Positions 1 through 40,920 of a stretch of 40,920 nucleotides of DNA are shown here, one piece after another (position 1 is the first letter of the stretch; each line of letters opens with the position of its first letter). A program made the translations under genes and the position numbers. The notes below the pieces were generated by a model that saw nothing but the letters and a program-made list of their open reading frames with translations, was not told where the DNA came from and made no database searches. The DNA comes from Candidatus Bathyarchaeota archaeon. Its GTDB lineage: Archaea > Thermoproteota > Bathyarchaeia > TCS64. The stretch covers positions 1 through 40,920 of the forward strand of contig JAGTQU010000015.1 in NCBI GenBank assembly GCA_018396695.1, in the 5' to 3' direction.

Positions 1-2067
1 AGAACATATTTTTACTGGAACAGCCAGCTCAGAAAGATAAACCGCTTTTCCCTGAAGGTCACTAACATAATCTTTATCTTCTCTAGTATCTTTAACTACC
101 TGAGTCTCTCCCGTTCTCACCGCTCTCACAGTTACTCCGGGACCACTAAGAAGAAGCTCAGGTTCAAAATTTTCATATCCTTCTATCCTTAAAAATTTTA
201 ATTTCCCATCTTCAACTATAGCAAATGACGCGACGCCTAAGCCTATAATGTGATTTATAATGTTGATCGTTGCTGCAGCTACCTCTTCTATATTCACCGC
301 CTTCTCAAGCTCTACAGCATGCTTTAAAATAGCTTCGAGCCTGACATTCCGCATCTTCTCCAATTCTCGGACATTCAATTGCCGGATCGAAGAGGCGACG
401 TGCATAGCTAAAATTTCCACGAGCTTCCTGTCACTATCGCTAAACGCTTTGACTCTCTGACTCTCAGCGTTTAAGACGGCGACAACTTTACCATCTATCT
501 TTACTGGGACAGCTAGTTCTGATAGTAAGGCTAATGATTCTGTTGAAGGCCCAGCCACATAATCTTTATCGTCCCTTACATCTGAAATATGCTGTGTCTC
601 TCCAGTTTTGACCGCTCTAACTGTTATGCCTGGACCGTTTAATGGTAGGTGGAAACCCCCATCTCTAACGAAACCTCTTCTCCGAATGAAGTATATTTTG
701 TCATCTCTAACTATTCCAAAACTGGCTTGCCCGAATCCTAGAGCTTCTTGCATGGAATCTAGAGCCTTTTCACCAATCTCTTCTACATCATTTGCTTTAT
801 AGAGTTCTATTGCGCATTCATGGAGCGACGCGAGTTTTTTCTCAAATTTTTTGATACCCACCTTAGACTCTAATCCTATGAGAGCGTGAGTTACGTGCAT
901 CCCAAGTATTTCGAGAAGCCTAGTCTCCTCCGAATCATTTTCCAAGATTTTTTGAGACTCTATGTTTATTATCGCATAGACCTCGTTATTGATTATGATG
1001 GGTATAGCTATTTCCATGATTATCTGTTGAAGCATTATTTGATTTTCGGAAAGCAACGACTGTCCTATGCTTCGAATTGTTTGCTTCTTTCTTAACGCCT
1101 CTAGACAGACACCTTTCACGTCCCAAGGATTCTCTAATTCTTCAATTCTAACTCCTGACTTCGCTATCGGTATAAACTTGGTATCTTCTATTAGAAAGAA
1201 ATAAGCAGTATTAAATTCAATTATATTTTTTATGAAGGTTAGTGTCAAATTCGCAATGTCTGCAATGTTTTCAGCTAATCTAATCCTAGTTGAATATGCG
1301 TGTAAAATTTCTAATTGATTTTTATACCTTGTTTTTGGAGTCACTTCATTAATGAAAATAAAAAGTGATTTTTTTCCGTGATATAACCTATTTATCCCTT
1401 TTAAATCCACGATTATTTTTTTTCCATTTTTTAATATTACCTTCAATTCTCGCATATATACTGGCTTATCACTATCAATATTTTCTTTCAATATCTTTTG
1501 CGTTATTTCTCTAAAATCGGGTGAAATGAAAGATGTCAACTCTTGATCTATAACATCTTCTATCTTAAAGCCTGATAACTCTAAAATCTTATGATTAGCA
1601 AATTTAATTTTCCCATCAACAAGGACTATAATACCTTCTTCAGATTCATTGAGTATTATGTTATTTATTTTTTTTATTCTATTTTGTTCTGCAACCTGCC
1701 TAATTCGATTTGCAAAAACAGTGATGTGAGCTGCATCAGAATCCTTTTTAATATAATCATCTACGCCTGCAAGGAAAGCTTCGGTAGCTATTTCTTCGCT
1801 ACCATAACCGGTGTATAGTATGAATGCGATATCACTTTTTTCTCTAACTTTTTCCAACAACTCTATACCATTCATATATGGGAGGATATAATCCGAAATT
1901 ATACAGTCAAAATAGCCGTCAAAGATCTTTAAAGCCTCCTCCGCTGTTGAAACGGTTTCAACGTGGATAGATGGATCAGCCTTCTCGATGCCTGTTTTAA
2001 CGAAATATCTAAAAAAAGGATCATCTTCCACATAGAGAACATTAATAGTATCACGTATCATATTCAT
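1..2067 (-). CDS. Receiver-PAS-GAF-GAF-GAF signalling protein, C-terminus outside window
   Basis: My reverse-strand translation is open from the ATG at 2067 to the left edge (689 codons, no stop), so the gene is partial at its 3' end. Residues ~8-125 form a response-regulator receiver domain: acidic pocket E14/D15/D16, phospho-acceptor D59 (in IISDYILP), T86 and K107. A PAS-like segment follows (~135-245), then three GAF-like domains (~255-400, ~410-555, ~570 to the edge). The second and third GAFs share near-identical stretches such as VRAVKTGETQ/VRAVRTGETQ and LSELAVPVKI, pointing to a recent internal duplication. Archaeal proteins of this type usually end in a histidine kinase core; that part would lie outside the window, so kinase activity is only inferred. 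A TATA-like stretch near 2090-2101 suggests a leaderless start. An ATG at 2061 is an alternative start. Confidence 0.9.
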   Translation of the reverse strand, partial: MNMIRDTINVLYVEDDPFFRYFVKTGIEKADPSIHVETVSTAEEALKIFDGYFDCIISDYILPYMNGIELLEKVREKSDIAFILYTGYGSEEIATEAFLAGVDDYIKKDSDAAHITVFANRIRQVAEQNRIKKINNIILNESEEGIIVLVDGKIKFANHKILELSGFKIEDVIDQELTSFISPDFREITQKILKENIDSDKPVYMRELKVILKNGKKIIVDLKGINRLYHGKKSLFIFINEVTPKTRYKNQLEILHAYSTRIRLAENIADIANLTLTFIKNIIEFNTAYFFLIEDTKFIPIAKSGVRIEELENPWDVKGVCLEALRKKQTIRSIGQSLLSENQIMLQQIIMEIAIPIIINNEVYAIINIESQKILENDSEETRLLEILGMHVTHALIGLESKVGIKKFEKKLASLHECAIELYKANDVEEIGEKALDSMQEALGFGQASFGIVRDDKIYFIRRRGFVRDGGFHLPLNGPGITVRAVKTGETQHISDVRDDKDYVAGPSTESLALLSELAVPVKIDGKVVAVLNAESQRVKAFSDSDRKLVEILAMHVASSIRQLNVRELEKMRNVRLEAILKHAVELEKAVNIEEVAAATINIINHIIGLGVASFAIVEDGKLKFLRIEGYENFEPELLLSGPGVTVRAVRTGETQVVKDTREDKDYVSDLQGKAVYLSELAVPVKICS

Positions 2068-2398
2068 TTTTAATCAGATTTTTAATGATTAAGATAAGCC
2101 AATTTAAATATTTTAAGTATTTATAATTAATAATAATAAAACATATCTGGAAGAAATAATATATTTATCTTAAAAAGAATTACGACGTAAACTAATTAAG
2201 GAACAAGTAATGAATATGATATCATATACTTATATAAATCTTCTACAGTGATTTAAGATATGAGAGCATGCTTGGATTTAATACCTGATTGAAAACACGT
2301 TTTCTATTATAATTGCTTATCAATCAATACATTATATTATATTACTCCACAATCTTTAAAAAAATTGGAAAAGATTAGCTTTGCAATGAGGGCTCGTC
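2068..2398. promoter_or_regulatory. Divergent promoter region between sensor and receiver genes
   Basis: Gene-free, very AT-rich stretch between two divergent signalling genes. A TATA-like run (ATTTAAAT, about 2090-2101) lies roughly 28 bases ahead of the reverse-strand ATG at 2067. A second one (AATCTTTAAAAAAA, about 2349-2363) precedes the receiver gene, whose ATG at 2399 has GAGGG about 7 bases upstream. I see no tRNA or conserved RNA fold here. The promoter calls rest on base composition and spacing only. Confidence 0.35.
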
Positions 2399-2800
2399 AT
2401 GACTGAAAACAGACGAGTGCTACTTGTCGATGATGAGGAGTCATTATTAAATTCGTTCAGTTCTATTCTTGAGGCTGAAGGATTCGAAGTAACCATGGCT
2501 CAGACATCAAAAGAAGCTTTACAGAAAACAATGGAGCAAAAGTTTCACCTCTACTTGATAGATATCCTGCTACCTGACATAAACGGAGACGAACTAGTTC
2601 AAATTATCAGAAAATTCGACAAAAATACTCCAATCATACTCATAACAGGTTACTCGTCTTTTCAAGATTCCATAAACCTTCTAGACCTAGGCATCCACGA
2701 AATACTGCTGAAACCTATTAGTCCTAAAGAACTGATTCAGGCATGTGAAGAAGCTATCTCACCAAATTTTTTGGCTACTAGCCCAATAAAGGGCGATTAA
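2399..2800 (+). CDS. Stand-alone response regulator receiver protein
   Basis: A 133-residue protein made almost only of a receiver domain. The acidic pair D11/D12 follows the first beta strand (RVLLVDDEE). The phospho-acceptor is D55 (LYLIDILLPD), the switch threonine is T83 (LITGYS) and the conserved lysine is K105 (LLKPIS). No DNA-binding or enzymatic output domain follows, so it probably works by protein contact or as a phosphate shuttle. It diverges from the multi-domain sensor at 1-2067, the likely partner by proximity. The ATG start is supported by GAGGG just upstream. Family assignment is secure; the partner is inferred. Confidence 0.92.
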   Translation: MTENRRVLLVDDEESLLNSFSSILEAEGFEVTMAQTSKEALQKTMEQKFHLYLIDILLPDINGDELVQIIRKFDKNTPIILITGYSSFQDSINLLDLGIHEILLKPISPKELIQACEEAISPNFLATSPIKGD

Positions 2801-2823
2801 ATATAAAGCATGTTTAAACGCCT

Positions 2824-3030
2824 CTAATCTTTTTTTATTTTTCGTTCTCCTCCCCTAAGAGAACGCCCTTTAATGACTATGTATAATACCACTAGAAACA
2901 GTGTGAAGGATGAAACGTTGATTTTCACCTCTTTTTCAACGTTAAGGAAAAAAATAATGTAGACCTGGCTAATAATAATGAGAGCGATAGCCTGTAACCT
3001 AATTTTATTCACTTTTGAAAAGGTTACCAT
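2824..3030 (-). CDS. Small membrane protein, two predicted helices
   Basis: A 68-residue open frame with two hydrophobic stretches, residues ~12-30 (LQAIALIIISQVYIIFFL) and ~41-53 (SFTLFLVVLYIVI), and a strongly basic tail (KGRSLRGGERKIKKD), which predicts a two-helix membrane protein with a cytoplasmic C-terminus. A TATA-like TTTAAATAATT lies about 25-35 bases ahead of the ATG, fitting a leaderless transcript. I do not recognise a family. It sits alone between the receiver gene and the nucleoside hydrolase gene, which runs the other way. Short length leaves real doubt that it is expressed. Confidence 0.5.
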   Translation of the reverse strand: MVTFSKVNKIRLQAIALIIISQVYIIFFLNVEKEVKINVSSFTLFLVVLYIVIKGRSLRGGERKIKKD

Positions 3031-3215
3031 TTAAACAAGAAGGGTTCTCCAAATTATTTAAAACCTCCTTGAAAAGATTGGAAAGAAGTAATCCTTACCT
3101 CCCAAAAATTCATTGAATAATATTCTATTTAAAATACAAAAAGCTCAGTCTCTTGATTAATTAGAAACTCTTCCAAAAGCTTTATCTTACAACTATTATT
3201 TTTTATCGTTCGGAC

Positions 3216-4154
3216 TTGAAGCGTATAATCATTGACACAGATCCAGGCATAGATGATGCCTTGGCTCTACTACTAGCTTTCAGCTCCCCTGAATTGAAAA
3301 TCGAGGCAATCACAACGGTATCCGGAAACGTAAGCCAGCATAAAGCCCATCTGAATGCCTTGAAGCTTCTAGAATTCATAGGCGTGAAAAATGTACCAGT
3401 AGCAATGGGGGCAGAGAAGCCTCTGTTACGTGAACCGATGTATGCGGAAGAGTTCCATGGAATTTCTGGACTAGGGGATGCAGTATTACCCGAACCAGCA
3501 CTAAACTCCGATAAACGATCCGCCCTTCAGCTAATATTCGATAAGATTGAAGAATTCAATGGTAAACTAACACTTGTCGCAATAGGACCGCTTACAAACA
3601 TTGCGGGAGCGCTGCTCCTCGATGCGAAGAAGGTTGAAAAGATAGATGAGCTCGTCATTATGGGAGGGGCTTTCCAACTAACGCCTTACGGCCATGGTAA
3701 TGCTACACCTGTTGCAGAGTTCAATATCTGGCATGATCCATTAGCTGCTAAAATAGTATTCGACTCTCGGCTTCGAATAAAGGCTGTGGGATTAGACGTG
3801 ACGACGGATCCGAAAAACAGACTTACGAAAACAGCTTTCAGCAACATTTTAAAAGCTAACAACGTGAGGACGAGACTTATAGCCGATCTCTGCCAAAGAC
3901 TTGTTGAGAAGTATGATGGCATGAGCTTACATGATCCAATGGCTATCGCTGTAACTGTTGACGAAAGCCTTGCTAAAACCAGTAAATATAAAGTCGAGGT
4001 TGAAACCAAGAGCGAGTTAACTCTGGGTCAAACAATCATCGACAAGCGTAGATATAGTAAACCAAGGGAAGAAGACCTCAACGTCGAGATATGCACTTCT
4101 ATAGATGGTGAAAGGTTTCTCAAGATGTTCATGGAACGCATCGTTATGGAGTAG
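3216..4154 (+). CDS. Inosine-uridine preferring nucleoside hydrolase
   Basis: A 312-residue enzyme of the IUNH family, which cleaves the N-glycosidic bond of nucleosides to give a free base and ribose. The N-terminal calcium-binding signature is intact (IIIDTDPGIDDALALLLAF). The mid-protein IGPLTNIAGAL block, the VIMGGAF motif, the AEFNIWHDP segment (ribose-binding Asn-Ile-Trp-His-Asp) and the late SLHDPMA aspartate are all present. The start is TTG at 3216, directly before KRIIIDTDPG and about 30 bases after a TATA-like CTTTATCTTA, so the message is probably leaderless. The PfkB kinase 106 bases downstream is a natural partner, phosphorylating the released ribose or the nucleoside. Substrate preference (purine or pyrimidine) cannot be read from the sequence. 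Confidence 0.95.
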   Translation: MKRIIIDTDPGIDDALALLLAFSSPELKIEAITTVSGNVSQHKAHLNALKLLEFIGVKNVPVAMGAEKPLLREPMYAEEFHGISGLGDAVLPEPALNSDKRSALQLIFDKIEEFNGKLTLVAIGPLTNIAGALLLDAKKVEKIDELVIMGGAFQLTPYGHGNATPVAEFNIWHDPLAAKIVFDSRLRIKAVGLDVTTDPKNRLTKTAFSNILKANNVRTRLIADLCQRLVEKYDGMSLHDPMAIAVTVDESLAKTSKYKVEVETKSELTLGQTIIDKRRYSKPREEDLNVEICTSIDGERFLKMFMERIVME

Positions 4155-4260
4155 TCAAGAGAATATCCTAAGACGGGATTAGACGATGAGTATTAATTTA
4201 GACAACGTGAGGGCATAATCGAATCTCCAAATCGTAAAATAGATTTAGCCCCTCTGCTAA

Positions 4261-5229
4261 GTGAGGTCTATGAGTGATCTAATCTGTTGTGGGGCTATAA
4301 ACTGGGACATAAACCTGTTCGTTGATAGACTTCCACGCACTGGAGAAGAGGTTAAAGTCAAAGAGATTCAGAGAGTATCCGGAGGGACCGCTGCAAACGT
4401 GGCTGTAGCAGCAGCACGCATCCTCGGGCCTTCCAGAGTATCTTTGATCGGTTCACTTGGATGCGACGAGATCGCGGAAAAACAGCTTCAAATTTTAATT
4501 AGCGAGGGCGTCGATTATTCAGGGATACTCAAGATAGATGGTGAAGAGTCTGGTCAAGCATATATTACGATAAGCTCAAATGGTGAAAACGAAATACATA
4601 CGTTTTTCGGAGCTAATCTTAAGCTGGCTCCTGAGCGGATTGAAGATCGAGAACGGCTATCTCTGATTTTTGGGTCAAAAATCATAGTTATTATGGATCC
4701 GCCTCTGGAGACTGCTGAGAAGTTGGCTAAAATTAGCAAGGAGAATGGGAAAACAGTGATTTGGGATCCTGGCGTGTATTCGGGATACGAACTCAAAAAG
4801 CTTACGCCCACGATCATGAATGTCGACTATTTCGTTTTGAATAACCTTGAGTTTCAAAACCTACTTGGAACGAATGATCCGAAAGAAATAATCCAGTCGA
4901 TGAGTCAGGTGAAACGGGGGATAAAGGTCATCATTAAGGAGGGGGACAGAGGCAGCACCCTTCTGGGCGATGGGGGGGCACTGACCATTCATGTTGATGC
5001 TGTCCGCTTATCGAAACTTGGAATGGAGATAGTCAACACAGTTGGATGCGGGGATGCCTTTATCGGGGCATTCGCCGCAGCAAAAGTTGAGGAGTTGGAT
5101 GACACTGAAGCTCTGCGTTTAGGGAACGTTGCAGGCTCTTTCAAGGCGACGAGGAAGGAGACTCGTGGAGGGCCTACGAGGGCTCAGCTCTACGAACTTA
5201 TGGCAAGATTAAGTGAAGTCGATAAATAG
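4261..5229 (+). CDS. PfkB-family sugar/nucleoside kinase
   Basis: A 322-residue ribokinase-like kinase. It has the N-terminal PfkB signature with the di-glycine hinge (VSGGTAANVAVAAARI) and the C-terminal signature with the catalytic aspartate (NTVGCGDAFIGAFAAA). In the second motif the usual DTxGAGD reads NTVGCGD: the catalytic Asp is kept, but the first Asp is Asn and the Ala is Cys, so substrate cannot be assigned by motif. It follows a nucleoside hydrolase on the same strand, suggesting nucleoside salvage with this enzyme making ribose 5-phosphate or a nucleoside monophosphate. The start is GTG at 4261, with an in-frame ATG at 4270 also possible. Family is certain; substrate is inferred from context. 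Confidence 0.93.
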   Translation: MRSMSDLICCGAINWDINLFVDRLPRTGEEVKVKEIQRVSGGTAANVAVAAARILGPSRVSLIGSLGCDEIAEKQLQILISEGVDYSGILKIDGEESGQAYITISSNGENEIHTFFGANLKLAPERIEDRERLSLIFGSKIIVIMDPPLETAEKLAKISKENGKTVIWDPGVYSGYELKKLTPTIMNVDYFVLNNLEFQNLLGTNDPKEIIQSMSQVKRGIKVIIKEGDRGSTLLGDGGALTIHVDAVRLSKLGMEIVNTVGCGDAFIGAFAAAKVEELDDTEALRLGNVAGSFKATRKETRGGPTRAQLYELMARLSEVDK

Positions 5230-5319
5230 TATTATTCTTTTATTGATTTCACATCGATTTGAGGTAAGGCGAGACTAGAAATCTTTAAAATTATTAGGTG
5301 ATAACTAAGAAGGATTGTT

Positions 5320-5781
5320 TTGTCAAGAAACTCGAAAAAAGTAAAAAGATTCCTAGAAGAGAGAGGGATACCCGCTGAATTGATTGAGCTGAATGAGTCC
5401 ACGAAAACATCCCAGATGGCAGCTGATGCCTTGAAGTGTGATATAGCCCAGATAGCTAAATCCATAGTTTTTGCTAACGAGAAAGCTATCGTGGTCGTCA
5501 TCTCAGGAGATAGGAAAGTCGATGAGAAGAAGCTATCTAAGGTTCTAGGACATAAAGTCTCGATAGCTAATGCCGATGAGGTTAAGAAGCTTACAGGCTA
5601 CGTGATTGGAGGTGTTCCTCCTTTCCCTCATAACGATAAGGTTAATGTCGTCCTAGACAGTTCTCTCAAAAGGTTTAAAGAGGTATGGACCGCAGCAGGG
5701 ACACCAAACTCTGTCTTCAAGATAAGCATCGAGGATCTTAAGAAAACAGTAGGCTCAGACTTCATAGATGTTTCAAAGTAA
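5320..5781 (+). CDS. YbaK/ProX-type aminoacyl-tRNA deacylase
   Basis: A 153-residue protein with the YbaK/prolyl-tRNA-synthetase-associated fold over nearly its full length. Members hydrolyse mischarged tRNAs (Cys-tRNAPro, Ala-tRNAPro and others) in trans. Visible features are the early K-x-SIVF core strand (IAKSIVFANEKAIVVVISGDRKVDEKKL), the GYVIGGVPPFPH loop that shapes the substrate pocket, and the late TAAGTPNSVFKIS segment. The TTG start at 5320 is preceded by AAGAAGGA at 5307-5314, a good ribosome-binding site, and by a TATA-like ATCTTTAAAATTATT. It is a single gene convergent with the broken gene at 5782-6276. Which mischarged tRNA it edits cannot be decided. Confidence 0.9.
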   Translation: MSRNSKKVKRFLEERGIPAELIELNESTKTSQMAADALKCDIAQIAKSIVFANEKAIVVVISGDRKVDEKKLSKVLGHKVSIANADEVKKLTGYVIGGVPPFPHNDKVNVVLDSSLKRFKEVWTAAGTPNSVFKISIEDLKKTVGSDFIDVSK

Positions 5782-6276
5782 CTATTCTTTGCCCCTAGTT
5801 TTGAACTTTCTATTCACTAAATCGATGACATCAATAGGAAGTGGAGCTAACTGATAATGTTCATCAATTTTCCGTATGATCTTGGCGTCCATGAGCCAAA
5901 TAAAATTATAGTTGTATGATCTTTTCGAGGCTCTTACCTTAAAAATGACTCTCCAATTTTTTGCAGACTTTCTCATACAATAAGTCATAGCTTAATGGAT
6001 ATTCAAGTAGAGTATGGACTATAGTTAGCCTTATCGGATTAGAGGTTAAAAGCCATTTAATATCTCCTTCATTTTTTATCTTGAACCATTTGATAAATGG
6101 CGAAATTAATGCTCGATAGAAACTCATACTAAACTTTCCCGTATCTTCCATAATATGATAATCCCAGTGAATATCTTCAGGGTCACCTGACTTCTCTTTT
6201 TTAAGCAAGACCCAAATCAAAGGTATAAATATGAATATAGTAGACCAAATACCTTTAGAAAATCAGCGAGATCCAT
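5782..6276 (-). pseudogene. Frameshifted small membrane-anchored protein gene
   Basis: Three reverse-strand reading-frame pieces line up into one plausible protein if two homopolymer runs are corrected. Piece 1 starts at ATG 6276 (MDLADF). After one extra T in the run at 6259-6262 it continues as SKGIWSTIFIFIPLIWVLL, a membrane helix, then a soluble stretch ending LLYEKVCKKLESHF at the stop near 5939. Removing one base in the A-run at 5941-5945 (plus strand) joins this to KVRASKRSYNYNFIWLMDAK and on to the stop at 5782. The result would be about 165 residues with one N-terminal membrane helix. I do not recognise the family. It may be a decayed gene, a sequence error in homopolymers, or two small overlapping genes (TTG 6220 to 5939 and ATG 5988 to 5782). 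Confidence 0.5.
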
Positions 6277-6333
6277 CTTCTCTTAAATTCGAATTTTAAA
6301 AACTTATAAAAATAAAGCTTCTGGTCATAATTT

Positions 6334-7422
6334 CTATGTTTTCCAGACCTTTTTGAATAATCTTAGGAAGTTAAGTCCAAGAATCTTTCTTATCTCTGCA
6401 TCAGAGTAGCCCCTAGCGACTAGACCCTTCGTAAAGTTCGGCATATACTCGAGCCATCCATATCCCCACGAACCATCCATAGGTGTAAAATACGTCTTGT
6501 CAATTCTTTCAGGATATTTCCAGATGTAACACCCTCTAGTCACAGAGTTAGGAAACTCTAAATCGCTTCCAAAGCCCACATGATCGACTCCAACTAGGTC
6601 AACCGTGTAATCAATCTGATCCATTAAATCATCTGTTAAGGTTGACGAACCCTTTTTCTTGGCAAAGAAGGGTGTGACTCCTATCACCCCTCCTTTCTCG
6701 GCACAAGCTTTGAGGACTTCATCCGTTTTACCTCTCCGAAGGGAGTAGTTTACAAAGTCGCCCCACATACCTGTTCTAGTAACCCATTCAGCATACCCTC
6801 CCATCTCTCTCGGGGTTGAATTCCTCGGCAAGACGTGGGTAAAGCTCACTGGGTCCTTGCTTATCTCAATGGCTTCGATACTGCTCCTGTCTCCTGTATG
6901 GCTGAGGTCGATTAATATTCCTAGCTTATTCATCTCTTCGACGAGGCTGACTCCGAAGTTGCTGAGACCAGCGTCGGAGCGTTCCATACATCCGTCGCCG
7001 GCTTCATTTCTCAGATTGTAAGTGAGCTGCATGATCCGCAATCCTCTACTATAAGCTATTCTTAGAAAATTGAGGCTGCGCTCCAGAAAGCTACTGTCCT
7101 GTGGTCCAAAAATTATTCCATGCTTATTCTCCTTTTTTGCTTTCTCGATGTCTGAAGACTTTTCAACTATGATGGCTTTACCAGTTCTTTTAACCCATTC
7201 ACGATACTCTTCTAATTCTCTTAAAGCCTCCGAGAAGTTTCTCTGCATGCAAACGGTAGCATTGCTGGCTGTGACTCCCCCCTTCAAAACATCATTAATC
7301 CAGAGGTCTTCTCCAACGTAGTTAATGAATGCTACAAGGCTGGCATCTATGATTATGGACTCTCTATGCAAGGCTAAAGCATGTTCCACCTCATCTTTAC
7401 TGAGCTCAAGATAGCTTCTCAT
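6334..7422 (-). CDS. Membrane dipeptidase (peptidase M19) family protein with altered metal site
   Basis: A 362-residue TIM-barrel protein matching peptidase M19 (renal dipeptidase). Family hallmarks kept: GLSNFGVSLVEEMNKLGILI followed by DLSHTG (H175), the SFTHV block (H196) and GVDHVGFGSD. However, the N-terminal His-x-Asp metal ligands, normally in a DGHxD motif, read DASLV at D26-V30, and the bridging glutamate expected in the next strand reads GPQDS (Q108). So the two late His ligands remain while the other ligands appear lost. A family member with a single metal, a different reaction or no catalysis is possible. It is followed on the same strand, after a long gap, by no obvious partner; TrpB2 lies upstream. 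Start ATG 7422. Confidence 0.85.
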   Translation of the reverse strand: MRSYLELSKDEVEHALALHRESIIIDASLVAFINYVGEDLWINDVLKGGVTASNATVCMQRNFSEALRELEEYREWVKRTGKAIIVEKSSDIEKAKKENKHGIIFGPQDSSFLERSLNFLRIAYSRGLRIMQLTYNLRNEAGDGCMERSDAGLSNFGVSLVEEMNKLGILIDLSHTGDRSSIEAIEISKDPVSFTHVLPRNSTPREMGGYAEWVTRTGMWGDFVNYSLRRGKTDEVLKACAEKGGVIGVTPFFAKKKGSSTLTDDLMDQIDYTVDLVGVDHVGFGSDLEFPNSVTRGCYIWKYPERIDKTYFTPMDGSWGYGWLEYMPNFTKGLVARGYSDAEIRKILGLNFLRLFKKVWKT

Positions 7423-7734
7423 TTAAATCCAATAAAACTAACACCTTCAGGATTAATTAACTTTCCATCAAATAATTCATTTCATTTTTAATTCTAATTA
7501 ATAGAGGTTCCTCATTTTTATTGAAAATGGATAGAAAAACATCTATGATATAGTAAATATTATTTAACTATCTTTAAATGAGATTTATGGTATTAATTGA
7601 AAAATATTCTTAAAGGAGTTTTGAATTTATGAAGTTTATGATCCGATTAAATGGCTATGATTTCTTGAGAAAAATAATTTATGAAGCTAAGCTTCATATT
7701 TAGAAATAGCTGACTATTCTCCGTATTCACAGCC
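7423..7734. other. Gene-free AT-rich spacer
   Basis: About 310 bases between the M19 homologue and TrpB2, both transcribed leftwards. I see no credible open frame, tRNA or strong hairpin. It must hold the TrpB2 transcript end and the M19 promoter; several TATA-like AT runs are present but none stands out. Confidence 0.4.
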
Positions 7735-9129
7735 TTAGGCATTAATCCAAGGGTAGAGATTCTTTAAACTTTTCAAGGATTGAGCGATTTTATCTTCAGG
7801 TAATGGGCAAGCCTCGAGTCTTCCTGAGAGATAGTCGTCATATGCTTTCATGTCAAAGTATCCGTGGCCACTCAGGTTGAAGAGCATCGTCTTCTCTTCC
7901 TTTTTCTCACGGCAGCGAATTGCTTCATCAATGACAGCTTTTATAGCGTGGGCTGACTCAGGCGCAGGAATTATGCCTTCCGATCTGAGGAACTGAGCTG
8001 CAGCAGAGAACACTTCTAACTGGTTGTATGCCAAGACGTTTACTATGCCTTCTCGAACCATCAGTGAGAGGCTTGGAGCCACACCATGATACCTCAGTCC
8101 TCCTGCATGAATGGGATCAGGGACGAAGTTATGGCCAAGGGTATACATGGCGATGAGAGGCGTTATCCGCCCTGTGTCACCATGGTCGTAGAGGAATTCG
8201 CCATGAGACATACTTGGACAAGCAGTCGGCTCGACAGCAGTCAGCTCTACCTGTTTTGGTGCTTTACCGAAAATTTTGTCGTAGTAGAAGGGCCATGCGA
8301 TGCCGCAGAAGTTACTCCCGCCGCCAACGCATCCTACCACTATGTTAGGGTAATCATCCGCTTGTGAAAGCTGTTCCTTAGCTTCGAGACCTATGACTGT
8401 TTGATGCATCAGAACATGGTTGAGTACGCTTCCCAGAGCATATTTTGTCGCTTCGCTGTGAAGACATTCCTCAACAGCTTCACTAATAGCTATACCAAGA
8501 CTTCCGGTGCTGTTTGGATCCTCTGAAAGTATCTTCCTACCGATCTCTGTTCTTTTGCTTGGGCTCGAATACACATCAGCACCAAAGAGTTGCATCATAA
8601 GTTTTCTATACGGCTTCTGTTCGTAGCTGACTCGCACCATGTAAATAATGACATCAAGATCGAATAGCATTCCGGAGAAGGCGAGAGCTGAACCCCATTG
8701 ACCTGCTCCTGTCTCTGTGGTGAGTCTATTAGTGCCCTCTTTCATATTATAGTATACTTGTGCTACCGCTGTATTCGGTTTATGGCTGCCTGTAGGGCTA
8801 ACACCCTCGTACTTGAAGTAGATCCTAGCCGGCGTTTTCAGGTCTTTCTCAAGTCTAGATGCGCGTATTAATGGTGTGGGTCTCCAGAGACGGTACACGC
8901 CTCGTATCTCTTCAGGTATATGTATGAACCTCTCCTTACTAATCTCTTGCCTTAGAAGCTCTTTAGAGAAGATAACCTCAAGCTTCCTAGGATCCACTGG
9001 TTTATTAGTGCCTGGATCAATAAAAGGCGAGAGAGGCTTCGGGAGATCGGGTAAAATATTGTACCAATTCTTTGGGATATGATCCTCTTCTAGGAGGATC
9101 TTTTTATCCAGTCCAGTTGATACACGCAC
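7735..9129 (-). CDS. trpB2: Tryptophan synthase beta chain, TrpB2 type
   Basis: A 464-residue PLP enzyme of the TrpB2 branch, recognisable by its extended N-terminus ([16 protein letters not shown]) and long C-terminus compared with the ~400-residue TrpB1. The PLP lysine is K117 in [11 protein letters not shown], the catalytic glutamate lies in [15 protein letters not shown], and the phosphate loop is [10 protein letters not shown]. TrpB2 enzymes condense serine with indole to make tryptophan and often act without a tightly bound alpha subunit, salvaging indole. No trpA or other trp gene is in the window, consistent with the orphan role. The start is GTG at 9129; the ATG at 9131 is in another frame. 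Family assignment is firm; cellular role is inferred. Confidence 0.96.
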
Positions 9130-9394
9130 ATGCCTCCAGATAATATTGGCATTATTAGTTTCCAGCAGATATCTTAAAAACTTTATTGGTCATATGGCCA
9201 CTTTCCATTTCAAATGTTTTCGAATGGTGATCATTTTTCAAAATTCTATAATAATTGTTAGAATTTGGATTAAACCTAATAATGAATTGAAGAATAAATT
9301 AAAATCTTACACGTTATTTACCCATGAAAGGGTTACAGGACTTATTTGAAGAATGTTTTGGTCACTCCGTTTCGAAACGATGCCCAAATAGTGC

Positions 9395-10420
9395 CTAATC
9401 TCCTATAACTTTGTGTTTTAATACACCGATCGGCTGGATCTCGCATTCAACTAAATCCCCTATTTTAAGGAAGCCATCTGGCCAACTCCCTGCAACCCCT
9501 GCGACCGTCCCTGTCGCTATTACATCTCCTGGTTCAAGAGTTGTTCCGTTGGAAAGATACTCGATTATCCTTGGTATGCTGATGATCATCCAGCTTGTGT
9601 CATTATTCTGACGCTCTTGTCCATTGACTCTCGTCACTAGCCTTAAAGGAGGATCATACGGATTTGGAATCTCATCTTTTGTGACTATACACGGTCCCAT
9701 TGGTGCGGCATTATCCATACCCTTCCCCTTAGTCCAGTTGATGTCTCTCTTATACATGTCAAACTCAACATCCTCTGGGAAACCTTGGTCGCGGAAACTA
9801 ACATCGATGAATATCGTGTATCCAGCTATATGTTCGTACGCTCTTTCTTTTGGAATATATTTCCCTTTTTTCCCTATCACTACAGCTAATTCACATTCGT
9901 AGTCTACTTTATTCGAGTTTCTGGGCTTAATGATAGGAGCATCAGGACCACAGACGAGGCTCGGTGGCTTTTGAAATATTATTGGAACATCTATGTTAAG
10001 ACTCTTCAAGCGTTCAATTTCCGCTCTTCTCTTCTCAAGATCCTTTATCCTCTCTGTGACGTGATCATAATAGTTGACTGCCATACAATAGACTTTACCA
10101 GGTTTAGGAACAGGTGCGCAGAGTTTGATTTGTTCCTTCTCTAAAAAGATTCTCTCCCCATCTAATCCAACTAGATCCGGATCTCTTTTTTCTTCTAGAA
10201 ATCTGAGAATTTTATTTGCAATCTTGAAGGAATCAATTCCGCCTTGAAGGAAGCCAATCATACTGGGAGGGATTATGGCGGAGGCTACTCTCTCAGGATA
10301 GTCCCTGCCTTCAACTTCCTTAAGATATAGTTCGTAAGCGGAGTTGAGGTCGACTACTTTTCCATCGACGAAAGCTCCCAATCGCCGCTCTTTATGAACT
10401 CTAAATGTTGCGAGCTTCAT
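9395..10420 (-). CDS. Fumarylacetoacetate hydrolase family protein
   Basis: A 341-residue enzyme of the FAH superfamily, which hydrolyses or decarboxylates beta-diketo acids, or hydrates and cleaves 2-oxo acids from aromatic breakdown. The metal-binding Glu-x-Glu is in KVDYECELAVVIGKKG and the third acidic ligand in TIFIDVSFRDQG. The catalytic domain (~105-341) follows an N-terminal cap that begins MKLATFRVHKERRLGAFVDG, usual for the group. The late GDVIATGTVAGVAG motif closes the active site. It stands alone between TrpB2 and bshC, so no pathway can be assigned. Start ATG 10420. Substrate is unknown. Confidence 0.9.
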   Translation of the reverse strand: MKLATFRVHKERRLGAFVDGKVVDLNSAYELYLKEVEGRDYPERVASAIIPPSMIGFLQGGIDSFKIANKILRFLEEKRDPDLVGLDGERIFLEKEQIKLCAPVPKPGKVYCMAVNYYDHVTERIKDLEKRRAEIERLKSLNIDVPIIFQKPPSLVCGPDAPIIKPRNSNKVDYECELAVVIGKKGKYIPKERAYEHIAGYTIFIDVSFRDQGFPEDVEFDMYKRDINWTKGKGMDNAAPMGPCIVTKDEIPNPYDPPLRLVTRVNGQERQNNDTSWMIISIPRIIEYLSNGTTLEPGDVIATGTVAGVAGSWPDGFLKIGDLVECEIQPIGVLKHKVIGD

Positions 10421-10551
10421 TAAGGTCTTTCATAAAAGGGTCTCAACCATTTATAGCATTTTTGCAGAACCGTATCAGAATCATATTTTTATGTTTCGAT
10501 GTCCTTTGTAAACTTAATGTTTTAAGCATTAAGGAAGGCATTCTAAAATAA

Positions 10552-12294
10552 ATGTTTGATTCTGGTAAAAAGGAGCCTCAACGTCTAGACGCCTTATATT
10601 CTAACTCGAGGAGTATGGAAAATCTAGCCAATGAGCTTTGGGGGCATATTCCTCTCAATATTAGGGGAGCTTTAAACGATGCTTCAAAAATAAGGAAAGA
10701 TTATGATATTGACCCGTCTCAGTTAGAATACCTGGTAAAAGGATTAAAAAGTCATCTTAGATCTCTTGGAATATGCACAAAGAAGGTCGAAGAGAATCTT
10801 GATAAACTTGGAAACGGGGTTATCGAAGCTGGTCAACAACCCTCATGCATGGCTGGCGCCGGCTTAGTTATTAACAAAATAGCTTGCATTTCGAAGTTTA
10901 GTGAGTTAAGCAGGGATGGATCCTATGCCCCTATATTTTATGTCGCTGATTATGATGGTGTTCAGAACGAGCTTCTCAACATTAGAATACCTAGCCTTTC
11001 CATGAAAGGGTGTCTAATCTCAATACCTGTCGAAGATTCTTCATATGGGATCCCAATATATATGCTAAAGAAGCCTGAAGAGGAATGGCTTAAAGATTCT
11101 TTAAATAAGATCCTTAACAACTACAGAGGGCTTCTCAGAGGATTAAAGGAAGATGATAGAAAGATCAAACTGAAGCATCTGGAGCACGTTTTCACAATAA
11201 TAAAGAGCACATATTATTCGGCTGAAAATGTTTCAGACTGGTCAACAAAGATCCTTGGAACGATCATCAACATCGAGTCGGATCTAGGTGTACCTTTCCT
11301 CGTCTTTTCAGCCGAACCAACTCGATGTCTATTCCAACGAGGATATGAACTGCTAGTGGCTGAACCTAATAGAACTAGATTTATAGAGGCTATTAATCGC
11401 ACTATTGAGACTATTCAAAAATCAGGTTATACCCCACAAATTGGTATCAGGAAGAGTAGCTATACCCCCTTCTTTTTAGAATGCATGAATCGAGACTGCG
11501 AGAGAAGAAGAATCGAATTGGTATCCGAAGCGATCCATGGCTCAGGATTATTCTACGTTAAAGGAAAATGTCCCGCTTGTGGAGAAGAATATCAATACTC
11601 TTTTTCAAAGCAAAATCCAGATCTATCAGAGATTATACAATGGATCTCTCCCAGGGTAGATTCTAGACAGATAATCGTCGACTCTATAATTCCCGTCATA
11701 TGCCACATAGGAGGATCGGGTGAAGCTGGCTACTATTCAGAGATTACTCCAGCTGCACGGGAACTAAACCTGCCTTTTCCAATATTTTTCAAGTATACTC
11801 GAATTTTCTATAATACTCCATGGAATAGTGCTTATGCTTCTAACCTTGAAGCTAAAAACTGTCCGAGCCTTGTAAATAGAGATTTTTTTTCTTCATTGAA
11901 CCGATGGGTTGAAGCTCGAAACAATCAAGACCCTCAAAGACTTGAAAATGCTTATAGGGAGATAGAAGAGAGCATTACTGCAACTTTTGAAACCTTAAAT
12001 ATAAGACTTAACACCCTTGAAAAAGAAGTCTCAGAGATTAGGGAACAGTTGCAAAAACTTAATGACGGTTCCATGGTAGCATTATTAAAGGAAAAGCAGA
12101 GTCTCATAAATTTAGTCAACTTATACCTTTCATCACAGTTTGGAAGATTTACCCCTGAAAAATTTGGACAAGAAGTAAGCTGGTCTTGGATAGACGTCGC
12201 AGTGATCTCAGGGCTTCAGGAGCTTACAAGGATCTATCTTAGACAGTATTTTGACTATACATTGAACTCTACTATGTTTTATGTAAATCTTTAA
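10552..12294 (+). CDS. bshC: BshC-like cysteine-adding enzyme (bacillithiol synthase homologue)
   Basis: A 580-residue protein that I match to BshC, the enzyme adding cysteine to glucosamine-malate in bacillithiol synthesis. Two family blocks are visible: the nucleotide-fold segment VIEAGQQPSCMAGAG at 90-104 followed by PIFYVADYDG (bacterial BshC: GGQQAGLLTG then PVFWVAGEDHD), and VICHIGGSGEAGYYSEI at 382-398 followed by LPFPIFFKYTRI (bacterial: FIAGPGEINYWGEL then MPPVMPRLNI). A charged helical stretch near 470-515 fits the family's coiled coil. An extra zinc-ribbon-like set, C311/C316 and C340/C343, sits between the blocks and is absent from the Bacillus protein as I remember it. It ends three bases from the convergent bshA. 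Identity is strengthened by the bshA and bshB neighbours; the added amino acid is inferred. Confidence 0.82.
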   Translation: MFDSGKKEPQRLDALYSNSRSMENLANELWGHIPLNIRGALNDASKIRKDYDIDPSQLEYLVKGLKSHLRSLGICTKKVEENLDKLGNGVIEAGQQPSCMAGAGLVINKIACISKFSELSRDGSYAPIFYVADYDGVQNELLNIRIPSLSMKGCLISIPVEDSSYGIPIYMLKKPEEEWLKDSLNKILNNYRGLLRGLKEDDRKIKLKHLEHVFTIIKSTYYSAENVSDWSTKILGTIINIESDLGVPFLVFSAEPTRCLFQRGYELLVAEPNRTRFIEAINRTIETIQKSGYTPQIGIRKSSYTPFFLECMNRDCERRRIELVSEAIHGSGLFYVKGKCPACGEEYQYSFSKQNPDLSEIIQWISPRVDSRQIIVDSIIPVICHIGGSGEAGYYSEITPAARELNLPFPIFFKYTRIFYNTPWNSAYASNLEAKNCPSLVNRDFFSSLNRWVEARNNQDPQRLENAYREIEESITATFETLNIRLNTLEKEVSEIREQLQKLNDGSMVALLKEKQSLINLVNLYLSSQFGRFTPEKFGQEVSWSWIDVAVISGLQELTRIYLRQYFDYTLNSTMFYVNL

Positions 12295-12297
12295 ATT

Positions 12298-13389
12298 CTA
12301 AATCTGCTTATAAACCTCTTCATATTTTTCAATTACCTTTTGTGGAGTATATTTTTCTAAAATAGTTTTCCTCGCCTCTAAGCTTAAATGTTTCCTAAAC
12401 TCTTCATCATGCTTTAACTCGAGAATATTCTCCGCAATACTTTTAGGGCTTCTCGGAGAAACCAGGATGCCATTCTTTCTGTTCTCAATGATCTCAGGTA
12501 CTCCTCCAACATTCGTCGCGATGACAGGGAGACCTGTACTCATCGCCTCTAGAAGTGTGAGCGGCGCACTTTCGGAGTCAGAGCTAAGGACGAAAGCGTC
12601 ACATTGTTTCAGCAAGAGAGGTATGTCTCTTCTGAATCCAGTAAAATGAACTTGGTTACTCAGATTTTTCTTTTTAACTATCGCTTCAATTTTATCTTTT
12701 TCAGGTCCATCTCCAACGAGGAGTAATCTTATATCTTTATCCACTTCCGTAGTCAGCGAGATAGCTTCAACAATGTCTTGAACTCTTTTCACAGGTCTAA
12801 AATTGGAGACATGAACGATTAGAAACTGCTCTTGTTTATCAGCTTCTATTTCGGGGCTATAGACTTCAGTATCTACAAAGTTTGGCACCACTGTGATCCC
12901 CTTCTTAATCCCGAGTTTTTCTCTAGCCTCGTTAGCCAAGTATTTTGAAACAGCTGTAACTCCATCAGCGTTCTCAATCGAATAGGAATTGATCGAGCAA
13001 TACGCTTGATCACTGCCAATTATAGTTACATCAGATCCGTGTAAAGTAACGATATATGGAGTGTTTGTAACTAGTTTTGTTAGGAGGGCTGAAGTTGCGT
13101 GAGGAATGGCATAGTGAACATGGATAAGATCGAGACGACATCTTTGGGCAACTTGTACCATCTTCGAGGCTAAAGCTATTGTATATGGAGGATACTTAAA
13201 AAGCGGGTATTCGATGACTGAAACATGGTGAAGGATGATGTTCTCATGTTTAATTTTGTGAACTTCGATGGGTGGCTCATATGTGATGAAATGGATTTCA
13301 TTACCTTTTTTCGCCAGCTCTATCCCTAGCCTGGTTGCAAGTATTCCACTACCGCCAATTGTTGGATAACACGATATGCCTATTCTCAA
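12298..13389 (-). CDS. bshA: BshA-like N-acetylglucosaminyl L-malate synthase
   Basis: A 363-residue GT4 glycosyltransferase closely matching BshA, which transfers GlcNAc from UDP-GlcNAc to L-malate in the first step of bacillithiol synthesis. Signature segments are the N-terminal IGISCYPTIGGSGILAT, the IEYPLFKYPPYTIALASKM block and the HVHYAIPHATSALL block, all typical of BshA rather than generic GT4 enzymes. The nucleotide-sugar EX7E motif is ESAPLTLLEAMSTGLPV. Length fits the family (~370-380). The start is TTG at 13389, directly before RIGISCYP. It is convergent with bshC (3-base gap) and divergent from bshB (93 bases), so the three pathway genes are on separate transcripts. Acceptor specificity for malate is inferred. 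Confidence 0.92.
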   Translation of the reverse strand: MRIGISCYPTIGGSGILATRLGIELAKKGNEIHFITYEPPIEVHKIKHENIILHHVSVIEYPLFKYPPYTIALASKMVQVAQRCRLDLIHVHYAIPHATSALLTKLVTNTPYIVTLHGSDVTIIGSDQAYCSINSYSIENADGVTAVSKYLANEAREKLGIKKGITVVPNFVDTEVYSPEIEADKQEQFLIVHVSNFRPVKRVQDIVEAISLTTEVDKDIRLLLVGDGPEKDKIEAIVKKKNLSNQVHFTGFRRDIPLLLKQCDAFVLSSDSESAPLTLLEAMSTGLPVIATNVGGVPEIIENRKNGILVSPRSPKSIAENILELKHDEEFRKHLSLEARKTILEKYTPQKVIEKYEEVYKQI

Positions 13390-13451
13390 GCTTTCAACAC
13401 CAGTTTGATCCTTTCACAACAAATTTAGACTACAAAAATGTGAAATAGATT

Positions 13452-13471
13452 CCTTTAAACCTTTATTTAAA
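13452..13471 (+). promoter_or_regulatory. TATA-like promoter of bshB
   Basis: The AT run CCTTTAAACCTTTATTTAAA ends about 12 bases ahead of the bshB ATG; its first half (CTTTAAAC) is centred about 27 bases upstream, the spacing expected for a leaderless archaeal transcript. There is no clear Shine-Dalgarno site before the ATG. Call based on composition and spacing only. Confidence 0.4.
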
Positions 13472-13482
13472 ACATTCAATCG

Positions 13483-14163
13483 ATGGAGACAAGATTGGAA
13501 AAAAAGAGTATATTAATTGTTGCGGCTCATCCTGATGATGAGACATTTGGGTGTGGAGGAGCAATACTTCTACATACCGGAGAGGGGCATAAATGTAGTA
13601 TTTTAGCACTGACTTGCTCGAATGATGAAAGGAGAGAAGAGTTCAAAAAGGCGATGAATCTTCTAAGAGCTAATGAATTAGTTGTCTTAAATCACAAGAA
13701 AATCTTCTTTAACCATGGGCTAGTAGACCAGGTATCTGATTTCATAGTAAAGGTGAAGCCTGACATAGTGGTCACTCACATTCCGTGGGACTACCATCGA
13801 GAGCATAGGCTAACATATAGAGTTGTTAAAGAAGCTTTAGAATGGTCTGCCCACTCTACAAAGTATCGAGATCCTTGGAATCCCACTAGGCTCTTATTGA
13901 TGGAGGTAAATACTTTGATTCCATCTCCCCAAATAATCTTGGATGTTTCAAATGTTTTCGAGAAAAAAATGGAAGTGATCTATTGTTATTCTTCTCAACT
14001 AAAGAAATTTCCAGATGACTATTACGTGAAATTCAGTAGAGTTAAAGCAGAGTTAAGGGGGGTTCAAGGAGGTTGTAAGTATGGTGAAGCCTTCTATGAA
14101 GAAACATTGACGAAAAATAGTCCTTTTTTTAGCGTGAAGTCGTCTAAAAACCTCTTCAATTAA
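13483..14163 (+). CDS. bshB: BshB-like LmbE/PIG-L deacetylase
   Basis: A 226-residue LmbE/PIG-L zinc deacetylase, the family that removes the acetyl group from GlcNAc-malate in bacillithiol synthesis (and from related glycosides in mycothiol synthesis). The zinc and catalytic motif is AAHPDDETFGCGG (H16, D18, D19, E20) and the second metal/oxyanion block is VTHIPWDYHREHRL (H99, D103, H105, H108). Length fits BshB (~220-235). Assignment to BshB rather than another LmbE function rests on the adjacent bshA and bshC homologues. The ATG start is preceded by a TATA-like box at leaderless distance. The amidohydrolase downstream is on the same strand after 64 bases. Confidence 0.88.
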   Translation: METRLEKKSILIVAAHPDDETFGCGGAILLHTGEGHKCSILALTCSNDERREEFKKAMNLLRANELVVLNHKKIFFNHGLVDQVSDFIVKVKPDIVVTHIPWDYHREHRLTYRVVKEALEWSAHSTKYRDPWNPTRLLLMEVNTLIPSPQIILDVSNVFEKKMEVIYCYSSQLKKFPDDYYVKFSRVKAELRGVQGGCKYGEAFYEETLTKNSPFFSVKSSKNLFN

Positions 14164-14227
14164 TCTTAAAAAACAGACTTTTAATTAATCTTTATTTAAA
14201 TGTTCAATATACCCTTGTTAGATTCGA

Positions 14228-15175
14228 ATGGCTTTTCATGGAATAGACGTGATCGACTTTCATGCTCACTTTCCCACCCAGAAGCCAGGTTATTGGGGTG
14301 CATGGAGGAGTCGAATGATAGAAAAGTATGGCGAGGAAAAACTGAACATTCTCATGGATCAATCAAAAACATATCGAGATATTTGGAGAAAAAAATGGCT
14401 TTTTGATCCTCCTGAAACTGAACCACATACAGACGAGCAGCAAGCTGCGAGATGGATTGAAGATATCGATAAAAAAAGGATTCAGCGTGTCAACTTTGTA
14501 ACTGGGGGAGGAAATGATAACCTTGCAAAAATTGTAATGCTGTATCCCGATAGATTTACTGGCTTCGCCCATCATGATATCTTCTCTGAAGATGCGCCTG
14601 CTGAGCTTGAGAGAGCTGTCAAAAAACTAAATCTACGCGGATTCAAAATGATAGCTTCTTCACTATACCGACCCATAGACGATGAGTTCCTCTATCCCTT
14701 CTGGGAAACCGCTGAAAGTCTGGAAATACCTATTCTAGTTCACTTTGGCGTCCTAGGAGGTGGAGGAGGACCCCCTTCAAATCATCATAATATGAATCCT
14801 CTTGTAATCGAGGAAGTTGCGAAGATGTTTCCAAAGCTTCGATTCGTTATACCTCACTTTGGAGCAGGGTATCTAAGAGAATTACTGTTACTATGCTGGT
14901 CGTGCCCAAATGTTTATGTTGACACTTCTGGCTCGAACCAATGGATGGCCTGGATGCCGTTTGATTTAGACCTTAAAGCGCTTTTTAGAAAGATGATGGA
15001 AACTATTGGTCCTGAGAGACTGATATTCGGAACCGATTCAAGCTATTTCCCGAGAGGCTTCAGCATCCAATATCTCGAAGACCAGTTAAAGATATGCCGC
15101 CAGATAGGGATCGATGAGAAAAGTATTGAAAAAATATTCCACGATAACGCTGCGAAACTTCTTAAATTAGAGTAA
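14228..15175 (+). CDS. Amidohydrolase family protein (Amidohydro_2 type)
   Basis: A 315-residue metal-dependent TIM-barrel hydrolase or decarboxylase of the Amidohydro_2 group (ACMSD and 2-pyrone-4,6-dicarboxylate hydrolase relatives). Metal-site features: DFHAH near the N-terminus (residues ~10-14), ILVHFG in the middle, FVIPHFGAG, and LIFGTDSSYFPRG carrying the conserved aspartate. The N-terminal 100 residues include a Trp- and Lys-rich insertion before the barrel continues. It lies just downstream of bshB and overlaps the end of the convergent DinB-like gene by 9 bases. A role in the thiol island, such as hydrolysis of a thiol adduct, would be speculation. Start ATG 14228. Confidence 0.88.
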   Translation: MAFHGIDVIDFHAHFPTQKPGYWGAWRSRMIEKYGEEKLNILMDQSKTYRDIWRKKWLFDPPETEPHTDEQQAARWIEDIDKKRIQRVNFVTGGGNDNLAKIVMLYPDRFTGFAHHDIFSEDAPAELERAVKKLNLRGFKMIASSLYRPIDDEFLYPFWETAESLEIPILVHFGVLGGGGGPPSNHHNMNPLVIEEVAKMFPKLRFVIPHFGAGYLRELLLLCWSCPNVYVDTSGSNQWMAWMPFDLDLKALFRKMMETIGPERLIFGTDSSYFPRGFSIQYLEDQLKICRQIGIDEKSIEKIFHDNAAKLLKLE

Positions 15176-15649
15176 GAAATTCGGGTTAGACTGTCTCATC
15201 CTGCCAATAGTTCCCCGTAAATATGCTATCTGCCCTTCATGATGAACAATTTCAGAAAGATACGCCATAAGTCCGAAACTTCTTTTTCGAGTCCCGCCCC
15301 AAAGCGGAATATCTACATCTAAATCTTCTTCCTTAAGTTGAGACAATCCTTGTAAGACTGTTTCTTTACCTTTTATCAAGTCATCAAGTATCTCAGATAA
15401 AGATATTTTGAGGCTTCCAACGTAGTCGTCAGGCCAATTAGAAGGTTTATAGCTTGGGTCCCCTTTAAACATTCTAGGGAATCCCACGTTCCACTGTTGC
15501 GATAGGTGTGTTAGAATCCATCGAATATTGTTAGCTTCAGGTACGGGTCTCCAGTCTATTTCTGATTCCTTCAAGTCCTTAATGGAGTTTTCAAATCGCC
15601 CAAAAAACGATTCCGAAAAGGTTTTAATTACCTCTAAACGTGTTGTCAT
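15167..15649 (-). CDS. DinB-superfamily protein (possible thiol S-transferase)
   Basis: A 160-residue four-helix-bundle protein of the DinB/YfiT superfamily. The expected metal site is a histidine in helix 2 plus an HxxxH in a later helix; here H48 (ILTHLSQQW) and H137 (IVHHEGQIAYLRG) are kept, while the first position of the HxxxH is E133. The GQIAYLRG tail after the histidine is typical. The superfamily includes BstA, which conjugates bacillithiol to electrophiles in Firmicutes, and other thiol-dependent enzymes, so its place next to bsh homologues is suggestive. It is convergent with the amidohydrolase gene and lies on the same strand as arsM, which is upstream of it. Exact reaction is unknown. 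Start ATG 15649. Confidence 0.85.
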   Translation of the reverse strand: MTTRLEVIKTFSESFFGRFENSIKDLKESEIDWRPVPEANNIRWILTHLSQQWNVGFPRMFKGDPSYKPSNWPDDYVGSLKISLSEILDDLIKGKETVLQGLSQLKEEDLDVDIPLWGGTRKRSFGLMAYLSEIVHHEGQIAYLRGTIGRMRQSNPNFLL

Positions 15650-15740
15650 ACAGAATCTATTAAATGTGGTAACCCTTATTATAAAAACTATTCGAATAAT
15701 TTTTGTGAATCAAAGACGTATTTTCATAGATGATGGTTTT

Positions 15741-16559
15741 CTATTTGTACGGTTTCAATCCGTAAACAGTGATGCTTAAGAGAGATTCAGCTACTTTTCG
15801 AGCGTCTTTCAGTGAAATTTCAAACTCATTTGCATACTCTTCCTCAACTCCGCTATCATCGATCATTCTTTTCTCATCTAAAACTTTCACCTCTTGAAAT
15901 CCGGCTTTTCTTATCATTGAGAGATAATCTTCCTTTAATATGGCTCCTCCAATACATTCGACATACGCTCTCAGATTTTCTCTTATCCTTCTTGGAGGCT
16001 CGTTCTGGAATACAATATCAGAGACTAGTATTCTGCCTCCAGGCTTCAGAATCCTATAAGCCTCTTGAAACACTCGCTCCTTGTCGGGGGAAAGGTTGAT
16101 GACGCAGTTTGATATCACAACGTCGGCGACATTATCTGCGATGGGGAGATTCTCGATCTCACCCAATCTAAACTCGACATTTGAATATCCTGCTCTCGTA
16201 GCGTTTATCCTGGCTTTATTAATCATCTCCGGAGTCATATCTACTCCTATAACTTTTCCATTTTCACCCACCTTTCTAGAAGCGATTAAGCAGTCAAGTC
16301 CAAAGCCGGATCCAAGGTCTACTACTGTTTCCCCCCCTCTTATAGATGAGAAGATGATCGGGTTTCCACATCCTAAACTCAGTTTAGCCTCTTCAGGCAC
16401 TGATTCTAGATCACTTTCGCTGTAACCTGAAGGTAAGATAATTTTCGGGGCTTCCCCTTTGCCACAGCAGGATGGGCTCGAGGTGCAACAAGATAGATTT
16501 CTCTGAGCTATTTGAGAATAGCTTTCCCTCACTTTCTTCCTGATTTCTTCTTTTTTCAT
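15741..16559 (-). CDS. arsM: ArsM-type arsenite S-adenosylmethionine methyltransferase
   Basis: A 272-residue SAM-dependent methyltransferase. The SAM motif is VVDLGSGFGLDCLIASRKVG, and the three cysteines that bind As(III) in ArsM enzymes are present: C64 (SLGCGNP), C152 (SNCVINLSPDKE) and C202 (YVECIGGAI). The N-terminus carries an extra cysteine cluster CCTSSPSCC at 24-32, as in many prokaryotic ArsM proteins. The expected reaction is stepwise methylation of arsenite using thiol reductant, which makes nearby thiol biosynthesis genes relevant. Its ATG overlaps the stop of the upstream AbrB-like gene (16556-16559), so the two are translationally coupled. The family also contains uncharacterised members, but three retained cysteines make ArsM the best call. 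Confidence 0.93.
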   Translation of the reverse strand: MKKEEIRKKVRESYSQIAQRNLSCCTSSPSCCGKGEAPKIILPSGYSESDLESVPEEAKLSLGCGNPIIFSSIRGGETVVDLGSGFGLDCLIASRKVGENGKVIGVDMTPEMINKARINATRAGYSNVEFRLGEIENLPIADNVADVVISNCVINLSPDKERVFQEAYRILKPGGRILVSDIVFQNEPPRRIRENLRAYVECIGGAILKEDYLSMIRKAGFQEVKVLDEKRMIDDSGVEEEYANEFEISLKDARKVAESLLSITVYGLKPYK

Positions 16560-16804
16560 TTTTGGATTGCTCCTTCTATAACCTCCTTAAATATTGGTTG
16601 GAGCATCGAAGCTAAGGTTGAGTTTAATCTATCAGCTTTCATTATTACCATGCAGCAGTGGTCCTTCTCCGAGCCGAATCCGATTAAAACTAGTCTATCA
16701 TTCTGTCCAATGTTGAATTCTTCCCTCACCTCTTTAGGTAAAACTATCTGACCTTTAGAATCGACTGTGACTATCGAATAAACTCTGCAGCACGATCTTT
16801 TCAT
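16556..16804 (-). CDS. AbrB/MazE-like regulator with cysteine pairs
   Basis: An 82-residue protein with an AbrB/SpoVT swapped-hairpin DNA-binding domain: VTVDSKGQIVLPKEVREEFN then IGQNDRLVLIG. Two vicinal cysteine pairs stand out, C5-C6 (MKRSCCRVYS) and the pair in KDHCCMVI, together with a helical C-terminal extension (RLNSTLASMLQPIFKEVIEGAIQK). The gene overlaps arsM by four bases, so I infer a regulator of that operon whose cysteine pairs could bind As(III) or another thiophilic metal. A TATA-like TATTTATTATT lies about 25 bases ahead of the ATG, implying a leaderless mRNA. Domain call is firm; metalloid sensing is inference. Confidence 0.88.
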   Translation of the reverse strand: MKRSCCRVYSIVTVDSKGQIVLPKEVREEFNIGQNDRLVLIGFGSEKDHCCMVIMKADRLNSTLASMLQPIFKEVIEGAIQK

Positions 16805-16824
16805 ATCATATTTGTTAAAAAATC

Positions 16825-16872
16825 AATAATAAATACTTTTCTGATTATTCTAATTATTCGGATTTTTCAGAA
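16825..16872 (-). promoter_or_regulatory. Promoter and candidate operator of the abrB-like/arsM operon
   Basis: Reading leftwards, TATTTATTATT (about 16826-16836) is a TATA-like box some 25 bases before the ATG at 16804. Just upstream, the inverted pair TTCTGA (16839-16844) and TCAGAA (16867-16872) flanks an AT-rich core with a repeated ATTATTC. This would be a sensible autoregulatory site for the AbrB-like protein. The repeat is short and could be chance. Confidence 0.35.
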
Positions 16873-17379
16873 GTAAAAGTGAATTCAAGACTATTCGGGC
16901 GATTGGTTACATTAATTATTAAATTAGATTAAAAATTTAATTGACAGATAGAAGTAAATATCACATTTATCATACTCATCTTAGAGGCTTTTCGTCTCGC
17001 TATATTTATTTATGACAGAATAGGAGCTGGGAAGCCTATGCGAGAGAAAAATTAATTTAATAAATCCTATAAACTTCTTAAAACAATCATCTAACTTTAA
17101 ATTTGATGGTCTATCCGACTCATAAAAAAGGAAAATAGAAACTTTTAAAATGCCTTGGGCTTCAGAAGTTATAATAACCTTCTACTGCCGAAATTCTGGA
17201 AACGGAGATAGAGCTGGGAAAACAGTTCTTCAGGCAATAACTTATGAAATGAGCATAATCAGTAGAAGAAAAAACATTCGAGCAATAATAAAGGCTAGAT
17301 GACATGAAATTGAACATCGATCTTCTATAAAAATGAAAATATCTTTAAAAAGACAATATTTTATTGAGACATCCTATAT
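16873..17379. other. Mostly gene-free spacer
   Basis: About 500 bases between the arsM operon promoter and the end of the UPF0173 gene. It is AT-rich with no tRNA-like fold or long repeat that I can see. The only open frame with some support is the 50-codon one at 17150-17302, listed separately. Confidence 0.4.
17150..17302 (+). CDS. Possible 50-residue ORF, unrecognised
   Basis: ATG at 17150 to TGA at 17302. The product begins MPWASEVIITFYCRNSGNGD and ends with a basic stretch (SRRKNIRAIIKAR). A TATA-like ACTTTTAAAA touches the start codon, which is too close for a promoter of this frame. There is no recognisable domain and base use is not clearly coding. It could be a gene remnant or noise. 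Confidence 0.15.
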   Translation: MPWASEVIITFYCRNSGNGDRAGKTVLQAITYEMSIISRRKNIRAIIKAR

Positions 17380-18018
17380 CTAGATCTTAAATACATGGAT
17401 CTCCCTTTCCGATGGTAGTTTTTCTTTATGGTATTCAGCTACCGATCCATTCAGATACCTTACATTAGGTTTCCCTTTAACAAAATCTTCGATTTTAAGG
17501 AGAGGAAAATATGGAAATATTATCCCGTTAATATGATAATGCATTGGAATAACGATCTTAGGCTTAACCCTTTCAATATTCTCCTCCGCTAGTTGAATAT
17601 TTCTACCAGTTGAAACGAAGAGAACCTCGATGTTCGCCATACTTAGCAATTCTTTAGGAGTTAAAATGTGACCGATGTCTCCAAGATGACAAAACTTTAC
17701 TCCCTCAGCGTCTACAACGTAAACTATATTCTCTCCAAGCTTAGCCCCCTGAACATCGTCGTGGAAGGTTCTAACCCCTATGATATTAACTCCGTCTAGG
17801 TTTATCTTATAGGGCTTATCCACAATTATGCTTCCATGATTTTCAAAGATCTGCCTACCTCCGGCATGATCGTTGTGAGGATGCGTGATCAGGACTATAT
17901 CCGGCTTCGAGACAGGTGCTTTAAGTCCTAGAGAAGAACCGTCATGCGGATCCAATAATACTGTCTTAGAGCTTTTCATTTCGAAACATGAATGTCCAAA
18001 CCATTTTACAAAGACCAT
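17380..18018 (-). CDS. UPF0173 metal-dependent hydrolase (metallo-beta-lactamase fold)
   Basis: A 212-residue metallo-beta-lactamase-fold protein of the UPF0173/UlaG-like group. The metal motif HxHxDH is THPHNDHAGG (H46, H48, D50, H51), with further ligand positions in RTFHDD, HLGDIGH and the late IPMHYHING. I chose the ATG at 18018 because the family begins directly with a strand like VKWFGHSCFE; a TTG at 18045 would add nine residues of no family match. Members are predicted hydrolases of unknown substrate, often annotated as L-ascorbate-6-phosphate lactonase-like. It is monocistronic here, with no informative neighbour. Confidence 0.88.
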   Translation of the reverse strand: MVFVKWFGHSCFEMKSSKTVLLDPHDGSSLGLKAPVSKPDIVLITHPHNDHAGGRQIFENHGSIIVDKPYKINLDGVNIIGVRTFHDDVQGAKLGENIVYVVDAEGVKFCHLGDIGHILTPKELLSMANIEVLFVSTGRNIQLAEENIERVKPKIVIPMHYHINGIIFPYFPLLKIEDFVKGKPNVRYLNGSVAEYHKEKLPSEREIHVFKI

Positions 18019-18265
18019 ACGATCGTTCCATATTAAATTCTTCAATTAAATTAACATTATTATAAATGGATCGAGCTAGCACTAAATCAACTTCTAAAAC
18101 CATTATTTTCTTATTTAGTCTTTAAATCCAATTTAAGTTTAAAAGTAAGCTTTCTACAAGTTAGGTCGACATTCTATTCTGAATCTGTATCTAAAAACAT
18201 TGTTTCTGAACCATATACACGAAACTTTTAATAATCTATTAAAGTTTATTGATCCTCAGTGGAGT

Positions 18266-18931
18266 GTGAAATCTTTGAAAAAATACGCATCCATGTTAGC
18301 GCTTATGTTCCTTGTAATTCCATTAATAGTAGGGTTAGCGGTTGTTAACGCTTCTGAAACAGGTAGCATTAGAGTATTGCCTTCTGTGCCTATTAGGCTT
18401 CAGACTACGTTTCATTTCAGTGTAGAAACTATAGGAGATGATCCTGTAGCTTTCGATCCTATAATCTTCCTTGTTATGACTAAGGAATCGTATGATGGAT
18501 TAACAGGAGTCACAATCGAATGGAGTGGTGGAGGCGTAACGTTTCCTAAAACCTCTTTCAGCGAAGAGGATGACGGATCCGTCAAACTGCCCTCTGAAGC
18601 TTCGCCCACAATCCAATACTTCGTTGCGTCATTAAAGGAAAAACTAGGGACTACCGGTCCAATCTATTGGTCATATAATTCTTTCCTTGGAGATGTGATT
18701 ACCCGAAAGCCTAAAGAATTTACCGTAACTCTGTATTCCTCGAAACCGAATATGCTTGTATACGTTTTTGGGAAAAGTAGTCCATCTGCAACAGAATATG
18801 ATATGAGAAGCGTTATTATCGAGTCACAAGTTACCGCATTCCATGTACCTGAGCCAGTAACTATACTCGGATTAAGCGCATCAATCGCTGCGCTAATAGG
18901 CTACTCAGCTAAGAGAAGAAAATGCTTCTAA
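18266..18931 (+). CDS. Exported protein with PEP-CTERM-like sorting tail
   Basis: The mature region has no family that I recognise. An N-terminal signal peptide is clear (SLKKYASMLALMFLVIPLIV, then GLAVVNAS), and the C-terminus has the tripartite form of a sortase-like tail: motif VPEP, a hydrophobic helix (VTILGLSASIAALIGY) and a basic end (SAKRRKCF). This closely resembles PEP-CTERM signals cleaved by exosortases, or the related archaeosortase signals. The middle is Ser/Thr/Gly-rich and beta-like. I favour the GTG at 18266 (or TTG at 18275) because it places the signal peptide at the N-terminus; an upstream in-frame TTG at 18200 would add 22 residues. No archaeosortase gene is in the window. 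Confidence 0.75.
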   Translation: MKSLKKYASMLALMFLVIPLIVGLAVVNASETGSIRVLPSVPIRLQTTFHFSVETIGDDPVAFDPIIFLVMTKESYDGLTGVTIEWSGGGVTFPKTSFSEEDDGSVKLPSEASPTIQYFVASLKEKLGTTGPIYWSYNSFLGDVITRKPKEFTVTLYSSKPNMLVYVFGKSSPSATEYDMRSVIIESQVTAFHVPEPVTILGLSASIAALIGYSAKRRKCF

Positions 18932-18955
18932 ACTTTTTATGGCTGCGTAGATTAA

Positions 18956-18983
18956 TCTTTAGAATTAAGCTATAGTCTAAAGA
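18956..18983. repeat. 8-bp inverted repeat between genes
   Basis: TCTTTAGA at 18956-18963 is perfectly complemented by TCTAAAGA at 18976-18983 with a 12-base loop. It lies 24 bases after the stop of the PEP-CTERM-like gene and about 60 bases before the CBS-domain gene. It could be a weak terminator hairpin or a regulator site; sequence alone does not decide. Confidence 0.35.
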
Positions 18984-19040
18984 GAGATAATCCTTTTATC
19001 CTTAGATTTATACTCGTGATAGAGGTCTGAGGCGAACGCT

Positions 19041-19619
19041 TTGACCCTCGACTTGAGTCCAAAAATGATAGTTAAGGAAGCTATGAGCAGTCCCGTTGTG
19101 ACCGTAAAAGAAGAAGAAAACGTCGTCGATTTAGCTAGAATAATGGAGAGAACAAATGTAGGTGCAATCGTTGTCGTTGATGAGAGGGATAATCCTCTTG
19201 GAATAGTCACCGAAAGAGATATTGTATTAAGAGTTGTCGCGAAAGGGCTGATGCCTAAAGAAATTAAAGCTAAAGACGTTATGAGCTATCCCTTAAAGAT
19301 GGTTGACCCTGATATGAGCTTAGTAGACGCGATGACCATGATGAGTAAACTAAACATTCGAAGACTAGGCGTCTCATACAAGGGCAAGCTTGTCGGGATA
19401 GTAACTGACAGAGATATTTTAAGAATAGTTCCTACGATCATCGAGATAGTTCAGGAGCGTTCTAGAATACTTGGAGGAGGATCGGCATCTGACGTAATAC
19501 AAACCGAATCTCTAACAGGCTTCTGTGATAGATGTGGGTTATATTCCTCAGATCTTAGATCGGTTGACGGTGACTTTCTCTGCGAGGATTGTAGGATTGA
19601 TAAAGAGCTAGAGTCTTAA
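19041..19619 (+). CDS. CBS-domain pair protein with C-terminal zinc ribbon
   Basis: A 192-residue protein with two CBS repeats, residues ~12-66 (AMSSPVVTVKEEENVVDLAR to IVTERDIVLRVV) and ~77-130 (DVMSYPLKMVDPDMSL to IVTDRDILRIV). CBS pairs bind adenine nucleotides or SAM and act as energy or ligand sensors. A short zinc ribbon follows: C162/C165 and C181/C184 (GFCDRCG and FLCEDCR). This CBS plus ribbon layout is common in archaea, with no fixed function. The TTG start at 19041 is favoured over ATG 19065 because TGAGGCG lies about 8 bases upstream. The next gene encodes another protein with a Cys4 ribbon, 70 bases on. Confidence 0.9.
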   Translation: MTLDLSPKMIVKEAMSSPVVTVKEEENVVDLARIMERTNVGAIVVVDERDNPLGIVTERDIVLRVVAKGLMPKEIKAKDVMSYPLKMVDPDMSLVDAMTMMSKLNIRRLGVSYKGKLVGIVTDRDILRIVPTIIEIVQERSRILGGGSASDVIQTESLTGFCDRCGLYSSDLRSVDGDFLCEDCRIDKELES

Positions 19620-19689
19620 AAATTCATAAACTAAAACCTTAGTTATACAGCTTATAATGTGTTGAGCAATTATATTCTGTGGGGAAAGT

Positions 19690-20166
19690 TTGGAAACCAA
19701 GTTTCTTCTAGATAGTATGTTTGGAAGTCTAGCTAGATGGCTTCGCATATGTGGTTATAATGCAGAATATATTAAAAATATTCAAGACGATGAGATTATT
19801 CAAAAATCGCTTGCAGAGAAACGTATCATATTGACGAGGGATAAACTTCTATATAAAAAAGCGATTAAAGCTGGAGCACATGCACTCCAGATCGAGGGGG
19901 GTAATGATGTTGAAAGGCTCTCGTTCATCTCAAAAAAACTCGGAATATCTCTTGAGCCTGAGCAATCGAGATGCCCAGTGTGCGGTGGTATTCTAAAATA
20001 TACTGAGAAAGATTTTCTAAAGGATCGCATTCCCAAAATGACGTATGAACATTATAATGATTTTTGGGTCTGTGACTCTTGTGGAAAAATATACTGGAAA
20101 GGCAGCCATTGGAACAACATTTTGAAGATGGTTAACGAAGCTTCAACTATTAGAACCGACATTTAA
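19690..20166 (+). CDS. Mut7-C RNase domain protein (DUF82) with zinc ribbon
   Basis: A 158-residue Mut7-C family protein: a PIN-like nuclease domain followed by a zinc ribbon. The family start FLLDSMFGSLARWLRICGYN is intact, with acidic residue D8. The second acidic block is RIILTRDKLL (D51), and the ribbon cysteines are C95/C98 (RCPVCGG) and C128/C131 (WVCDSCGKIYWKGSHW). The closing KIYWKGSHW is a family marker. The domain is predicted to cut RNA; the archaeal stand-alone proteins are uncharacterised. TTG start at 19690, with GTGGGGA about 5 bases upstream. Confidence 0.92.
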   Translation: METKFLLDSMFGSLARWLRICGYNAEYIKNIQDDEIIQKSLAEKRIILTRDKLLYKKAIKAGAHALQIEGGNDVERLSFISKKLGISLEPEQSRCPVCGGILKYTEKDFLKDRIPKMTYEHYNDFWVCDSCGKIYWKGSHWNNILKMVNEASTIRTDI

Positions 20167-20217
20167 ACTGAAAATCATTTATAGAATGGCTAAAGTGCTT
20201 AATATAAGGTGCTCTAG

Positions 20218-20832
20218 ATGGGTTTCGAACTTTCAGATGACGAGGGCGCGTTTCTAGTTAAACTTGCCAGGAGAGCCATTGAAGAGAAACTGAAGACGGG
20301 AAGAAGCATCAAGCCGGAGTATTTCTCAGGAAATCTGCGTGAACACAGAGGGGTTTTTGTCACTCTAAACAAGATCATTAATTCATCCCATCAGTTGAGG
20401 GGATGTATCGGACTACCGACTCCGGTTATACCTCTAGATGAAGCGGTTGTGGAGTCAGCTATCAACGCAGCTTTTAAAGATCCGAGATTCAATCCAGTTA
20501 CATTAGATGAGATGGATTCAATAATAGTTGAAGTTAGCGTTCTTACACCTCCCCAAGTTATCCAAGTGGATAAACCTGAAGATTACTCTAGAAAAATCGA
20601 GGTTGGAAAAGATGGTTTAATAGTTTCTAAGGGTCCTCGCAAAGGTTTGCTTTTGCCTCAAGTAGCTGTGGAATGGGGGTGGGATGCTGAAGAGTTTCTA
20701 ACCCAATGCTGCTTGAAAGCCTGGCTACCTCCTGATGCATGGTTCGAAAAAGATGTTGAAGTTTCCATGTTCCAAGCTATAATTTTCTCAGAGGAAGAAC
20801 CAAGAGGATGCATCAAGAGAGTGATTTTTTAG
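20218..20832 (+). CDS. AMMECR1-domain protein (AmmeMemoRadiSam system protein A)
   Basis: A 204-residue AMMECR1-family protein, complete over the domain. The invariant LRGCIG hexapeptide is residues 60-65 (HQLRGCIGLPTPVIPL), followed by the AAFKDPRFNPVTLDEM block, the GKDGLIVSKGPRKGLLLPQV block and the late EEFLTQCCLKAWLPPDAW segment. In many archaea AMMECR1 occurs with a Memo-like protein and a radical SAM enzyme as the AmmeMemoRadiSam set; neither partner is in this window. Biochemical function is unknown. ATG 20218. It is followed after 24 bases by a glycosyltransferase on the same strand, probably cotranscribed. Confidence 0.95.
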   Translation: MGFELSDDEGAFLVKLARRAIEEKLKTGRSIKPEYFSGNLREHRGVFVTLNKIINSSHQLRGCIGLPTPVIPLDEAVVESAINAAFKDPRFNPVTLDEMDSIIVEVSVLTPPQVIQVDKPEDYSRKIEVGKDGLIVSKGPRKGLLLPQVAVEWGWDAEEFLTQCCLKAWLPPDAWFEKDVEVSMFQAIIFSEEEPRGCIKRVIF

Positions 20833-20856
20833 ATCCAAGTTTATAGGGGGCAGCAA

Positions 20857-22047
20857 GTGGATCCTGTAAATGGTGCACGAATCTATTTCAGCCCTTGCGG
20901 TTTGGGTTTAGGGCACATTGGTAGACTCCATCCTATCGCTTTAGATCTAAAGAGAAGAGGCGCTGAGATCCTGTTTTCAACATATCTCGAAGGATACGAT
21001 TATGCCGTCAAGCATGGTTTTCCAGTAATTCGAAGTCCCCATCTTAACATGGAGACTGTTAACGGAAAAATTGACTTGAAACTTTCATCAGCTACACAAG
21101 GTTTGCCGGCTATACCTCGCTTCACTAAACAAATTAATGTTGAGATCAGTTATATGAGGAATTTCAAGCCTGATATTGTCGTTTCAGATTCAAGGATGTC
21201 TTCAATATTTGCAGCAAAGTTTCTCGACATTCCTACTATTCTTATTCTTAACCAATTTCAGCCGATAGTTCCAAGAAGTCAACACAACTTTACATTATCA
21301 AAGATCGCAGATGGCGTATTATTGACTGTTGTTGGTGGAGGATGGGCATTGAGTGACAGGATCCTCATACCTGATTTTCCAGAACCTTATACCCTCAGCC
21401 TCGAATCTCTTAGAATTCCAAAAAGATATCAAGATCATGTTAAGCTCATTGGATCAATACTGCCGATAAAACCCGAAGAGATCAATAATACCGATCGGAT
21501 TAAAACTCAAATTGGCTTAAAAGATGATCAAACATTAATATTTGCGGCTTTAAGCGGACCGGAGCTTGAACGTCTACCATTGATAAGAATACTGAAACCA
21601 ATATTCGAAAAGTTTCCAGAAGAATATAAGATTTTCATGTCTTTAGGAATGCCAAAAGAAAAGATGTTTTTTCACGAATATGGTCCGCTGATTTTAACTC
21701 CTTGGGTTCCAAATAGATTTGAGTATCTGAAAGCCTCAGATATCATAATCTCTCGTGCAGGTCACGAGACTATAATGCACAGCATCTGTTTCAGGAAGCC
21801 TCAGATCGTAATCCCCACTCCATACCATACAGAGCAGTATGCTAATGCTAGAAGAATTAAAGATCTTGGAGTTGGAGAAGCGATACATCAAAAAGATATT
21901 TCTCTAGAGAGTCTCCTCGAACTTGTGAAAACAGTATCTAAAAACTCGAAATACCTTGAAAGGCTCTCGGAGATCGGTTCGTTCCGCGTTCACTGGGACG
22001 GTGTTTCAAACGCTGTAAATGAGATAATTAATCTTCTTAAACGATGA
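20857..22047 (+). CDS. MurG/UGT-like (GT28-type) glycosyltransferase
   Basis: A 396-residue GT-B glycosyltransferase. The N-terminal acceptor domain starts IYFSPCGLGLGHIGRLHPIA, a GxGHxxR-type loop seen in archaeal MurG-like proteins. The C-terminal donor domain carries LTPWVPNRFEYLKASDIIIS then RAGHETIMHSICFRKPQIVI, with the conserved HxT/E pattern and the late TPYHTEQYANARR loop. It probably transfers a sugar from a nucleotide donor to a lipid or cell-surface acceptor, but neither substrate can be named. The GTG start at 20857 has a strong TAGGGGG six bases upstream. AMMECR1 precedes it by 24 bases. Confidence 0.85.
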   Translation: MDPVNGARIYFSPCGLGLGHIGRLHPIALDLKRRGAEILFSTYLEGYDYAVKHGFPVIRSPHLNMETVNGKIDLKLSSATQGLPAIPRFTKQINVEISYMRNFKPDIVVSDSRMSSIFAAKFLDIPTILILNQFQPIVPRSQHNFTLSKIADGVLLTVVGGGWALSDRILIPDFPEPYTLSLESLRIPKRYQDHVKLIGSILPIKPEEINNTDRIKTQIGLKDDQTLIFAALSGPELERLPLIRILKPIFEKFPEEYKIFMSLGMPKEKMFFHEYGPLILTPWVPNRFEYLKASDIIISRAGHETIMHSICFRKPQIVIPTPYHTEQYANARRIKDLGVGEAIHQKDISLESLLELVKTVSKNSKYLERLSEIGSFRVHWDGVSNAVNEIINLLKR

Positions 22048-22106
22048 AAGTGATTGAGAAGAAAAAGCATAATTTTTAAATTGAGAAACATGGATTAATC
22101 CTCTTC

Positions 22107-22415
22107 ATGGATTATTTCTATAAAAAGGAAAGAGATCCAAGTGTCTCAAAGTTCTTTGATAAAGAAGTTTTAGACGCTTGGAGTAAGTTTAATTCCCGTG
22201 TGTTCGGTGAAGGAAAACTTAGTAAGAAAGAGAAGGAGCTGATAGCAGTCGCTTGCACATATCTCACGCGTTGCCCCTACTGCATTGAGGCGCATACGAA
22301 AAAGGCTCTCAAGGAAGGTGCCACAAAAGAAGAGATAGCAGAAGCCATCGCAATCGCCGCGGCTCTAGCTGCAGGCGCAACTCTAGCACATATGAACTTC
22401 GCTCTAGACGTTTAG
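22107..22415 (+). CDS. Carboxymuconolactone decarboxylase/AhpD-like protein
   Basis: A 102-residue all-helical protein of the CMD/AhpD family. The redox motif is C56-P-Y-C59 with H63 (TRCPYCIEAHTKKAL), the Cys-x-x-Cys-x3-His pattern of AhpD-type proteins, which reduce peroxiredoxins or act as thiol-dependent hydroperoxidases. The repetitive alanine-rich helix (EAIAIAAALAAGATLAHMNF) is typical. It converges with the Lhr helicase gene with a 4-base overlap at the stops. A role in peroxide or thiol redox balance is plausible and would fit the bsh genes about 8 kb away, but that link is only inference. Confidence 0.92.
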   Translation: MDYFYKKERDPSVSKFFDKEVLDAWSKFNSRVFGEGKLSKKEKELIAVACTYLTRCPYCIEAHTKKALKEGATKEEIAEAIAIAAALAAGATLAHMNFALDV

Positions 22416-25285
22416 AGAACCATTTTATTTTCATCATCTTTCCAGAACGGTCTAGTTTTTATATATTGGATCTTAGATTCTAATAGATCGGAATAGAAGT
22501 CTCTTTCTTCCTTATGCATTTTAGACAAGATTTTGAAAGCAGTTATAGGTCCAATGCCATGTACGCTAAGCGCGATTATAGCCTTTTTTCCATATAGAAG
22601 AACCAGGTCGGCGGTCTTTCTTTCATATGCTAGAAGGCTCGTCATCTCAGGGGAGATTTTTTCATCATTTTGATACTTTTTTACTATTTTCAAAAATTCT
22701 GTTGGATCTATGCGGGGGTTTAATATGGCTAAAAGCCCAGATCCACATTTTTCGCACGATGGTTTTTCATCTATCAGCCTAATCTTAGTTTTCAAGCTCC
22801 AATCCCCGCAGTTGATACAGCAGAGTTGAATCGTTTTAGCGCCTATACTCTTCTTCATCTCATTAAGTTGATTCTCAATAAGAGCGGACGGAATAGTCAG
22901 CTCTGATAACTCGAGATGAACCTTTAGAATGTTCATTGCCAGTGTACTTGGAGTCTTCGTTAACTTTTTTACGATCTCCACCTTGCCAGATGAAATCTCC
23001 TTCATCAGTTCTCTCGCAGACTCAGTATCAATTTTTTCTTGATAGACTTCCCTAAGAGTCTCCTTGTAGATAGGCGTATCCTTAAATCTATAATAAAGAT
23101 TGCTTATCTGCTCCGAGTTTAATGTCTTTCCCTTTTTTATGGCGCCGAATCTCTCTGCTATAAATTTCATTCTATATCCGAAAGGAAACCTTGACTCGAT
23201 GAAGTCTAGAAGCCTTTCCTCTAACTCATCGTCCTCCAAATGAAATAGCCATTTCTCAATATTCTCCAAATCCATTTTACTGAGAGTCCTTGGAACTTCG
23301 ATTAGTATTCGATAAGCATCGTTCCACCAGCTATAGATCAAGTCATGTTCCGATAGAATGGAATCGAAAACGCATCCAAGAGTTTTAGCGAGTTTATCTC
23401 CAAAACATCCATGAATTATAAGATACTTATCATAAGCTTCGAGAAGTATTCTCTTCTTTGTAGGGATTGGAAACCCTGCTCGCACATGCGCCTCTATCTC
23501 TTCCCCTATGACTTTGAAGACTTCTTCACTTACTTCAATAGAGTCAGCAACCGCTGCAAAAGCCTTCTTATTCGAACTATGGGAGCTAATCTCTTTCCAA
23601 ATCCTCTCACGCACATCTCCCATCTTTTCAGCCACCTCCTTGGATACTGGTATTAGCTCCCCGTCCCAACCAGGCAAGGCTCCGAGAGGATCGTTCGAAG
23701 GGAGGGCAAAGATAACCCCTCTTTCATCATCTATTCGAAGTATTTTCCATACCATGCCTTTCATAATCACATTGAGTCCAGGACGTGCTCTCAAAGTCCA
23801 GAATTCATCTCCTACCGTGCCTATAACCCTCTCAGAAGCTAAATCTATGAAGGGATAACGCCTCTCATCATTGATCATTCCAAGATTCTCATAATAGTAT
23901 TTCTTACTCTTCTTGGTTTTCATGAGTTTATCCTCCTTCAATAAAACTAGTCTTTGATCTTCGAGGAAATCTACAACTTCTAGGAACTCTTCCAGCTCAA
24001 TATTCAAGAAGGGAAAGGCTTTTACAACCACCTTGAAAGCATCTTCAATAGGCATAAAATCCTCTTCAAGAGCTAAGCCTACAATCTGGTGCGCGAGAAC
24101 ATCTAAAGGTTTAATATGCAAATCGATCTTCTCAATTTCCCTGCGTACCGCCATTTCTGATATAATTAAACTCTCAAGCGCATCTTCGCCATAAGCTGAA
24201 ATTAAAACTCCTTCGGATCTTTTTGAGAGACTATGTCCCGCACGTCCAACTCTTTGGATAAGCGTTGACACCTGCCTTGGACTAAGATACTGTATGCAGA
24301 GGTCTACATTACCTATGTCTATACCTAGCTGCAATGTTGAAGTGCAAACTATCCCCTTCAGCCTGCATTTTTTGAATTCGTCTTCAGCCAGATATCTTTG
24401 CTCCTTCGATAGAGAGCCGTGATGAACCTCAATGCTTGGAGTGATCCTTCGAAGATTATGACCTAGGCTCTCAGCTTGCCCTCTTCCTTGGACGAATATT
24501 AGGGTCGAACTGTGATTTTCCACGAGAGAGATGATTCTTCTAAGCCGAGAAGCTGCCTCCGGAGTGATGTTAAAATCATTTGCTAGATCGTAGTCTTCGT
24601 CAACAACCTGAGGATAATCCAGCATATACTTATACGATTTATCCTCATCAACCATCAAAACCTCGGCTACATTACGAGAAATGGATGAGGCAATTTCATG
24701 AGGATTCCCCACAGTAGCTGAAAGTCCTATCCTCTGAAATTTCTTCGAAGAGATCCTTTGAAGTCTCTCCAAACCGACTGTTAACTGGGATCCCCGCTTC
24801 GAACAAGCAAGCTCATGAATCTCATCAATAATTACCCATCTAACCTTTGAGAGGTGTTTTCTCATATCTTCCAGAACAAGAATAGCTTGGAGCGTTTCAG
24901 GGGTTGTAATCAACATCAGTGGCGGCTTCTTTATCTGAAGACGCTTTAAGCTGCTTGAAGTATCTCCATGTCTAATCTGCACACTGAAGCCTAGCCAATT
25001 TGACCAAAATTTGAGTCTTCGCTCAAGATCTCTGTTGAGGGCTCTCAAAGGCGTGATGTAGAGAATTTGGATTCCTTCGTTTTCCTGCTGCTTAAGGAGC
25101 ATATCGAAGACTGGGAGTAAAACTGCCTCAGTCTTTCCACTTGCAGTTGGAGCAACTAGTAGAACATCTTTACCAGAGTAAATTGGTTCAAATGCTTTCT
25201 CCTGAGTAAGTGTAGGCTTCGCAATACCTAACTGTACTAATCCCTCTCTTATCTTATCTGAAAGCTTTTCGAAGACTAAAGGCAT
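22412..25285 (-). CDS. lhr: Lhr-type DEAD/DEAH helicase
   Basis: A 957-residue superfamily 2 helicase of the Lhr-like group. Motifs in order: Walker A APTASGKTEAVLLP (K51), TPLRALN, TTPETLQ, DEIHEL (Walker B, D154-H157), SAT at 189-191, STLQLGIDIG, and motif VI QRVGRAGH at 344-351. The RecA-like pair is followed by winged-helix and Lhr-specific regions (~430-800), a Cys4 cluster near residues 830-860 (CCINCGD and CEKCGSG), and a C-terminal helix-hairpin stretch (GIGPITAFKILSKM). Lhr enzymes unwind 3'-tailed DNA or RNA hybrids in repair. The Cys4 plus hairpin tail marks a larger archaeal subgroup. Start ATG 25285; it stands alone on this strand. Confidence 0.94.
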   Translation of the reverse strand: MPLVFEKLSDKIREGLVQLGIAKPTLTQEKAFEPIYSGKDVLLVAPTASGKTEAVLLPVFDMLLKQQENEGIQILYITPLRALNRDLERRLKFWSNWLGFSVQIRHGDTSSSLKRLQIKKPPLMLITTPETLQAILVLEDMRKHLSKVRWVIIDEIHELACSKRGSQLTVGLERLQRISSKKFQRIGLSATVGNPHEIASSISRNVAEVLMVDEDKSYKYMLDYPQVVDEDYDLANDFNITPEAASRLRRIISLVENHSSTLIFVQGRGQAESLGHNLRRITPSIEVHHGSLSKEQRYLAEDEFKKCRLKGIVCTSTLQLGIDIGNVDLCIQYLSPRQVSTLIQRVGRAGHSLSKRSEGVLISAYGEDALESLIISEMAVRREIEKIDLHIKPLDVLAHQIVGLALEEDFMPIEDAFKVVVKAFPFLNIELEEFLEVVDFLEDQRLVLLKEDKLMKTKKSKKYYYENLGMINDERRYPFIDLASERVIGTVGDEFWTLRARPGLNVIMKGMVWKILRIDDERGVIFALPSNDPLGALPGWDGELIPVSKEVAEKMGDVRERIWKEISSHSSNKKAFAAVADSIEVSEEVFKVIGEEIEAHVRAGFPIPTKKRILLEAYDKYLIIHGCFGDKLAKTLGCVFDSILSEHDLIYSWWNDAYRILIEVPRTLSKMDLENIEKWLFHLEDDELEERLLDFIESRFPFGYRMKFIAERFGAIKKGKTLNSEQISNLYYRFKDTPIYKETLREVYQEKIDTESARELMKEISSGKVEIVKKLTKTPSTLAMNILKVHLELSELTIPSALIENQLNEMKKSIGAKTIQLCCINCGDWSLKTKIRLIDEKPSCEKCGSGLLAILNPRIDPTEFLKIVKKYQNDEKISPEMTSLLAYERKTADLVLLYGKKAIIALSVHGIGPITAFKILSKMHKEERDFYSDLLESKIQYIKTRPFWKDDENKMVL

Positions 25286-25492
25286 CTAAGAACTATTTAT
25301 GCTCCCCTTAAATTAAACTCTTATTGGTTTTAGGACACGAGAAAAATTCTGATATGATGAGGGATCTTATTCCCCTTATTTTTTACATATTTAAGACAAC
25401 CAGAAATCTTGAAAATCGAATTTACTAGTAAGATATAAATATAACAAGACCAGCATTTTTGCCGTTAGCTACGTCTAAACTCGAGGTATGAA

Positions 25493-26494
25493 ATGGAGGA
25501 GCTCGACGAGCCCCCGGATGAATCTCATAGGATCGGAAACACGATCCTAATTCGTTCTAGGAATCTTGAGTCTCTTTTAAGCTGTAAGAGACTCTATTTA
25601 AAATTCGAAGGAAGCAACCCGACAGGGACTCAAAAAGATAGAGCATCTTACGCATGTCTCAAGTTGGCTAAGGAGATGGGATATAGTTCCCTCGCTATCG
25701 CCACCTGCGGAAATTTTGGCGCATCTTTTGCCTACTTCGCTCCAAAATTCGGGGTTAAAGCCCATGTTTATATCCCAGCGAACTATAAAACTGAAAGAAT
25801 CCAAGAGATCGTTGATAATGGAAGCATTATACATCGCGTTCAAGGAACATACGAAGATGCTGTTTATCTCTCAGGAGTTGAAGCCAAAGATCTTGGGTGG
25901 TTTAATGCTAATCCAGGTGAAGAGCTTAATACGAGGGCTTCTATATTAGGATATTCGAAAATAGCTTATGAGATATATGAAAGTTTAGGATACATTCCGG
26001 ATGTTGTATCAGTTCCAGTCGGAAATGGAACAACGCTTGCTGGCGTTTATCACGGGTTTAAAACTTTATACGATGAAGGGATAGCAGACAAAATTCCAAG
26101 AATGATAGGCGTAAGTACGCCTTTAGGGAACCCTGTAGTGAAGAGTTTTCTAAAAGGGCTTAGAACTGTCGAGGATCTGTCTCCAACAGAGATCAAAGAG
26201 ACCTCTCTTAATGAACCTCTTGTCAGCTGGCACTCTTTCGATGGGAGCCTTGCCTTAGATGCGCTTTGGGAGAGCAATGGCTGGGCAACATATGTTTCGG
26301 ATGCCCAGATGGTGGAATATGCAAAGATGATTGCGAGAGAGGAGGGGATATCCACTCTTCCAGCTTCAGCATCTTCCTTAGCAGCTATCTCAAAGTATGT
26401 TAAATTGCATAAGGATAAGGAATCTAGCTACGTCGCCGTTTTAACAGCTGGAAACCCTAGATTCTTTAAACGTGAGGATAAAAAGCGAGGATAA
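25493..26494 (+). CDS. Threonine-synthase-like PLP enzyme (fold type II), first gene of a four-gene operon
   Basis: A 333-residue fold-type II PLP enzyme. The PLP lysine is K48 in EGSNPTGTQKDRASYA (threonine synthase: NPTGSFKDR), followed by IATCGNFGASFAYFAPKFG and the phosphate-binding SVPVGNGTTLAGVYHG. It is shorter than threonine synthase, lacks the N-terminal extension, and has Gln where that enzyme has Phe before the lysine. So a different beta-replacement or elimination on a serine-, threonine- or homoserine-type substrate is likely. The ATP-dependent genes that follow at 6 bases and by overlap suggest a pathway for an unusual amino acid. ATG 25493 with GAGG upstream. Reaction unknown. 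Confidence 0.85.
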   Translation: MEELDEPPDESHRIGNTILIRSRNLESLLSCKRLYLKFEGSNPTGTQKDRASYACLKLAKEMGYSSLAIATCGNFGASFAYFAPKFGVKAHVYIPANYKTERIQEIVDNGSIIHRVQGTYEDAVYLSGVEAKDLGWFNANPGEELNTRASILGYSKIAYEIYESLGYIPDVVSVPVGNGTTLAGVYHGFKTLYDEGIADKIPRMIGVSTPLGNPVVKSFLKGLRTVEDLSPTEIKETSLNEPLVSWHSFDGSLALDALWESNGWATYVSDAQMVEYAKMIAREEGISTLPASASSLAAISKYVKLHKDKESSYVAVLTAGNPRFFKREDKKRG

Positions 26495-26500
26495 TCTACA

Positions 26501-27859
26501 GTGTGCGGTTTAAAGATTTATTCAGAAGAGACTAGTAGAGGAATAAAAATAATTTTCAACGGATCGAGTTACGAGATCTCTTACCCAGATGACATTTGGA
26601 TTAGTTATCCGAAGGAGCTGAGAAGCGTGCTTTACGATAACCTCGTCTTTTCTCAGACTATACACCTTCCTCTAATGTTCAAGACTAATGAGATCGAATA
26701 CGATATTTCGCTCCCATACTTCTGGAGCAATTTTTTCCAGAATTTAGTGATGGATTTCCCAAGCTGTGCAGATGTGGATGTGACCTTGACTTCTGAGATG
26801 CTGAGACAATTCATGAATTTAAAGGTCAGTTTCAAAGATTATAAAATAAAGATACCTCAACATAGCGTAGAGGCTAGGGAAGACTCATCTATAGTTGCGC
26901 TTTCTTTCGGGAAAGATAGCCTTGCAACATGGGCTATTTGCAGAGAGATAGGTCTCAACCCGCAAGCCTGTTACATCGTAGAACCTTCGATGATTTACGA
27001 GGAAAAGCATAAGATGGTTCTCGCAGAGAAGTTTCATAAAGAGTTTGGAGTAAGGCTGCAAAAAATAGAGCATACTGCAGGTCTTCTAAGAGATGGGGTC
27101 CACCTTGGGGTTGGTAAGACTGAGCTTGGCTGGGGGTTGCAGAATACCGAATACGCGTTGATGGCTTTGCCTGTAGCTCACAAATTTACGGCCAAATATA
27201 TTCTCTTTGGGAATGAGCAGAGCTGCAGCGAATACTATTTTGACCGAGAAGGCTACATTTGTCATCCCTGCTATGATCAGTCTCATGTTTGGACCACGCA
27301 GATAGATTCTATGACTAGACAGATGAGCGGAGGCGGCGTTAGAACGATGAGTGTAATCGAGCCTTTAAACGATATCGCTGTCGTGTATCTTCTATACAAG
27401 CGTTATCCAGAGGTAGCTAAGTATCATATGTCATGCTTTGTAGATACTGAAGCAGGCAGGGATGAGAGATGGTGTCAGAACTGTGCAGTCTGTGCTAAAA
27501 TGTATTTGTTGATTGTAGCATCAGGCTTCGATCCTAAAGTCTCTGAGCTTAATAGAAACATGCTGTCTAAAGAGTTTATCGAATACTTCTCCTTATTCGG
27601 AGGGAAAAATGTTGAAACATACGCTTTAACGAAACGGGGACGAGATGAACAGCTGTTCGGGTTTTATCTAGCCTGGAAGAATGGAGATAGAAGCGACCTA
27701 ACGTTAATGTTCGCCGAGCAGTTCCTCGATGAGGCTAGGGAACGGGAAGATGAACTTTATGAAACCTTCTTCGGTCTACACGAGAGCATAACGATGCCCT
27801 CTGATATTAGGAATCGTGTTGTTAGCATCTATAAGGAGGCGCTTTCAGATGTCCCCTAA
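26501..27859 (+). CDS. MurL-like PP-loop ATP-pyrophosphatase with cysteine cluster
   Basis: A 452-residue protein of the adenine-nucleotide alpha-hydrolase group. The PP-loop is ALSFGKDSLATWAI (SFGKDS at 135-140), preceded by a beta-rich N-terminal domain. Further blocks are LFGNEQSCSEYYFD (237-248), YICHPC (C254, C257), and SCFVDTE with RWCQNCAVCAKMYLLI (C312, C325, C328, C331). The order (PP-loop, then a NE-x-S block, then a late SC ... WC-x2-C-x2-C-K motif) resembles MurL, the enzyme that epimerises the terminal L-Glu of UDP-MurNAc-L-Ala-L-Glu using ATP. I compare from memory, so treat this as similarity, not identity. GTG start 26501, 6 bases after the PLP gene. Activation of a carboxylate by adenylation is the expected chemistry. 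Confidence 0.72.
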   Translation: MCGLKIYSEETSRGIKIIFNGSSYEISYPDDIWISYPKELRSVLYDNLVFSQTIHLPLMFKTNEIEYDISLPYFWSNFFQNLVMDFPSCADVDVTLTSEMLRQFMNLKVSFKDYKIKIPQHSVEAREDSSIVALSFGKDSLATWAICREIGLNPQACYIVEPSMIYEEKHKMVLAEKFHKEFGVRLQKIEHTAGLLRDGVHLGVGKTELGWGLQNTEYALMALPVAHKFTAKYILFGNEQSCSEYYFDREGYICHPCYDQSHVWTTQIDSMTRQMSGGGVRTMSVIEPLNDIAVVYLLYKRYPEVAKYHMSCFVDTEAGRDERWCQNCAVCAKMYLLIVASGFDPKVSELNRNMLSKEFIEYFSLFGGKNVETYALTKRGRDEQLFGFYLAWKNGDRSDLTLMFAEQFLDEAREREDELYETFFGLHESITMPSDIRNRVVSIYKEALSDVP

Positions 27860-28874
27860 AGCAAAAAGGCGTCTTAGAGTTGCCTTGGTTTGCAATACAA
27901 GGCGCCAGGATGACGAGTTTCAAGTAGAATACGATCCTCCAGACACTATTGAGAAAGTCAAGCATGGGATCGAGAATGCGGGACATGAGTTCCTCTTCAT
28001 AGAGGCTGATGACACTGCCTATGAGAACCTTAAAAAAATTAGGCCAGACTTAGTCTTCAACCGTGCGGAGGGTATAAGAGGTGAGAGTAGAGAATCCCAC
28101 ATTCCAGCTTTTTGCGAGATGTTAGGGATACCGTATATAGGTTCAGGTATTTTAACGACGGCTGTATGCTTAGATAAGCCAGTTACAAAAATCATTTTAG
28201 AGTTTCATGGAATTAAAACCGCCCCGTTCCAAGTATTCTCAAGTATTGACGAACCTTTGAAGCCTCATATGAAGTTCCCCATCATCTTGAAGCCGAGCCA
28301 CGAGGGTTCAAGCATGGGGATAAACTGGGATAATGTTGTTCGAGATGAAGCTTCGATGAGACGGAAACTCGATGAGATGCTTCAAATATATAAGCAGCCC
28401 ATGCTGGCTGAAGCTTTTATTGATGGAAGAGAGTTTAGTGTCGGTGTTATCGGCAATTACGTTTTAGATGAGACACCGATAGTTTTACCAATATTCGAAA
28501 TGGATTTCACACGGTTACCTAAAGAGTTAGGAAACATCCTAAGCCAGAAAGTGAAGACTACATTCGACACGTATAAGAATTATATCTGTCCCGCTAAAAT
28601 CTCGGACGAGCTTCGCTCAAGGCTTGAAGAGATTACTCTCAGAGCTTACAGGGCTTTAAACTGTAAAGACTTTGCTCGGCTAGACTACAGGATGGATGAG
28701 AACGGAGAAATATTCTTTTTAGAGATCAATCCTCTTCCTGGAATAGACTGGGATCCTTCAAGAGAGGATGGGCTCAGTTTCTTCCCATTCATGATCTATG
28801 CCTACGGTAAAGACTTCGACTGGATGGTTGAGAAGCTTATAGAGACTGCTTCTAAACGTTATGGTTTAGTTTAG
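27849..28874 (+). CDS. D-alanine-D-alanine-ligase-like ATP-grasp enzyme
   Basis: A 341-residue ATP-grasp ligase. The N-terminal Ddl-type region has FNRAEGIRGESRESHIPAF then LGIPYIGSG; the ATP-grasp core has PIILKPSHEGSSMGI (K148), DGREFSVGVIG, and the metal/ATP site DYRMDENGEIFFLEINPLPG. It joins two amino acids or similar by an acyl phosphate. I chose ATG 27849 because GGAGG lies at 27834-27838 and homology starts there; the upstream in-frame start at 27816 would add 11 poorly matching residues. The start overlaps the end of the PP-loop gene by 11 bases, so translation is coupled. This archaeal context has no other peptidoglycan gene nearby, so D-Ala-D-Ala is unlikely to be the product. Confidence 0.88.
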   Translation: MSPKAKRRLRVALVCNTRRQDDEFQVEYDPPDTIEKVKHGIENAGHEFLFIEADDTAYENLKKIRPDLVFNRAEGIRGESRESHIPAFCEMLGIPYIGSGILTTAVCLDKPVTKIILEFHGIKTAPFQVFSSIDEPLKPHMKFPIILKPSHEGSSMGINWDNVVRDEASMRRKLDEMLQIYKQPMLAEAFIDGREFSVGVIGNYVLDETPIVLPIFEMDFTRLPKELGNILSQKVKTTFDTYKNYICPAKISDELRSRLEEITLRAYRALNCKDFARLDYRMDENGEIFFLEINPLPGIDWDPSREDGLSFFPFMIYAYGKDFDWMVEKLIETASKRYGLV

Positions 28875-28884
28875 GTGTGTAGAA

Positions 28885-29523
28885 TTGTTAAGCTATCTTA
28901 AGTATTCTCTTAAAAGTGTTCAAAAAATAGCTGAAGAGAAGCTGACAGAATCCTTCGGAAGACCGTTATACATCAAGATAAAAAACCATGTCGATGAAGC
29001 TACACTTTCGGCTATCCGAAAGATCGAGTCTTCAGCCTTTCGAGAAGAACTTAGATATACAAAAGAAGAGATCTTAGATAAGAGTCTGAATGATGGCTTC
29101 ATATTGATTCTGGTTTATGATTTAAACAAGCCAGTAGCCTTCCTCTTTGGCTACTCTGAACCATCCAACCCCTCAACTTTTTACCTCGACACCGTTGCCA
29201 CCCTTATCGAGGGCAAAGGATTAGGCTCATGTCTAATCAACCTAATCTTACTGCATTGCTACGAATCAGGATACGCTTTCATCACATTGAGAACCGAAGA
29301 AGAGGATGAGAAAGGTCGGAGATTGAGACGATTCTACGAGAAATTCGGGTTTAGAGTATACCCTTGCGATCCTAGAGAAGGCATAGCGATGATCAACGAA
29401 ATTGATAAACTGAACATCATTCTTTTACTGGATAAAATACTCCCTAGCGAAAAGAAAAATCGAAACGAAGTATTTGTTCAATCCTCATTTTACTCACCCA
29501 TCTATAGAGTCGTCGCAAAATAA
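28885..29523 (+). CDS. GNAT-family N-acetyltransferase
   Basis: A 212-residue GNAT protein. The acetyl-CoA pyrophosphate loop is IEGKGLGSCLI at 108-118 (R/Q-x-x-G-x-G/A pattern; here EGKGLG). Strand 4 is FYLDTVATL, and the C-terminal FYEKFGFRVYP is the usual last GNAT motif. The N-terminal ~35 residues are a helical extension, and ~50 residues follow the domain. It starts at TTG 28885, 10 bases after the ATP-grasp stop, so it is the last gene of the operon with the PLP, PP-loop and ATP-grasp enzymes and may acetylate their product. Substrate unknown. Confidence 0.85.
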   Translation: MLSYLKYSLKSVQKIAEEKLTESFGRPLYIKIKNHVDEATLSAIRKIESSAFREELRYTKEEILDKSLNDGFILILVYDLNKPVAFLFGYSEPSNPSTFYLDTVATLIEGKGLGSCLINLILLHCYESGYAFITLRTEEEDEKGRRLRRFYEKFGFRVYPCDPREGIAMINEIDKLNIILLLDKILPSEKKNRNEVFVQSSFYSPIYRVVAK

Positions 29524-29533
29524 CTCTCAAAAC

Positions 29534-29549
29534 TAAACTCTACAGTTTA
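29534..29549. terminator. Small inverted repeat after GNAT gene
   Basis: TAAACT and AGTTTA form a 6-bp stem with a 4-base loop (CTAC), 10 bases after the GNAT stop; a run of seven T follows about 20 bases on (AATCTTTTTTTGAT). This is a reasonable, weak transcription end before the fwd operon. The archaeal T-run may be the working part. Confidence 0.35.
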
Positions 29550-29664
29550 AAACATGATTAAGCTACAATCTTTTTTTGATTAGCCAAAAAAGATAAGCTT
29601 CATTCTTCTTATTCACAAAAATCTTTTCAGTCATAGATAGACTAATTGTAATTTGAGGCTTCAA

Positions 29665-30057
29665 ATGAATGAGGTTGTAGTGACTTTAATCAGTGCACGA
29701 ACAATCGAACAGGGGATAGGATTAGAGATTGGGAAAACCTCTGAACAATATCAAAACAGCGTATCTGTTATTGAATTAAATCCCTCCGACTTCGAATCAC
29801 TTGAAATCTCCGAAGGAGAAACCGTAGAAGTAGAGTCGGATTATGGTTCAGTTCTCGTTAAGTGTCGGAGTTCTCAAGATGTTCCAAAAGGAAGGGCTTT
29901 TATGCCTTACGGTCCTTGGGCTAACAAGCTTTTCAGTTCAAGCACTCGCTGTTCAGGGATGCCTCAGCTGAAAGGTATCAAAGTCAGAGTTAAAGCAGCG
30001 AAAGGGTTGAAAATGCCATCGATAGTTGAACTTATCGATGAGTTAAGGAGGCTTTAA
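29665..30057 (+). CDS. fwdD: Formylmethanofuran dehydrogenase subunit D
   Basis: A 130-residue molybdopterin-dinucleotide-binding-domain protein matching FwdD/FmdD, which completes the tungsto- or molybdopterin site of the formate dehydrogenase half of the enzyme together with FwdB. Typical strands include VIELNPSDFESLEISEGETV and EVESDYGSVLVKCR; the AFMPYGPWAN motif is a family marker. I favour ATG 29665 (TGAGG about 7 bases upstream) over TTG 29653. One base separates it from fwdB, so the operon begins here. Whether W or Mo is used cannot be told. Confidence 0.93.
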   Translation: MNEVVVTLISARTIEQGIGLEIGKTSEQYQNSVSVIELNPSDFESLEISEGETVEVESDYGSVLVKCRSSQDVPKGRAFMPYGPWANKLFSSSTRCSGMPQLKGIKVRVKAAKGLKMPSIVELIDELRRL

Positions 30058-30058
30058 A

Positions 30059-31351
30059 GTGGAAGTGTTCTCTGACGTTGTCTGCCCTTTCTGTGGATGT
30101 CTGTGCGATGATCTTGAGATAACAGTTGAAAACAACAAGATTATTAAAACCAAAAATTCGTGTGCGATTTCGCTTTCAAAATTTATGCATCACGAAGATA
30201 ACAGGTTAAACTATCCAACGGTTGATGGAAGGAGAACAGATTTAGTTGAGGCGATTAACGAATCTGCCAAGATCCTAGCATCAGCTAAAAGACCCCTTAT
30301 ATATGGTTTAAGCTCAACCGAGTGTGAAGCAATAAACAGATCTATCGAGCTAGCCGAGCTTATAGGCGGAGTTATCGATAGTACCGCTTCAGTATGCCAT
30401 GGACCAACGATTATTACGGAACAGTCTATTGGTCTGATCAAAAGCACATTAGGCGAAATAAAGAATAGGGCAGATCTAATCATTTTCTGGGGGTCTAACC
30501 CGACAGAATCTCATCTCCGCCACTTGACCCGTTACTCTATGTTTCCAACAGGGTTGTTCACTCCTGAAGGTAGGAAGAATAGATTCATCGTTGCTGTAGA
30601 TGTCAGGAAGACTAAGCTAAGCAGGATAGTAGATCTCTTCCTTGAGATTGAGCCGAATAAAGACTTTGAATTAATCTCCGCTTTGAGAGCCATCGTAAGA
30701 GGAGTAAAAATAGAAGCAGAGCAAGTATCAGGCATCCCAATCAATATTTTAAAAGAGTTGGCTGAAAGGATGAAGAAAGCCAGATTCGGGGTGGTTTTCT
30801 ACGGGCTAGGGTTAACCCAGTCGGAGATGGGAGACATGAACGTTAACGCGGCTGTAGGTCTAGTCTCAGATTTGAATCATCATACTAAATTCGTGATCCT
30901 GCCTATGAGGGGCCACTTTAACGTGGCGGGCGCTAACACTGTAAGCTCATGGTTATCGGGTTACCCTTTTGCGATAGACTATAGTAGAGGGTATTCCAGA
31001 TACAATCCTGGAGAGTTTACCGCTGTAGATCTGCTTGAAAGGAAAGAGGCTGACGCTGCCCTTATAATTGCCTCTGATCCTGTTGCGCATTTTCCAGCCA
31101 GCGCGGTCGAGCATCTTACAAAGATACCTTTGATTACCATCGATCAAAAAGTGAATATGACTACTCTTCTCAGTAGAATCGTAATACCTGCGGCTACTGT
31201 TGGAATAGAGGCTGATGGAACAGCGTATAGGATGGATGGGATTCCTATTAGACTTAAGAAAATAATCGAACCTAGTGAAGGTATTCTGCCCGACTCCGAG
31301 ATATTGAAGATGATGATAGATAAGATTAGGGTTCTCAAAGGAGGCTACTAG
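30059..31351 (+). CDS. fwdB: Formylmethanofuran dehydrogenase subunit B (catalytic)
   Basis: A 430-residue molybdo/tungstopterin oxidoreductase subunit, the usual FwdB length. The N-terminal iron-sulfur motif is VCPFCGCLCDD (C9, C12, C16 among its cysteines) with C35. The metal-coordinating cysteine is C113 in SVCHGPT, encoded by TGC, so it is a Cys and not a Sec form. The late VILPMRGHFNVAGANT and IIASDPVAHFPASA segments are typical. FwdB reduces CO2 to formate with low-potential electrons (or runs in reverse). Unlike the bacterial FhcB, which lost this centre, all redox residues are kept, so a redox-active enzyme is expected. GTG start 30059, 1 base after fwdD. Confidence 0.95.
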   Translation: MEVFSDVVCPFCGCLCDDLEITVENNKIIKTKNSCAISLSKFMHHEDNRLNYPTVDGRRTDLVEAINESAKILASAKRPLIYGLSSTECEAINRSIELAELIGGVIDSTASVCHGPTIITEQSIGLIKSTLGEIKNRADLIIFWGSNPTESHLRHLTRYSMFPTGLFTPEGRKNRFIVAVDVRKTKLSRIVDLFLEIEPNKDFELISALRAIVRGVKIEAEQVSGIPINILKELAERMKKARFGVVFYGLGLTQSEMGDMNVNAAVGLVSDLNHHTKFVILPMRGHFNVAGANTVSSWLSGYPFAIDYSRGYSRYNPGEFTAVDLLERKEADAALIIASDPVAHFPASAVEHLTKIPLITIDQKVNMTTLLSRIVIPAATVGIEADGTAYRMDGIPIRLKKIIEPSEGILPDSEILKMMIDKIRVLKGGY

Positions 31352-31352
31352 A

Positions 31353-33065
31353 TTGGCAGATCTAATCATAAAGAATGGGTATGTATACGATCCGTTGAAT
31401 GGTGTTGATGGGGAAAAATACGAAATTCACATTAGCAAAGGGAAGATAGTCGACGAAGTTGACCGAAGAGACGCGAAGATCATAGACGCGTCAAATATGG
31501 TTGTTATGCCCGGTGGAGTAGATCTGCATAGCCACATAGCAGGGTCGAAGATTAACATAGGGAGGGCGATGAGGCCTGAAGACCATAGGAAAGACGTGAT
31601 GCCTAGAACAAGCCTTACCCGGGCAGGTGTTGGATATTCCTGCCCCTCGACGTTTTTCACAGGATACCGCTACGCTCAGATGGGTTACACGACAGTATTT
31701 GAACCTGCTATGCCTCCTTTGAGCGCAAGACACGTACACGAGGAGCTTAACGACATCCCGATCATTGATAAGGGGGCTTTCACTCTTATGGGGAACAACT
31801 ACTTCGTTTTGAAATACGTGAAATCGAAGGATCTGAACATGCTGAAAGGATTTATGGCATGGTTACTGAAAGCGACGCGAGGCTATGCAGTTAAAATAGT
31901 TAATCCAGGCGGTGTTGAAAACTGGAAATGGGGTAAAAATGTAGGAGGATTAGATGACTTAGTCTATAATTTCGAAGTAACCCCCCGAGAGATAATAACG
32001 TCACTGGCTAAGGTTAACGAAGAGTTAGGTCTACCACATACGATTCATCTACACTGCAATAACCTTGGTGTCCCAGGAAACTGGGAGACAACTATCGAGT
32101 CTATAAAATCAGTCGAATCAATTAAACCATCCGAGGGGAGGACACGCGTGGTCCATGTGGTTCATTGCCAGTTTAACGCTTTGGATGGTGAGAATTGGGT
32201 GAAGCTCAAATCTGGAGCATGCAAGATCGCTAAATATGTGAATGAGCACAATCATGTGACGATCGATCTAGGTCAAGTTATCTTCACAGATACTACTACT
32301 ATGACCGGCGATGGACCTTGGCAGTTTAGACTTCACAATCTAACAGGAAACAAGTGGGTGAATAGCGATGTGGAGATGGAGGCTGGAGCAGGGGTTGTCC
32401 CCTACACTTTTAGGAAAGAGAATCCCGCCAACGCTATACAATGGGCTATCGGTCTAGAACTTGCCTTAATGGTCCATGATCCATGGAAAATCTCCATGAC
32501 TACCGACCATCCTAATGGAGGACCTTTCCTTTATTATCCTAAGGTTATCTCTTGGCTGATGAGTAGGAAGGCCCGTACAGACACCATGCTTGAATTGAAC
32601 CGGTCATGTATCAAGAAGACTGGGCTTGCAGGGATTTATCGCGAGTATGATTTCAATGAAATCGCTATAATAACCCGTGCTGCTCCATCTATGCTTCTCG
32701 GATTAAAGAATAAGGGTCATCTAGGCGTAGGGGCCGATGGAGATGTATCTATTTTCAATGTTAACCCTACAGATTGGAAACCTTCAATGTATAGGGATGT
32801 TGAAAACGCTTTCTCTAGAGCCGCCTTTACAATCAAAAAGGGGGAGATTGTTACAAAAAACGGAGAGATTGCAGCTAATCCTCTGGGGAAGACCTTCTGG
32901 GTAGATGCTAAAGTCTCTGAAAAGATTGAATCAGATGTTCTAGAGGATCTACGATCAGAGTTTAAGAGGATCTATACAGTGAGTCTAAACAATTATCCTG
33001 TTCAGGATGCGTATCTTCCACTATCTGAGAGTGTTGAAATCCAAACAGGAAGGTGTTTATCATGA
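31353..33065 (+). CDS. fwdA: Formylmethanofuran dehydrogenase subunit A
   Basis: A 570-residue amidohydrolase-type subunit that condenses formate with methanofuran in a binuclear zinc centre. The ligands can be read: H59 and H61 (DLHSHIAG), the carboxylated lysine K181 (GYAVKIVNPGG), histidines in TIHLHCNN (H232/H234) and VVHVVHCQF (H268/H271), and D385 (MTTDHPNGG). This numbering agrees with the known archaeal FwdA within a few residues. TTG start 31353 lies one base after the fwdB stop. Its stop overlaps the ftr start in an ATGA. Together with FwdB and FwdC it forms the core complex in the cytoplasm. Confidence 0.96.
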   Translation: MADLIIKNGYVYDPLNGVDGEKYEIHISKGKIVDEVDRRDAKIIDASNMVVMPGGVDLHSHIAGSKINIGRAMRPEDHRKDVMPRTSLTRAGVGYSCPSTFFTGYRYAQMGYTTVFEPAMPPLSARHVHEELNDIPIIDKGAFTLMGNNYFVLKYVKSKDLNMLKGFMAWLLKATRGYAVKIVNPGGVENWKWGKNVGGLDDLVYNFEVTPREIITSLAKVNEELGLPHTIHLHCNNLGVPGNWETTIESIKSVESIKPSEGRTRVVHVVHCQFNALDGENWVKLKSGACKIAKYVNEHNHVTIDLGQVIFTDTTTMTGDGPWQFRLHNLTGNKWVNSDVEMEAGAGVVPYTFRKENPANAIQWAIGLELALMVHDPWKISMTTDHPNGGPFLYYPKVISWLMSRKARTDTMLELNRSCIKKTGLAGIYREYDFNEIAIITRAAPSMLLGLKNKGHLGVGADGDVSIFNVNPTDWKPSMYRDVENAFSRAAFTIKKGEIVTKNGEIAANPLGKTFWVDAKVSEKIESDVLEDLRSEFKRIYTVSLNNYPVQDAYLPLSESVEIQTGRCLS

Positions 33066-33988
33066 GTTTGAGTGTTAACGGGGTGGAGATTGAAGACACT
33101 TTCGCTGAAGCTTTTTCGATGTGGGGGAGCAGGCTTATAATAACAGCGAAAAACTCGAAATGGGCGAACATAGCGGCACTTTCGATGACTGGTTACGCTA
33201 CAAGCGTGATAATGTGCGACTGCGAAGCAGGAATAGAACGAGAGGTGTATGAGTCAGAAACCATGGATGGGAGACCTGGCGTATCTGTCATGATGTTTGG
33301 ATTTTCTAGAAAGACACTCGAAGAGCCTATGCTTAAACGTATAGGGCAATGTGTTCTTACATGTCCCTCAACGTCGGTTTATAATGGGCTTTCAAAAGAT
33401 CAGGCTGACGAGATGCTCGATATAGGCAAAGGTATCCGGTTTTTTGGAGACGGCTTTCAGGTTAAGATGAGGATGAGTGACGGCATATGTGAGCGGAAGA
33501 GGTTCTGGCGGATACCCGTCATGGAAGGAGAGTTTCTAATCGAAGAGAAGTTTGGCGCTAAAAAGGCTGTTGCCGGCGGAAACTTTCTAATCATGGGAGA
33601 CTCAAGTCAGACAGTACTTGAAGCCGGAGAAAAGGCGGTTGAAGCGATCCATAAGGTTCCAGGCGTTGTAACTCCCTTTCCGGGCGGTTTGTGTCGAAGC
33701 GGAAGCAAGGTAGGCTCAAAATATGCCTTTCTCAAAGCTTCCACGAATACCTCTTTCTGTCCTTCAATCAAAAACATCTTTCAATCGTCTAGAGTGCCTA
33801 AGAACGTAGATTCGATCCTTGAGATCGTGATAAACGGTTTAGACTTAGAGTCGGTGAAAACGGCTATGGCTGAAGGCATATCCGCGGCTGTCGAGGTTAA
33901 AGGAGTTAGAAAGATAACTGCCGTAAACTTTGCGGGGAAGCTAGGAAAATTCCAGATATGGTTAAAAGACTGTCTGGGAGGCCTCTAA
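33062..33988 (+). CDS. ftr: Formylmethanofuran:tetrahydromethanopterin formyltransferase
   Basis: A 308-residue Ftr enzyme that moves the formyl group from formylmethanofuran to N5 of tetrahydromethanopterin. Full-length matches include the N-terminal VNGVEIEDTFAEAF then MWGSRLIITA, the central GDGFQVKMR segment, VPGVVTPFPGGLCRSGSKVG and the NTSFCPS block. ATG 33062 is used, overlapping the fwdA TGA by four bases (ATGA) with GGAAGG upstream; the longer frame from 33053 would add only three residues. Its place between fwdA and fwdC links the two steps. The direction (reductive C1 fixation or oxidative) depends on the rest of the genome. Confidence 0.96.
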   Translation: MSLSVNGVEIEDTFAEAFSMWGSRLIITAKNSKWANIAALSMTGYATSVIMCDCEAGIEREVYESETMDGRPGVSVMMFGFSRKTLEEPMLKRIGQCVLTCPSTSVYNGLSKDQADEMLDIGKGIRFFGDGFQVKMRMSDGICERKRFWRIPVMEGEFLIEEKFGAKKAVAGGNFLIMGDSSQTVLEAGEKAVEAIHKVPGVVTPFPGGLCRSGSKVGSKYAFLKASTNTSFCPSIKNIFQSSRVPKNVDSILEIVINGLDLESVKTAMAEGISAAVEVKGVRKITAVNFAGKLGKFQIWLKDCLGGL

Positions 33989-33989
33989 A

Positions 33990-34826
33990 TTGGAAGTGTT
34001 TTTGAAGCCTAAAGTGAAGCCTCTTATACCTGTTGAAGCTGAAGTTTTGACGCCTGACAGGTTTGCAGGGATGAAGCTTTCAGAGATCGAGGGTCTCCCC
34101 GTATATGTAGGAAATAGAGTTGAAAAGCTGAGCGACTACTTTGAATTGGAGGGGAGCATCTCCGAGAAGCCAGCAGACCAACAAATAACGATCTTAGGAG
34201 ACGCGTCGCGAATAAAATACATAGGCTACGGAATGACGGCGGGCAGAATCTTGGTCGAGGGGGGTGCTGGAATGCATCTAGGGTCCCACATGTCTGGTGG
34301 AGAAATAGTCGTAAAGGGAAATGCGTCAGACTGGGCTGGGGCGGAAATGAGCGGTGGATTAATCAGTATTCTCGGCAATACAGGAGACTTACTGGGCTCA
34401 GCTTATCGAGGGAGCAGAGAGGGAATGACTGGCGGGTGCATAATCGTAAAGGGAAATGCCGGAATAGAGTCAGGGATATTCATGAGGAGAGGGACTATCG
34501 TTGTCGAAGGTGAGATAGGATCCTTTGCTGGGGCGCACATGAATGGTGGCGCAATTTTCATCTTCGGGAAAGCCTCAAGAGGTGTAGGAGCTGAGATGCG
34601 TGGAAACGGAAGCATGATAGTTTGCTTTAAAGGGGTCGACTCTCTACTGCCAACCTTCATCTACAACACAATATACAAACCAAACTTTATGAGAATATAT
34701 TTGAAATTTCTATTCAACACGCTGAAAATAGATAAAGCAGGAGAATATTTCGAGACCCCCTTCAAAAGGTATGTTGGAGATGCCGCTGTTGGCGGAGACG
34801 GTGAAATATTTATAGCAGAAACCTAA
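33990..34826 (+). CDS. fwdC: Formylmethanofuran dehydrogenase subunit C
   Basis: A 278-residue right-handed beta-helix subunit with the family's repeating glycine pattern: GMTAGRILVEGGAGMHLGSH, MSGGEIVVKGNASDWAGAE, MSGGLISILGNTGD, MTGGCIIVKGNAGIESGIF and MNGGAIFIFGKASRGVGAE, across residues ~80-215. The fold is shared with glutamate synthase C-terminal domains and structurally supports FwdA/FwdB. The C-terminal ~60 residues are a helical tail (FLFNTLKIDKAGEYFETPFK). The TTG start is one base after the ftr stop. It closes the fwd/ftr block, with the ligase 14 bases beyond. Confidence 0.94.
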   Translation: MEVFLKPKVKPLIPVEAEVLTPDRFAGMKLSEIEGLPVYVGNRVEKLSDYFELEGSISEKPADQQITILGDASRIKYIGYGMTAGRILVEGGAGMHLGSHMSGGEIVVKGNASDWAGAEMSGGLISILGNTGDLLGSAYRGSREGMTGGCIIVKGNAGIESGIFMRRGTIVVEGEIGSFAGAHMNGGAIFIFGKASRGVGAEMRGNGSMIVCFKGVDSLLPTFIYNTIYKPNFMRIYLKFLFNTLKIDKAGEYFETPFKRYVGDAAVGGDGEIFIAET

Positions 34827-34840
34827 ATGGGTAGACCCTC

Positions 34841-35725
34841 TTGAAGATTGGAATCTTGGCTTCAGAGAGAGGAGAATGGCATGTCCAACAACTACAAGAG
34901 AGTCTAAAGAGAAGAAGAGTTGAAAACTATGTTTTTCCTGCCGACAGGTTTCTTTCAAGAATAGAGTTAGAGCCAAGAGTATCGGTCAAGGGATACAGTC
35001 TCGAAGATTTTGACGCATTAATAGTCAGAAAGATACCTGGAGGAACTGCTGAACAAGTCTTCTATAGGATGGATGTACTTCACAGGCTTGAAAAAATGGG
35101 CGTCAAAATAGTGAATCCTCCTAAAGGAATCGAGAAAGCCGTCGATAAATATTATACATGTGCGATTCTCGAAGAAGTTGGAATAAAAACCCCTCGGACG
35201 ATAGTTACAGAAAGGTTCGATGAAGCGATTGCAGGATTTGAGGAGTTAGGAGGAGATGTAGTCGTTAAGCCCCTCTTCGGTTCTCTAGGCACAGGAATAG
35301 TTAGAATTAACGACATAGATGTTGCTCAAAGAGTTTTCAGAGCCTTAGAGATGGCTAATTGCGTTTATTACCTCCAAGAGTTTATTCCGCATGGTAACCA
35401 TGATATCAGAGTCTTCGTCATAGATGGAAGAGTGATTGCTTCAATGCTAAGGCTGGGTTCGGGATGGAAGACTAATATCTCAAAAGGGGCTGCAGCTAAA
35501 CTCTTTGAAGTAAATGAAACGCTCGCCAAGATGAGTATTGAGGCTACAGACTCTCTGGGGCTCTTCTACTCGGGAGTAGATATTCTAAAGTCAGAGCTGG
35601 ACGGCTCCTACTATGTTGTAGAGTTGAATAGCACTCCCGGTTGGCAGGGTCTCCAGACGGTTACTGATTTCAACATTGCTGAGGCACTAGTTAGTAATGT
35701 AATGCTTCAAATCTCGAAGGATTAG
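34841..35725 (+). CDS. RimK/MptN-like ATP-grasp glutamate ligase
   Basis: A 294-residue RimK-family ATP-grasp ligase. Visible parts: N-terminal KIGILASERGEWHVQQL and DALIVRKIPGG; ATP-grasp core VVVKPLFGSLGTGIVRI, YYLQEFIPHGNHDIRVFVID, LRLGSGWKTNISKGA, and the metal site YYVVELNSTPGWQGLQ (E-x-N). Its place directly after fwd/ftr makes MptN (tetrahydromethanopterin to tetrahydrosarcinapterin, adding alpha-linked glutamate) the best guess. CofF (coenzyme F420) and RimK/LysX-type ligases share all these motifs and cannot be excluded. TTG start 34841; three bases separate it from the next gene. Confidence 0.85.
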   Translation: MKIGILASERGEWHVQQLQESLKRRRVENYVFPADRFLSRIELEPRVSVKGYSLEDFDALIVRKIPGGTAEQVFYRMDVLHRLEKMGVKIVNPPKGIEKAVDKYYTCAILEEVGIKTPRTIVTERFDEAIAGFEELGGDVVVKPLFGSLGTGIVRINDIDVAQRVFRALEMANCVYYLQEFIPHGNHDIRVFVIDGRVIASMLRLGSGWKTNISKGAAAKLFEVNETLAKMSIEATDSLGLFYSGVDILKSELDGSYYVVELNSTPGWQGLQTVTDFNIAEALVSNVMLQISKD

Positions 35726-35727
35726 CG

Positions 35728-36738
35728 ATGGCGTACAACAATTTGAGAGATGGAGACGCCGTAATAACGCATCAAGGTTTTATCTTTTATGTTTTCGGTT
35801 ATGAGCATCCTGCTACGTCTTACCACGCCTTCTTAAAATATGTCCCAAAAGAATTTGCTTCAAGATTTAATATTGACTGGCTTGACATTGAGTGGTGTTT
35901 TAAGAATCGAATCATGAAACGGCCAAAAGAATTGTATAATCCTGAAAATTATCATAGTCTTTTAGAGACTTTTCTGAAAGAATATCCAATGTTCACATTC
36001 TTCTCTCCAGAGCTGAGTCGCTGGATCATTTCAGTATCTAAAAAGACGATATGTGAGGTTTATACGCCTTCGAAGCGGCTCTTACTATTATTGAGGAGAA
36101 GCCCTAAGACGAAGCTTGAAGAGAAGGCGATCGAGTTAATTAAACTTATTTCGGAGAAATCTAGGGTACCTATCGGCTTCTTCGGTGTTCATGGCTCCAT
36201 CAGCTTAGAAATGAGTAGGAAGGAAAGCGACATAGACATCTCCGTATACGGAGGAGACAATTATAGGCTGGTTAAGGAGGCTTTAGCAGGTTTAAGAGAA
36301 CAGAGCATGGTTGAACTTTCAACAGATACTTGGTATGATGCGAGGAGATTAAATAAAGGTATTTTCCAAGATACTAATTTCATTATCAATGCGACCAGAA
36401 GATTCTCCGAGATTAGGAGGATCAACTCAACGGTTAAACCTTTGGGGAAAGTCAAAGTTGAATGCAAGTGCATAAACTCCAAAGAAGGAGTTTTCAGACC
36501 AGCAATCTACCATGTTTCAGACTGTCATTCGATTAATGGAGACGTGTATGATCTTAGCAAGGTCTCTCAAGTCGTATCCATGGTTGGTTTATATAGAGAT
36601 GTGGTGAAGGATGGTGAAAGGATAATTGCGCAAGGAGTGTTAGAAGAGGTTCTAGATCAAGGAAACAAAGTCTTTAGGATCGTTGTAGGCTCTGGGTCTC
36701 GCGATGAAGGCATATTGATTAGTAAAGATTACACATGA
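35728..36738 (+). CDS. COG1665-like predicted nucleotidyltransferase, copy 1
   Basis: A 336-residue protein with a central nucleotidyltransferase signature FGVHGSISLEMSRKESDIDI (GS ... DxD, residues ~151-170). The N-terminal ~60 residues (FIFYVFGYEHPATSYHAFLK) and C-terminal OB-like segment (GVLEEVLDQGNKVFRIVVGS) recur in the gene at 38004, so the two are paralogues. The group matches what I know as COG1665, an archaeal set without known function; the GS-DxD core predicts NMP transfer to a hydroxyl of RNA, protein or a small molecule. It is co-oriented with and three bases after the MptN-like ligase. Its end overlaps the convergent TGS gene by 10 bases. Confidence 0.82.
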   Translation: MAYNNLRDGDAVITHQGFIFYVFGYEHPATSYHAFLKYVPKEFASRFNIDWLDIEWCFKNRIMKRPKELYNPENYHSLLETFLKEYPMFTFFSPELSRWIISVSKKTICEVYTPSKRLLLLLRRSPKTKLEEKAIELIKLISEKSRVPIGFFGVHGSISLEMSRKESDIDISVYGGDNYRLVKEALAGLREQSMVELSTDTWYDARRLNKGIFQDTNFIINATRRFSEIRRINSTVKPLGKVKVECKCINSKEGVFRPAIYHVSDCHSINGDVYDLSKVSQVVSMVGLYRDVVKDGERIIAQGVLEEVLDQGNKVFRIVVGSGSRDEGILISKDYT

Positions 36739-37907
36739 AGCTCTACAACATCTCCGTCAGCGAGCGGTCTATCTAAACCTACCTTTTCACCAGGAAATTT
36801 TGCGCTCGTCCCCCAAATCCTCGCATATTTAAATCTAGTGTAGAAATCGCTGTGTATCATCTTAGCTAACCCTCCCACAGTCAGTTCACCTTTCACAACT
36901 ACTGGTATTTTAGAATGTTCCATTCCAGGCTCCTTAGTGTAGATTCTTTTTACCTGAAGGAGCGAGAATAATCTGCTACCGATGGTTTCTGGGAGGTTTT
37001 CAAATCTCTTAACTGAAAGTGGAACGACTTCTAAAGGTTTAGCGACTTCTTTAAGGGGTTCAACCCATCTACTAGACCCTTCAACATCTAGCTTGTTAGC
37101 TATAATAAAGGTTGGACGATATGCTGCGTTGCCGAAAACAGCATCTTCAACGATTTCTAGCGTCACATCGCCTTTAATACGAACCAACGCGGATCTTATC
37201 TTATACTCTCTAAGTAGCGAAATTACTTCTTCTTGAGTACAGTTTACAAGTTTTCCATCCCATATGAACTGGATCTCGGATCCTAAGCCACGCTTCTGTA
37301 TCTCAACCTCTCCTGGCGGAGGCACAGTCATGACTCGGGCTTTCTCCAACTCATCAATTATCATCATATACTGTTCAATTGGATCATCTGAAAGATCCAC
37401 CATCAAAATCACACCGTCAGAATTTCGAACCAGACTAAGAATCTGAAAACCACCTCCTCGACCTTGAGACGCCCCTTCGATCAGAGGAGGAGACTCTATA
37501 AGCTGAAACTGAAGATCCATAAATTGAAGCATGCCTGGAATAGGGCTTCGAGTTGTGTAAGGGTATGAAGCTATCTCAGGCTCAGCATTAGTCACAGCCT
37601 TCAATAGACTACTCCGCCCAACATTAGTCGCGCCCAAGATTACTATCTGAGCCGCTCCAGCCTTCTCGATAAAATATGAGGGCGCAGTACCTTTCTTCAT
37701 CTGTTTTTTCTTTTCTATCTCGTCTTTGAGTTCTGATATCTGGGTCTTTACCTGTCTGCAGAGCTTTTCCGTGCCCTTATGTTTAGGAACGAGGGAAAGA
37801 AACTCTTGCATGAGCTTTATTTTCTCTTGAGGATTCTTTGTTAATGTGACTTCATACCATTTGTTTTTAGCCTCCTGCGGCAGATTGGTGACCACTTTTC
37901 CGCTCAC
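36729..37907 (-). CDS. TGS-domain GTP-binding protein with altered G1 and G3 motifs
   Basis: A 392-residue TRAFAC GTPase of the DRG/Obg-like TGS group. Layout: helical N-terminal arm (~1-75), G domain (~85-325), C-terminal TGS domain (~330-392, GLDRPLADGDVVELHV). The phosphate loop reads GATNVGRSS (G92-S100) with Arg98 in place of the almost invariant Lys. The G3 region reads LIESPPLIEGASQGRGGG where DRG proteins have D-x-P-G. G4 is kept (IIANKLD). GTP binding may therefore be weak or the protein may work differently. It sits between two paralogous nucleotidyltransferase genes. GTG start 37907. DRG relatives act on ribosomes; that role is inferred. Confidence 0.88.
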   Translation of the reverse strand: MSGKVVTNLPQEAKNKWYEVTLTKNPQEKIKLMQEFLSLVPKHKGTEKLCRQVKTQISELKDEIEKKKQMKKGTAPSYFIEKAGAAQIVILGATNVGRSSLLKAVTNAEPEIASYPYTTRSPIPGMLQFMDLQFQLIESPPLIEGASQGRGGGFQILSLVRNSDGVILMVDLSDDPIEQYMMIIDELEKARVMTVPPPGEVEIQKRGLGSEIQFIWDGKLVNCTQEEVISLLREYKIRSALVRIKGDVTLEIVEDAVFGNAAYRPTFIIANKLDVEGSSRWVEPLKEVAKPLEVVPLSVKRFENLPETIGSRLFSLLQVKRIYTKEPGMEHSKIPVVVKGELTVGGLAKMIHSDFYTRFKYARIWGTSAKFPGEKVGLDRPLADGDVVELHV

Positions 37908-38003
37908 CTGATGCTAGGGGTTAAAGTATTAATTATTCTAGAAACCAATTTTAGATAAATATTCTTAATTGATTGGATAAACTTCAATATTTTTAGGATA
38001 GAA

Positions 38004-39032
38004 ATGAAGCCTAAGGATCGGGACTTCATAGAAACATTTGAAGGCTTAATGTTTTGCGTAGTCGGGTATCTTCATCCGCCGAACAGGTATACCTCTTATT
38101 TAAAGTATATCCCTGATCCGACTGGCAGATGGAGTAGAGGCTCAGAGAGATTCTCAAGGGTAATAGATTACTATCATGTAACTCAAGTTGAAAAAACATA
38201 CGAGTTCTTGAGGAGATACTATCCTATGTATCTATTCAATTGTCCTGTAAGAAATATCACCATATCCACCGTTCCTCATTCTAGAGTTAAAAGATACTAC
38301 GATCCTAGGACTCGGCTCAAATCTATTCTTGACGTAGGGGGACAGGATCCCCTCGAAAGGAAGCTAGCCGATTTTGTAGAGTTTCTTCACAGTATTTCAG
38401 GGGTAGATGCTAGCTTGTTCGGTATTACTGGATCGATTCTCATAGGCAACCATAACCCCAAGTTCTCTGACATTGATCTAAATGTGTACGGGAGAGAAGC
38501 CTCTCTCCGGCTTAAAGAGTCTTTGATTGAACAAGCTAGAACAGAAAGTAAAATGAAGCGATTAAGTGAAGAGAAAAAAAAGGATTGGATCGCCAAAAGA
38601 TCGAAATGGTTAGGCATAACCATGGAAGATATGTCTATGATTGCTGAGAGAAGGTGGAATCAAGGCATCTTCGACGAAACCTACTTTTCCATCCATCCTA
38701 TTAGAACAGATGACGAGATAAGAGAGAACTATAGTGAGCTCATCTATCATCAACTCGGGGAAGTGACTGGGAAAGCTATTATTAAGGACGCTAGGGAAGC
38801 GATGTTTCTCCCATCCACTTATAAACTCTCAAACTCGGAGGTAAATCGTGGAAAGAATATCAAGGTAAATGAACTCTCATCTTATGAGGGGGTTTTTAGC
38901 GATGTTTTTCTAGAAGGGGAGCAGATAGAGTTTAAAGGTATTTTAGAAGAAGTCTCAGGGAAACAAAACTTTTATAGAGTCGTTGTAGGTGGGGCAGGTT
39001 CGAAAAACAGCTATATTAGGCTCCTAAAGTAG
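38004..39032 (+). CDS. COG1665-like predicted nucleotidyltransferase, copy 2
   Basis: A 342-residue paralogue of the gene at 35728. The nucleotidyltransferase core is FGITGSILIGNHNPKFSDID then LNVYG (GS ... DxD, residues ~138-161). The N-terminal VVGYLHPPNRYTSYLKYIPD and the C-terminal FKGILEEVSGKQNFYRVVVG match the other copy. The insert between core and C-terminal part is longer and strongly charged (SEEKKKDWIAKRSKWLG). Function is unknown. ATG 38004 follows an AT-rich leader. It lies across from the TGS gene, so the TGS gene is flanked on both sides by related genes. Confidence 0.82.
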   Translation: MKPKDRDFIETFEGLMFCVVGYLHPPNRYTSYLKYIPDPTGRWSRGSERFSRVIDYYHVTQVEKTYEFLRRYYPMYLFNCPVRNITISTVPHSRVKRYYDPRTRLKSILDVGGQDPLERKLADFVEFLHSISGVDASLFGITGSILIGNHNPKFSDIDLNVYGREASLRLKESLIEQARTESKMKRLSEEKKKDWIAKRSKWLGITMEDMSMIAERRWNQGIFDETYFSIHPIRTDDEIRENYSELIYHQLGEVTGKAIIKDAREAMFLPSTYKLSNSEVNRGKNIKVNELSSYEGVFSDVFLEGEQIEFKGILEEVSGKQNFYRVVVGGAGSKNSYIRLLK

Positions 39033-39113
39033 TTGAAAAAGAAGCAAGTCTATTTTAACAGGCATCTACCAGAAGAGTTAAAAATTCTAACATGTTTTTT
39101 GGAATGATCGTTT

Positions 39114-40052
39114 ATGAGTATGCGTGATAGACTTAGAGGTCGTGACTTCCTAACTTTAATGGACTTCAAGCCAGTTGAGATAAAATTCATGCTTGAAGTC
39201 GCTATGGATTTAAAGAGAAAGTGGATGCGAAAGGAACCCCACGAATATTTGAGGGGCAGAACAATCGCTATGATATTTGAGAAACATAGCACGCGAACCA
39301 GGTTTAGCTTCCAAGCAGGCATAGCACATCTTGGCGCCCAGAGCTTCTACGCAACACCTGATGTAATGCAGTTGGCTAGAGGAGAGCCCATCAAAGATAC
39401 TGCCAGAATAATCGACCGATACTGCGACGCCCTTGTGATAAGGACTTACGGACAGGAGATAGTAGAAGAGTACGCAGAATACATGAAAAACCCCGTCATC
39501 AACGCTTTAACAGACCTCGTACACCCTTGTCAAGGTCTCGCCGATATGATGACGATAATCGAACATAAGGGAAAGCTTCAAGGGTTAAAACTAGCATATG
39601 TAGGCGACCCTTGGAACGTCTGCCATACGCTAATGGTATGTAGCAGCTTGATGGGGATGAACATGTATATTGGACTTCCGAAAGGATGGTCGCCTAACAA
39701 GAGAATTCTAGAATTCGCAGAGGAGAACGCGAAGAAGAATGAATCAGAAGTAGTAATCACCGAAGATCTTAGAGAAACGTTAACAGATGCAGATGTAGTC
39801 TATGCAAACACGTTCCACAGTATGGGTCACAAGGATGTTGAAGAGAGGAAGAGGGCTTTCGCAAAATACCAAATAAACTCTGAAACATTCAGCTGGGCTA
39901 AAAAAGATGCTATATTCATGCACTGCCTACCAGGATACCGAGGGGAAGAGATGACTGACGAGATTATAGAAGGACCTAGAAGCGTAGTTTTTGATCAGGG
40001 CGAGAATAGAATGCATACGGAAAAAGCAGTTCTCTCATTATTTGTCCCATAA
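39114..40052 (+). CDS. argF: Ornithine carbamoyltransferase
   Basis: A 312-residue transcarbamylase making citrulline from ornithine and carbamoyl phosphate. The carbamoyl-phosphate loop is STRTRFSF (S59-R63), the second substrate motif is HPCQGLADM (H136-Q139), the SMG loop that marks ornithine specificity is at 234-236 (NTFHSMGHKD), and the catalytic cysteine motif is HCLPGYRGEE (H268, C269). The YVGDPWNVCHTLM stretch has Trp where the usual NN pair stands. ATG 39114; a class III aminotransferase on the same strand 118 bases later supports an arginine or ornithine context. Confidence 0.94.
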   Translation: MSMRDRLRGRDFLTLMDFKPVEIKFMLEVAMDLKRKWMRKEPHEYLRGRTIAMIFEKHSTRTRFSFQAGIAHLGAQSFYATPDVMQLARGEPIKDTARIIDRYCDALVIRTYGQEIVEEYAEYMKNPVINALTDLVHPCQGLADMMTIIEHKGKLQGLKLAYVGDPWNVCHTLMVCSSLMGMNMYIGLPKGWSPNKRILEFAEENAKKNESEVVITEDLRETLTDADVVYANTFHSMGHKDVEERKRAFAKYQINSETFSWAKKDAIFMHCLPGYRGEEMTDEIIEGPRSVVFDQGENRMHTEKAVLSLFVP

Positions 40053-40170
40053 CCTTTTGAAAATAATGAAGTTTAGTAAAACCTTTAAACGCTCATTTTC
40101 TTCTAGAAACAAAGTTTCGCACATAATCCTTGCGGAAGAGTTATAAAACCTGGGAAAGTAGAAGGGAAGG

Positions 40171-40920
40171 ATGAAGATGGAGAAGGTTCCAAACATTATA
40201 ACTCTTCCACCAGGTCCGAAGTCGAAAGCGTTACTTGCGGAGAGGCATGATTATGTTCCTCAAGGGGTTTGGTTAACCTCACCAGTAGGGATCGTGGAAT
40301 CTAAAGGCGCTATAGTGAAGGACGTCGATGGAAACGTCTACTTGGATTTCACGTCAGGGATAGGAGTAGTCAGCATAGGCCACTCTAGAGAAGAGATAGT
40401 TGAAACAATATCCGAGCAGGCTAGAAAACTGATACACAATTGTATTCATGTTGTAAATTATGAGCCGTATCTTAAATTAGCGAAAAAAATGACGGAGATA
40501 ACTCCTGGAGGGTTCAAAAAAAGAGCGTTCTTCGCAAATAGCGGCGCAGAAGCTGTTGAAAACGCTGTAAAAATAGTTAGGCAGAAGACGAAGCGCCCGG
40601 GGATTATTAGCTTCGAGAATAGTTTTCATGGGCGCACGTATATGGCTATGTCTCTCACCGGTAAATGGGATCCCTATAAGATAGGTTTTGGTCCATACGT
40701 TTCAGGGGTCTACATGACACCTTTCGCTTACTGTTACAGGTGCCCATTCCATCTCGAATATCCTGAATGCGGGCTAGGATGCGTTCATCATATTGAGAAA
40801 TCAATTTTGAAGACCCAAGTTCCGCCTTCAGAGGTTGGTGCAATAATCTCAGAACCTGTTCAAGGCGAGGGGGGCTTCATAGTGCCTCCTCTAGAGTTTT
40901 TCAAAGAGATTTGGGTCAGT
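40171..40920 (+). CDS. Class III PLP aminotransferase, cut at right edge
   Basis: The first 250 codons of a class III aminotransferase, open to the window edge. Recognisable blocks are VDGNVYLDFTSGIGVVSIGH, FANSGAEAVENAVKIV, ISFENSFHGRTYMAMSLTG and the VGAIISEPVQGEGGF stretch before the PLP aspartate region, which is not yet reached; the lysine is off-window. A Cys-rich insert with CYRCPFHLEYPECGLGC resembles archaeal 4-aminobutyrate aminotransferase or amino-acid racemase-type members, but argF next door also fits acetylornithine or ornithine aminotransferase. ATG 40171 with GGGAAGG directly upstream. Class certain; substrate undecided. Confidence 0.9.
   Translation, partial: MKMEKVPNIITLPPGPKSKALLAERHDYVPQGVWLTSPVGIVESKGAIVKDVDGNVYLDFTSGIGVVSIGHSREEIVETISEQARKLIHNCIHVVNYEPYLKLAKKMTEITPGGFKKRAFFANSGAEAVENAVKIVRQKTKRPGIISFENSFHGRTYMAMSLTGKWDPYKIGFGPYVSGVYMTPFAYCYRCPFHLEYPECGLGCVHHIEKSILKTQVPPSEVGAIISEPVQGEGGFIVPPLEFFKEIWVS

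Follow-up and report, generated by a model that had tools for sequence, protein, structure and literature searches.

A conserved four-gene operon in Bathyarchaeota with a predicted role in the synthesis of a small N-acetylated peptide

The window (the whole 40,920-nucleotide stretch of Candidatus Bathyarchaeota DNA that was analysed) carries four intact forward-strand genes at 25493-29523. Their products are a PLP enzyme of the PALP type (PALP), a PP-loop ATPase, an ATP-grasp ligase resembling Ddl and an acetyltransferase of the GNAT family. These four genes are inherited as a unit in distantly related archaea, beyond what chance would give. We propose, with a probability of roughly 55%, that the quartet is an operon devoted to making a small N-acetylated peptide with a non-proteinogenic, possibly D-configured residue. 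Its product would most probably be either a dipeptide or an amino acid linked to another amine. The features of the locus are as follows.

25493-26494, + strand: PALP, a fold-type II PLP enzyme of 333 aa (PF00291; NCBIfam PRK06381)
26501-27859, + strand: PP-loop ATPase, MurL/QueC-like, 452 aa, with a weak MurL match
27833-27839, + strand: Shine-Dalgarno sequence AAGGAGG of the Ddl-like gene, within the 3' end of the PP-loop gene
27849-28874, + strand: Ddl-like ATP-grasp ligase of 341 aa (PF07478, Dala_Dala_lig_C)
28885-29523, + strand: GNAT acetyltransferase of 212 aa (PF00583, Acetyltransf_1)

The intergenic distances are +6, -11 and +10 nt. The longest Ddl-like reading frame starts at GTG 27816, while a perfect AAGGAGG followed by a 9-nt spacer precedes ATG 27849, and the Ddl-like genes of relatives begin at the equivalent position. 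For these two reasons, the 11-base overlap between the PP-loop and Ddl-like genes is taken to be correct. Both the spacing given in the original prediction (6 bases, an 11-base overlap and 10 bases) and its view of the locus as a single coupled operon are thus borne out, the latter by the quartet staying together in relatives. A link to the downstream formylmethanofuran genes was considered and rejected, as a 129-nt gap intervenes and the closest relatives have no fwd genes next to the quartet.

Orthologues of the PP-loop and Ddl-like proteins occur in an identical set of 13 of the 32 genomes of the order and are mutually adjacent in every one. PALP adjoins this pair in 13/13 of these genomes and GNAT in 12/13; in L050, the PP-loop frame is broken and an intact GNAT gene was not found. 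The ligase and acetyltransferase are fused into a single reading frame in three genomes of genus g2 (L045, 542 aa; L023; L046). Beyond the order, the quartet is present at approximately 50% identity in Hermodarchaeota and in another Bathyarchaeota lineage, so the neighbourhood, on whose conservation the original prediction hinged, recurs in distant archaeal relatives. In a phylum sample of 398 genomes, the PRK06381-type PALP and the PP-loop family occur together in 18, and 4 and 3 genomes have only one of the two (Fisher p=1.4e-24, a nominal value since the genomes are kin). Counting against the proposed operon, G023 and G047 have the PALP with no detected PP-loop gene, G032 and G056 have the PP-loop family without the PALP, and in G242 and G280 the two genes lie on separate contigs. 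Three orientations of PALP are seen among the quartet loci, which argues that its linkage is not merely frozen synteny. Gene distances within the quartet correlate (r 0.75-0.94), but no more strongly than with the neighbouring Lhr helicase, and these correlations therefore speak for co-inheritance only. A scan of genome contigs returned no loci with a single-protein query and 38 loci with an alignment query, and a tblastn search of plasmids with the PP-loop protein gave no match.

The third protein is predicted to be an amino-acid or dipeptide ligase. It matches PF07478 with an E value of 2e-30 and matches Ddl structures at the sequence level, and the equivalents of DdlB Lys97, Lys144, Ser150, Glu187, Lys215, Arg255, Asp257, Glu270, Asn272 and Ser281 are retained in 12/12 ligases. 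It thereby shares with the Ddl/Van enzymes the ATP-grasp family, the ATP, Mg and catalytic residues, and the counterparts of Ser281 and Arg255. In contrast to those enzymes, it scores below all curated Ddl cut-offs (173.6 against 243; 153.2 against 245.65), has Thr or Ser at the Tyr216 position (12/12 ligases) and Phe at the Leu282 position, and belongs to a host in which no murein pathway was found. The Glu15 position does not align reliably. The fourth protein is predicted to N-acetylate the pathway product. It matches PF00583 (E 7e-6), its AF2 model has a pLDDT of 88, and its structural neighbours include the N-alpha-acetyltransferases NatD, RimI, Ard1 and Naa50, with a score against the RimI family below the cut-off (13.7 bits against 86.4). 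An ATP-grasp domain fused to a GNAT domain is also found in the synthetase of N-acetylglutaminylglutamine amide (NAGGN), whose product is an N-acetylated dipeptide. The fusion in genus g2 resembles this arrangement, but the ATP-grasp subfamily is a different one (TIGR03103, the NAGGN synthetase model, appears neither in the 25 matches listed for the ligase nor in those listed for GNAT) and an asparagine-synthetase-like enzyme is missing.

The PP-loop protein is predicted to be a carboxylate-adenylating epimerase or amide former. It has no Pfam match and no match to a QueC family in Pfam or NCBIfam. In both sequence and length, the closest known protein is MurL (NF041275, E 1e-6), although the match of 27.4 bits is far below the cut-off of 700. 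In the MurD2/MurL pathway of Xanthomonas, the mechanism proposed for MurL is ATP-dependent activation of a terminal carboxylate (PMC5808125, PMC8788868). Here, neither MurD2 nor a UDP-MurNAc pathway is present, and the partners are instead the Ddl-like ligase, PALP and GNAT. The protein has an SFGKDS P-loop and a four-cysteine site, C312-x12-C325-x2-C328-x2-C331, that is present in 52/54 reading frames of the family, with the spacing of 12 in 48. This C-x12-C-x2-C-x2-C pattern resembles the known QueC zinc site. Such a site, invariant in the aligned family, together with the best Foldseek matches of the AF2 model (pLDDT 91), which are QatC, QueC and Cap9 (QueC TMt 0.72), would fit a QueC-like enzyme. 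Such an enzyme would adenylate a carboxylate and use ammonia or an amine to turn it into an amide or nitrile, giving an amidated or capped amino-acid metabolite with no epimerisation. This alternative is possible but on the unlikely side: MurL, and not QueC, is the best match by sequence profile and protein length, approximately 110 N-terminal and 100 C-terminal residues are additional, and a PDB profile search with the family found no sequence relative. The nearest solved folds are QueC-like and not those of an epimerase, and the MurL match amounts to 27 bits; both points count against the proposed pathway with its MurL-type step.

Elsewhere in Thermoproteota, a sister operon contains PALP and PP-loop genes, often with GNAT, in which the ligase is replaced by a DgcN-like DUF1611 protein encoded between PALP and PP-loop. 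These DUF1611 proteins score 154-181 bits against a DgcN cut-off of 480, and DUF1611 was found in none of the 32 genomes of the window's order. The Ddl-like ligase subfamily is, in turn, paired or fused with enzymes of the lysine-2,3-aminomutase family (L156, L160, L161 and L074), and both L074 and L081 have a cluster made up of PP-loop, Ddl-like and KamA-like genes. Because of these two substitutions, the modules appear to be interchangeable among relatives, and this swapping of PALP/KamA-type and Ddl-like/DUF1611 modules is consistent with the chemistry originally predicted (an unusual amino acid, ATP-driven activation, ligation and acetylation). A comparable logic is seen in N-epsilon-acetyl-beta-lysine synthesis, where KamA (AblA) and a GNAT (AblB) likewise make and acetylate an unusual amino acid, and where the KamA family is the one that partners the same ligase subfamily elsewhere; the window differs in having PALP in place of KamA, plus a ligase and a PP-loop enzyme.

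The DUF1611 protein also brings to mind the DgcN/DgcA D-glutamate pathway. By this analogy, the quartet might serve D-amino-acid salvage or detoxification, with PALP as a racemase or dehydratase and GNAT as a D-amino-acid N-acetyltransferase, and a g170 enolase-superfamily gene near the quartet does have weak similarity to DgcA and L-Ala-D/L-Glu epimerase. Such a role is unlikely. A Ddl-like ligase that retains all its catalytic residues is an enzyme of biosynthesis and costly in ATP, two ATP-consuming steps would be unexpected in salvage, and the conserved operon includes no gene for a transporter, oxidase or deaminase. The peptide proposal itself draws support from genus g170, where an alanine racemase and an L-Ala-D/L-Glu-epimerase-like gene lie near the quartet (L051 and L055), and where the GNAT gene of L049 shares 4 nt with a gamma-glutamyl-cyclotransferase-like gene. 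Against the proposal, no D-amino-acid or gamma-glutamyl genes of this kind adjoin the window's quartet.

The side-by-side MurL-like and Ddl-like proteins, and the gene for a MurG-superfamily (MJ1255-like) glycosyltransferase located 3.4 kb upstream, with conserved synteny in some relatives, could indicate a murein-like or other archaeal cell-surface peptide pathway, a reading that is quite improbable. No murein pathway was found, the genome's sole Mur_ligase_M gene is FolC, and three quartet-bearing g2 genomes yielded no gene of this type, in line with the earlier view that classical peptidoglycan is not involved. The glycosyltransferase falls below the MurG and MJ1255 cut-offs and tracks the Lhr helicase and not the quartet.

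D-cycloserine biosynthesis (dcs) likewise joins a cysteine-synthase-like PALP, an epimerase, ATP-grasp enzymes and an acetyltransferase. The likeness to the quartet is one of role, and a small antimetabolite of the D-cycloserine or rhizocticin type, with GNAT for self-protection, is very improbable: the conserved unit lacks the hydroxylase and arginase steps of dcs as well as any phosphonate gene, sequence comparison matched the Ddl-like protein to Ddl structures, and the broad distribution among uncultivated archaea is at least as compatible with a basic metabolic role. A low-molecular-weight thiol analogous to glutathione is scarcely credible, since neither of the hints of it, a thioredoxin-reductase-like gene that comes after the PP-loop/Ddl pair in two loci of Roizmanbacteria and the gamma-glutamyl-cyclotransferase-like gene of g170, is present near the window's quartet, and the window itself has a predicted bacillithiol pathway (BshA above its cut-off, BshB-like and BshC-like) that would seem to make another superfluous.

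PALP is predicted to make or modify an unusual amino acid. It matches PF00291 (E 6e-57) and exceeds the cut-off of PRK06381, 'threonine synthase' (394 bits against 266), but this pipeline name, to which the original prediction makes no reference, is probably wrong. The cluster PALPs form a clade separate from the ThrC-like enzymes of the genome (support 0.998), share the motifs [ST]CGN[FY]G, N[AG]N[PA]G and EPL, and have the ThrC segment NPWRIEGQK replaced. An ordinary housekeeping threonine synthase beside three unrelated genes is hardly tenable given the replaced segment, the tight linkage of PALP to the PP-loop gene, and a separate ThrC beside ThrB and two further ThrC-like genes in the same genome. 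Homoserine dehydrogenase, moreover, was found neither in the window genome nor in eight PALP-bearing genomes of family f37.

For the proposed N-acetylated peptide, we infer the substrates, step order, stereochemistry, product and product role from these families. PALP would convert a small amino acid of the Ser/Thr/Asp/Cys type to an unusual one by beta- or gamma-substitution, elimination or racemisation. The Ddl-like ligase would then activate a carboxylate as an acyl phosphate and join it to a second amino acid through the amino group of the latter. The free terminal carboxylate would be adenylated by the MurL/QueC-like PP-loop enzyme, after which the terminal stereocentre would be inverted, as proposed for MurL, or the carboxylate amidated. 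Finally, GNAT would acetylate the free amino terminus. More tentatively, and with the odds against it, the quartet may be one form of a modular pathway for small N-acetylated peptides in uncultivated Bathyarchaeota, Hermodarchaeota and other Thermoproteota, and in some DPANN archaea and CPR bacteria, in which a PALP or KamA-type front end, Ddl-like or DUF1611 coupling and MurL-like PP-loop inversion would yield D-amino-acid metabolites without murein. In line with the original prediction, no named system with this gene combination appears in the mainly open-access literature searched, and publications there on MurL in archaea, DUF1611, aminomutase with ATP-grasp and Bathyarchaeota D-alanine ligase gave no description of the pathway.

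If correct, this assignment would provide a function for a PP-loop family that has no Pfam model, explain the orphan 'D-alanine ligases' of murein-free archaea and correct the 'threonine synthase' label for a whole PALP subfamily. A further implication would be a metabolite common to sediment archaea and Asgard relatives, with a related form in DPANN and CPR cells. Given the small size of all four genes and the apparent solubility of the proteins, the pathway is directly testable in a laboratory host.

The quartet at 25493-29523 is a conserved operon that, to judge by the families of its four products, would build a small peptide carrying an unusual residue and probably an N-acetyl group. All four open reading frames are intact.

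25493-26494, +, fold-type II PLP enzyme (PALP); PF00291, PRK06381 at 394 bits
26501-27859, +, MurL/QueC-like PP-loop ATPase; MurL model, E 1e-6
27849-28874, +, Ddl-like ATP-grasp ligase; PF07478, score under the Ddl cut-offs
28885-29523, +, GNAT acetyltransferase; generic GNAT match

The intergenic gaps are 6, −11 and 10 nt. The 11-base overlap of the original prediction, between the PP-loop and Ddl-like genes, is correct, because a perfect AAGGAGG lies 9 nt upstream of the ATG at 27849 and relatives start at the same position. An Lhr-type helicase lies upstream in divergent orientation, and formylmethanofuran dehydrogenase genes start 129 nt downstream; the genome (G000) measures 1.9 Mb and is 96% complete.

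Elsewhere in the window, formylmethanofuran dehydrogenase subunits, Ftr and an MptN-like ATP-grasp protein (283 bits, under the cut-off of 350) form one run (29653-35725), i.e., a tetrahydromethanopterin C1 branch adjoining the quartet. Two proteins of 336 and 342 residues with weak nucleotidyltransferase similarity (35728-36738 and 38004-39032) lie on either side of a TGS-domain GTPase. A predicted bacillithiol pathway (10552-14163 and 15167-15649) comprises BshA (407 bits, over cut-off), BshC-like (62 bits) and BshB1-like deacetylase (88 bits) genes, the latter two under cut-off, and a DinB/mycothiol-S-transferase-like gene. According to a 2020 review (PMC7278568), archaeal BshA/BshC homologues are mostly from Asgard archaea, and the thiol itself has not been detected.

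Within the order, all 32 genomes were searched, and the Ddl-like and PP-loop genes occur in the identical 13, adjacent to each other and adjoined by the PALP gene in 13 of 13. The PALP gene is co-directional in the window and genus g2, divergent in genera g166, g168, g169 and g170, and convergent in L069 (Hermodarchaeota), L070 and L095; the linkage therefore does not simply follow from an unchanging gene arrangement. At loci L047 and L048 the quartet sits in another context, apart from the Lhr helicase. In g2, Ddl and GNAT form a single ORF (L045, 542 aa; likewise L023 and L046). At L050, a TAG interrupts the PP-loop ORF and no intact GNAT was found; GNAT follows Ddl in the other genomes. The trees of the four genes have correlated distances (r 0.75-0.94), and the correlation with the Lhr helicase is just as high (r 0.88-0.92), so it shows co-inheritance only.

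Across the phylum sample (398 genomes), the PP-loop family occurs in 21 genomes and the PRK06381-type PALP in 22, with both in 18 (nominal Fisher p 1.4e-24). In other families, a diverged PP-loop relative lies in the operon order PALP, DUF1611 (DgcN-like), PP-loop, and GNAT adjoins this sister operon at L027, L028, L031 and L032; DUF1611 is found in 0 of the 32 genomes of the window's order. This PRK06381-type PALP, DgcN-like DUF1611 and MurL-like PP-loop combination (L028-L032 and L164, other Thermoproteota; PP-loop gene not seen at L164) is itself undescribed. PALPs from both operon types have motifs in common and form one clade, apart from the ThrC-like enzymes of G000 (support 0.998).

Despite the PRK06381 name, the quartet PALP is probably not a threonine synthase. 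In G000, ThrC adjoins ThrB (L130) and two more ThrC-like proteins are encoded, and in cluster PALPs the ThrC segment NPWRIEGQK is replaced. Homoserine dehydrogenase was absent from eight PALP-carrying genomes of family f37, namely G242, G280 and six g75 genomes that are 95-99% complete (g75 being a genus), and the same search was positive in 14 of 14 control genomes. As caveats, the enzyme is present in seven other PALP-carrying genomes, and PF00742 was not detected in G000, G348 or G412 either, although G000 does have ThrB and ThrC. The murein pathway was rejected: the sole Mur_ligase_M protein in G000 is FolC, and such genes were undetected in three g2 genomes with the quartet.

The PP-loop protein gave zero matches in a Pfam search. 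Its AF2 model (pLDDT 91) is closest to the solved folds of QatC, QueC and Cap9. The pattern S-C-x(11-14)-C-x2-C-x2-C, present in 52 of 54 family ORFs (spacing 12 in 48), resembles the zinc site of QueC. Carboxylate adenylation would be the common denominator of the inversion and amidation readings. MurL is ATP-dependent and releases AMP, and adenylation of the alpha-carboxylate is thought to precede inversion (PMC5808125, PMC8788868). Several genomes with the family encode a second, diverged paralogue (L047 3845-5287, L077, L080, L082, L085, L087, L089), which adjoins a Ddl-like gene in L047 only, near tryptophanase; in L026/L077 it lies upstream of an inositol-phosphate-synthase-like gene.

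In all 12 Ddl-like sequences compared, the equivalents of DdlB Lys97, Lys144, Ser150, Glu187, Lys215, Arg255, Asp257, Glu270, Asn272, Gly276 and Ser281 are invariant, whereas Tyr216 is replaced by Thr/Ser and Leu282 by Phe; this reading covers the Yersinia reference from residue 26 onwards, which leaves Glu15 aside. Structural neighbours of the GNAT model include NatD, RimI, Ard1 and Naa50, a fold compatible with alpha-amino group acetylation, without being specific for it.

GNAT in g170 shares 4 nt with an AIG2/gamma-glutamyl-cyclotransferase-like gene at L049 and is followed by such a gene at L051 and L054. In L051 and L055, the surroundings of the quartet include alanine racemase, amidohydrolase, GATase-like and enolase-superfamily genes (the last with weak dipeptide-epimerase similarity). 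These neighbours, which are not beside the window's quartet, hint at D-residues or gamma-glutamyl bonds.

The quartet also has modular relatives. Its Ddl-like subfamily occurs in 65 of the 398 phylum genomes. A lysine-2,3-aminomutase-family (KamA) gene lies next to the Ddl-like gene in L156 (with GNAT), L160 and L161; L074 (DPANN) has a KamA-Ddl fusion, two further Ddl-like genes, GNAT and a PP-loop gene, and L081 (CPR) has PP-loop, Ddl-like and KamA-like genes. The ligase domain is also fused to an M20 peptidase (L155 4882-7113) and to methyltransferases (L157 5309-7390, L163 5405-7327). In Roizmanbacteria, a thioredoxin-reductase-like gene directly follows PP-loop and two Ddl-like genes (L084 13479-14450, L092 13617-14588). 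We read the Ddl-like ligase as a module combined with varying amino-acid-forming front ends, and the KamA pairs and fusions suggest that archaea and CPR/DPANN cells have peptides containing beta-amino acids. We rate the gene combination of the quartet as undescribed and its kind as already known, namely that of ATP-grasp-based peptide or amide biosynthesis clusters.
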